Source: Pratylenchus scribneri (taxonomy: Eukaryota > Nematoda > Chromadorea > Rhabditida > Pratylenchidae). Taken from it: a DNA stretch of 64,000 nucleotides. Positions 1-64,000 of this stretch are shown here, piece after piece; within the stretch, counting starts at the first letter, position 1; each line of letters opens with the position of its first letter. The notes beneath the pieces were generated by a model. That model had not been told where the DNA came from, made no database searches, and saw only the letters and a list, made by a program, of their open reading frames with translations. The position numbers were made by a program, and so were the translations under genes. The DNA is taken from assembly GCA_030063045.1 (NCBI GenBank), contig JAQSEB010000155.1, positions 1,471,668-1,535,667 on the forward strand, read 5' to 3'.

Positions 1-1079
1 TTTTTTATTACAGCCGAGTCGAAAAACCATAAATTGGTTGAGGAATGAAGTAGTGTAATGATCTGGCTCTGAAGTTTGAGCAATTGTCCATTTCATTGTC
101 CACTTTCAGCCTTTCGTTAGCTTGCTGGATTGTTTTCGGGCAATGCTTTTGGCAATGATTTGAATCTATAAGATGGGTAAGGTCGACAAATGACTATTTG
201 TTCCTCTTGAGTTTCTGACTGAATAGGTTACGTAAAAAGCTGCAAATGGCTGCCATTTTGATGATGATGAGAAACCCGAAATCTCGCATCTCTTCATTTT
301 ATTAGTTATCGATTAAACTACCTATAATTCGATTTTTTGGTCTTTAGGGAATTTTTTTTACTGTAATAAATAAAATTTAAAAACGCCATTTATTTCATGA
401 GCCTTTGGGCAAATCCATGTGCCCGAGATGATGGTATGATTTTTTATTCATTAAAATTTAACTAGATTTTATTTTTGTATTAAAATTCATCTTAATTCCT
501 ATATGCCTCCTAATCCTGACTTAATACCTATTTGACCTCTAAATGCTAAAGCCTATTCAATTTTTCTTCATGAATCCATGAATTATAGTATAAACAATTA
601 TTTTTTAAGATTACATTTTTCTTTTTCTTTTGTAATTGCAAAAATAATTTAAAAAATAGGCACATTAAATATTTTAAATGCATGAATCTTTCTATAAAGT
701 TAAACAAGATCGAATTTTTGGAGAAAAAGCCGCTTTATATATACATAAGATGTTTTTATTTTTAAAAATCATTTGATAGAGGATACTAAGCTTTTGAATA
801 CATATCGTTTTCCCAATAGTTGGTCAAAAACCTACATCATAATTCATAAGTATACTGTAGAGAATATTTTAATAATTTTAGTCAAAAAATTACCTTTGTA
901 CTAATTAACAATTAACATGTTCTACTCTTTCTTTCGTCATTGGTAACAACATTGTTATGGAATTTTGAAACATTTTGTGCAAATTTTGTTGTGAAAAACA
1001 GAGAAATCAAATCGGTTCTATAAGTGAATGGAAAACTTGTGTTTATCAATTTTCCTTTTTATTTGAAGATACCCGGACA
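1..1079. other. Intergenic / upstream of SMP-C2-C1 gene
   Basis: AT-rich sequence with frequent stops in all frames; I see no exon with recognisable protein similarity, no tRNA and no repeat of note. An ATG-initiated frame opens at 975 and runs in frame into the gene at 1080, so the last about 100 bases are either 5' UTR or an N-terminal extension. Confidence 0.5.
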
Positions 1080-4000
1080 ATGGATGGTATAATGTTGATC
1101 TTATTTTCTTGGCTCTTTGTGGCCATTCTTTGCTACTTTTTTATTTTGGCATATAATAGGCATAGAAATAATATTCATGGAAGCACTAGCGCTTATATTT
1201 GGTCGAATGAAGAAAGCAATGAGAAAAAGTAAGTTGAATTTTAAATAAACCATAATGTGCCTCTATTCAAAGGTTTTTGTATAGTGTAGCGAACTGGCTT
1301 CTATGGGGGCTTGATGAAAATGCTTCTAATGATCAATGTCTGGCACCTACATTTTCCAAATTTGCCAAAAAAGCTTTGAACGAAAGTTGTCATCGCCTTC
1401 ATAAAGAAGTATTGGTCATTCTTTATTTATCTTAAAAAATGATTTTCCTTTAGGGCCAATTTGAGATACATATTGATTCTATCGATATGATGGATAAATC
1501 CACAAAAATATTTCAAAATTTTCACGTTCACCCAAATAAAACTCCCGGAAATCATTTGGTAGTTTAATAGAAAAAATATAAAATTTTATCCAATTTACAG
1601 TCAATTACCGGCCAAATATCAAATGGACGTGATAATGGACCAATTTGCTTGTTTATCTCAGTACTTGATTCTGATGAGGAGAAGAAATTTCAACAGTCTT
1701 CTCAATCTCAACAACTAAATGGAGAGATGCCCATCCTAAAAGCACCCTCCATACGACAATATAAATTATTAATTCATGAATTGGTTGGAGATGTGAGTTT
1801 ATTCCCAATGTACAGACGCAGTTTCTAACATTATTTCCTTGAGATGGAAATTCGTTTAGCTTCAATTGCTGGTGAGCTATTCATAATCGGCTGCTTCAAA
1901 GATCGTCCTAACATCAAATTGGAATTGCTGGAAATTATTGACGATTTACAAAAAAATTTCCTAGAGGATTTTCTCAAGAAAACAATTCTTGGCGCAGTGA
2001 TAAATTTCAGCATTGGTGAGCTTCTTTATCCCGATGCTGAAACTTCTGCAAGGGTAAAAATTTATTTGGGAATTAGATAGGTATAATTTCTTATTTTAAG
2101 GCCTCAAGGGCTCGCCTTTCGGCAGAATATAGGAATTTAACGTTTCTCCAAGAAATTTATCCACAAAATAGCTTGATTTCTCAAATGACGCAATCAAGAA
2201 TGGTCCATTTATAGATTCTCCGATAATTAATTAGTTTCTACATCTTTAGTCGCCGAAATTTCCCCTCGAGGACAAGGAAAAGATTTCTCCGAGTCAATTG
2301 TTCTCGTTAGCAAATCGCCTTCAAATTCAGTTACTAGAGGTGGACCAGTTGAAAGGTTTGACGTTTGATGAGAAAAAAATTTACAGCCTTATTATAATTC
2401 TTTATAATTTTAAGATTTCAATTCGAAAATGGAGAGACCCTTTGTTTGTATTGAATTGGATGAACCCAATTGCCAACGATTCATCAGCTCGAGGGCACAT
2501 TTAGACCATCAAAATGACCAAAGGGTATTTTGGCACGAAGACGAGGCCAATTTTGAAATAACAGTAAATCCAGCAAGCAGAGAGCTTCTTTTTGAAGTAT
2601 TTACAGAGGAAGAAGATAATTCATTTAACACAGTTCGCGAGAGGTGAATATATTAAATTACTTTAGTAAAATTATTTTAGACGTTTTTTGGGCATGGCAA
2701 TTTTGAGTTTGGCTGAACTGTGTCAAATAATGAATAAACAAAATGGTATTGGAATAGTCCAGCTTAATTTGCAAAAAAGACCCGAATTCAATAAAGAACA
2801 ACGTATTAGAAGAACGTATGATACCCACGGTATATTGATCATGAAGGTGGATAAACAAAATAAAATAATGAGAAAATCATTTTATTTTGTAATTTTCTCA
2901 CTTCCAGTATTCCTTCCATTTTCACCCAATAGAACAACATACAGAACCACTGTTTGATAACCAAGGTCCATTTATAGCTGCTGAATATGCCCAAATGAAA
3001 ATAAAAAGATCGCCACCAAATGAAGAGGCTTTAAATAAAAAATTTTCAACCAGTACAATTGGCTCAAAAAGATTAATGCGACAAAAACAACATTATATAT
3101 TCAATGTCACCGAAGATAAATTACCTTATAATTTTAATGTCCTCATTATTATTTTTAAAAGAGACTTTTAAAAAAATTTCAGTATGAATCAGAGAGAAGC
3201 GAAGAAAAACGCAGCCCTTCAAAGATATCTTTCGATAGAAGCTATTTGAGTCCATCAAGGCCAATAGAATCCGAAGATCCTGCCTATTCAACAATTGAGA
3301 AAATTGGTGTGAATCTGAATCCAATTCGGAAAACAATTAGCGATACAAATGCACTATTCCTATTTAATGAAAGCGAAAGAAAAAAAAGTGCGCCAGAAAC
3401 ACCCGTCTTCCAAATTAAACAGCAGCAAAATGGTTTGGAACAAATAAATATTAATAAAAACGATTCTAGGAATTATTGCAAAATCATGTGAAAAGATAAT
3501 TGAAGAGCATAATAAAATGAATAATGAAGAAGAAATTCGCATCCATCGTCCAAATGAACCATTTGAGCAATTATTTAATGGGAAAAAGGAAAGCAAAGAA
3601 CATCCAGCAATGGAAATATTCAAAATGCCTCAAGAAATGAATGAAAAAACTACGGTCGAAATTGAAAGAAGGGCTAGGGAAAGGGATCGGTCGGCAAGAG
3701 GGAGGAAGCAACGGAGAAATTTCTTTGAACAAATTCGAGCACGATTATCAGGTAACTTAAATTGAAAACCTGAATCAATTTACAAGAAATTCATTTGTTC
3801 CAGGACCCGTCAGATTTTTACCTCGAATGCATGGAAAACGCGCCAAATCTCTAGATGATTACGAAAATCCCCATTTGTTAGAAGAAGTGGTTTCTATGCC
3901 CCAATCAAGAGATCATTCGCAAACACGTTATGGATATGAAGAGAGAAAAGGAAGTGATAATCAAATTGAAGGCCAACATCTCTTTGTAAAATCGGCAGGT

Positions 4001-4641
4001 AGATAATAATAATATATTATTGATGAATTTGCGCTTACAATATTGTAATTTTACGGTAAGGTCCTTCTTCCGCTACCTCTATGCAATTTCTACCCTCGCA
4101 TCAAACTTATTCTCAACGGCACCAAAATCAATTGATATTAGAGTTATTAGGAACAGATGAAGAGGGTTTAAGGTTTTCGAAACATTTTTTTTAAATTTGA
4201 AATTTTTTATCAGATATTATTCAATCCCTGAAATAATCTCGGCAGAACCAGCTGTTGTTAAATTGTTACAAAGTGGGAAAAAGCTTCATATCTTTAATGA
4301 ACACATTTTGGTAGCATCAAAATCAAGAGGGTAGATCTTTTTTTCTAAAATATTTCTCATGATTGTTATCCAGGAGAGTGATATGTTCAATATGCAGTAA
4401 ACGGATTGGTGGAAATTTTTCAAATAGACAAGCATACCAGTGCAGAGGTTGAAAAAACTTTTAACTTTAATAATCTTAATTTGAAGATTGCCGAATTGTG
4501 TGCCATAAAAATTGTCACCGCCGAATTGATTGGACCTGCGAAAATTCAACAGTGTCTAACTTAAATATATTAGATGTTGATTGGGAGGAATTTCTACGAC
4601 ATCACCAATTAAGAGAATTCATTTCTATAGGCAATCTTTAG
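1080..4641 (+). CDS. SMP-C2-C1 lipid-transfer protein of ER contact sites (PDZD8/TMEM24-like)
   Basis: Multi-exon gene. The protein opens with a membrane anchor (about residues 3-25, MLILFSWLFVAILCYFFIL). An SMP-like region follows (WLLWGLDEN to about base 2060), then a C2-like domain at 2429-2650 (PFVCIELDEPNC through RRFLGMAILSLAEL). After a Ser/Lys/Arg-rich linker comes a C-terminal C1 domain at about 4300-4555, with H-x12-C-x2-C-x15-C-x2-C-x4-H-x2-C-x7-C all present. The stop is at 4639-4641. N-terminal anchor plus SMP plus C2 is the layout of lipid transporters that tether the ER to other membranes. The added C1 (diacylglycerol-type) domain favours PDZD8 over TMEM24, although I see no clear PDZ domain. 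The start at 1080 places the anchor at the N terminus; an in-frame ATG at 975 would add 35 residues. The SMP assignment rests on architecture more than on motif identity. Some internal splice sites (near 2200-2420 and 3140-3490) are uncertain. Confidence 0.65.
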
Positions 4642-5839
4642 TGTTTTAGTCTCATTTTATCATTTATCGCCGACTTTTTTTTAATGAAATAATAAAATTA
4701 TTTAATATACATATAAATATAATAACCATCTATATATAAAAAAATTAATACAGTACAAAATCAAAAAAAAAGTAGAATGATATATTTTTTATTTCGCCGA
4801 AAAAGTCATTTTAAGTAAAAAACTATATTTTTGCTAATTTAACATTTTAATATCTTATATTTTGGAACAGGTTTTAAAGTGATTTTATGATATTCAATCC
4901 GAAAACATTTTTTTACTTTAGTTAATAATTAGAGCTGGGATTTATATTGATATAGATTTCCGAAATATAGGCATAAAATATTGACATAAAAGTAGTGAAA
5001 TATTGATAAAAAAATGGCTGTGAAAATAGACAAAATATTGATGAAAATTTATTAAAAAACGTTAAATTTTATCAAAAATTTCAAAAAATTTTTATCTTGC
5101 TCGCAATCACAAATTATTCAAATTTCGATGTTTTTTTATTCAGAAAATTTTAATACAGAATAGTAACAATTTTTATAAACATCATTATTAAATTTTTCAA
5201 AAAGTGACAAATCAATTTCGTTAATTTTTTCAAAAATTTGAAAATATTGACCAAAAACTGCCAAAAATGCCGAAATATTGACGACCAAAAAAAATTCCAA
5301 AATATTGATCAATATTGACATAAAAGTTCACGCAAATCAAGTAAAACTATGATAGAAAGTTGTTTTATGTTTGTTTTAACTTTTAAGCTATTTTAAGTTT
5401 GCAAAAAATATTGATATCAAAATCCCAGCTCTATTAATATATTGCCGAAAAACGATGTGGATGAAATGTCTAAAAAAGGTAATAATAAAATGCGTTTAAA
5501 AATGTTACATATGGCATTTTATTAATTGACCTATATATCTATTTTTTATTTTTTTGCAAAAAATGGAATCAAATCAAGAGTGCTGATTATCATGGCATGG
5601 GTCATGGGTCATGGCCAAGATACTTATTTATAATTTTTAAGTATTACTTTATCTATGCGCTTATGTTTATTACTGAAGTTAATGAAAGAACCGAAAAAAA
5701 TAAAACCCACATCATTCATAATCATACATCATACTTATTGTATTGTATGTAATTTTTTTTCATGTTTACTTTATTGCGGCTGGAATTCATACAATTCTGG
5801 ACTTTAATAAAATTCCTTTTCAATTAAGAAATCTATAAA
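4642..5839. other. Intergenic, containing a MITE-like element
   Basis: Very AT-rich spacer between two plus-strand genes. Apart from the 500-bp inverted-repeat element at 4932-5431 it shows only A/T runs. About 400 bases lie between the element and the CIAPIN1 start and should hold its promoter, but no specific motif stands out. Confidence 0.5.
4932..5431. mobile_element. MITE-like element with TA target-site duplication
   Basis: A 500-bp non-coding element bounded by inverted repeats: GAGCTGGGATT at the left and AATCCCAGCTC at the right, each flanked outside by TA (4930-4931 and 5432-5433). The interior is dominated by degenerate repeats of an ATATTGA core (ATATTGACATAAAAG occurs near both ends). 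It has no coding capacity. TA duplication with short terminal inverted repeats is typical of elements mobilised by Tc1/mariner-type transposases; the family is inferred. Confidence 0.6.
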
Positions 5840-6708
5840 ATGTTTGAATCGAAACAGCAACAACAGCAAAGTGAAAAACCAAAAATGGAAAAAATGGTAG
5901 CAGCAGTAACTAAAAACGGTGAAAATCAAGAAGGAAATGAAAATCAGCAGATGAAGAAGTTTTTTCCAAAATATCAAGTTAAAGGTAGTAATATTGTTCT
6001 TATCATAATTTGAAAAAAAAAATTAGATACTTATTGGATTGGTTATCTATCTACCACCAGCTCAGTTCTGGAAAAAATTTATTTTGTAATTTGATTTTTA
6101 TTTTATAAAAAGATTGTAAAACGATTGAAAAATACTCTGAAGATCTTAGAATCTTATGAGATGAGAGATGACTAAATTTGGAATAATATAGACTGCTATA
6201 TAGGATGATTTTGGGTGAAAAATCTGTTGATGGTAGAAGATAACCAATAATCGGAAAATTATTATTTTACATTTTCTAAAATTTTATTACAGATCTGCTA
6301 TATGAGGGCAATGAGGATGATTTGATTGATGAGGACGATTTGCTAGAACCAGAGGACTTAAAAAAGCCAACCGCGACAGGTAAAAACAACAATACAAAAT
6401 TCAATTCAACCTAACTTTTCCATAGGATGTGAAGTGCAAGGCGAAACTCAAAAGAAACGTGCTTGCAAAAATTGTTCATGTGGATTAGCTGAATTACAAG
6501 CTAAAGGAGTGGAAAGCGCGCCAGTAGCCGTTAAATCTTCATGTGGAAATGTGAATTTTAATTCAGTTAAGATGTTGCAAAAATTTTATATTTTTAGTGC
6601 AATTTGGGAGATGCATTTCGTTGTTCGACTTGTCCTTATTTGGGAACTCCTCCATTCAAACAGGGAGAAGGTGGTAAGCTGACATTGGCCAATGTTGACG
6701 ATATTTGA
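5840..6708 (+). CDS. CIAPIN1: Anamorsin / CIAPIN1 (Dre2), cytosolic Fe-S cluster assembly
   Basis: Four exons (5840-5984, 6293-6379, 6426-6550, 6598-6708) join in frame into a 155-residue protein. In the known pathway anamorsin accepts electrons from a diflavin reductase early in cytosolic iron-sulfur protein assembly. Both diagnostic cysteine clusters are visible. The first is C-x11-C-x2-C-x-C (ending ACKNCSCGL). The second is the twin motif C-x2-C-x7-C-x2-C ([19 protein letters not shown]), assembled across the exon 3/4 junction. An acidic linker ([16 protein letters not shown]) precedes them. The usual N-terminal methyltransferase-like domain is absent: only about 48 low-complexity Gln/Lys/Glu-rich residues lie ahead of the linker. 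Either the gene is truly short here, or an upstream exon exists that I could not find. The 3' end faces the liprin-alpha gene 575 bases away. Confidence 0.93.
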
Positions 6709-7282
6709 ATGATAGAGGCAGAATGCAGTTTTTGAAATATTTTTTATTTGATAAATTAACTTTTACCATGATTTCATTACAATTAAATTTTATCAATTTT
6801 TTCAATCGAATGAATTCTTGATTTTATTCAAATCGAATATCCATCCCCATGGAGATATATTGGGAGGGTTTAGATAAATCCCAAAAATTGCTTTTCGAAT
6901 TTAATTTAAAATGACCCATTCTGAAAATACATACTTCAATTTTTTATGATTATAGCTCTTATTAATTATCAGAAGTTTTATAAAGCATAAAACCACAATA
7001 TATAAGCACATAATCCGGGAAATCAGACTGGCGGGTGCTCGCAAAATGTCAATTAAGTTGATGAGCTGTTTATAATTAATTTTGACGAAAGATTTGTACG
7101 GACTGACATGGGACAAAAAATAAAGTATAATTAAATAAGATAAATTAGAAAAACAAATGAGATTTATGAATGATAATTGATAAATCTGTGTTTATAAGTA
7201 AATTATTTCTGGGGAATGGAATTTAATATAAAAAAAAAACACAAAGTGACTGAAAAATGGACTAAAAAATATGCACACATTT
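6709..7282. other. Convergent intergenic spacer
   Basis: Spacer between the 3' ends of CIAPIN1 (+) and liprin-alpha (-). AT-rich, with no exon-like sequence or repeat that I can support; presumably 3' UTRs and polyadenylation signals of both genes. Confidence 0.5.
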
Positions 7283-12737
<5,455 letters not shown>

Positions 12738-13919
12738 CTTTGTTTCAACTAAGTATACAAATTCATTTCTCCTAGAATATTTAGAAAATAATTATTATTC
12801 CAAATTTTATGCATTTTTTCAAGAGTATTATGGAATGGAAGACATGTGTTATTTCCTATATAAGAAACAAAATATGGGAAATAATTATGAGCATTCCTTT
12901 TTTTGCAAAATACATAAAAAAATGATAAATTTAAGTAATATGACCGCCAAAAATTAAACGGTATTTTTTATTTATTATCTCATTTGAGATTCGAGCACCT
13001 CTTTTCGACCACCTTCAACAATTCGTCGATAAAGCCATTTAGTTAGAAGTAAAATTGGTATTGAATGGATAGAAGAAAAGAATGGAATGGTAGAATAACG
13101 GGAGAGAAAAAGATGAGACAAAACCAGCAGCAGCAGGAGGAAAGTGGGCCAAGGTTTTTGGCAGCTGAATGAAAGGAATGTGAAAGGGGCGCTTAAGTCA
13201 CCAGCGAATTTCCCAAACTAAATAACCAAAAGGATTGGTCAATGGCCATAGGATTAATCCTTCATTCTACCAATTCATATATAATAAATAGCATTTAAAT
13301 TGTCATTATCAAATCCAAATTTTCATTTGCCAAACAAGACTAAAAGCAAGAATAAGTCAAAATCAAAATTATGGGAAATATTCGTAACTACATCTCATCT
13401 CAATCAACTTTTTTCGATCCATTTTATGAGCTTTTCTTCAAGGGAATCCAATTTATTCGGCAAAAATTCGTATATTCAATCAAATGGAGTAATTTACTAA
13501 TCAACATTATTTTATCATTTATCAATTCTATGAAAAATACAGTAAGCAAACAAAAAGGGAAATGAGAAGATGAAATATATTTATATGATTTTCTAACCCA
13601 AATATTAGGTTTCATTTTCATTTCTCAATATATTTTCTATCAGAAATATATGGCAGAAAACTATGCGTGAAATAATAAAAAAATATTGAGATATAAAGAA
13701 TATTATAAAAGATATAAATAAAGTATATAAAGTGTACTACGTACGCAGAAAAAAGCAAAGCACGAGTTTAGATTTTTGCGTTCGGGAATCGGGATTATTC
13801 ATTTTTGCGGCTCAGAATCGGAAATTTTTTGGAATTTGATATAAATTTAAATTATTTTCATGAGGTCCATTTTTATGAGGATTTTTATTGTCATATCTGC
13901 ATTAAAGTCCATCCATTCT
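12738..13919. other. Intergenic, probable syd-2 upstream region
   Basis: Spacer between the syd-2 start and the nuclear receptor stop; both genes are on the minus strand. AT-rich, with purine-rich runs at 13,060-13,150. A weak tandem duplication lies at about 13,774-13,836 (TTTTTGCG followed by a GAATCGG-like block, twice). Short open frames at 13,300-13,620 overlap one another on both strands and look spurious. No clear regulatory motif. Confidence 0.45.
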
Positions 13920-16102
13920 TTATTTCATACACAATTCCTTGACAAATCCGTTGATCCTCCAAAAATGACCAAAAACTTCCATAACTTGCATGTTTTCATC
14001 ATTTTGATCAATTATATTCTGAAATTAGAACAAATAAATGAAATGAATAACCAAATGCTGACCTGAATTGATGGAGACATCATCAGCAAATTTCCGTATT
14101 TTTGAACGCCCATTCCAGTTCCATGTCTTTCGACAATTTGATGGAATAGCACAGAAAGATACTTGGTCCGTTCATGACCAATTTCTTCGCGTATATCATG
14201 TGATAGGTCAACAGCATCTATATAAGAACCATTCAAATTTTAAAAACCAAATGCATAACAAGATTACCCGGATTGAAAAAAAGACAAGCTTTGAAACAAG
14301 CAAATTCACGTTGGTTAACATCCAATTTTCGGAAAGGAATCATGATTTCTGAAAAAATTGAACAAAATGATTTTTTTGAAAATGTTTCTTACCATCCATT
14401 TGTCGATGATAAATTGACCTGCATCCTGGAATTTTTACACTTTCTTGTGGTTGCCGGAGAATGAAAGCTCCATTAGGATAGACAATTTTATCCGGGCCAT
14501 AATCAAGAGAGTAATATACTCTTAAAAATGTTTAAAAAACTTATATATATTGCTATAATTATATTCCCAAACCTATTCAAAATATTATAAGTAAAGGCAA
14601 AATTTCGAACTATAGCAAATTGATCAGTGTCTGAAAGTTTTTGAAATTGGTCAAATGTTTTGGCCCATTCAAGGCAAAGTCTGAGTTCTCGAATGTTCCA
14701 CATTTGTATATCATTCATTGAAGCAGGATATAACTCTTTGAACATTGTATTCACCTGCGTTCAAAATTTGTTATCCTTTTCCAATCCATTTAAAATGGGA
14801 TTGTATGGTAAAAAAAAGCTCACATCTTTTGGCAAATTTGGGGCCTGATAAAGGAGTGACGGTTGTGATAATGTTTCCCTCACTCCCTTGCTTTCTTCCA
14901 AACAACAAGTTCGTAGCATATTTGATAAATTCTCACTAAAATTCTATAAATTTATGGAAGTTCCGCATTCATAATCTTACACTCCAATAATATGATCCAA
15001 AATCTTGTCATCTTGTTGCCGAATTTGAGGAGATAATGATGCTATCGAAAATTGATCTTCATCTAAAGAACCACATTTTCCGTCTGGCCCATTTGAAGAC
15101 ATTCTCATTTTCTTAGTGGGACCAATACTGTAAGAATAAAGCATAAATTCATTCAGAATTTATATACTGTACCGATCTCTGTCATTTTGAATTGCGCGGG
15201 CATCCATTCCAACAGCCACACATTTTTGGAATCTTACAAAAATTATTTGATTGATGAACAACTTTTTTTTTGAACCTGCAATGTCTACAAGCGCACCGAA
15301 CATTTTTGTTCACATCACAATTCCCGTTATATTGGCATACAAAATTATGATCAGAAACAATTGTTCGACGGAAAAATGTCTTGCACCCATTGCAACTGGC
15401 CACACCTTTGAATAAATAAGAAATTCTATAGAATAATCTTAAAAACAAACCATAGTGATACCCGGTTGCTCGATCCATGCAGACTGCGCATAATTCCCCT
15501 TCTGGTACTTTACGTCCTAAAAAAATAAAAACTAAGCTTAAATCTTCACATCTGCTTATAATTTTCAATCCTTATTTAGAATTCTATTCATTGTTCGTGT
15601 GATATAACATATAAGTATCGGTGGGCGCAAAATATATCGGTGATGGCCGAAAAAATATCTCAAATCACAATGCAATTTTCTTTTTTTTTTAATAAAAATA
15701 GAGTAGAAACAAATTGTGGCAAAATTTTTTAATTTTTAAGAGGTAAAATTTACGCTGTCTTGGTTGCTGTTTTCCAGAACTACTCCCCGCACCACTGGAA
15801 CTACAATAATTCTGCTGTTCTCCTTTTCCTGTACTCATTGAAGGAATTTGCGTTGCAGTCGAAATGGAGCTGGAATTGCTGGGACCAGCACTCGATATGT
15901 TAACATGAAGTAACGTCGTAAGATTTGTATTATTTTGGCCATCCATATTATGGTCATTTGTCATTGTTGTGCCATTCATTTTCTCAAAACCCATCAATAC
16001 CAAAGGTTTAGGTGGATCTATTTCGTCGACCATCATCTCGCCGGAATCTTCGTACCCTAATAAAACCGGATGACAATTCGAAGAGGAAGTCGAAGATTTC
16101 AA
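13920..16102 (-). CDS. Nuclear hormone receptor (nematode NHR, HNF4-derived type)
   Basis: Ligand-regulated transcription factor by family. A Ser/Thr/Asn-rich N-terminal region (16,102-15,760) precedes a complete two-zinc-finger DNA-binding domain split by introns. Finger 1 is [14 protein letters not shown] joined to [13 protein letters not shown]; finger 2 is [20 protein letters not shown] followed by RFKKC. The CNGCK P-box differs from the CEGCK of canonical receptors and is typical of the expanded nematode NHR set. A variable hinge (about 15,180-15,000) leads to a ligand-binding domain that includes [39 protein letters not shown] and ACLFFNPDAVDLS. The last exon ends [10 protein letters not shown] at the stop 13,920-13,922. 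The start is the first ATG of the N-terminal exon; an upstream exon cannot be excluded. No specific orthologue is assigned. Confidence 0.88.
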
Positions 16103-17483
16103 TTCGTACTCAATTTTGCTAAATTTTTTGGGATGGACTTAGAAAAATGACTTTTTCAGCGTTTAATTTTAAAAATTAAAAAGACAATTTTAATTGACTT
16201 TTGTTTATATGATCTGATCAAAAAGTGGAGTAGATGAATGGTTGGTGGCGCGACTAGTGGCGAAAATGTTGAATGATTTAGAATTATTTTTGGTACTTTT
16301 CGGTTTTGCGATACCTCTATCAAAAATTATGAAAAACACGTTCTGTGGATTTGAGTGCTGATCACGAATCTGCGCTTGAAATTAAGCTCACACTATGCTA
16401 TATGGTTTAATTTCAATAGAGATGGAGCAAAAAATTCTCTATCAGACAGCACAACTAAATTTTTTAAAATTATTTATTTTTTTTAATATTCAAAAACTAC
16501 CAGGATGGGTATATAATTTTATAAAACTTTTCGCCACTAATAAACGAGGTCTTGGCTGCGCAATATAGTCGGAAGAGTATATCTTTATTAAATTTTTAAT
16601 AATTTTGATTTTATAATCTGCTGGGTTTCAGTTGGTGTTTGCATGGTTGTTTACAGATTGATAATAAAAGAAGGGTCGGTTGGCAACAAGAAAGTATTTT
16701 TTAAAGGCTGGTCTTTGATGCTTTTTAATTTTACTTGTTATGTAATCGATTGGTGCTATCTGCTATGCCCTGTGTGATATAGAATAGAAAGTAAGAATTG
16801 GACATGGACACTAGTTTTTTTTATCTAACATACATAAGATCCAACTAATAAAATTATCTATTAATTCTAATGTAAGGATTCTCTGATGGCCTTGTTTTTT
16901 TTTTTTAATTTAAAAAACTAACATTATAATACCTCTTATTAATCTTATAATCAAAATTTGTTTTCCATGGCGGCTGGCACTATTTCCGTTCCAAGGACAT
17001 AATAGTAATTTTTCTCTACTGTCAACATTTTATAGAGTAGAGAATCGTTGCAGGTGAAATAGTGAAGAAAGTGTTTCCCTAACCCCCTAGGGAGGATTCA
17101 TCAGCATCACACGTCACATCATTTTTGCCTTTCCTAATTTTTACCACCTTCTATGTTTCATTTTTCTTTTCATTGGTCCGCTAAACTCAAACCACCATCA
17201 TCCCATAAAAACATAGATTGGATGCTTCATTTCATTATTTATCAATCATCTCAATTAATTAAGGAAAATTTTTATATATATTTTTTTATATATGCGTTGT
17301 ACTTTTCAATTCTTTATTATATATAATACATATAATAAAATCGGTATTACTTGGTAAAGCACCAAGCGCGTTAGCTCCTCTATTGCTGTTGATTGTGTGA
17401 GCTGTTGAGAGGATCAACGAAATATATTTCAAATTAATTATACTTGATTTATTATTTATAGAAGTATAAACAATTCTACCAAA
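16103..17483. other. Divergent intergenic region with a MITE-like element
   Basis: Spacer between the start of the nuclear receptor (-) and the start of the Ser-rich gene (+), so it should contain both promoters. It holds a short TA-flanked inverted-repeat element (16,257-16,537), poly-T tracts near 16,890 and TATA-rich sequence at 17,270-17,340. I see no additional gene. Confidence 0.5.
16257..16537. mobile_element. Short MITE-like element with TA duplication
   Basis: Terminal inverted repeats GTGGCGAAAA (16,257-16,266) and TTTTCGCCAC (16,528-16,537), each flanked outside by TA (16,255-16,256 and 16,538-16,539). The 281-bp interior has no coding capacity. The repeat is only 10 bp, so chance is possible, but its GC-rich core in AT-rich DNA and the exact TA flanks support an insertion. 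Confidence 0.45.
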
Positions 17484-18961
17484 ATGCTAGCGCCAATAGT
17501 GACGAAAGAAATGAAGTTATTTCCGAGTCAACCACTTCCAAATAGAATCAAGAATGGCAAGTTGTTAATTTTTACAAATAGCTCTGAAAGTTCTTAATGG
17601 TTTAGAGGAAATATGTTGATCCTTACTTATACTCGTGGTAGATACCAAATAGTTCAAATAAATAAAATTTTATGTCTATTAATACAATGGATTGTGGGCA
17701 CTTTAATTATTGGATTTAAAATTTTATAGTGCGTTCACGGGCTCAGAGTTTGCAAGATTTTGCCAATGGTAACGCCATACATGTTTCAACTTCTTCGACT
17801 GTTAACACATCAATTCCTCAAAATGGAGCACGATTGTTGAATTCTAATGATGGTCGCTCAATACCGATTCGGTCCAGAAATTCTCGTAGCATTGGAAGTT
17901 TGCCAACAAATACTGGACTGGCTACAGGATACCAAAACAATACCAGCACTGCAAATAATCAAATTGTGCTAATGCCAGCAAAAACTTCACCAAAATATTC
18001 CACCAGTTCAGGTTCTTCCAATTGTTTTGATAGCATGGGAAATATTAATTTTTAGCATCATTGCGAAAACCACTTGATTCGATTGTAGAAGGTCAAGCGA
18101 TTTAATGAAATACAATTGTAAATAAAAAATCTTATGTTAGGTGTCGAACAGGGTTCTTCCGTGGAAAATACCGTGAAAACCCAAACTGCCAAAGTTAAAC
18201 AAACTCAATCATCTTCATCCAAAGAGGAAGGACGAAAAGGGGTGCATATAAGTTCTAAAACCAAATGCTGCCCACATCGTTCAAGTGATGATGGACTCAC
18301 ATTAAAGAATGCAAAAATTGCCGATAAAGAAAAAAGAACTCAAAGGACACATAGCATGGAAGGTGGTAGAAAGAAACGAAATGGTAAGCAAAATTTGCTT
18401 TAAAAATAGTTTAAAATTTTTGGATTTAATTTTAAGAATTTGATGAGTGCAGAAAAATTCTTTTTTATAAAAAGGGATTCTCAATCACTCGCTATCTTTT
18501 TATTATTAGACTTAAGCATCAGCAGTACACTTTTCGCTGTATATACTATATATATATATATACACAGTAATTTATAATTATAAAGTTCAATATCATTTTT
18601 TATTCTCAAAATGTTCTATTCTTTTCAAAAAAAATCTGCTGATTTAGAATGACCCCTTATGTAATCAGCTTAAAAATCACATTGTTTTTTGGACCGGAAA
18701 TCCCAGAGCAGTTGTTTAAATGATCAAATTAGCCTGATTGGAAAACTAATCGATGTGGAATATTGGCTTTTCCTTTCATTTAATTGCAAAATTTTTCGTC
18801 TTGATCCTTTAATATAAATGATTTGATAATTTTCAGAAACAAGAGGGAGCAATGGTTGCTTTTCAATGTGGCTAAGTTCGAAATTTAGAAAGAATGGGAA
18901 CAGCAATAGTGAAAGTTTTGAGAGCAACTCCTCAACCGCAACAACCTCAATCGGGAAATAA
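17484..18961 (+). CDS. Unrecognised Ser/Asn-rich protein, basic C-terminal half
   Basis: I do not recognise this protein. Exons read in frame as follows: 17,484-17,556 (MLAPIVTKEMKLFPSQPLP...), a long exon from 17,730 rich in Ser, Asn and Arg (RSRAQSLQDFANG, RSIPIRSRNSRSIGSLPTN), a short exon (SLRKPLDSIVEG), a Lys/Ser-rich exon from 18,140, and a last exon ending SSTATTSIGK with stop at 18,959-18,961. Several RxxS-type sites (RSRNSRS, RTHSME) suggest a phosphorylated, largely disordered protein. No signal peptide or membrane segment. Keeping the frame across intron 1 requires a GC-AG intron (AATG then GCAAGT at 17,557). The usable GT four bases on shifts into a frame that soon stops. The intron after TSSA uses the GT at about 18,029. 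Confidence 0.65.
18537..18567. repeat. TA microsatellite
   Basis: A run of alternating TA flanked by CTGTATA and TACACAG, forming a near-palindrome in an intron of the Ser/Asn-rich gene. Likely unstable in length. Confidence 0.7.
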
Positions 18962-19725
18962 AAGAAGTGAGATCTTTGCTACAAGAATTGGTGCAAATTT
19001 GAAAATTTAAACTTTATTATTTTTAAAATTTTACAGGCTTCAATTACTATTCATTTTAAATTAAAAATCTAAAATTTGCAACGAAATTGTAGAATCTAAT
19101 TTATACATTCATATATTTCGATGTTTGCTCACATTAAGTTGTAAATTGTTATTCTTAAAATTGCTCCTTTAAGTTAGAGTTGTTTATAAAATAATCAAAA
19201 TATTTGCAATTTTTAGAAAAATGTTGCAAATTCCTCCAAATTCAATCAATGCTAACATTATCCTAATATCTAAATTATTGTTGTAAATACAGATTCTACT
19301 CAATTATAAAAATATTATAAAAGAATAAAATTTTTTAATCAAACAAAATGAATAATATTTGTCCAATTTTTTAAGGATTACATGAACAGATTTTGGAAAT
19401 ATATTAATTTACTGGAAAAAAGACTGAATCTAACGAAAAATTTTCGGGTCGAATCAACATTTTTAAAAACAATAAAGACGACCAAAAAAGGACTACTTTA
19501 AGATTCCTATCCTGCCTAAAAATTTAGCCCTATTCTAATTACAAACTAAATCTTAACCCCCCAACATTTTGTTATTGCCTAGTTATATGTCTTCTCGACA
19601 CGAAAGTTTTTCGGTAGATTCAGCCCTTTTTCGGTAAATTACAATTAATAATATTTCATAATCTTTGTCTTTTTTGTATCCCTGCCGATTATCATCTATC
19701 TTTCAACTAGAATTGCTGCCATCGG
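18962..19725. other. Convergent intergenic spacer
   Basis: AT-rich DNA between the stops of two convergent genes. No exon-like sequence or structured repeat seen; presumably 3' UTRs. Confidence 0.5.
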
Positions 19726-21672
19726 TCAATCATCGGCCTTTGGATCTTCGTAATCTTCAAAATCGGGGTCGGAATATGACGTAAATTTACTGTGTTTCGG
19801 ACGATTTCTTAACTTATAGTCGATTAAAAACAAAAAAATCTTAATACCTTTCCAGACTTTCAAAGCTTATTGGATCCGTTTGACGTACAGCCTTACCAAT
19901 TTGGGCAAAACGATGCTCCCAAAAACTTGGGGTTCTAAAGGGGATCATTATTTGTACATCCGGTGATGATGATTTTACCGGAGTGCAGCACTTAAGTAGC
20001 TTGTTCCGGTTGCGCGATAATCACTTGGGCCTTTTGTAAATAAATAACCCGAAAGTGGTGCTTCCCCCTTAGCCTTGTATTCATTTAGAAGTTTAGTTTC
20101 CCAGTGTTGGGGCCTTAAAAAGTGCATGTTTTTTTTGAAATTGTTTGAAATAAATTACGGTGTCGGCAGATATTTGCCTTCTGGTCGACGATAACTGGAT
20201 ATAAAATCATATAATATATAAATAATTTGATTACGAATAAATTCATACATATCGACCGAATGATTTAGGTCAAAATCAAAATAGTCTTTGTCATCCCTGT
20301 TTGGTCGACTGTAATATGGACGTGGCATATATGGCTAAAAAATAAAAGTCATAATAAAATAATAATTCTTATTTTGAATTATATTATATATTACCATCAT
20401 TTCATCTTCGTCTTGATATTGTTCCGATGTACTACCAACAGCAGGGAAAGGAGCATTCCTAAATTCTTTCTTTGTAAATGTTTTCATATCCTCTGGTAAT
20501 ATTGAAGTTTTCAAAAGGCGTGCTAAAGAGGAACGGAAAGTAACAAATTTAGAGTGAATTAATTTGTTGAATATGGACACCTGTGACATCATCTGCAATT
20601 CTACTGTATCGATTTAATTCAGGCCTTTCGATCCCCTGTGTTTTGTCAAGATGAGGTGCGGCATAAAGTCCTAATCAGTGACGATTATTAAACCATTTGT
20701 TTTTACAGAGAATGAATATATAATCACCACTTCCAGCTGGATTAATTACTCTCGGCATTCCCCTTGGCTGTAGTGCTCCATTTATCATCCAACTTGGAGC
20801 CCTGGGCAAAAAACTCTCGGAGTCTAAATGAGTCAATTCAGTGAAGGGAAGATCCATTGATTGATGACGACGTCGTGCTTTATTATATTCTAAATTGTTG
20901 AGCTGGTTGTCCTGGAATTCATTTAGCTGTCGATTTCGTTCTGCTGTAGCCTTTGGCTATAATTATTTATGTATATTATGATAATAATGATGAAGAAAAT
21001 AATTAATTTACTTTGTTATATGAGGATTTAACATTCTCTTGCAGCTGTTGCCAAGCCGGTTTTCTATCCGAAAGTTCATCTGATATCCAATCGTCAAAGT
21101 CGATGCGCGGAAACTTTGGTGTATGGGTCAGATATCTACTTCTGAATCGGATTTGTTGAGATTCAATTAACTCTAAAAAAGTAAATAACCCACGTAGAAG
21201 CATTATCGCCGCATCCATCAGGACTTAATGATCTACGACTTCTTTGGAATACTTTTTCAGCCTGATCCTGCATACTCTGATCCCCTCCTCGATTTAAACT
21301 GCTGGGAATAACGGACATTGATGAAGAACTGCCGATTAGCGGTGGCATTACTCGACGACTTCTTATTGACTTTAATAAATGGTCAGAATCATCCAACACC
21401 CTCTGTGAACGATCACTAAATTGGACACGTCGACGAAGATCGCGCAAATATTCAGCCGGATCCTCATCGCTTGAATCAGCATCTGGTGTTGATATTGATT
21501 ACAAAAACTGCGATAAAATAAAAAATTCACCTTTTATATCATATTTTTTGTGTAATTTGGGAATGGAGGTAAAATTATTTGAAAATGATGAATCTTCACT
21601 TGGTTCGAAAAGTGGTCGATTGTTAGACGGTGAATTGCCATTTATTTTTTTATTATCAGAATCAGAATCCAT
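19726..21672 (-). CDS. Unrecognised conserved-looking protein with acidic C terminus
   Basis: I do not recognise the family. Minus-strand exons read in frame: MDSDSDNKKINGNSPSNN at 21,672, an Asp/Glu-rich stretch (DADSSDEDPAEYLRDLRRR), Arg/Ser-rich segments (SIRSRRVMPPLIGSSSS, KVFQRSRRSLSPDG), then IDFDDWISDELSDRKPAWQQL, SFLPRAPSWMINGALQPRG, LKTSILPEDMKTFTKKEF, SGYLFTKGPSDYRATG and IPFRTPSFWEHRFAQIGK. The end is FTSYSDPDFEDYEDPKADD, stop at 19,726-19,728. There is no signal peptide or membrane span. The aromatic and proline-containing blocks late in the protein look constrained, whereas the first third looks disordered. The start is the first ATG of the exon, with stops upstream. A cytosolic or cytoskeletal adaptor is possible, but nothing I see shows it. 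Confidence 0.75.
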
Positions 21673-22454
21673 TTATCGATCAATTCAAATCTGAAATAAG
21701 GATTATTAAATAAAAGAAGTTACAAAATATATTGCCGAATTGATGAGATGCTAAGGAAAGTGATTATCAGCAGCTACTACATGTATAAAAAACGTATTTC
21801 TAGGAATTAGCTTGCTTAAACAAGGGTGATGAATAAATGAGAGAGTGATATTGTTTGCTTCCGCTCAACTTTCGCTACCAGAATTCTTTTTATGCTATAG
21901 CGGAAACTTAAGTCGATCAGAATAGAAAATTGGAAGGGATCTTGCCTAGAAGCAAAAGACAAAAATGTGGACTAATAAGAGTAGTAAAGTGGATTTTCTG
22001 CTGGTAAGGCGAGAGAGATAAGAAATGGAATGATGGTTGTCACACTGAAAGAATAGAATTGGCCAGATCGCAGCTGCTTTAATCTAGAATTGTGAGTAAT
22101 AGCAAATGGATAACGGATAACCAGAGGCTCAAAAATCGGCCACTTCTTCCGTTCCTACTGAGCTTGGCAAAGACAAAACAATCGACTTGGCTATTTGAAA
22201 GAGCATAGTCATTGATTGATCCTATTTAAAATCAAGGATCGTAAAACTTTTTCTTTAAACGTAAAAATTTTTCTCTAAACAGAAGAAAAATATGTTATAA
22301 GTTATATGGAAATGATGGTTAAATAATCCTTTACTTGACAATGGTTAGAGGAATTCATTACAAAATTTAATGTATTTTTTATTTAAATTAAATATTATAA
22401 AACAATGTAGTATTACAATATATTCCTAAAATTTGCTTCATCTGCTGGAATCCA
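21673..22454. other. Intergenic spacer
   Basis: Between two minus-strand genes. A short imperfect tandem duplication lies at about 22,240-22,280 (GTAAAACTTTTTCTTTAAAC followed by GTAAAAATTTTTCTCTAAAC). Otherwise unremarkable AT-rich sequence that should include the promoter of the acidic-tailed gene. Confidence 0.45.
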
Positions 22455-23319
22455 TTAAAAGAATAGGTAGGAATTGAGTATTTTGTTCTGAAATTTATTC
22501 TCGTCCAATTGGGCGCAACCTCGGCAAATTCTTCTTCCAAAAAATTCGAAATCACATCTCTTTTTACGCCCGCAACATTGGAGACACTGTATATAATATA
22601 TTTTTTCATACATTTGAATGTAAAGATAACCGATTGCGGCTGACAACAACATCCACAACTAAAATTAAAAAATTTCAATTAAATTCGTTGAATCATTTGT
22701 TGAGAAATCATTAATTATTTATTGGTAAAATGTTTGTAAATAGATGGAAGATTGATTTGAAATTGGAAAAATTATCTATTAAATGATTTCTAATAAGTAA
22801 AATAAATTTCCTTCATTTGATTTCTAAATTAAATATGATGTAGGTATATCAAGGGTATAAATCGGTTTCATTTAAATCATTTGCTTTTTTTTACATTTGG
22901 AAAACATTTCAAAGTTATATGTTAATTTCTGATTGAGCCGTGAGTTTAAAGAATATTTTGTGTTTTTCGGTTACAAATATATTAATAATCTTACCCTCGG
23001 CAGCAGCAAGGGCAAACACAAGGCAATTTTATGCATATTGGTCCTAAATATAATGGAAGAAAATTTTTTTAGAGTTATGCTAAAAAGTTAATTTCTCTAA
23101 ATTCACACCTTTATGACATAAACAACAACAACAACAAGGCCTGCAACAGCAAGGTCCCTAAAATTCGAAAAAATCTTATTCCCCTCTCCCTATTATTTAT
23201 CAAACAGTGCAAGCGACACATTGACAACATTGGCAACAACCAGCATCAACTTTTGTACTGAATTCACTCAGTAGAATTATTACCAATGAAAAAGAGAAAT
23301 AAAAAAGGAAATTTTTCAT
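22455..23319 (-). CDS. Small secreted protein, extremely cysteine-rich
   Basis: Family not recognised. My model has five exons joined by very small introns: a signal-peptide exon (MKNFLFYFSFSLVIILLSEF, likely cleaved after KVDA), then modules GCCQCCQCVACT, GPCCCRPCCCCCLCHK, GPICIKLPCVCPCCCRG, CGCCCQPQS and CLQCCGRKKRCDFEFFG. The end is ILNSYLFF with stop at 22,455. The mature part is about 97 residues with 31 cysteines, often in runs of 3-5. The last junction uses a 44-base intron (GTTATC...TACAG) that keeps the cysteine-rich frame. If that intron is retained, a second open frame continues to about 22,388 without the cysteine pattern, so two isoforms are possible. Secretion is supported by the leader. 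Roles in metal binding, cuticle cross-linking or host interaction are all open. Divergent from the neighbouring secreted gene 596 bases away. Confidence 0.7.
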
Positions 23320-23914
23320 TTTAGGGAAAAAATTATGGTCACCAAGAGAGTAATGTTTTTTGCTCAAATTTGGGCCTTAAATGGAAAAAAATTGCCAGTG
23401 CGATCCAGATGACCAAAATACAAACAATGGTGGAAATTTTAATGAGAAAATAGCGAAAAATTCATTGTTTACTTTTCCGACAAAAAATTAGGTTGTCCAA
23501 CGTCCATAAAAAGGAGAGCATTGTCCTTTGTCTGTTTTGGAGAGAATCTTCAAGAGAATGATCATTGAGAAATTCAGAAAATTTATTAAATTGAAACAAT
23601 TTCCTTCTATTAAAGAGTAGATGCTTATAATAAAAAGTAAAATTGATTGTGAATATGCATCGGATGATTTTTAAATATAATTGAAATTATTTAATAATTA
23701 TATTTGTTAACTTTTAAATGATCCTTTTTTTCCTTTTCATTAATGTTTTTTCTGGAAGCAAGTTTGTAGCTTTTGACTGCATAATAAGACAGAATTTTTA
23801 TTTGCACAAATGAATGGGGCAAGAGTTAATGACCGAATAGCCATATAATAAAACTAGTGGTCGAAATAGACTTTTTCCTTTTTAATGCAAATATTCCTTA
23901 TACTCAATTTATAA
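23320..23914. other. Divergent promoter region of two secreted-protein genes
   Basis: About 600 AT-rich bases between the starts of two divergently transcribed genes that both encode signal peptides. The two genes could share regulatory sequence; no specific motif is evident. Confidence 0.45.
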
Positions 23915-26603
23915 ATGGAAATGACCAAAACAAATTATGCTAAAAATTATATTTTACTTATAATATTCATCTTATTGGCACAATTTTTAGTGAGATAATT
24001 CAGTTGGCCCACAATTTACTATTATTTTTGAATAATTTAGAACTATGTGACATCAGATTTTTGTACAACTTGTAACTGCTGCTTTTCGAATAAAATGGAA
24101 AATCCGCATAAAAATGCATATTCGGATTCAATATTCAATGATAATATTTTAACGTAAGTTACGAAATAAAATGTCAATTTGGTTTCACACAGCATTAATG
24201 ATTAAAATAATATTTTTGAATATTATAGGCAGAATGATGACGCGCATATTCCGCCCAACCCGAAACCATTGGTGATGGAACAACCACCAAAATTTTATAA
24301 GATTGGTGGAGCCGACAGTCAAGGTGTATTCTGTTTACTTCATTATACTTATATAAAAAATATTTAGCTGGAAATATTGAGAGAATCCCTTTTAATATCT
24401 TGCATGGGGCAAGGCCACCTCTTCCTTCACAGGCAATTCTTTTTCCAATCCCTGTAGCAGCCCTTATCGTTCAACCATTTGTAAATAATCCAAAGTGCAA
24501 TTGCCTTACAGTATCCTCGATTACTACCACAAACAATCCTCCTTCTTCCACTCCTAGTGAAATTTGCCACTGTGAGCAGAAAAATAATAATAATGGTTGC
24601 GAGCAAAAATGCGAAAAAAATATTGGAGAAGAAAGTGATGCGGAAGGACTAAACGAACTGGAAGATGAAAAAGCAGTTAATGAAGTAGATGGAAAAATGG
24701 AAGCAGAATGTGGCCGCGAATTAGGGGAAGAAGAAGCGAATTGTCATAATGAACATGAAAAAGAAGAAAGCAGGGAACATGTGGTTGGAACAGAAGCTAT
24801 TGTTAATGAAGAAACAAGGGTAATGTGTCAAGAATGTGTGAAGAAAAATGAAAAGGATAGTTATGAACACAGTTTAAATGGCGCAGAAGAAACAACTAGC
24901 AATAAAGAATCGTCACAACAACAGAATGAATATTACCATCAGGAGCAAAAAATTCCAATAGAGGTATTTGAAGTATAAAAATAAGGTATTTAGTTTATTA
25001 TTTACACAATTTCAGGTTTTTAAAAAGTTTGTAGCAAAGAATACTGGCTTTGAAGTGGCAAAATCCCTGACAGATTCCGAAGAAAGATCGCAACGAGATA
25101 AAATACGCCATGAAGATAGTTTTGAAAATTTGAAAGAACGCCTTAAAGAAATTTCAAACAAAATGGATTTATTGAAGAATTTAAGCATGGAAATGAAAGG
25201 ATTCCCGAGGCAATTACCAATGGGAAGATTCATTAATGGTGAAAGGATATTTGGAAACAATGGATTTAGAATGGACGAGAGGGCGCTACAAGCAAGAGTA
25301 TTTGGTAGCCAATATTTACCTGCTGGTTTTCATCATGAATTTGGCACTTTAAATCAGCAAAAATCAAATCAATTCACACAGAACCACATACAGTTCGAAC
25401 CTACAACATCAATAACAACAACTCGGAAAAGATTGTCAAAAGTGGAGGAAAACAGCGAAAATATTGACGGATCAATCTTAAAAATGAATTCCACAACTGA
25501 AACAACAATAACAACAACAATGAATCATCAACAATTTCTTCTGAATGCAATAGAAGAATTTCTACGCGAAAGCCAAAAAGTGAGAGATAAGGAGTTATTC
25601 ATAGCAAATAACAACAATACAAAACAGCAACAAATTGTCACAAAAAAGCCTGTTGACATAATCATCGAACATTCAAAATCAACAATTGAAACACAAACCA
25701 AAAATATGCCATCAATGACTGTGAACATGATGCTGGAAAGAAATGAAGATATTCGTCCGACATATTCTCTAAATACTACAATACCCGATATAGCTTCTAC
25801 TCCATTCATTACTACTAATTATGTGAACAAAACAACCACAGCTCCAATTGCTGAATCATCTATTAAAAATATAAATTCAGACAAAACAATAATTGAAACA
25901 ACGAACCCATCATCAGAAGTTTTGATAAATAATAATAATCATTTGCCAAATACAAATAATAGGAGCGGAAATAATATGATCATTGAAAGTTTGCGACCAA
26001 CACCAGAACCGTTTAATCCACAAATATGGTTTCATTCATCAACAACAGAAAAACCTTTGGAAGAAAACATATTAACAAATTTTCCCGAAGAAACGACTCA
26101 TCAAACTCAGGAAACAGAGCATTATGAATCAACAATGATAAAAAACATCGGAACAACCCAATCTATAGATAATTCAACTGAAATTACAACTGAACCAACA
26201 ATTCAAGCTGACCAACCGCCAGGAAATTATCAATCAGTGGAGGCGATGGATAATTTAGAAATTGCTGATTGTAAGTAATTCAGAATTCACACATTATTCC
26301 ATTTCATATAAAAACTTTCCAGCTTATGAATCAGTGATGTCTTTGGAAGGAAATAAAACCGTAAGAAGAAGTGATTCAATGAAAAAACAACCATTGGGCG
26401 CTACCCGATTAATAAATCTTATTACAAGCATAAAAACTCAATCAGAAGAGAACAGCCCTTTCAGTGGAATTCTAAAAAATCAAGAGCAACCAAGTAAGCT
26501 AGAAATTGAAAAACTTTTAAAGCAAGTATCTAGAATTTTTGAGCACTCGTCATATAAAAGAAGATGCGAAAGAGGAATTGGAATTGAATTTGGCACTAAA
26601 TGA
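23915..26603 (+). CDS. Large secreted low-complexity protein, function unknown
   Basis: Family not recognised. Six exons give roughly 800 residues. The N terminus is a signal peptide (KNYILLIIFILLAQF) followed by a short Cys cluster (DFCTTCNCCFSN). The long exon 24,367-24,963 holds a Pro/Val-rich stretch (LFPIPVAALIVQPFV) and a strongly acidic Glu/Asn/Lys region with scattered cysteines (CNCL, CHCE, CEQKCEK). The next exon (about 25,016-26,271) starts with a charged probable coiled coil (RHEDSFENLKERLKEISNK) and becomes Thr/Asn/Gln-rich, suggesting a disordered, possibly O-glycosylated chain. The last exon ends ERGIGIEFGTK, stop 26,601-26,603. The 52-base intron at 24,964-25,015 is inferred from the open frames on both sides. 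Composition resembles secreted cuticle or matrix proteins, but no domain proves it. Confidence 0.75.
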
Positions 26604-27126
26604 ACTATATATATCTAATCAATTTTATCTAATGTTATATTTGATTTTGATTATTCACTTTTATATTATTTTCCTATAAATATAAATAAAATACTGCATA
26701 ATGTATATGTATATTATATATTTTAGAACTGTATATTTAATATTTATTTTTGAGATTTTTTTAAAATTTTAGCTTTAAAGAAAAGCATAAAATGTGATTT
26801 GATTTTTAGATTTTCTAATAAATGATCTTATTTAATTTATTTAAATTGGAAATGCTTTAATATACAATGATATTTGGAAAAATTGAAAAATTTTGATAAA
26901 TAAAAATATTAAAAAAAATAAATATGCATAAATATAAATACAGAAATTCAATAAAAAAGCTCTTCTTAATCCATATAAGACAAAGATGTGGCTGCCTTTA
27001 ATAAAAATTTTACAATATTAATTTTATATTTGATGTTCAAATGTTGAGATCAAAAAAAATAAAAATCTATTGAATATAATTTTGCACATTTGAAGGAATA
27101 TATTGCTATTGCGCGGTTCTAAATTT
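26604..27126. other. Convergent intergenic spacer
   Basis: Very AT-rich 3' regions of two convergent genes. AATAAA-type polyadenylation signals for the plus-strand gene are visible near 26,684. No gene seen. Confidence 0.55.
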
Positions 27127-29916
27127 TTAGGCGCGTATCCAATTGCCATCCAAAAATTTAATCCGTGAAGGTGGCGAGTAACCAAATGGATTTGATGCTA
27201 GAATTACAATCTCATCAACTGGAGGATAAAGTTTAGTTGATGAATTATTTAGTGATCTTTGTTGCCAATTGCCATTTTGAAAACGCCAATAAATAAAATG
27301 GATATCGGCACGTTCAGATGAATCAAAATTGATGGAAATAAGATTGTCTAATGTTTTGTTAATTTTTAAATTAGCTACAAAGCCAGGACGATACTGTAAT
27401 CCTTCGAGACGGCATTTCTGAAAATTGTTGTATTACTCGTCTTCTGTTTAACAAACTTCAACTGTGTGGACATAACCAAGACAATTGATTGGCATCAAAT
27501 TTGATGGTTTTATTTGATGGTCGCATAGATAAAGGCATTGAGATGGCATCTAAATATATGGGCAAATAATGAATCAAAAATTTCCAACTTTATTAGAAAT
27601 ACAGCATGCACTCTCATCAACATTTGGCATTGCACAAGAAAGGACCTTGATTGTGAGTGAGGCAGTTTTATGTTATTTTACATTTAATTAAGTAATATAT
27701 TCTACCTTGGATATTTCTCCACTACAATTTTGATTCATAAATGGTCTTGGTATATATTTCATTTTCTGTTCAACTTCATTCGAACCACACATTGAGAGAC
27801 ATCTTTGTTCAACACCCAAATCTTTGCTGAAGGTTAAAATGTTTTTGAAAATAAATTAATATAACGGGAACAACACGTTGCGGTTGATAAATATAATTAG
27901 TCTTATAAAAAATTATTTTGTAGAAATCTTAAAGAGCTTATATGATTTCTGTGGTCAGTCTGTTTGTTTTCTTTTTTATTACTACTACTCATATCAAAAC
28001 AGCTAAATAAAAACAAGGTTAATTAGGAATCCAGCTTACCAACACTCTAAAGGAGTTTTTGGTGGGGTTGCCTGCGGCTCATATCGACTGACAATCAGCA
28101 AATGAACAGTGGCTTCAGAGTGACCAAAATCATCGGACTGGTGAATTATGTTATAAAATAAGTTTCCAAATAAGTAATAATTACCACTTTGCACTTGTAA
28201 TATCCCTGATCATGAGATTTTATCGCTTTTATTTCCAATGTAGCCAATATTTCTCTTGGCCTGAATCTTGAGAAATTATAATGATCTGAGATAAATCTTT
28301 CTGAAAATTGTAATTTATAGTTAGTTTTAGTTAAAATTGAGAGACCAGATGTTCGTATGGGGTGAAAATGGCCAATGTGTTTGTGCTCCCATCTAATTTC
28401 GGGATCGACTCTAGTCGAACCTCTGCTAAAAATCAGTACAAATAAAAAAAATTCGACAACACGTTATATGCCTGATCCTTATTCGACAGGCAATAACCGT
28501 ATTTGAATTTAATGCTGCGCAAACTGTGTCTTTCAAAGGCGTCACTTGAGGTGCAATACCGAGAGTCTAAATTTGACTAATTATAATTGATTTAATTACT
28601 TTTAGTCTAATCAAATATTATTGAATAACGAGCTCCATGCTTCCTTTAATTATTTTAAATATATAATTATTTAATATATATGTATGAAAATTTTTGTGCT
28701 CTCTTCTCTACGAATGTAGGTGCCATTTTACAGCAAAATTACTTTAAAACGAATTTCCGTTGGCAAAGATTTTGGATAGTTCAATTCTTCAATTATATTA
28801 ACAGCGTTTTCGTTTGAAATTCCAAGAGCAATCACTTGAACAAGATATCCTAATGTAAAACGCAATATTATATTTTATTTTCCAATTTTAATTTACGCGT
28901 TCCTGGTTCTAATGTAATCCTTGCATTTTTATTCACCGTTTCAATACGTAATTCAGTTTCAAGATCAGGAAGTTTGCTTCCTGTCTCTAATTCATAAATT
29001 AAAAGCAAATAATGGTCGACTAATGGTGCATTGAATTCTGGTTCTTCCCAACTTAACACCAACTGTAATAAAAAATAAGAAAAAATCATATTAGATAATC
29101 TCACCTCTGTTGCACCTAAATCTTCAATTATTAAATTTTTCGGCTGTGATGGACTTTTTCTGTAACCTTTTTCGAAACTAAAAAAAGTTGATAATTAATA
29201 TTGCGGTAAAACCAAGTCCAACTCACTCCTTCATTTTTTTCATATTTTCAAATTTAAGGAGTGAATTGGACCCATCTTTACCTACCAGGCGAACATTGTT
29301 CCAAGATTAATTGCGATCTAAAAAATGGGAAAGGGAAATCTTTTTTTTTGGCAATTTAATTTTTATAAACGTACACAAGTCTGATATGAATTAGAAGGAG
29401 GAATGTCTGCATCACCGCGACAAAGTCATGAAATAAGTGATTTTAAAATTATTCTAATTTACTAGGATTATTTACCAAAACATGAATTCACATCCGAATC
29501 TTTGGCTTCCTTCGAACAACAACTAAAATTGTCGCGACCAGCTGCCTGAAAAAGGAAAAAATTTAGAAATATATTTTTTTTTCTCACCAAACATTTGGCG
29601 ATTGGATTTAAATGCATAGAGCAATTATTTCGCCTTTCAAAAATATCGTAAACGGCAAAATCACTTGGTGGTAGACCCTTCAATATTGAAAAAAATTAAA
29701 GAAGCATTTTCCTACTGGATTGCAGAGGGTTCGGACACAGATCTCTGGTACTTCTAGCATGCGACAACACTGCTCTACAGATATTCCTTTTGTAGGAAGG
29801 AAGAGAATCAAAGTAACATGTAAAATTAATATCGTTGTAAGTGGGGAGCCATTTTGTTGTGTTGATGATTCTTTAGGGCTCATGAAAACAAAAAAGATGC
29901 CGAATTTTGTGCTCAT
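27127..29916 (-). CDS. Secreted DB-module / fibronectin III / Ig protein (IGDB-like)
   Basis: Extracellular protein resembling the C. elegans IGDB family, which combines DB modules with Ig and fibronectin III domains. A hydrophobic leader (TTILILHVTLILFLP) is followed by a Cys-rich DB module at about 29,800-29,480 (VEQCCRMLEVPEICVRTLCN, RRNNCSMHLNPIAKCL, NFSCCSKEAKDSD). A fibronectin III domain spans about 29,150-28,750 (PKNLIIEDLGATELVLSWEE, HYLLLIYELETG). An Ig-like segment lies at about 28,560-28,050 (two Cys, DSGDY-like strand), then a second DB-like Cys region at about 27,860-27,480. A final fibronectin III domain ends GNWIRA, stop 27,127-27,129, with no transmembrane segment seen, so it is probably secreted. 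The start at 29,916 is the longest frame; the ATG at 29,883 gives a more typical signal peptide and may be the real start. Function in C. elegans relatives is poorly defined. Confidence 0.8.
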
Positions 29917-31465
29917 TCATTCATTCATTCATTTATTATATTAGCATTTTGATGGTAAAAATCATTTAAAGAAATTGAATGGATTGTAATTTTTATCACA
30001 AAAATTGTTGTTGTTGTTAGAAAGAAACCCGTGTCCGCGTTTTTATAGAAAAAATGTGTAAAATTCTATATTGTAAGTAAAATAAACATATTAAATAAAT
30101 TATACAATATAATTTTCGATTTTTATTACATTAATAATGTCAACGCGCATAAAATGTGAATTATTGGGAGAGTTTGATTTGACCATGAAGAGACTAGACA
30201 CATTTTGTTTTGAGGAGCAGATAATGGGTTAGATTAAGCCAAATGACCTCTAAATAATAGAAGGATTTGCTCTAGTGCATTGGGATTTGAACCGATTTCT
30301 GTTTGAATGCCACATATAATAAAATTCACCATTTCTTTCAACTGATTAATATATGATCTTTGATTTACAAGAAAAAATTTTAGATATGCATTATTAATAG
30401 GATTATAGTAAATTAAAAAGGTCATCAGAAAATACGAAAAAGGGCTTTTATGGATGAATTATGAAATTTTAAATCTTTTAGACTGGAACTAAAGCCTAAA
30501 ATATATTAAAAAAGAATTTTGAATCAATATGATATCGCGCACTTAAGTAGAAAAGTAATTTGCATTTGGTAAGCAATCGATTTTTATTTGAAGGTCACCC
30601 TCTAATTTTATTATAAAATTATAAAGGAATATAAGGAAAAGCTGGTGGAAAATTTTAAAGATTTAAAATTGGAAAATTTAAAAAATTTAAATTTTGAAAA
30701 TATCTGTTTTTTTCATCCAGTTAGTCAACCAAAGCTTACAAAAGAATAGACAATTATGGCTAATTCAGTCCTTTGGATTGGGAGTAAAAAATGAAAACAG
30801 CCTCAATAGAAGGAAATTGAACAAAGAATATAAGAAGGACGGATATCCCTTCGTGTTCGATATATCCCTATTTCCCAGTTCCCATTCCCACCGCCACTTT
30901 TTTCCTGATTCTTTCTAATGACTGCCCACTGCCCATATATATGTGTCCTTTATTTCTTTCAATTCCCTCAGTCAGTCAATAAAAATAATTGGCTAATTGA
31001 ATTTGACATTTTTGTTCAGAGCAGGAGATTCTTGGCTAAAATATAAAAATAAATTTCAATAGAATAAAGATCAAAAATATAATGACAAAAAAATAAATAA
31101 TGAGTAATGGATATACACATTTAAATAGTTTACCAAGGCTGCATTGTTTTTAATAATAAAATTAACTACAAGTAAATAACATAGCATCATTCAGTTTTAT
31201 TAATAGTTCATGTGTAATGAATTAGATTTATTATTTTTAATTCTTTTTGATATTTTAGGCATTACTTAAAAAAGTTGAAAATAATTTGTTGTTATCGTTA
31301 TATATATTTGAGTCAATTTTTTATGACGCATATGAAATACAATTATTAAAAAAAATTTACTCATAAGATCTTTTGCCAATAAAAAATCAAAGAAAATAAA
31401 ACGAGTGAAAATACTTTTTAAATACGAATAATTAATTATATAATACAAAAAGTAATTTGCCATTA
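29917..31465. other. Intergenic spacer
   Basis: Upstream of the IGDB-like gene and downstream of sad-1 (both minus strand). AT-rich; (GTT)n at about 30,004-30,020. Short open frames here lack codon structure or similarity. No RNA gene recognised. Confidence 0.5.
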
Positions 31466-34400
31466 CTAGAGATTTGTAGCCGAATTTTGTTGATTTGTTA
31501 TCTTTTTAAACATAAACTCGTTGCGGATGTTGACATCAATAGATCTGAAAAATTTTAATGATTAGAATCACATGGATTAATTTTTTTGCAAAAACATTTT
31601 GTTTAAGAAAAAATTAAACACTTCAAATGCAAAATGAGTTAAAAAGCAAAAATTTACTCCTTTTCCGATTCCAAAGCAAATACAGCAGATTGTACTCTTC
31701 TTTGTTGTTCGATTTCATTTTTTGTCGATATTTCATTGTTTAATTTGCTTCTTTTCTGGATCATCATGACATCGAATGCATCTTCTATGCTATCGTTATT
31801 TCCAGAAGAACAATCGCTGCTCCATGAAAATATACTAGCCTTGTGGTCTAATGAAGTATTTGACCTTGGGGCATTTTCCTCAAATTTCAGCTCTTGCTGT
31901 ACTGTAGATGGACCGCCCCAGGAAGCGACACTAGCTTTTTGTTTGGCCGGCATAAGTAGAGACGTTTTTCGACCTATATTTTAATTTTCACAAATATGCA
32001 AATAAATATATAGAACAGACGAGATTTTTCTTCCAAAAAACAGTCCCCTTGTTGTGATGGACTTCGATGAACATAAGAATTGTCGATTTTAAGATGAGAT
32101 GTAGTTGTACAAGAAAGAAAAGGCCGCAACACTTAATTAAGAAACAAAAATGCACAAAAATGCAATGTACAACATATTTTTTTGTTTGATTTAAATAGCG
32201 ACAATCAATGTTAGGTAAGCTTCAATAAAATATTTTAAAAAGCCAACCTGTTTTAGAGTTAGATGTACTATTTGCCCCCGTTGACTCGGCAAAAAATCCA
32301 CTTTCATCTTCAGCCAACTGGAAAATGCGGATATAAGGTGGTATAATTTTATTTTTGTTACAGGCGGATTGCTGTTTTGGGGCAAAAATGGTTTCTCATG
32401 TGAGGATGTTGATTGAAAATGTTCAGAAGAATCGGATCCGACAGAGGATTGAGAAGAGAGTTTACGAGGACGAACAAGAGTAGATTGTTGTAAACGGTGT
32501 TGTTCATTTCTAAAAAATTATAATATATTTAACGAATCTTTAAAAATAAAGTGCCTTTGTGAATTTTGAAGCACAGCTGAAAAATGTTCATAAAGACGCT
32601 TAAACCTGCGAACAGGACCTAAATGAGAAATTTATTAAATCGATGAGATTTATCGAGAAAAATAACTTGTGTTTAAAAGAATTTTTACTATTTTATTTAA
32701 ACGTAAAAATTACCAGAATGTAAGGTGAATTGAACAACATAAAAATCAAGTATATCAGATGCGGATGAATCTTGCGATTTTGGAGGAATTATGATATCGA
32801 CTAAAAGAATAGTTTAAAAATTAAAAATAATATTTAAAGCGAGACCTTGAAATTTGACACCTCTAGAAAAGCCAATATAAGGGCTTCTTTTATATTCAAC
32901 TTTGAAAGAATTTTGACCAATGACTGAATGATTCAATTCATGGATCTTGGTAAGCAATTTTAAAAAAGAATTACTCTCATAGCTACTTACTGTAAGAAAG
33001 AGTCGAATTAATTCAGCCTGATAATGGTTTAATAAATTAATTTTAAATTAACAAATAAATACTTTGATTTCTGGAAGTGTTTTATTTTCAACTGGAACAC
33101 ATTGAACATCATCTCGATCTGCTCCACTAATAGAAAGAGATCCAAAGAAAGACTTTTTGACGAGGCTAAATCAATTAAATATTTTAAAGCAATTAATATA
33201 ATTTATATGTCAACTCGGAAGTCGAATCAGAAATTCCATTGGAACCGTTAGTGCATTCCGAATCGGATTCGGTTCCAATACTACCATTGCCAACTGATTT
33301 TCGATGAAATCGAGGGGTGCCCAATATCGAATTTTTTATTGTATTTGATATTTTTGATCTCCACGGACCCGTTCCTTGAGTGGTTGAAGAGATTGAACTG
33401 GTTGAGGCATTCAGTTGGGAAGAATTTGTTGAAGCAATGGAATTTGATGATGAAGCAGCAGACGATGTGTTCATAGTTGTGGAAGAATATTGTTTTCTCG
33501 ATTCACTGGTTGAACCATTATGTGTTTTCTGCAACACATTATGCTGTTCATCTTTTCGAGATGCTCGATGCACGATTATTGGATTTACAGGTTGAGTGAA
33601 ATAATGATAATTGTTGGTTCTAGAAGTTGCTCCAACAGTTGCTCGATGTACTTTGATTGCACCCGGTATTTGTGTTTGACTTAGGGCAATTAATGCATCG
33701 GTTACTTGTTGACCAGAAGGTGCATTGCCTCGAGCAGAATAGAAAGATCGGGGAGATGCTTGAGGAGAATTATCCGGAGATCCTCCCAAGGAAGATTGTC
33801 TTATGCGGTATCTATTAGTAAAAATAAGTAAAAAATAATACGCGGAAGCGGAAACCAGCCTGTTTTTGCGTGGATTCATTGGCGAACCATCGGCTATCCT
33901 AGAGGGAGGGAGTTTCGGCTTACTCGTATCTATTCTTTTTCTAGGTGGATCATTAATTTCAAGGGTGGAATTGCGCAAAACGGCCTCTGGCTCGTCTTCT
34001 CTTAAAAATATTTTTTTTTATAAAAATCTAAAATTTATAACTTTGCTGGACGGCGCTTTTTTCGATCAAGTAAAAGAAAGTAGACCTAATTTAAAAATAT
34101 ACAAGAATAAACAATCGTATCATACAATTTTCTCGGTATTATGCTTGGTTGAAAGCAATTCAAAAATTAGCTTGTCCTTGTCTTTAAAACATCCCAAATT
34201 GTTCATATGTCTTGAAAATTTTATGTATTGATTGTTTAGTAAAAGCTGCCCACCGTAAAACATCAGGATCTATATTATCTTCGTTTGGTATGATGTGTGT
34301 CTCAACGATTTGAGCAACAGGAACTTCAAGCTCCAATTCTCCCTTATTTGGTCCGATTACCCTTAATACATAATAGTTTACAATAATACATTTATTAAGA

Positions 34401-36189
34401 TTTGCCATGGATGCTTGAAAACATCTTGTAATGAAATTCTCTTATTTGGATCAACGTCAATCATTGAACGAAGCAAATTTTGGCAATCATTTGGTACGAA
34501 ATGGGGAATGTGAAAAATGCCTTTTTTGACTTTTTCTAACAGATTCCGAAGATTATCGTCCTTAAAGAAAGTAAAAAATATATGATATTAATGATAAACA
34601 AATTTACGTCAAACGGAAGGGCCCCAACCAACCAATAGGGCATAAAGTATTACCTTGTTGTAAAAATAGAAAAATGTATTTAAATTAATTCAATTTATTA
34701 TACTCCGCAACTCCAAACATCTGCCTTCCGACCATCGTATTTTTCACCCTAAAGAATTGTGAATTATAATAATGAATTTAAAAAATCAAAACGCACTCTA
34801 ATCACTTCCGGACAAGCATAATGAGGAGAACCTATTTGAAAAAAACATTATACAAACTATTACTGTAAATAATTTACCACAACTAGTTTCTAACATTGAC
34901 CCTTCAACTTGTAAGGAGGCCATTCCAAAATCAGCAATCTAGAAAAGTAAAAATTATATTTGTCAAAGATGCTTGGATTAATTACTTTGATATTGTTGCG
35001 TTCATCCAATAATAAATTCTCAGGTTTCAAATCACGATGACTGGAGAGAAAATGGATATAATTTTTTGGATTGATCATACCAAATATTGTGTGCATGACA
35101 AAAATCTAGTGCAGAAATAATTTGTCGGAAAAATTTTCTAGCTTCTTTGGCCATAAGTCGTCCTTTCCTTACCAAATAATCAAAGAGTTCACCTTAAGGA
35201 AGTGATAATTTTAAAGTGCATTATAATAGCAATTTTTTACCTCCGGAAACATGTTCAAGTAAAAGATAGAGATATTTTTTGTTTTCATAAACATCATATA
35301 CTGAAATGATGTAAATAATAAATATATTAAAAAAACAACAAAAAGAGTTACATTGTAAAATGTTCGGATGTTCAATTAATTTCATTATAGCAATTTCGCG
35401 TTCAACCTTATTAAATTAATTATATAAATTATTTTCATTATTTCATCCTCAAAGAATCTACAAATATAATGTACTATTTTATCTATTGCTTCTGATTGAA
35501 CATTGTAGCGTGAAGAAACAAAAAAAACAAAACAAAATATTATGCCTTAAGGGATGTCATTTTTCCTCATTTAGGGCGAACGGTAGAAAAGAAATAGACT
35601 TTAAAGGAGGATTTAAGTGAGAAAATTCCCTAAATATCAGAATTCATCTATACAAATTTTAATATATTAATATTCCACTATTGACAAATAAGATATCATT
35701 TAAAGAACAAAGTTCTAACCATTCCCCTTCTTTTTTTATTAGACGAACCTTTTGAAGTACAGATTCATTGAGTTTCTCTTTGTTTACAATTTTTACAGCA
35801 ACTTTTTTGCCCGTAATGCAATGAGTACCAGTTTTAACAAGGCCTAGACATATTTTTAAAAAAATTCTAAAAATTTAAATACTCACCTGTTTGACCCTTT
35901 CCCAGTGTTTTCTCCAATCTATAAGCGCCTACCCATTGGATCTAGAAATTATCAAATTGAAAAGAATACCGTGATCAAGCAAAAAACCTGAGTAGGCATA
36001 GTTGATGCCAAAACAGCATTCGAACTAGCATTTATCAATTTTTGTTGAGTTGAATGGTTGTTTGCCATCACTTGAAGCAATTCTTGGTTTACCACTTTTA
36101 TTTTATCATTTAAATCATCTGTATGATAAAAATTACAATATCTAATTAAAAATAAGCTTACCAATAACTTCTTTTATGAATACAAACAT
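31466..36189 (-). CDS. sad-1: SAD-1 / BRSK serine/threonine kinase (AMPK-related, neuronal polarity)
   Basis: AMPK-related kinase that in C. elegans controls presynaptic differentiation and neuronal polarity. After a short N-terminal extension the kinase domain runs from about 35,935 to 34,390. It shows the Gly loop (LGKGQTG), the VAIK lysine (GKKVAVKIV), the catalytic loop ([12 protein letters not shown], across an intron), ADFGMASL, the activation loop with the LKB1-site threonine ([15 protein letters not shown]), and [22 protein letters not shown]-like segment follows ([19 protein letters not shown]). Next come the BRSK-type Pro/Ser linker ([35 protein letters not shown]) and the KA1-like C-terminal domain ([18 protein letters not shown] through FKVEYKRS). 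The tail continues in a Ser-rich region. A last exon at 31,543-31,466 (acceptor TTTTTCAG) keeps the frame and ends NQQNSATNL; without that splice the protein stops at 31,654. The start at 36,189 lies in a small exon joined in frame. Confidence 0.94.
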
Positions 36190-39100
36190 ACATTAATATT
36201 TGGAGAGTTCAATAAAAAATATATTTCCTTAATTTTTTAATGTGCTTTATATTTTTGTAGAATAATAAGTAAATCTAATAAATAAAATTAAAAAGGGTAG
36301 GGTATTGTTAACTGTACTTATTGAATATTTTATCATATTCCTTAGTTGATTATAAGGAAGTTGATGATTTCCCATCTTTCATGCACATTGTGATAATTGA
36401 AGGATGGTGCAAAAGAGGTGAAGTGGCTTTAGCAATGAGGGACTTTTCCCAGCGGGACATGAAGCATTCAATAAAAATATGGCACATCCAGAGGCCTGTG
36501 AGAGCCGGCTGAACCCAATAAGGATGAATGAGACGGGAGTAAAATTTGGGAATGTGAGAGAAACATGATGTCCCGAAAAGAGTGCTAGAGTCTATGTATA
36601 AGCATATATGCCTTGGCCATCTATTTGGCCTATTTCTCTTTCACTATTGATAAATGTGCCATTTGCAATGGTTTTAGTGGCTGTCCAAAGATGGAGAAAA
36701 ATTTTAGAGAGAGGTGAGGATAAAGCAGAGCACTTCCTTTCAACGACAAAAATTATCGAATGATGCTTCAAAATGAAGGATGGAAAAATGCTAAGTTTCA
36801 TAGAAGGAGCTTCTTGGCAATTGTATTCAGCTTTCTCTATATGTATGTGTTGATGTTTTAAAAAAGTGGATTTATTTATTTTTATTATCAAAATAATATA
36901 TATATATATTAATATGGAAATTTAAGGAATTATGGTTTTGTAAAAAATTAATATTAAATAATTTTGAAAATAAAATTTACATTTGCCAAAAATATAAGTA
37001 TTACTGTATCTATACTATTTATATCAACAACTATTTTTAATTTCATATTATTATTATTATTTCTTCAGCAGATGTGTTTTTTTATTCATTTTTAAAAAGT
37101 AGAACGATAAACTTCTTTTATGTTTTATTTTATTTTTCCATATAGAATCAATTGAAAAATTGAAGTTGTTTTATTTAATGTCCCATTCAAACTTTTAATG
37201 CAAATCAGAATAAAAGTGGCCCCTCTAATATGCAAATCTCATTCTCGCAAATTCATTGAGTGTGAATTATTTTGCTGATGAATTTCCAACCAATTTTTCT
37301 AGCATCCTATTTATAAAATAAAATATGAAGTAATTTAACATAAATTCCAATAATATAAAAGCTAAAATATAAAAATGCTTCGTAATTTTTCAATCCAGAT
37401 ATGCAATTTACATTAAAATTTATGCTTGTAAATGCATCTATCTGGTTTGAATAAAAGCGAATGCTATAAGTCCTTTTCAACAATATATTTAATTACAAAA
37501 CTCTGAACAGAAAGTGGTAAAATAAAAATTTTAAAAAATAATATTTAAATAATTTAAATGAAATTCGATTTTTAGTCTTACGCCCATTTATTTTTCTGCA
37601 AATCAATTCTTCGGCCTTCTCAACTCAGCTGTTCTTTCTATAGAGAAGGCCAAAATTAGGACTGAAAATGTGACTCAAAACTGCTGCTACGTGGCATGAA
37701 AGAGGCGAGAAAGAAAGGAGCTGTAAGAGAAATTGAAATGGATTTATTTAGTGACAACCGATGAAGAGTCGGAAAGAAAAAAAATATGATTGCGAGGTGA
37801 ACTTGGACCTTTTTGACAGCCGGTCGCCGGTCTAATAAAATGAACGCTACATACTAAATATCAGTCATCGCCGTTCATCTGTAAACAAAAACCGCACACA
37901 TAGGAGAGAAAATAATTTTAAAATGGAAAATTATTTAATCTTTTAAAAATTCCTATAAATGAAAGTTAATTTTTTTCCATAAAAATCATCTAATAAATCT
38001 ATCCTTATATGCACAGTGTTTTAGAAAATAGTCAAATTAAAAAATTTTTCGAACGCATTTACGGCAAAATGACGTATTCCAATTCCATTGTGGCTTTCTG
38101 AGAATAGTAGAAAAAAGTAGCTAATAGTCGAGAAAAGGAATAGACAAAACGAGAGGGATAGAAAAATATATTGCTCTTTACTCCATTCTTTCCTTGCCGG
38201 AACGGTTGGATGCGAACGTTTTTAGGAGCTGGCCGAATGGCTAACAGGGAATTTTTGTTTGTTTCTTCCAGCAGCTTATACACTCGCATGAAAAGCTTCA
38301 TAAAAGAGGTAAAGAAACCAATGAGCATTTGGTGAGAGCGAAAAGCGAATAAGGCTATAAAGAAAATGATAGAAATTGAATATTAAAATCAATTCTTGTG
38401 GCAATTTATTAAGAATTAAAATATTTTTACAAAAGATTTAAATCATAATTTACATTTTTTAATTTTATTTTTTAGATATAAAAAGGAAACAACACAATAA
38501 TTTATTATATTATTTATTTGTGAATATGCAGATGGCAGTGTTTTTAGCTGGTTGGGAAATTTTAAATGTACAACAGTTTATTAGCACTGCCTTCTGTTTT
38601 TTTAACAAATAAAAATCGGACATCAATTTTGTAGCAGCAGCAGGTCAATAAAAAGAACACTGCTTTGTTATTCAGCCTCAAAAAGTAAGTATAAATTTAA
38701 ATAACAAATTTTTAATTAAATCTAGATTTGCAAATTTAAAGGGGAAATACATTTACTCACTTCTTTCCAAAATGATGAATAGAGAAGGGAAGGAAAACTA
38801 ATTGTAATTTATAATGAAATAAAATTAAAGAGCCTTCAGGCAAATTTTTGGTTAATATTCTCTGTAATTTTTCTCAAATGAATTAAGATCTACTGTACCC
38901 TTAATTCACTCGAATTATTTTTTCTGATAGGCAATTTGTTCATCGATATATTCAAAATCTTTATTGATGCGGTATATTGGGCTGAAAAATTCGGATACGA
39001 GCGTAATTAAAATAATGTCTTTCAATTAGACAATATCCACAAATTTAGCGTTAAATAAAACATAAAAAAGATGCAGAAATATTTTCCTTCTCTTTATTTT

Positions 39101-39890
39101 ATTTTTTAGCATTTATTGGGCTTTATCCTAAAAATTTAATTTTTGAATAAAATCTAAAAATGTGGACGATGTTCAAAAAAATTTTTGATTAATAAGTTAA
39201 ATTTTAGAGAATTGTGGATAAACATTGATAAAAATATTAATTTTTCTGGAATGAAATCAGCAGATTGCAGATGATATTGTTTAGGCAAACAGCCATAAAT
39301 TTCCACAGCCAATCAATCGACAGAATAACTCGGTTGATCTTATTTTTAAATTTGAAAAATTGTTTCCTTCAGTGACTTTGTTTTGTTAACAATCAAAAAG
39401 AATGTTGTCCTTCATGCACAGCTAGTGATATAGAAAACTATCTACTTAGATTTAGAGTCTAAGTGCTAGAATTTGGATTTGGACGTATCGCTAGGATATT
39501 GATTAGCGTTAGGCTTTGAACTTATAACAATATAGAAGGCATATATACGAATTGATAAATGGATTAAAATAAAAGTATAACGATGATCGAAAAGGAGGCA
39601 ATTTATTCCGCTTTTTACTATTATAGTATATATAAAACCGATGAATGAATCGGATAAGAAGGATTAATTAACGAAATGCGTTAAATTGAGATAAGATAAT
39701 GGGATGTGATGAATAACTGATGAATAAAAAGAGAGTTGATGTGAGTAGAAAGCTAAATGAAGGTTGTAAGTAAGGATAAAAAAAACAATAGAAAAGTGGG
39801 AAAATAGTAAGAAATTAGAATGAATGGACTGGAATATTAACTAAAAAAACTAAAAAACAAAATAAACAAACTAGAGCTGTATAGGTGAAA
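36190..39890. other. Gene-free region between sad-1 and the satellite array
   Basis: About 3.7 kb upstream of sad-1 with no exon I can support. It contains TA runs (about 36,895-36,912) and a 7-bp inverted repeat at 38,534-38,591. At about 39,475-39,515 there is a patch (CGCTAGGATATTGATTAGCG, then TTAGGC) that faintly resembles the 19-bp sub-repeat of the array. Towards 39,900 the plus strand becomes increasingly purine-rich, as in the array. The sad-1 promoter should lie in the left part. Confidence 0.5.
38534..38591. other. Short inverted repeat (possible hairpin)
   Basis: GGCAGTG (38,534-38,540) and CACTGCC (38,585-38,591) are exact complements separated by 44 bases. The middle does not pair well, so a microRNA precursor is unlikely; reported only as a structure. 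Confidence 0.25.
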
Positions 39891-40000
39891 AGACGAAAAA
39901 AATTCAGAAAAAACTAAGAAAAAATTAGAATAGGAAATTAAGAAAAAAAAGAGAGCGATTAGATAGAGAGAAGAAGAAGAGGAAAAAAAAGAAGCAGACA
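39891..40000 (+). repeat. Diverged edge copy of the 697-bp satellite
   Basis: This stretch resembles the last part of the 697-bp unit but with substitutions and small indels. For example AGAGAGAAGAAGAAGAGG stands where full units have AGAGAGAAGAAGAGGAG, before the shared GCAGACAGGTAAGTG. Identity decays leftwards and the left limit is approximate. It marks the array boundary, where homogenisation has stopped. Confidence 0.6.
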
Positions 40001-40001
40001 G

Positions 40002-40200
40002 GTAAGTGTATGATTAGTGGGGGATACTGTAGAAAAAATGGGCGAATAGGTAAGGAATTTAGGGGCTATGGTTAGGATAGGGGGCCTGGGGATTACTGTT
40101 GACAAAAGAAAAAGAAAACTAAGATAGATTAGAAAAACCAGAGGAAATTAGAGAAAAAATAGCCATTAGATATTGGCTAGAAAAATTTTAAAAATTTCAG
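40002..40200 (+). other. Splice-donor/acceptor-like pair in each satellite unit (first unit)
   Basis: ACAG followed by GTAAGTG is an almost perfect U1-type donor at 40,002. AAATTTCAG at 40,192-40,200 matches the nematode acceptor consensus. They would define a 199-base intron in every unit if the G-rich strand is transcribed. This is pattern evidence only. Confidence 0.35.
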
Positions 40201-40298
40201 ATAAGCCAATAGGTATCGAATTAGCCAATGGATATCGGCTTACCGCATAGGTATGGGCTAAGCGCTAGGGTATGGGCTAGGGTTAGGGGTTAGGGTTA
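40161..40298 (+). repeat. 19-bp degenerate sub-repeats grading into TTAGGG (first unit)
   Basis: Within each unit 19-bp blocks follow one another: AGCCATTAGATATTGGCTA (40,161), then AGCCAATAGGTATCGAATT (40,204), AGCCAATGGATATCGGCTT (40,223), ACCGCATAGGTATGGGCTA (40,242) and AGCGCTAGGGTATGGGCTA (40,261). These lead directly into GGGTTAGGGGTTAGGGTTA (40,280). Copies become progressively more G-rich and TTAGGG-like from left to right. The same block recurs every 697 bp. Confidence 0.8.
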
Positions 40299-40320
40299 GG
40301 GTTAGGTAGGTAGGTAGGGG
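40266..40320 (+). other. G-rich TTAGGG block, G-quadruplex candidate (first unit)
   Basis: TTAGGG at 40,283, 40,290 and 40,296, with CTAGGG before and TTAGG plus three TAGG steps and a final GGGG after. More than four G-runs of at least three, with loops of 3-4 bases, satisfy the usual quadruplex pattern on the plus strand. A second G-rich patch (GGGGCTATGG through GGGGGCCTGGGG) lies at about 40,062-40,091. Both repeat in every unit. Confidence 0.85.
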
Positions 40321-40436
40321 ATAAATTTTGAAAAATCAAAAAAAATCGAGAAAAAATAAGAAAAATCGTGAAAAAACATGGAATTTCCCTAGGCAATTTT
40401 CAAAATAAAAAAGGAAAAAATTTAAAAAAATTCGCT

Positions 40437-40461
40437 CTGGCCAGCCTGACGGCATGGCCAG
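40437..40461 (+). other. Conserved GC-rich hairpin in each satellite unit (first unit)
   Basis: CTGGCCA-GCC pairs with GGC-A-TGGCCAG: a 10-bp stem with one bulged A and a TGAC tetraloop. It is the only GC-rich palindrome in an otherwise A-rich half of the unit, and it recurs at 697-bp intervals. It could be a protein-binding site or an RNA structure. Confidence 0.75.
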
Positions 40462-43400
40462 TCTAGAAAAATTCTTTTTGGGAAAAAAGAGCCGAAAAAA
40501 ATCAATAAAAAAAAGCCAGAAAAAAGGAGGCTTGAAAAACTAAGAAATTCGATCAAAAAAATGAAAAAATTAGATTAGAAAATTGGAAAAAAAAATTAGA
40601 AAAAGACTAGAAAATGGAGATTAGAAATAGACTAAGAAAGTTAGATTAGAAAAGAGTACTGTAAAGAGAGAAGAAGAGGAGAAAAAAGGAGCAGACAGGT
40701 AAGTGTATGATTAGTGGGGGATACTGTAGAAAAAATGGGCGAATAGGTAAGGAATTTAGGGGCTATGGTTAGGATAGGGGGCCTGGGGATTACTGTTGAC
40801 AAAAGAAAAAGAAAACTAAGATAGATTAGAAAAACCAGAGGAAATTAGAGAAAAAATAGCCATTAGATATTGGCTAGAAAAATTTTAAAAATTTCAGATA
40901 AGCCAATAGGTATCGAATTAGCCAATGGATATCGGCTTACCGCATAGGTATGGGCTAAGCGCTAGGGTATGGGCTAGGGTTAGGGGTTAGGGTTAGGGTT
41001 AGGTAGGTAGGTAGGGGATAAATTTTGAAAAATCAAAAAAAATCGAGAAAAAATAAGAAAAATCGTGAAAAAACATGGAATTTCCCTAGGCAATTTTCAA
41101 AATAAAAAAGGAAAAAATTTAAAAAAATTCGCTCTGGCCAGCCTGACGGCATGGCCAGTCTAGAAAAATTCTTTTTGGGAAAAAAGAGCCGAAAAAAATC
41201 AATAAAAAAAAGCCAGAAAAAAGGAGGCTTGAAAAACTAAGAAATTCGATCAAAAAAATGAAAAAATTAGATTAGAAAATTGGAAAAAAAAATTAGAAAA
41301 AGACTAGAAAATGGAGATTAGAAATAGACTAAGAAAGTTAGATTAGAAAAGAGTACTGTAAAGAGAGAAGAAGAGGAGAAAAAAGGAGCAGACAGGTAAG
41401 TGTATGATTAGTGGGGGATACTGTAGAAAAAATGGGCGAATAGGTAAGGAATTTAGGGGCTATGGTTAGGATAGGGGGCCTGGGGATTACTGTTGACAAA
41501 AGAAAAAGAAAACTAAGATAGATTAGAAAAACCAGAGGAAATTAGAGAAAAAATAGCCATTAGATATTGGCTAGAAAAATTTTAAAAATTTCAGATAAGC
41601 CAATAGGTATCGAATTAGCCAATGGATATCGGCTTACCGCATAGGTATGGGCTAAGCGCTAGGGTATGGGCTAGGGTTAGGGGTTAGGGTTAGGGTTAGG
41701 TAGGTAGGTAGGGGATAAATTTTGAAAAATCAAAAAAAATCGAGAAAAAATAAGAAAAATCGTGAAAAAACATGGAATTTCCCTAGGCAATTTTCAAAAT
41801 AAAAAAGGAAAAAATTTAAAAAAATTCGCTCTGGCCAGCCTGACGGCATGGCCAGTCTAGAAAAATTCTTTTTGGGAAAAAAGAGCCGAAAAAAATCAAT
41901 AAAAAAAAGCCAGAAAAAAGGAGGCTTGAAAAACTAAGAAATTCGATCAAAAAAATGAAAAAATTAGATTAGAAAATTGGAAAAAAAAATTAGAAAAAGA
42001 CTAGAAAATGGAGATTAGAAATAGACTAAGAAAGTTAGATTAGAAAAGAGTACTGTAAAGAGAGAAGAAGAGGAGAAAAAAGGAGCAGACAGGTAAGTGT
42101 ATGATTAGTGGGGGATACTGTAGAAAAAATGGGCGAATAGGTAAGGAATTTAGGGGCTATGGTTAGGATAGGGGGCCTGGGGATTACTGTTGACAAAAGA
42201 AAAAGAAAACTAAGATAGATTAGAAAAACCAGAGGAAATTAGAGAAAAAATAGCCATTAGATATTGGCTAGAAAAATTTTAAAAATTTCAGATAAGCCAA
42301 TAGGTATCGAATTAGCCAATGGATATCGGCTTACCGCATAGGTATGGGCTAAGCGCTAGGGTATGGGCTAGGGTTAGGGGTTAGGGTTAGGGTTAGGTAG
42401 GTAGGTAGGGGATAAATTTTGAAAAATCAAAAAAAATCGAGAAAAAATAAGAAAAATCGTGAAAAAACATGGAATTTCCCTAGGCAATTTTCAAAATAAA
42501 AAAGGAAAAAATTTAAAAAAATTCGCTCTGGCCAGCCTGACGGCATGGCCAGTCTAGAAAAATTCTTTTTGGGAAAAAAGAGCCGAAAAAAATCAATAAA
42601 AAAAAGCCAGAAAAAAGGAGGCTTGAAAAACTAAGAAATTCGATCAAAAAAATGAAAAAATTAGATTAGAAAATTGGAAAAAAAAATTAGAAAAAGACTA
42701 GAAAATGGAGATTAGAAATAGACTAAGAAAGTTAGATTAGAAAAGAGTACTGTAAAGAGAGAAGAAGAGGAGAAAAAAGGAGCAGACAGGTAAGTGTATG
42801 ATTAGTGGGGGATACTGTAGAAAAAATGGGCGAATAGGTAAGGAATTTAGGGGCTATGGTTAGGATAGGGGGCCTGGGGATTACTGTTGACAAAAGAAAA
42901 AGAAAACTAAGATAGATTAGAAAAACCAGAGGAAATTAGAGAAAAAATAGCCATTAGATATTGGCTAGAAAAATTTTAAAAATTTCAGATAAGCCAATAG
43001 GTATCGAATTAGCCAATGGATATCGGCTTACCGCATAGGTATGGGCTAAGCGCTAGGGTATGGGCTAGGGTTAGGGGTTAGGGTTAGGGTTAGGTAGGTA
43101 GGTAGGGGATAAATTTTGAAAAATCAAAAAAAATCGAGAAAAAATAAGAAAAATCGTGAAAAAACATGGAATTTCCCTAGGCAATTTTCAAAATAAAAAA
43201 GGAAAAAATTTAAAAAAATTCGCTCTGGCCAGCCTGACGGCATGGCCAGTCTAGAAAAATTCTTTTTGGGAAAAAAGAGCCGAAAAAAATCAATAAAAAA
43301 AAGCCAGAAAAAAGGAGGCTTGAAAAACTAAGAAATTCGATCAAAAAAATGAAAAAATTAGATTAGAAAATTGGAAAAAAAAATTAGAAAAAGACTAGAA

Positions 43401-46400
43401 AATGGAGATTAGAAATAGACTAAGAAAGTTAGATTAGAAAAGAGTACTGTAAAGAGAGAAGAAGAGGAGAAAAAAGGAGCAGACAGGTAAGTGTATGATT
43501 AGTGGGGGATACTGTAGAAAAAATGGGCGAATAGGTAAGGAATTTAGGGGCTATGGTTAGGATAGGGGGCCTGGGGATTACTGTTGACAAAAGAAAAAGA
43601 AAACTAAGATAGATTAGAAAAACCAGAGGAAATTAGAGAAAAAATAGCCATTAGATATTGGCTAGAAAAATTTTAAAAATTTCAGATAAGCCAATAGGTA
43701 TCGAATTAGCCAATGGATATCGGCTTACCGCATAGGTATGGGCTAAGCGCTAGGGTATGGGCTAGGGTTAGGGGTTAGGGTTAGGGTTAGGTAGGTAGGT
43801 AGGGGATAAATTTTGAAAAATCAAAAAAAATCGAGAAAAAATAAGAAAAATCGTGAAAAAACATGGAATTTCCCTAGGCAATTTTCAAAATAAAAAAGGA
43901 AAAAATTTAAAAAAATTCGCTCTGGCCAGCCTGACGGCATGGCCAGTCTAGAAAAATTCTTTTTGGGAAAAAAGAGCCGAAAAAAATCAATAAAAAAAAG
44001 CCAGAAAAAAGGAGGCTTGAAAAACTAAGAAATTCGATCAAAAAAATGAAAAAATTAGATTAGAAAATTGGAAAAAAAAATTAGAAAAAGACTAGAAAAT
44101 GGAGATTAGAAATAGACTAAGAAAGTTAGATTAGAAAAGAGTACTGTAAAGAGAGAAGAAGAGGAGAAAAAAGGAGCAGACAGGTAAGTGTATGATTAGT
44201 GGGGGATACTGTAGAAAAAATGGGCGAATAGGTAAGGAATTTAGGGGCTATGGTTAGGATAGGGGGCCTGGGGATTACTGTTGACAAAAGAAAAAGAAAA
44301 CTAAGATAGATTAGAAAAACCAGAGGAAATTAGAGAAAAAATAGCCATTAGATATTGGCTAGAAAAATTTTAAAAATTTCAGATAAGCCAATAGGTATCG
44401 AATTAGCCAATGGATATCGGCTTACCGCATAGGTATGGGCTAAGCGCTAGGGTATGGGCTAGGGTTAGGGGTTAGGGTTAGGGTTAGGTAGGTAGGTAGG
44501 GGATAAATTTTGAAAAATCAAAAAAAATCGAGAAAAAATAAGAAAAATCGTGAAAAAACATGGAATTTCCCTAGGCAATTTTCAAAATAAAAAAGGAAAA
44601 AATTTAAAAAAATTCGCTCTGGCCAGCCTGACGGCATGGCCAGTCTAGAAAAATTCTTTTTGGGAAAAAAGAGCCGAAAAAAATCAATAAAAAAAAGCCA
44701 GAAAAAAGGAGGCTTGAAAAACTAAGAAATTCGATCAAAAAAATGAAAAAATTAGATTAGAAAATTGGAAAAAAAAATTAGAAAAAGACTAGAAAATGGA
44801 GATTAGAAATAGACTAAGAAAGTTAGATTAGAAAAGAGTACTGTAAAGAGAGAAGAAGAGGAGAAAAAAGGAGCAGACAGGTAAGTGTATGATTAGTGGG
44901 GGATACTGTAGAAAAAATGGGCGAATAGGTAAGGAATTTAGGGGCTATGGTTAGGATAGGGGGCCTGGGGATTACTGTTGACAAAAGAAAAAGAAAACTA
45001 AGATAGATTAGAAAAACCAGAGGAAATTAGAGAAAAAATAGCCATTAGATATTGGCTAGAAAAATTTTAAAAATTTCAGATAAGCCAATAGGTATCGAAT
45101 TAGCCAATGGATATCGGCTTACCGCATAGGTATGGGCTAAGCGCTAGGGTATGGGCTAGGGTTAGGGGTTAGGGTTAGGGTTAGGTAGGTAGGTAGGGGA
45201 TAAATTTTGAAAAATCAAAAAAAATCGAGAAAAAATAAGAAAAATCGTGAAAAAACATGGAATTTCCCTAGGCAATTTTCAAAATAAAAAAGGAAAAAAT
45301 TTAAAAAAATTCGCTCTGGCCAGCCTGACGGCATGGCCAGTCTAGAAAAATTCTTTTTGGGAAAAAAGAGCCGAAAAAAATCAATAAAAAAAAGCCAGAA
45401 AAAAGGAGGCTTGAAAAACTAAGAAATTCGATCAAAAAAATGAAAAAATTAGATTAGAAAATTGGAAAAAAAAATTAGAAAAAGACTAGAAAATGGAGAT
45501 TAGAAATAGACTAAGAAAGTTAGATTAGAAAAGAGTACTGTAAAGAGAGAAGAAGAGGAGAAAAAAGGAGCAGACAGGTAAGTGTATGATTAGTGGGGGA
45601 TACTGTAGAAAAAATGGGCGAATAGGTAAGGAATTTAGGGGCTATGGTTAGGATAGGGGGCCTGGGGATTACTGTTGACAAAAGAAAAAGAAAACTAAGA
45701 TAGATTAGAAAAACCAGAGGAAATTAGAGAAAAAATAGCCATTAGATATTGGCTAGAAAAATTTTAAAAATTTCAGATAAGCCAATAGGTATCGAATTAG
45801 CCAATGGATATCGGCTTACCGCATAGGTATGGGCTAAGCGCTAGGGTATGGGCTAGGGTTAGGGGTTAGGGTTAGGGTTAGGTAGGTAGGTAGGGGATAA
45901 ATTTTGAAAAATCAAAAAAAATCGAGAAAAAATAAGAAAAATCGTGAAAAAACATGGAATTTCCCTAGGCAATTTTCAAAATAAAAAAGGAAAAAATTTA
46001 AAAAAATTCGCTCTGGCCAGCCTGACGGCATGGCCAGTCTAGAAAAATTCTTTTTGGGAAAAAAGAGCCGAAAAAAATCAATAAAAAAAAGCCAGAAAAA
46101 AGGAGGCTTGAAAAACTAAGAAATTCGATCAAAAAAATGAAAAAATTAGATTAGAAAATTGGAAAAAAAAATTAGAAAAAGACTAGAAAATGGAGATTAG
46201 AAATAGACTAAGAAAGTTAGATTAGAAAAGAGTACTGTAAAGAGAGAAGAAGAGGAGAAAAAAGGAGCAGACAGGTAAGTGTATGATTAGTGGGGGATAC
46301 TGTAGAAAAAATGGGCGAATAGGTAAGGAATTTAGGGGCTATGGTTAGGATAGGGGGCCTGGGGATTACTGTTGACAAAAGAAAAAGAAAACTAAGATAG

Positions 46401-49400
46401 ATTAGAAAAACCAGAGGAAATTAGAGAAAAAATAGCCATTAGATATTGGCTAGAAAAATTTTAAAAATTTCAGATAAGCCAATAGGTATCGAATTAGCCA
46501 ATGGATATCGGCTTACCGCATAGGTATGGGCTAAGCGCTAGGGTATGGGCTAGGGTTAGGGGTTAGGGTTAGGGTTAGGTAGGTAGGTAGGGGATAAATT
46601 TTGAAAAATCAAAAAAAATCGAGAAAAAATAAGAAAAATCGTGAAAAAACATGGAATTTCCCTAGGCAATTTTCAAAATAAAAAAGGAAAAAATTTAAAA
46701 AAATTCGCTCTGGCCAGCCTGACGGCATGGCCAGTCTAGAAAAATTCTTTTTGGGAAAAAAGAGCCGAAAAAAATCAATAAAAAAAAGCCAGAAAAAAGG
46801 AGGCTTGAAAAACTAAGAAATTCGATCAAAAAAATGAAAAAATTAGATTAGAAAATTGGAAAAAAAAATTAGAAAAAGACTAGAAAATGGAGATTAGAAA
46901 TAGACTAAGAAAGTTAGATTAGAAAAGAGTACTGTAAAGAGAGAAGAAGAGGAGAAAAAAGGAGCAGACAGGTAAGTGTATGATTAGTGGGGGATACTGT
47001 AGAAAAAATGGGCGAATAGGTAAGGAATTTAGGGGCTATGGTTAGGATAGGGGGCCTGGGGATTACTGTTGACAAAAGAAAAAGAAAACTAAGATAGATT
47101 AGAAAAACCAGAGGAAATTAGAGAAAAAATAGCCATTAGATATTGGCTAGAAAAATTTTAAAAATTTCAGATAAGCCAATAGGTATCGAATTAGCCAATG
47201 GATATCGGCTTACCGCATAGGTATGGGCTAAGCGCTAGGGTATGGGCTAGGGTTAGGGGTTAGGGTTAGGGTTAGGTAGGTAGGTAGGGGATAAATTTTG
47301 AAAAATCAAAAAAAATCGAGAAAAAATAAGAAAAATCGTGAAAAAACATGGAATTTCCCTAGGCAATTTTCAAAATAAAAAAGGAAAAAATTTAAAAAAA
47401 TTCGCTCTGGCCAGCCTGACGGCATGGCCAGTCTAGAAAAATTCTTTTTGGGAAAAAAGAGCCGAAAAAAATCAATAAAAAAAAGCCAGAAAAAAGGAGG
47501 CTTGAAAAACTAAGAAATTCGATCAAAAAAATGAAAAAATTAGATTAGAAAATTGGAAAAAAAAATTAGAAAAAGACTAGAAAATGGAGATTAGAAATAG
47601 ACTAAGAAAGTTAGATTAGAAAAGAGTACTGTAAAGAGAGAAGAAGAGGAGAAAAAAGGAGCAGACAGGTAAGTGTATGATTAGTGGGGGATACTGTAGA
47701 AAAAATGGGCGAATAGGTAAGGAATTTAGGGGCTATGGTTAGGATAGGGGGCCTGGGGATTACTGTTGACAAAAGAAAAAGAAAACTAAGATAGATTAGA
47801 AAAACCAGAGGAAATTAGAGAAAAAATAGCCATTAGATATTGGCTAGAAAAATTTTAAAAATTTCAGATAAGCCAATAGGTATCGAATTAGCCAATGGAT
47901 ATCGGCTTACCGCATAGGTATGGGCTAAGCGCTAGGGTATGGGCTAGGGTTAGGGGTTAGGGTTAGGGTTAGGTAGGTAGGTAGGGGATAAATTTTGAAA
48001 AATCAAAAAAAATCGAGAAAAAATAAGAAAAATCGTGAAAAAACATGGAATTTCCCTAGGCAATTTTCAAAATAAAAAAGGAAAAAATTTAAAAAAATTC
48101 GCTCTGGCCAGCCTGACGGCATGGCCAGTCTAGAAAAATTCTTTTTGGGAAAAAAGAGCCGAAAAAAATCAATAAAAAAAAGCCAGAAAAAAGGAGGCTT
48201 GAAAAACTAAGAAATTCGATCAAAAAAATGAAAAAATTAGATTAGAAAATTGGAAAAAAAAATTAGAAAAAGACTAGAAAATGGAGATTAGAAATAGACT
48301 AAGAAAGTTAGATTAGAAAAGAGTACTGTAAAGAGAGAAGAAGAGGAGAAAAAAGGAGCAGACAGGTAAGTGTATGATTAGTGGGGGATACTGTAGAAAA
48401 AATGGGCGAATAGGTAAGGAATTTAGGGGCTATGGTTAGGATAGGGGGCCTGGGGATTACTGTTGACAAAAGAAAAAGAAAACTAAGATAGATTAGAAAA
48501 ACCAGAGGAAATTAGAGAAAAAATAGCCATTAGATATTGGCTAGAAAAATTTTAAAAATTTCAGATAAGCCAATAGGTATCGAATTAGCCAATGGATATC
48601 GGCTTACCGCATAGGTATGGGCTAAGCGCTAGGGTATGGGCTAGGGTTAGGGGTTAGGGTTAGGGTTAGGTAGGTAGGTAGGGGATAAATTTTGAAAAAT
48701 CAAAAAAAATCGAGAAAAAATAAGAAAAATCGTGAAAAAACATGGAATTTCCCTAGGCAATTTTCAAAATAAAAAAGGAAAAAATTTAAAAAAATTCGCT
48801 CTGGCCAGCCTGACGGCATGGCCAGTCTAGAAAAATTCTTTTTGGGAAAAAAGAGCCGAAAAAAATCAATAAAAAAAAGCCAGAAAAAAGGAGGCTTGAA
48901 AAACTAAGAAATTCGATCAAAAAAATGAAAAAATTAGATTAGAAAATTGGAAAAAAAAATTAGAAAAAGACTAGAAAATGGAGATTAGAAATAGACTAAG
49001 AAAGTTAGATTAGAAAAGAGTACTGTAAAGAGAGAAGAAGAGGAGAAAAAAGGAGCAGACAGGTAAGTGTATGATTAGTGGGGGATACTGTAGAAAAAAT
49101 GGGCGAATAGGTAAGGAATTTAGGGGCTATGGTTAGGATAGGGGGCCTGGGGATTACTGTTGACAAAAGAAAAAGAAAACTAAGATAGATTAGAAAAACC
49201 AGAGGAAATTAGAGAAAAAATAGCCATTAGATATTGGCTAGAAAAATTTTAAAAATTTCAGATAAGCCAATAGGTATCGAATTAGCCAATGGATATCGGC
49301 TTACCGCATAGGTATGGGCTAAGCGCTAGGGTATGGGCTAGGGTTAGGGGTTAGGGTTAGGGTTAGGTAGGTAGGTAGGGGATAAATTTTGAAAAATCAA

Positions 49401-52400
49401 AAAAAATCGAGAAAAAATAAGAAAAATCGTGAAAAAACATGGAATTTCCCTAGGCAATTTTCAAAATAAAAAAGGAAAAAATTTAAAAAAATTCGCTCTG
49501 GCCAGCCTGACGGCATGGCCAGTCTAGAAAAATTCTTTTTGGGAAAAAAGAGCCGAAAAAAATCAATAAAAAAAAGCCAGAAAAAAGGAGGCTTGAAAAA
49601 CTAAGAAATTCGATCAAAAAAATGAAAAAATTAGATTAGAAAATTGGAAAAAAAAATTAGAAAAAGACTAGAAAATGGAGATTAGAAATAGACTAAGAAA
49701 GTTAGATTAGAAAAGAGTACTGTAAAGAGAGAAGAAGAGGAGAAAAAAGGAGCAGACAGGTAAGTGTATGATTAGTGGGGGATACTGTAGAAAAAATGGG
49801 CGAATAGGTAAGGAATTTAGGGGCTATGGTTAGGATAGGGGGCCTGGGGATTACTGTTGACAAAAGAAAAAGAAAACTAAGATAGATTAGAAAAACCAGA
49901 GGAAATTAGAGAAAAAATAGCCATTAGATATTGGCTAGAAAAATTTTAAAAATTTCAGATAAGCCAATAGGTATCGAATTAGCCAATGGATATCGGCTTA
50001 CCGCATAGGTATGGGCTAAGCGCTAGGGTATGGGCTAGGGTTAGGGGTTAGGGTTAGGGTTAGGTAGGTAGGTAGGGGATAAATTTTGAAAAATCAAAAA
50101 AAATCGAGAAAAAATAAGAAAAATCGTGAAAAAACATGGAATTTCCCTAGGCAATTTTCAAAATAAAAAAGGAAAAAATTTAAAAAAATTCGCTCTGGCC
50201 AGCCTGACGGCATGGCCAGTCTAGAAAAATTCTTTTTGGGAAAAAAGAGCCGAAAAAAATCAATAAAAAAAAGCCAGAAAAAAGGAGGCTTGAAAAACTA
50301 AGAAATTCGATCAAAAAAATGAAAAAATTAGATTAGAAAATTGGAAAAAAAAATTAGAAAAAGACTAGAAAATGGAGATTAGAAATAGACTAAGAAAGTT
50401 AGATTAGAAAAGAGTACTGTAAAGAGAGAAGAAGAGGAGAAAAAAGGAGCAGACAGGTAAGTGTATGATTAGTGGGGGATACTGTAGAAAAAATGGGCGA
50501 ATAGGTAAGGAATTTAGGGGCTATGGTTAGGATAGGGGGCCTGGGGATTACTGTTGACAAAAGAAAAAGAAAACTAAGATAGATTAGAAAAACCAGAGGA
50601 AATTAGAGAAAAAATAGCCATTAGATATTGGCTAGAAAAATTTTAAAAATTTCAGATAAGCCAATAGGTATCGAATTAGCCAATGGATATCGGCTTACCG
50701 CATAGGTATGGGCTAAGCGCTAGGGTATGGGCTAGGGTTAGGGGTTAGGGTTAGGGTTAGGTAGGTAGGTAGGGGATAAATTTTGAAAAATCAAAAAAAA
50801 TCGAGAAAAAATAAGAAAAATCGTGAAAAAACATGGAATTTCCCTAGGCAATTTTCAAAATAAAAAAGGAAAAAATTTAAAAAAATTCGCTCTGGCCAGC
50901 CTGACGGCATGGCCAGTCTAGAAAAATTCTTTTTGGGAAAAAAGAGCCGAAAAAAATCAATAAAAAAAAGCCAGAAAAAAGGAGGCTTGAAAAACTAAGA
51001 AATTCGATCAAAAAAATGAAAAAATTAGATTAGAAAATTGGAAAAAAAAATTAGAAAAAGACTAGAAAATGGAGATTAGAAATAGACTAAGAAAGTTAGA
51101 TTAGAAAAGAGTACTGTAAAGAGAGAAGAAGAGGAGAAAAAAGGAGCAGACAGGTAAGTGTATGATTAGTGGGGGATACTGTAGAAAAAATGGGCGAATA
51201 GGTAAGGAATTTAGGGGCTATGGTTAGGATAGGGGGCCTGGGGATTACTGTTGACAAAAGAAAAAGAAAACTAAGATAGATTAGAAAAACCAGAGGAAAT
51301 TAGAGAAAAAATAGCCATTAGATATTGGCTAGAAAAATTTTAAAAATTTCAGATAAGCCAATAGGTATCGAATTAGCCAATGGATATCGGCTTACCGCAT
51401 AGGTATGGGCTAAGCGCTAGGGTATGGGCTAGGGTTAGGGGTTAGGGTTAGGGTTAGGTAGGTAGGTAGGGGATAAATTTTGAAAAATCAAAAAAAATCG
51501 AGAAAAAATAAGAAAAATCGTGAAAAAACATGGAATTTCCCTAGGCAATTTTCAAAATAAAAAAGGAAAAAATTTAAAAAAATTCGCTCTGGCCAGCCTG
51601 ACGGCATGGCCAGTCTAGAAAAATTCTTTTTGGGAAAAAAGAGCCGAAAAAAATCAATAAAAAAAAGCCAGAAAAAAGGAGGCTTGAAAAACTAAGAAAT
51701 TCGATCAAAAAAATGAAAAAATTAGATTAGAAAATTGGAAAAAAAAATTAGAAAAAGACTAGAAAATGGAGATTAGAAATAGACTAAGAAAGTTAGATTA
51801 GAAAAGAGTACTGTAAAGAGAGAAGAAGAGGAGAAAAAAGGAGCAGACAGGTAAGTGTATGATTAGTGGGGGATACTGTAGAAAAAATGGGCGAATAGGT
51901 AAGGAATTTAGGGGCTATGGTTAGGATAGGGGGCCTGGGGATTACTGTTGACAAAAGAAAAAGAAAACTAAGATAGATTAGAAAAACCAGAGGAAATTAG
52001 AGAAAAAATAGCCATTAGATATTGGCTAGAAAAATTTTAAAAATTTCAGATAAGCCAATAGGTATCGAATTAGCCAATGGATATCGGCTTACCGCATAGG
52101 TATGGGCTAAGCGCTAGGGTATGGGCTAGGGTTAGGGGTTAGGGTTAGGGTTAGGTAGGTAGGTAGGGGATAAATTTTGAAAAATCAAAAAAAATCGAGA
52201 AAAAATAAGAAAAATCGTGAAAAAACATGGAATTTCCCTAGGCAATTTTCAAAATAAAAAAGGAAAAAATTTAAAAAAATTCGCTCTGGCCAGCCTGACG
52301 GCATGGCCAGTCTAGAAAAATTCTTTTTGGGAAAAAAGAGCCGAAAAAAATCAATAAAAAAAAGCCAGAAAAAAGGAGGCTTGAAAAACTAAGAAATTCG

Positions 52401-55400
52401 ATCAAAAAAATGAAAAAATTAGATTAGAAAATTGGAAAAAAAAATTAGAAAAAGACTAGAAAATGGAGATTAGAAATAGACTAAGAAAGTTAGATTAGAA
52501 AAGAGTACTGTAAAGAGAGAAGAAGAGGAGAAAAAAGGAGCAGACAGGTAAGTGTATGATTAGTGGGGGATACTGTAGAAAAAATGGGCGAATAGGTAAG
52601 GAATTTAGGGGCTATGGTTAGGATAGGGGGCCTGGGGATTACTGTTGACAAAAGAAAAAGAAAACTAAGATAGATTAGAAAAACCAGAGGAAATTAGAGA
52701 AAAAATAGCCATTAGATATTGGCTAGAAAAATTTTAAAAATTTCAGATAAGCCAATAGGTATCGAATTAGCCAATGGATATCGGCTTACCGCATAGGTAT
52801 GGGCTAAGCGCTAGGGTATGGGCTAGGGTTAGGGGTTAGGGTTAGGGTTAGGTAGGTAGGTAGGGGATAAATTTTGAAAAATCAAAAAAAATCGAGAAAA
52901 AATAAGAAAAATCGTGAAAAAACATGGAATTTCCCTAGGCAATTTTCAAAATAAAAAAGGAAAAAATTTAAAAAAATTCGCTCTGGCCAGCCTGACGGCA
53001 TGGCCAGTCTAGAAAAATTCTTTTTGGGAAAAAAGAGCCGAAAAAAATCAATAAAAAAAAGCCAGAAAAAAGGAGGCTTGAAAAACTAAGAAATTCGATC
53101 AAAAAAATGAAAAAATTAGATTAGAAAATTGGAAAAAAAAATTAGAAAAAGACTAGAAAATGGAGATTAGAAATAGACTAAGAAAGTTAGATTAGAAAAG
53201 AGTACTGTAAAGAGAGAAGAAGAGGAGAAAAAAGGAGCAGACAGGTAAGTGTATGATTAGTGGGGGATACTGTAGAAAAAATGGGCGAATAGGTAAGGAA
53301 TTTAGGGGCTATGGTTAGGATAGGGGGCCTGGGGATTACTGTTGACAAAAGAAAAAGAAAACTAAGATAGATTAGAAAAACCAGAGGAAATTAGAGAAAA
53401 AATAGCCATTAGATATTGGCTAGAAAAATTTTAAAAATTTCAGATAAGCCAATAGGTATCGAATTAGCCAATGGATATCGGCTTACCGCATAGGTATGGG
53501 CTAAGCGCTAGGGTATGGGCTAGGGTTAGGGGTTAGGGTTAGGGTTAGGTAGGTAGGTAGGGGATAAATTTTGAAAAATCAAAAAAAATCGAGAAAAAAT
53601 AAGAAAAATCGTGAAAAAACATGGAATTTCCCTAGGCAATTTTCAAAATAAAAAAGGAAAAAATTTAAAAAAATTCGCTCTGGCCAGCCTGACGGCATGG
53701 CCAGTCTAGAAAAATTCTTTTTGGGAAAAAAGAGCCGAAAAAAATCAATAAAAAAAAGCCAGAAAAAAGGAGGCTTGAAAAACTAAGAAATTCGATCAAA
53801 AAAATGAAAAAATTAGATTAGAAAATTGGAAAAAAAAATTAGAAAAAGACTAGAAAATGGAGATTAGAAATAGACTAAGAAAGTTAGATTAGAAAAGAGT
53901 ACTGTAAAGAGAGAAGAAGAGGAGAAAAAAGGAGCAGACAGGTAAGTGTATGATTAGTGGGGGATACTGTAGAAAAAATGGGCGAATAGGTAAGGAATTT
54001 AGGGGCTATGGTTAGGATAGGGGGCCTGGGGATTACTGTTGACAAAAGAAAAAGAAAACTAAGATAGATTAGAAAAACCAGAGGAAATTAGAGAAAAAAT
54101 AGCCATTAGATATTGGCTAGAAAAATTTTAAAAATTTCAGATAAGCCAATAGGTATCGAATTAGCCAATGGATATCGGCTTACCGCATAGGTATGGGCTA
54201 AGCGCTAGGGTATGGGCTAGGGTTAGGGGTTAGGGTTAGGGTTAGGTAGGTAGGTAGGGGATAAATTTTGAAAAATCAAAAAAAATCGAGAAAAAATAAG
54301 AAAAATCGTGAAAAAACATGGAATTTCCCTAGGCAATTTTCAAAATAAAAAAGGAAAAAATTTAAAAAAATTCGCTCTGGCCAGCCTGACGGCATGGCCA
54401 GTCTAGAAAAATTCTTTTTGGGAAAAAAGAGCCGAAAAAAATCAATAAAAAAAAGCCAGAAAAAAGGAGGCTTGAAAAACTAAGAAATTCGATCAAAAAA
54501 ATGAAAAAATTAGATTAGAAAATTGGAAAAAAAAATTAGAAAAAGACTAGAAAATGGAGATTAGAAATAGACTAAGAAAGTTAGATTAGAAAAGAGTACT
54601 GTAAAGAGAGAAGAAGAGGAGAAAAAAGGAGCAGACAGGTAAGTGTATGATTAGTGGGGGATACTGTAGAAAAAATGGGCGAATAGGTAAGGAATTTAGG
54701 GGCTATGGTTAGGATAGGGGGCCTGGGGATTACTGTTGACAAAAGAAAAAGAAAACTAAGATAGATTAGAAAAACCAGAGGAAATTAGAGAAAAAATAGC
54801 CATTAGATATTGGCTAGAAAAATTTTAAAAATTTCAGATAAGCCAATAGGTATCGAATTAGCCAATGGATATCGGCTTACCGCATAGGTATGGGCTAAGC
54901 GCTAGGGTATGGGCTAGGGTTAGGGGTTAGGGTTAGGGTTAGGTAGGTAGGTAGGGGATAAATTTTGAAAAATCAAAAAAAATCGAGAAAAAATAAGAAA
55001 AATCGTGAAAAAACATGGAATTTCCCTAGGCAATTTTCAAAATAAAAAAGGAAAAAATTTAAAAAAATTCGCTCTGGCCAGCCTGACGGCATGGCCAGTC
55101 TAGAAAAATTCTTTTTGGGAAAAAAGAGCCGAAAAAAATCAATAAAAAAAAGCCAGAAAAAAGGAGGCTTGAAAAACTAAGAAATTCGATCAAAAAAATG
55201 AAAAAATTAGATTAGAAAATTGGAAAAAAAAATTAGAAAAAGACTAGAAAATGGAGATTAGAAATAGACTAAGAAAGTTAGATTAGAAAAGAGTACTGTA
55301 AAGAGAGAAGAAGAGGAGAAAAAAGGAGCAGACAGGTAAGTGTATGATTAGTGGGGGATACTGTAGAAAAAATGGGCGAATAGGTAAGGAATTTAGGGGC

Positions 55401-58400
55401 TATGGTTAGGATAGGGGGCCTGGGGATTACTGTTGACAAAAGAAAAAGAAAACTAAGATAGATTAGAAAAACCAGAGGAAATTAGAGAAAAAATAGCCAT
55501 TAGATATTGGCTAGAAAAATTTTAAAAATTTCAGATAAGCCAATAGGTATCGAATTAGCCAATGGATATCGGCTTACCGCATAGGTATGGGCTAAGCGCT
55601 AGGGTATGGGCTAGGGTTAGGGGTTAGGGTTAGGGTTAGGTAGGTAGGTAGGGGATAAATTTTGAAAAATCAAAAAAAATCGAGAAAAAATAAGAAAAAT
55701 CGTGAAAAAACATGGAATTTCCCTAGGCAATTTTCAAAATAAAAAAGGAAAAAATTTAAAAAAATTCGCTCTGGCCAGCCTGACGGCATGGCCAGTCTAG
55801 AAAAATTCTTTTTGGGAAAAAAGAGCCGAAAAAAATCAATAAAAAAAAGCCAGAAAAAAGGAGGCTTGAAAAACTAAGAAATTCGATCAAAAAAATGAAA
55901 AAATTAGATTAGAAAATTGGAAAAAAAAATTAGAAAAAGACTAGAAAATGGAGATTAGAAATAGACTAAGAAAGTTAGATTAGAAAAGAGTACTGTAAAG
56001 AGAGAAGAAGAGGAGAAAAAAGGAGCAGACAGGTAAGTGTATGATTAGTGGGGGATACTGTAGAAAAAATGGGCGAATAGGTAAGGAATTTAGGGGCTAT
56101 GGTTAGGATAGGGGGCCTGGGGATTACTGTTGACAAAAGAAAAAGAAAACTAAGATAGATTAGAAAAACCAGAGGAAATTAGAGAAAAAATAGCCATTAG
56201 ATATTGGCTAGAAAAATTTTAAAAATTTCAGATAAGCCAATAGGTATCGAATTAGCCAATGGATATCGGCTTACCGCATAGGTATGGGCTAAGCGCTAGG
56301 GTATGGGCTAGGGTTAGGGGTTAGGGTTAGGGTTAGGTAGGTAGGTAGGGGATAAATTTTGAAAAATCAAAAAAAATCGAGAAAAAATAAGAAAAATCGT
56401 GAAAAAACATGGAATTTCCCTAGGCAATTTTCAAAATAAAAAAGGAAAAAATTTAAAAAAATTCGCTCTGGCCAGCCTGACGGCATGGCCAGTCTAGAAA
56501 AATTCTTTTTGGGAAAAAAGAGCCGAAAAAAATCAATAAAAAAAAGCCAGAAAAAAGGAGGCTTGAAAAACTAAGAAATTCGATCAAAAAAATGAAAAAA
56601 TTAGATTAGAAAATTGGAAAAAAAAATTAGAAAAAGACTAGAAAATGGAGATTAGAAATAGACTAAGAAAGTTAGATTAGAAAAGAGTACTGTAAAGAGA
56701 GAAGAAGAGGAGAAAAAAGGAGCAGACAGGTAAGTGTATGATTAGTGGGGGATACTGTAGAAAAAATGGGCGAATAGGTAAGGAATTTAGGGGCTATGGT
56801 TAGGATAGGGGGCCTGGGGATTACTGTTGACAAAAGAAAAAGAAAACTAAGATAGATTAGAAAAACCAGAGGAAATTAGAGAAAAAATAGCCATTAGATA
56901 TTGGCTAGAAAAATTTTAAAAATTTCAGATAAGCCAATAGGTATCGAATTAGCCAATGGATATCGGCTTACCGCATAGGTATGGGCTAAGCGCTAGGGTA
57001 TGGGCTAGGGTTAGGGGTTAGGGTTAGGGTTAGGTAGGTAGGTAGGGGATAAATTTTGAAAAATCAAAAAAAATCGAGAAAAAATAAGAAAAATCGTGAA
57101 AAAACATGGAATTTCCCTAGGCAATTTTCAAAATAAAAAAGGAAAAAATTTAAAAAAATTCGCTCTGGCCAGCCTGACGGCATGGCCAGTCTAGAAAAAT
57201 TCTTTTTGGGAAAAAAGAGCCGAAAAAAATCAATAAAAAAAAGCCAGAAAAAAGGAGGCTTGAAAAACTAAGAAATTCGATCAAAAAAATGAAAAAATTA
57301 GATTAGAAAATTGGAAAAAAAAATTAGAAAAAGACTAGAAAATGGAGATTAGAAATAGACTAAGAAAGTTAGATTAGAAAAGAGTACTGTAAAGAGAGAA
57401 GAAGAGGAGAAAAAAGGAGCAGACAGGTAAGTGTATGATTAGTGGGGGATACTGTAGAAAAAATGGGCGAATAGGTAAGGAATTTAGGGGCTATGGTTAG
57501 GATAGGGGGCCTGGGGATTACTGTTGACAAAAGAAAAAGAAAACTAAGATAGATTAGAAAAACCAGAGGAAATTAGAGAAAAAATAGCCATTAGATATTG
57601 GCTAGAAAAATTTTAAAAATTTCAGATAAGCCAATAGGTATCGAATTAGCCAATGGATATCGGCTTACCGCATAGGTATGGGCTAAGCGCTAGGGTATGG
57701 GCTAGGGTTAGGGGTTAGGGTTAGGGTTAGGTAGGTAGGTAGGGGATAAATTTTGAAAAATCAAAAAAAATCGAGAAAAAATAAGAAAAATCGTGAAAAA
57801 ACATGGAATTTCCCTAGGCAATTTTCAAAATAAAAAAGGAAAAAATTTAAAAAAATTCGCTCTGGCCAGCCTGACGGCATGGCCAGTCTAGAAAAATTCT
57901 TTTTGGGAAAAAAGAGCCGAAAAAAATCAATAAAAAAAAGCCAGAAAAAAGGAGGCTTGAAAAACTAAGAAATTCGATCAAAAAAATGAAAAAATTAGAT
58001 TAGAAAATTGGAAAAAAAAATTAGAAAAAGACTAGAAAATGGAGATTAGAAATAGACTAAGAAAGTTAGATTAGAAAAGAGTACTGTAAAGAGAGAAGAA
58101 GAGGAGAAAAAAGGAGCAGACAGGTAAGTGTATGATTAGTGGGGGATACTGTAGAAAAAATGGGCGAATAGGTAAGGAATTTAGGGGCTATGGTTAGGAT
58201 AGGGGGCCTGGGGATTACTGTTGACAAAAGAAAAAGAAAACTAAGATAGATTAGAAAAACCAGAGGAAATTAGAGAAAAAATAGCCATTAGATATTGGCT
58301 AGAAAAATTTTAAAAATTTCAGATAAGCCAATAGGTATCGAATTAGCCAATGGATATCGGCTTACCGCATAGGTATGGGCTAAGCGCTAGGGTATGGGCT

Positions 58401-61400
58401 AGGGTTAGGGGTTAGGGTTAGGGTTAGGTAGGTAGGTAGGGGATAAATTTTGAAAAATCAAAAAAAATCGAGAAAAAATAAGAAAAATCGTGAAAAAACA
58501 TGGAATTTCCCTAGGCAATTTTCAAAATAAAAAAGGAAAAAATTTAAAAAAATTCGCTCTGGCCAGCCTGACGGCATGGCCAGTCTAGAAAAATTCTTTT
58601 TGGGAAAAAAGAGCCGAAAAAAATCAATAAAAAAAAGCCAGAAAAAAGGAGGCTTGAAAAACTAAGAAATTCGATCAAAAAAATGAAAAAATTAGATTAG
58701 AAAATTGGAAAAAAAAATTAGAAAAAGACTAGAAAATGGAGATTAGAAATAGACTAAGAAAGTTAGATTAGAAAAGAGTACTGTAAAGAGAGAAGAAGAG
58801 GAGAAAAAAGGAGCAGACAGGTAAGTGTATGATTAGTGGGGGATACTGTAGAAAAAATGGGCGAATAGGTAAGGAATTTAGGGGCTATGGTTAGGATAGG
58901 GGGCCTGGGGATTACTGTTGACAAAAGAAAAAGAAAACTAAGATAGATTAGAAAAACCAGAGGAAATTAGAGAAAAAATAGCCATTAGATATTGGCTAGA
59001 AAAATTTTAAAAATTTCAGATAAGCCAATAGGTATCGAATTAGCCAATGGATATCGGCTTACCGCATAGGTATGGGCTAAGCGCTAGGGTATGGGCTAGG
59101 GTTAGGGGTTAGGGTTAGGGTTAGGTAGGTAGGTAGGGGATAAATTTTGAAAAATCAAAAAAAATCGAGAAAAAATAAGAAAAATCGTGAAAAAACATGG
59201 AATTTCCCTAGGCAATTTTCAAAATAAAAAAGGAAAAAATTTAAAAAAATTCGCTCTGGCCAGCCTGACGGCATGGCCAGTCTAGAAAAATTCTTTTTGG
59301 GAAAAAAGAGCCGAAAAAAATCAATAAAAAAAAGCCAGAAAAAAGGAGGCTTGAAAAACTAAGAAATTCGATCAAAAAAATGAAAAAATTAGATTAGAAA
59401 ATTGGAAAAAAAAATTAGAAAAAGACTAGAAAATGGAGATTAGAAATAGACTAAGAAAGTTAGATTAGAAAAGAGTACTGTAAAGAGAGAAGAAGAGGAG
59501 AAAAAAGGAGCAGACAGGTAAGTGTATGATTAGTGGGGGATACTGTAGAAAAAATGGGCGAATAGGTAAGGAATTTAGGGGCTATGGTTAGGATAGGGGG
59601 CCTGGGGATTACTGTTGACAAAAGAAAAAGAAAACTAAGATAGATTAGAAAAACCAGAGGAAATTAGAGAAAAAATAGCCATTAGATATTGGCTAGAAAA
59701 ATTTTAAAAATTTCAGATAAGCCAATAGGTATCGAATTAGCCAATGGATATCGGCTTACCGCATAGGTATGGGCTAAGCGCTAGGGTATGGGCTAGGGTT
59801 AGGGGTTAGGGTTAGGGTTAGGTAGGTAGGTAGGGGATAAATTTTGAAAAATCAAAAAAAATCGAGAAAAAATAAGAAAAATCGTGAAAAAACATGGAAT
59901 TTCCCTAGGCAATTTTCAAAATAAAAAAGGAAAAAATTTAAAAAAATTCGCTCTGGCCAGCCTGACGGCATGGCCAGTCTAGAAAAATTCTTTTTGGGAA
60001 AAAAGAGCCGAAAAAAATCAATAAAAAAAAGCCAGAAAAAAGGAGGCTTGAAAAACTAAGAAATTCGATCAAAAAAATGAAAAAATTAGATTAGAAAATT
60101 GGAAAAAAAAATTAGAAAAAGACTAGAAAATGGAGATTAGAAATAGACTAAGAAAGTTAGATTAGAAAAGAGTACTGTAAAGAGAGAAGAAGAGGAGAAA
60201 AAAGGAGCAGACAGGTAAGTGTATGATTAGTGGGGGATACTGTAGAAAAAATGGGCGAATAGGTAAGGAATTTAGGGGCTATGGTTAGGATAGGGGGCCT
60301 GGGGATTACTGTTGACAAAAGAAAAAGAAAACTAAGATAGATTAGAAAAACCAGAGGAAATTAGAGAAAAAATAGCCATTAGATATTGGCTAGAAAAATT
60401 TTAAAAATTTCAGATAAGCCAATAGGTATCGAATTAGCCAATGGATATCGGCTTACCGCATAGGTATGGGCTAAGCGCTAGGGTATGGGCTAGGGTTAGG
60501 GGTTAGGGTTAGGGTTAGGTAGGTAGGTAGGGGATAAATTTTGAAAAATCAAAAAAAATCGAGAAAAAATAAGAAAAATCGTGAAAAAACATGGAATTTC
60601 CCTAGGCAATTTTCAAAATAAAAAAGGAAAAAATTTAAAAAAATTCGCTCTGGCCAGCCTGACGGCATGGCCAGTCTAGAAAAATTCTTTTTGGGAAAAA
60701 AGAGCCGAAAAAAATCAATAAAAAAAAGCCAGAAAAAAGGAGGCTTGAAAAACTAAGAAATTCGATCAAAAAAATGAAAAAATTAGATTAGAAAATTGGA
60801 AAAAAAAATTAGAAAAAGACTAGAAAATGGAGATTAGAAATAGACTAAGAAAGTTAGATTAGAAAAGAGTACTGTAAAGAGAGAAGAAGAGGAGAAAAAA
60901 GGAGCAGACAGGTAAGTGTATGATTAGTGGGGGATACTGTAGAAAAAATGGGCGAATAGGTAAGGAATTTAGGGGCTATGGTTAGGATAGGGGGCCTGGG
61001 GATTACTGTTGACAAAAGAAAAAGAAAACTAAGATAGATTAGAAAAACCAGAGGAAATTAGAGAAAAAATAGCCATTAGATATTGGCTAGAAAAATTTTA
61101 AAAATTTCAGATAAGCCAATAGGTATCGAATTAGCCAATGGATATCGGCTTACCGCATAGGTATGGGCTAAGCGCTAGGGTATGGGCTAGGGTTAGGGGT
61201 TAGGGTTAGGGTTAGGTAGGTAGGTAGGGGATAAATTTTGAAAAATCAAAAAAAATCGAGAAAAAATAAGAAAAATCGTGAAAAAACATGGAATTTCCCT
61301 AGGCAATTTTCAAAATAAAAAAGGAAAAAATTTAAAAAAATTCGCTCTGGCCAGCCTGACGGCATGGCCAGTCTAGAAAAATTCTTTTTGGGAAAAAAGA

Positions 61401-64000
61401 GCCGAAAAAAATCAATAAAAAAAAGCCAGAAAAAAGGAGGCTTGAAAAACTAAGAAATTCGATCAAAAAAATGAAAAAATTAGATTAGAAAATTGGAAAA
61501 AAAAATTAGAAAAAGACTAGAAAATGGAGATTAGAAATAGACTAAGAAAGTTAGATTAGAAAAGAGTACTGTAAAGAGAGAAGAAGAGGAGAAAAAAGGA
61601 GCAGACAGGTAAGTGTATGATTAGTGGGGGATACTGTAGAAAAAATGGGCGAATAGGTAAGGAATTTAGGGGCTATGGTTAGGATAGGGGGCCTGGGGAT
61701 TACTGTTGACAAAAGAAAAAGAAAACTAAGATAGATTAGAAAAACCAGAGGAAATTAGAGAAAAAATAGCCATTAGATATTGGCTAGAAAAATTTTAAAA
61801 ATTTCAGATAAGCCAATAGGTATCGAATTAGCCAATGGATATCGGCTTACCGCATAGGTATGGGCTAAGCGCTAGGGTATGGGCTAGGGTTAGGGGTTAG
61901 GGTTAGGGTTAGGTAGGTAGGTAGGGGATAAATTTTGAAAAATCAAAAAAAATCGAGAAAAAATAAGAAAAATCGTGAAAAAACATGGAATTTCCCTAGG
62001 CAATTTTCAAAATAAAAAAGGAAAAAATTTAAAAAAATTCGCTCTGGCCAGCCTGACGGCATGGCCAGTCTAGAAAAATTCTTTTTGGGAAAAAAGAGCC
62101 GAAAAAAATCAATAAAAAAAAGCCAGAAAAAAGGAGGCTTGAAAAACTAAGAAATTCGATCAAAAAAATGAAAAAATTAGATTAGAAAATTGGAAAAAAA
62201 AATTAGAAAAAGACTAGAAAATGGAGATTAGAAATAGACTAAGAAAGTTAGATTAGAAAAGAGTACTGTAAAGAGAGAAGAAGAGGAGAAAAAAGGAGCA
62301 GACAGGTAAGTGTATGATTAGTGGGGGATACTGTAGAAAAAATGGGCGAATAGGTAAGGAATTTAGGGGCTATGGTTAGGATAGGGGGCCTGGGGATTAC
62401 TGTTGACAAAAGAAAAAGAAAACTAAGATAGATTAGAAAAACCAGAGGAAATTAGAGAAAAAATAGCCATTAGATATTGGCTAGAAAAATTTTAAAAATT
62501 TCAGATAAGCCAATAGGTATCGAATTAGCCAATGGATATCGGCTTACCGCATAGGTATGGGCTAAGCGCTAGGGTATGGGCTAGGGTTAGGGGTTAGGGT
62601 TAGGGTTAGGTAGGTAGGTAGGGGATAAATTTTGAAAAATCAAAAAAAATCGAGAAAAAATAAGAAAAATCGTGAAAAAACATGGAATTTCCCTAGGCAA
62701 TTTTCAAAATAAAAAAGGAAAAAATTTAAAAAAATTCGCTCTGGCCAGCCTGACGGCATGGCCAGTCTAGAAAAATTCTTTTTGGGAAAAAAGAGCCGAA
62801 AAAAATCAATAAAAAAAAGCCAGAAAAAAGGAGGCTTGAAAAACTAAGAAATTCGATCAAAAAAATGAAAAAATTAGATTAGAAAATTGGAAAAAAAAAT
62901 TAGAAAAAGACTAGAAAATGGAGATTAGAAATAGACTAAGAAAGTTAGATTAGAAAAGAGTACTGTAAAGAGAGAAGAAGAGGAGAAAAAAGGAGCAGAC
63001 AGGTAAGTGTATGATTAGTGGGGGATACTGTAGAAAAAATGGGCGAATAGGTAAGGAATTTAGGGGCTATGGTTAGGATAGGGGGCCTGGGGATTACTGT
63101 TGACAAAAGAAAAAGAAAACTAAGATAGATTAGAAAAACCAGAGGAAATTAGAGAAAAAATAGCCATTAGATATTGGCTAGAAAAATTTTAAAAATTTCA
63201 GATAAGCCAATAGGTATCGAATTAGCCAATGGATATCGGCTTACCGCATAGGTATGGGCTAAGCGCTAGGGTATGGGCTAGGGTTAGGGGTTAGGGTTAG
63301 GGTTAGGTAGGTAGGTAGGGGATAAATTTTGAAAAATCAAAAAAAATCGAGAAAAAATAAGAAAAATCGTGAAAAAACATGGAATTTCCCTAGGCAATTT
63401 TCAAAATAAAAAAGGAAAAAATTTAAAAAAATTCGCTCTGGCCAGCCTGACGGCATGGCCAGTCTAGAAAAATTCTTTTTGGGAAAAAAGAGCCGAAAAA
63501 AATCAATAAAAAAAAGCCAGAAAAAAGGAGGCTTGAAAAACTAAGAAATTCGATCAAAAAAATGAAAAAATTAGATTAGAAAATTGGAAAAAAAAATTAG
63601 AAAAAGACTAGAAAATGGAGATTAGAAATAGACTAAGAAAGTTAGATTAGAAAAGAGTACTGTAAAGAGAGAAGAAGAGGAGAAAAAAGGAGCAGACAGG
63701 TAAGTGTATGATTAGTGGGGGATACTGTAGAAAAAATGGGCGAATAGGTAAGGAATTTAGGGGCTATGGTTAGGATAGGGGGCCTGGGGATTACTGTTGA
63801 CAAAAGAAAAAGAAAACTAAGATAGATTAGAAAAACCAGAGGAAATTAGAGAAAAAATAGCCATTAGATATTGGCTAGAAAAATTTTAAAAATTTCAGAT
63901 AAGCCAATAGGTATCGAATTAGCCAATGGATATCGGCTTACCGCATAGGTATGGGCTAAGCGCTAGGGTATGGGCTAGGGTTAGGGGTTAGGGTTAGGGT

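Follow-up and report, generated by a model that had tools for sequence, protein, structure and literature searches.

The question raised by this locus is whether the satellite array that closes the window (the whole 64,000-nt stretch of Pratylenchus scribneri DNA that was analysed) is a chromosome end, and if so, how such an end is kept up. The right edge of the window is the last base of the 1.54-Mb contig C155 (1,535,667 bp), so the array reaches the contig end. Here 34 full 697-bp units and another 60 bases match the reference unit with 0 mismatches, and in a self-comparison of the window array every base past 40,001 equals the base 697 positions further on, a regularity far beyond chance. 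The array opens with a slightly divergent half unit, and BLAST with the doubled unit shows 97% identity over 39,896-40,939. Between 40,001 and 64,000, TTAGGG occurs 140 times and CCCTAA, TTAGGC and GCCTAA 0 times each, and the G-rich strand runs 3' outward. The exact 697-bp spacing of 34 full units, the presence of TTAGGG with no TTAGGC, and a G strand directed towards the window end had all been stated in the original prediction, and all hold to the base. The assembled number of 34 units is uncertain as a true count, because published P. scribneri reads average ~7 kb, with a maximum of 44 kb. Rfam gave no match at gathering threshold in 36,000-43,000, and five of the eight listed ORFs of at least 130 aa had no Pfam match. 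Features of the window are collected in Table 1.

Table 1. Features of the array and its proximal flank, in window coordinates.
Feature	Position	Strand	Basis
Proximal flank; its homologue flanks another array-bearing end, C258R	37569..39125	+	89% identity, 1,602 aligned columns, C258:21424-22926
~770 bp between flank and array, absent from C258R (J directly at the break there)	39126..39895	.	BLAST breakpoints
First half unit, slightly divergent (J element, unit positions 347-697); inner array boundary	39896..40242	+	BLAST of doubled unit
34 full 697-bp units + 60 bases, all identical, up to contig end	40243..64000	+	Unit comparison, contig end
Reference unit for all comparisons	50001..50697	+	
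Degenerate TTAGGG block of reference unit; G-quadruplex-type motif, outward strand	50026..50078	+	Motif search
Terminal block, inside which the contig stops (cut after ...GGGTTAGGGT)	63966..64000	+	
J core (29 bp); 35 copies in all, 697 bp apart, from this one to 63757-63785	40059..40087	+	Genome pattern search
GC-rich inverted repeat, one in each unit	40435..40463	.	

Related units of 667-702 bp form arrays at 20 contig ends of the P. scribneri assembly (19 read to the last base, one placed by coordinates), with sizes of up to 45 kb (C122). Four arrays are interstitial (C2, C4, C8 and C15); C15L was rejected as a terminal array, as ~108 bp of other sequence lies beyond it. No array was found at 67 other sampled contig ends. 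A search of the genome for U blocks gave 380 + 491, and a rough count of these against the arrays named among the matches listed (up to 100 per search) suggests that about nine further arrays are unplaced. One further pattern search had no match, and a similarity search with a U unit as DNA query scored one candidate only. Several of these observations speak against reading contig ends as chromosome ends: the interstitial and unplaced arrays, the ten termini off the block (below), and the possibility that a contig end is a mere read end, the reads being short relative to the arrays. The opposite ends of contigs with a terminal array, free of arrays in 5/5 cases, are likewise either unexplained on such a reading or unassembled.

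The G strand points outward at all 20 array-bearing contig ends. Polarity was nevertheless dropped as a clean proof of terminal position, because 18 of the 20 ends were found through J, which always lies 5' of its array, making the argument circular for them. C7 and C32 are the only array ends found without J, so that polarity is tested there without circularity, and both have telomeric polarity.

Within most arrays the units are nearly uniform: in 14 of 19 arrays neighbouring units share an identity of 0.991 or more, the remaining five being mixed or dimeric (0.889-0.915). Between arrays, unit identity is mostly 79-97%, falling to 61-67% between the two unit classes. Homology of the flanking DNA has little bearing on this, with unit identity of 0.836 for the 11 pairs of ends with homologous flanks versus 0.819 for the 109 pairs without (identity as high in 7,008/20,000 permutations). 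All four unit pairs that are at least 0.97 alike lack homologous flanks (1.5-3.9 kb of flank compared), and two pairs of ends, C155R/C258R and C61R/C29L, have homologous flanks but different array classes. Array type does not track flanking-DNA homology, and the arrays are mostly homogenised within ends, different between ends and apparently exchanged between non-homologous ends.

Nine of 19 contig termini gather in a 27-bp stretch of the unit's degenerate TTAGGG block, and ten fall outside the block. In 200,000 random simulations the observed maximum was reached 0, 6, 2 and 206 times for intervals of 20, 25, 30 and 60 bp, respectively. The stretch homologous to the block is the best conserved part of the unit among U-type arrays, and its strand carries a G4-type sequence motif in 21/21 representative units. 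Outside the block, the 29-bp J core is the longest invariant run across 18 aligned J rows. For the conserved inverted repeat, covariation is only suggestive: among 500 shuffles, the paired cells and double changes were reached by 14, the covariation score by 87 and the further pair types by all 500.

The arrays are probably a chromosome-end (telomere-like) satellite of P. scribneri, capped by the block and maintained by recombination. Contig termini would then be physical chromosome ends, bearing long arrays whose composite units measure 667-702 bp and each contain a single degenerate TTAGGG block, G strand outward. The physical end would commonly lie inside a block, which may act as the terminal cap, and the ~640 bp between blocks would serve as spacer. 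Arrays may be lengthened and homogenised within an end by rolling-circle copying, unequal sister exchange or break-induced replication, with occasional replacement of an array by copying from another end; ends would be kept up in this way and not by a telomerase that copies a short template.

The original prediction had proposed a candidate composite telomere or subtelomere with recombination-type maintenance. That much of its interpretation is supported, polarity included, by the related arrays at 20 contig ends, the nine termini in the block, and the homogenisation of most arrays per end, decoupled from flank ancestry. Arrays lying mainly at internal positions had been named as what would count against a telomeric role, and this applies only to a minority of the arrays that were placed (four interstitial versus 20 at contig ends, with about nine unplaced). 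Two further parts fell: the host is P. scribneri and not Meloidogyne, and TTAGGG as such is not diagnostic of ends. TTAGGG-type sites with up to two mismatches number 959 + 1011 in the genome (reversed control 34 + 24), and many of the 100 matches listed lie deep inside contigs, ruling the motif out as a marker of ends.

It is unlikely, if not implausible, that the satellite is subtelomeric and adjoins true telomeres of another repeat, canonical or not, which would be missing from the assembly because reads cannot be anchored across long identical arrays. Reads averaging ~7 kb against arrays as long as that of C122 are compatible with such a loss, and (TTAGGC)n and telomerase are reported for Pratylenchus penetrans in the available part of PMC10844300. 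However, (TTAGGC)4 with up to two mismatches was found 0 + 0 times in the 227-Mb assembly (reversed control 2 + 0), a search of the assembled sequence as distinct from the reads, and the gathering of nine termini in one 27-bp stretch is unlike random read ends in a longer array. The telomerase profile PF12009 had no match at E values up to 1, as was likewise the case in 14/14 control genomes, so that this search carries no weight for or against.

Distinctly less credible is an ordinary interstitial satellite seen through an artefact, in which contigs break in unassemblable satellite and the termini cluster because the G-quadruplex-forming block is a preferred breakage site in DNA or library molecules. 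The complete interstitial arrays, the G4-type motif in every representative unit and the circular polarity of the J-found ends would all fit. However, C7 and C32 show telomeric polarity independently of J, every assembled array crosses many blocks unbroken, and the 67 other ends include no array of opposite polarity, against an expectation of only about two. Very improbable is a still active telomerase that adds TTAGGG-like repeats to the block at the very end, with recombination only amplifying the unit behind: the block is telomere-like with termini inside it, and telomerase is reported in P. penetrans (same source), but the block is degenerate and not pure hexamer, the window array is free of TTAGGC, and at 8/8 block-positioned ends tested the last 90-199 bases recur verbatim elsewhere in their own array, as exact copies of an internal block.

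On balance it seems slightly favoured that P. scribneri gave up the canonical telomere. Its chromosomes would end inside a degenerate TTAGGG block, which occurs once in each unit of a ~690-bp satellite, in arrays homogenised per end and exchanged between ends by recombination, and (TTAGGC)n would have been abandoned in, or before, part of Pratylenchus.

Composite telomeric repeats are already published for polyploid Meloidogyne (Mota et al. 2024, PMC10844300; Mi-Tel, Dai et al. 2023, PMC10630426), where loss of (TTAGGC)n and telomerase is reported (PMC10844300). In the available portions of these accounts the two systems share complex, G-rich, oriented units, long arrays at contig ends, usually on one side of a contig only, absence of (TTAGGC)n, unit clusters that vary from end to end, and a proposed recombination-type upkeep. 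They differ in the unit (~250-300 bp of three motifs in Meloidogyne versus 667-702 bp here), in the host (polyploid mitotic Meloidogyne versus another genus) and in the evidence, the Meloidogyne repeats being characterised by telomeric FISH signal and transcription and the P. scribneri arrays from assembly sequence. Motif-1 and the 66-bp Mi-Tel are likened to the P. scribneri unit by description and not by motif letters. TTAGGG has 0 occurrences in the main text of either paper, and neither a TTAGGG block nor block-positioned termini are mentioned in their available portions. Composite end satellites of this kind, originally put forward as a candidate undescribed system, are already published, but their occurrence in P. 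scribneri and the block-positioned termini look new. According to the available part of Shakya et al. 2025 (PMC12643312), Meloidogyne hapla likewise has a non-canonical end repeat, at one or both ends, and no canonical telomere, but its unit is a short, simple 16-mer and not a composite of ~690 bp.

If the chromosome-end reading is true, abandonment of (TTAGGC)n is not confined to Meloidogyne. A second Pratylenchus species, lacking the canonical repeat but having a composite satellite at its ends, would shift the loss reported there or add another to it. Since P. penetrans reportedly retains (TTAGGC)n and telomerase, telomerase-type and satellite-type ends could then be compared between two species of the same genus. 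That termini stop at a constant position in a short TTAGGG block, of which each unit has one, amounts to a testable statement on capping without simple repeats, and the homologous end pairs with different arrays would be a record of array replacement at base-pair resolution. The telomeres of Chironomus and Anopheles are complex tandem repeats, with satellite arrays of hundreds of bases, upkeep by recombination or gene conversion, and end-specific subfamilies; these insect ends are alike in working, a likeness not based on sequence. TALT survivors of C. elegans and type I survivors of yeast amplify, at their ends, a segment that is itself not telomeric but contains short tracts of telomere sequence, and their ends lie inside such a tract. 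These too are alike in working, but the survivors are laboratory telomerase mutants with canonical repeats, whereas in P. scribneri this is apparently the normal state of the species.

The original prediction described 34 full units at 697-bp spacing, carrying TTAGGG and lacking TTAGGC, with the G strand toward the window end, and all three points are borne out. From 40,243, 34 full 697-bp units show zero mismatches in a unit comparison, followed by 60 further bases. The window spans 1,471,668-1,535,667 of contig C155 (JAQSEB010000155.1), whose last base is the right edge of the window. The array starts with a half unit at 39,896, and the stretch 39,896-40,939 is 97% like the reference unit (50,001-50,697, plus strand) in a BLAST search with the doubled unit. 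Motif counts in 40,001-64,000 are 140 for TTAGGG and 0 for TTAGGC, CCCTAA and GCCTAA. GC skew in this part is 0.44-0.48, versus -0.12 to +0.21 upstream in the window, with the G-rich strand toward the contig end. G4-type motifs number 35 on the outward and 0 on the other strand in 39,896-64,000, and 0 and 1, respectively, before 39,896.

The assembly (227,248,964 bp in 276 contigs; reported as 276 contigs and 227.24 Mb from PacBio HiFi reads and hifiasm, with reads of the library used averaging 7,038 and reaching 43,956 bases, PMC10138993) was searched with the 697-bp unit, and 10-kb stretches were inspected. The satellite family recognised in this way consists of two unit classes: J-type, like the window array, and U-type, with units of 667-697 bp that are about 64-67% like the window unit. 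Units of the J-type arrays at the right end of contig C61 (C61R) and the left end of C275 (C275L) are 91% identical to the window unit by BLAST. The second half of the window unit (J, positions 347-697) is also found as a single copy in 19 contigs, 82-94% identical to window J and inward of a present or former array; 15 of these arrays are terminal and three interstitial (C2, C4 and C15), and the remaining contig, C185, has no intact block (the degenerate TTAGGG stretch of each unit) after J in the 10 kb examined. An alignment of 18 J rows, from which the first copy in C155 and those in C91 and C215 were omitted, has a 29-bp J core as its longest invariant run; this core has 107 genome matches at up to 3 mismatches, 100 of them listed, and its reversed control has 0. 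Arrays at C7R and C32L and within C8 were detected through unit or block searches, without J: at up to 3 mismatches, the 67 J-core matches of the forward strand, listed in full, include none for C7, and the 33 of 40 reverse-strand matches listed include none for C32 or C8. C54 and C272 bear further arrays, outside the terminal and interstitial tallies. The short interstitial arrays are possibly traces of end fusions or insertions. J copies at C185:233143 and C15:2431621 have no adjoining array and lie deep in the contig or reversed near an end; these may be relics of former ends.

Arrays of the end satellite and spaced TTAGGG-type sites in the P. scribneri assembly (R and L, right and left contig ends).
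Feature	Location	Unit	J-core copies	Remark
J-type array	C155R	697 bp	35	
J-type array	C61R	~700 bp	24	reaches contig end at 615,891
J-type array	C275L	~686 bp	at least 21	
Terminal arrays with single J, right ends (6)	C126, C58, C258, C248, C251, C120			
Terminal arrays with single J, left ends (9)	C128, C235, C257, C49, C29, C122, C48, C91, C215			
Short interstitial array	C2:90.8-96.2 kb			
Short interstitial array	C4 near 1.27 Mb			
Short interstitial array	C8:2252317-2258358			array read without its flanks
Short interstitial array	C15:108-6,000			
TTAGGG-type pairs, 57-bp spacing (examples)	C3:285177 and 285234; C9:482010 and 482067; C43:4496 and 4553			

The G strand points outward at 20 of 20 array ends, 19 read to the last contig base and C7R placed by coordinates. 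Since J is always found on the 5' side of an array, polarity is tested without circularity by C7 and C32 alone. No array of either polarity was seen at 67 other sampled contig ends (38 starts and 29 right ends, 58 of them in contigs without a known array), the sole trace being a 20-bp A/T-run match at the right end of C4, taken as chance. Interstitial arrays would predict about two opposite-polarity ends among 67, so this absence is weak evidence. Among these 67 are the opposite ends of five terminal-array contigs (C155, C61, C7, C32 and C49), which carry no array (0/5). A karyotype catalogue gives 12 chromosomes and ploidy 2 (PMC11555361).

The 19 termini compared are unevenly placed over the unit. 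Nine (C155R, C126R, C58R, C120R, C48L, C215L, C122L, C257L and C32L) stop within -18 to +8 of a single point in the block, and the remaining ten are scattered; adding C7R by arithmetic would put 10 of 20 in the block. In a scan statistic, the observed maximum was matched by 0, 6, 2 and 206 of 200,000 random placements for windows of 20, 25, 30 and 60 bp, respectively. The terminal bases recur verbatim elsewhere in their own array at all eight block ends tested (90 bases at C120R, at least 199 at the other seven), thus nothing untemplated is seen at these ends. The simplest reading is that the clustered termini are physical chromosome ends. Alternatively, they may arise by breakage at G-quadruplex-forming blocks; a G4-type motif is present on the outward strand in 21 of 21 representative units and on the opposite strand in none.

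In 14 of 19 arrays, identity between neighbouring units is 0.991-1.000; the other five (C58, C248, C122, C48 and C91) are mixed or dimeric, with values of 0.889-0.915. Between arrays, most pairs of representative U units are at 0.79-0.97 (C48L, C257L and C15 mutually 0.98-1.00), and J-type versus U-type identity is 0.61-0.67. When the DNA just inward of J was compared among 16 ends, over 1.5-3.9 kb per end, 11 of the 120 pairs had at least 300 aligned bp (76-91% identical) and define groups of homologous flanks. Unit identity is uncoupled from these groups, at 0.836 for the 11 homologous-flank pairs versus 0.819 for the 109 others (7,008 of 20,000 permutations as high). Only four pairs have units at least 0.97 alike (C126R/C49L, C257L/C48L, C257L/C15 and C48L/C15), all without homologous flanks within the 1.5-3.9 kb compared. 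The window's own end shows array replacement: 37,569-39,125 matches the C258R flank at 89% identity. In C258R, J begins right at the flank break, with a U-type array about 1.4 kb farther on; in C155R, 770 bp of different sequence separate this break from the J-type array. C61R (J-type) and C29L (U-type) form a second homologous-flank pair with unlike classes (flanks 82% alike). Although the assembly is described as diploid, the four subtelomeric flanks of C126R, C15, C2 and C215L resemble one another at 84-91%; they could be homeologues or duplicated subtelomeres.

The block (50,026-50,078 in the reference unit) holds the best-conserved 50-column window of the U arrays (0.972; whole block as delimited 0.915, columns outside listed features 0.780). 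The block has been lost from the single-copy J's, which have 0-1 TTAGGG or CTAGGG in the 200 bases where the three J-type units have 3-5, and 1 of 19 single-copy J's has a G4 motif; we infer that the amplifying units are those retaining a block. Both classes share a GC-rich inverted repeat in which 95.5% of cells pair on six distinct rows, with two pairs changed on both sides. Pairing plus double changes was reached by 14 of 500 shuffles and the covariation score by 87 of 500, which is not unusual, so that covariation is suggestive only. In all 21 representative units, from both classes, the outward strand carries a single splice-donor-like CAGGTAAG(T/A), which may be relevant to an array transcript.

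A search for (TTAGGC)4 at up to 2 mismatches gave 0 matches in the whole assembly (reversed control, 2). A PF12009 profile search gave 0 matches at E ≤1 and equally 0 in all 14 control genomes, and is thus uninformative. About 1,970 TTAGGG-type sites are found genome-wide at up to 2 mismatches; many of those listed lie deep within contigs. Two variants recur among them, and some sites are paired at 57-bp spacing. These sites appear to be a dispersed TTAGGG-bearing repeat distinct from the end satellite. Mota et al. (PMC10844300) report that P. penetrans has both telomerase and (TTAGGC)n and that Meloidogyne has neither. Among the papers retrieved on Pratylenchus and telomeres, only this work, on P. 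penetrans, and general nematode reviews are relevant by title and passages.

The mechanism proposed for chromosome ends starts from four observations: identity within arrays, its decoupling from flanks, unlike arrays on homologous flanks and clustered termini. A broken or shortened end would recombine with its own array or with a unit circle and so be re-lengthened, yielding long runs of identical units. An end would occasionally be capped by copying another end's array, and a block close to the 3' end would serve as the protected terminus. What we infer here is the involvement of circles or break-induced replication, the capping and a lack of telomerase action. This mechanism resembles that of C. 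elegans TALT survivors, yeast type I survivors and Chironomus telomeres. The main text of the P. scribneri genome paper (PMC10138993) does not contain 'telomer', and no published report of a composite end satellite in this species was found, preprints aside. Composite telomeric satellites are already published for polyploid Meloidogyne (PMC10844300; PMC10630426), and we call the P. scribneri satellite a variant of these.
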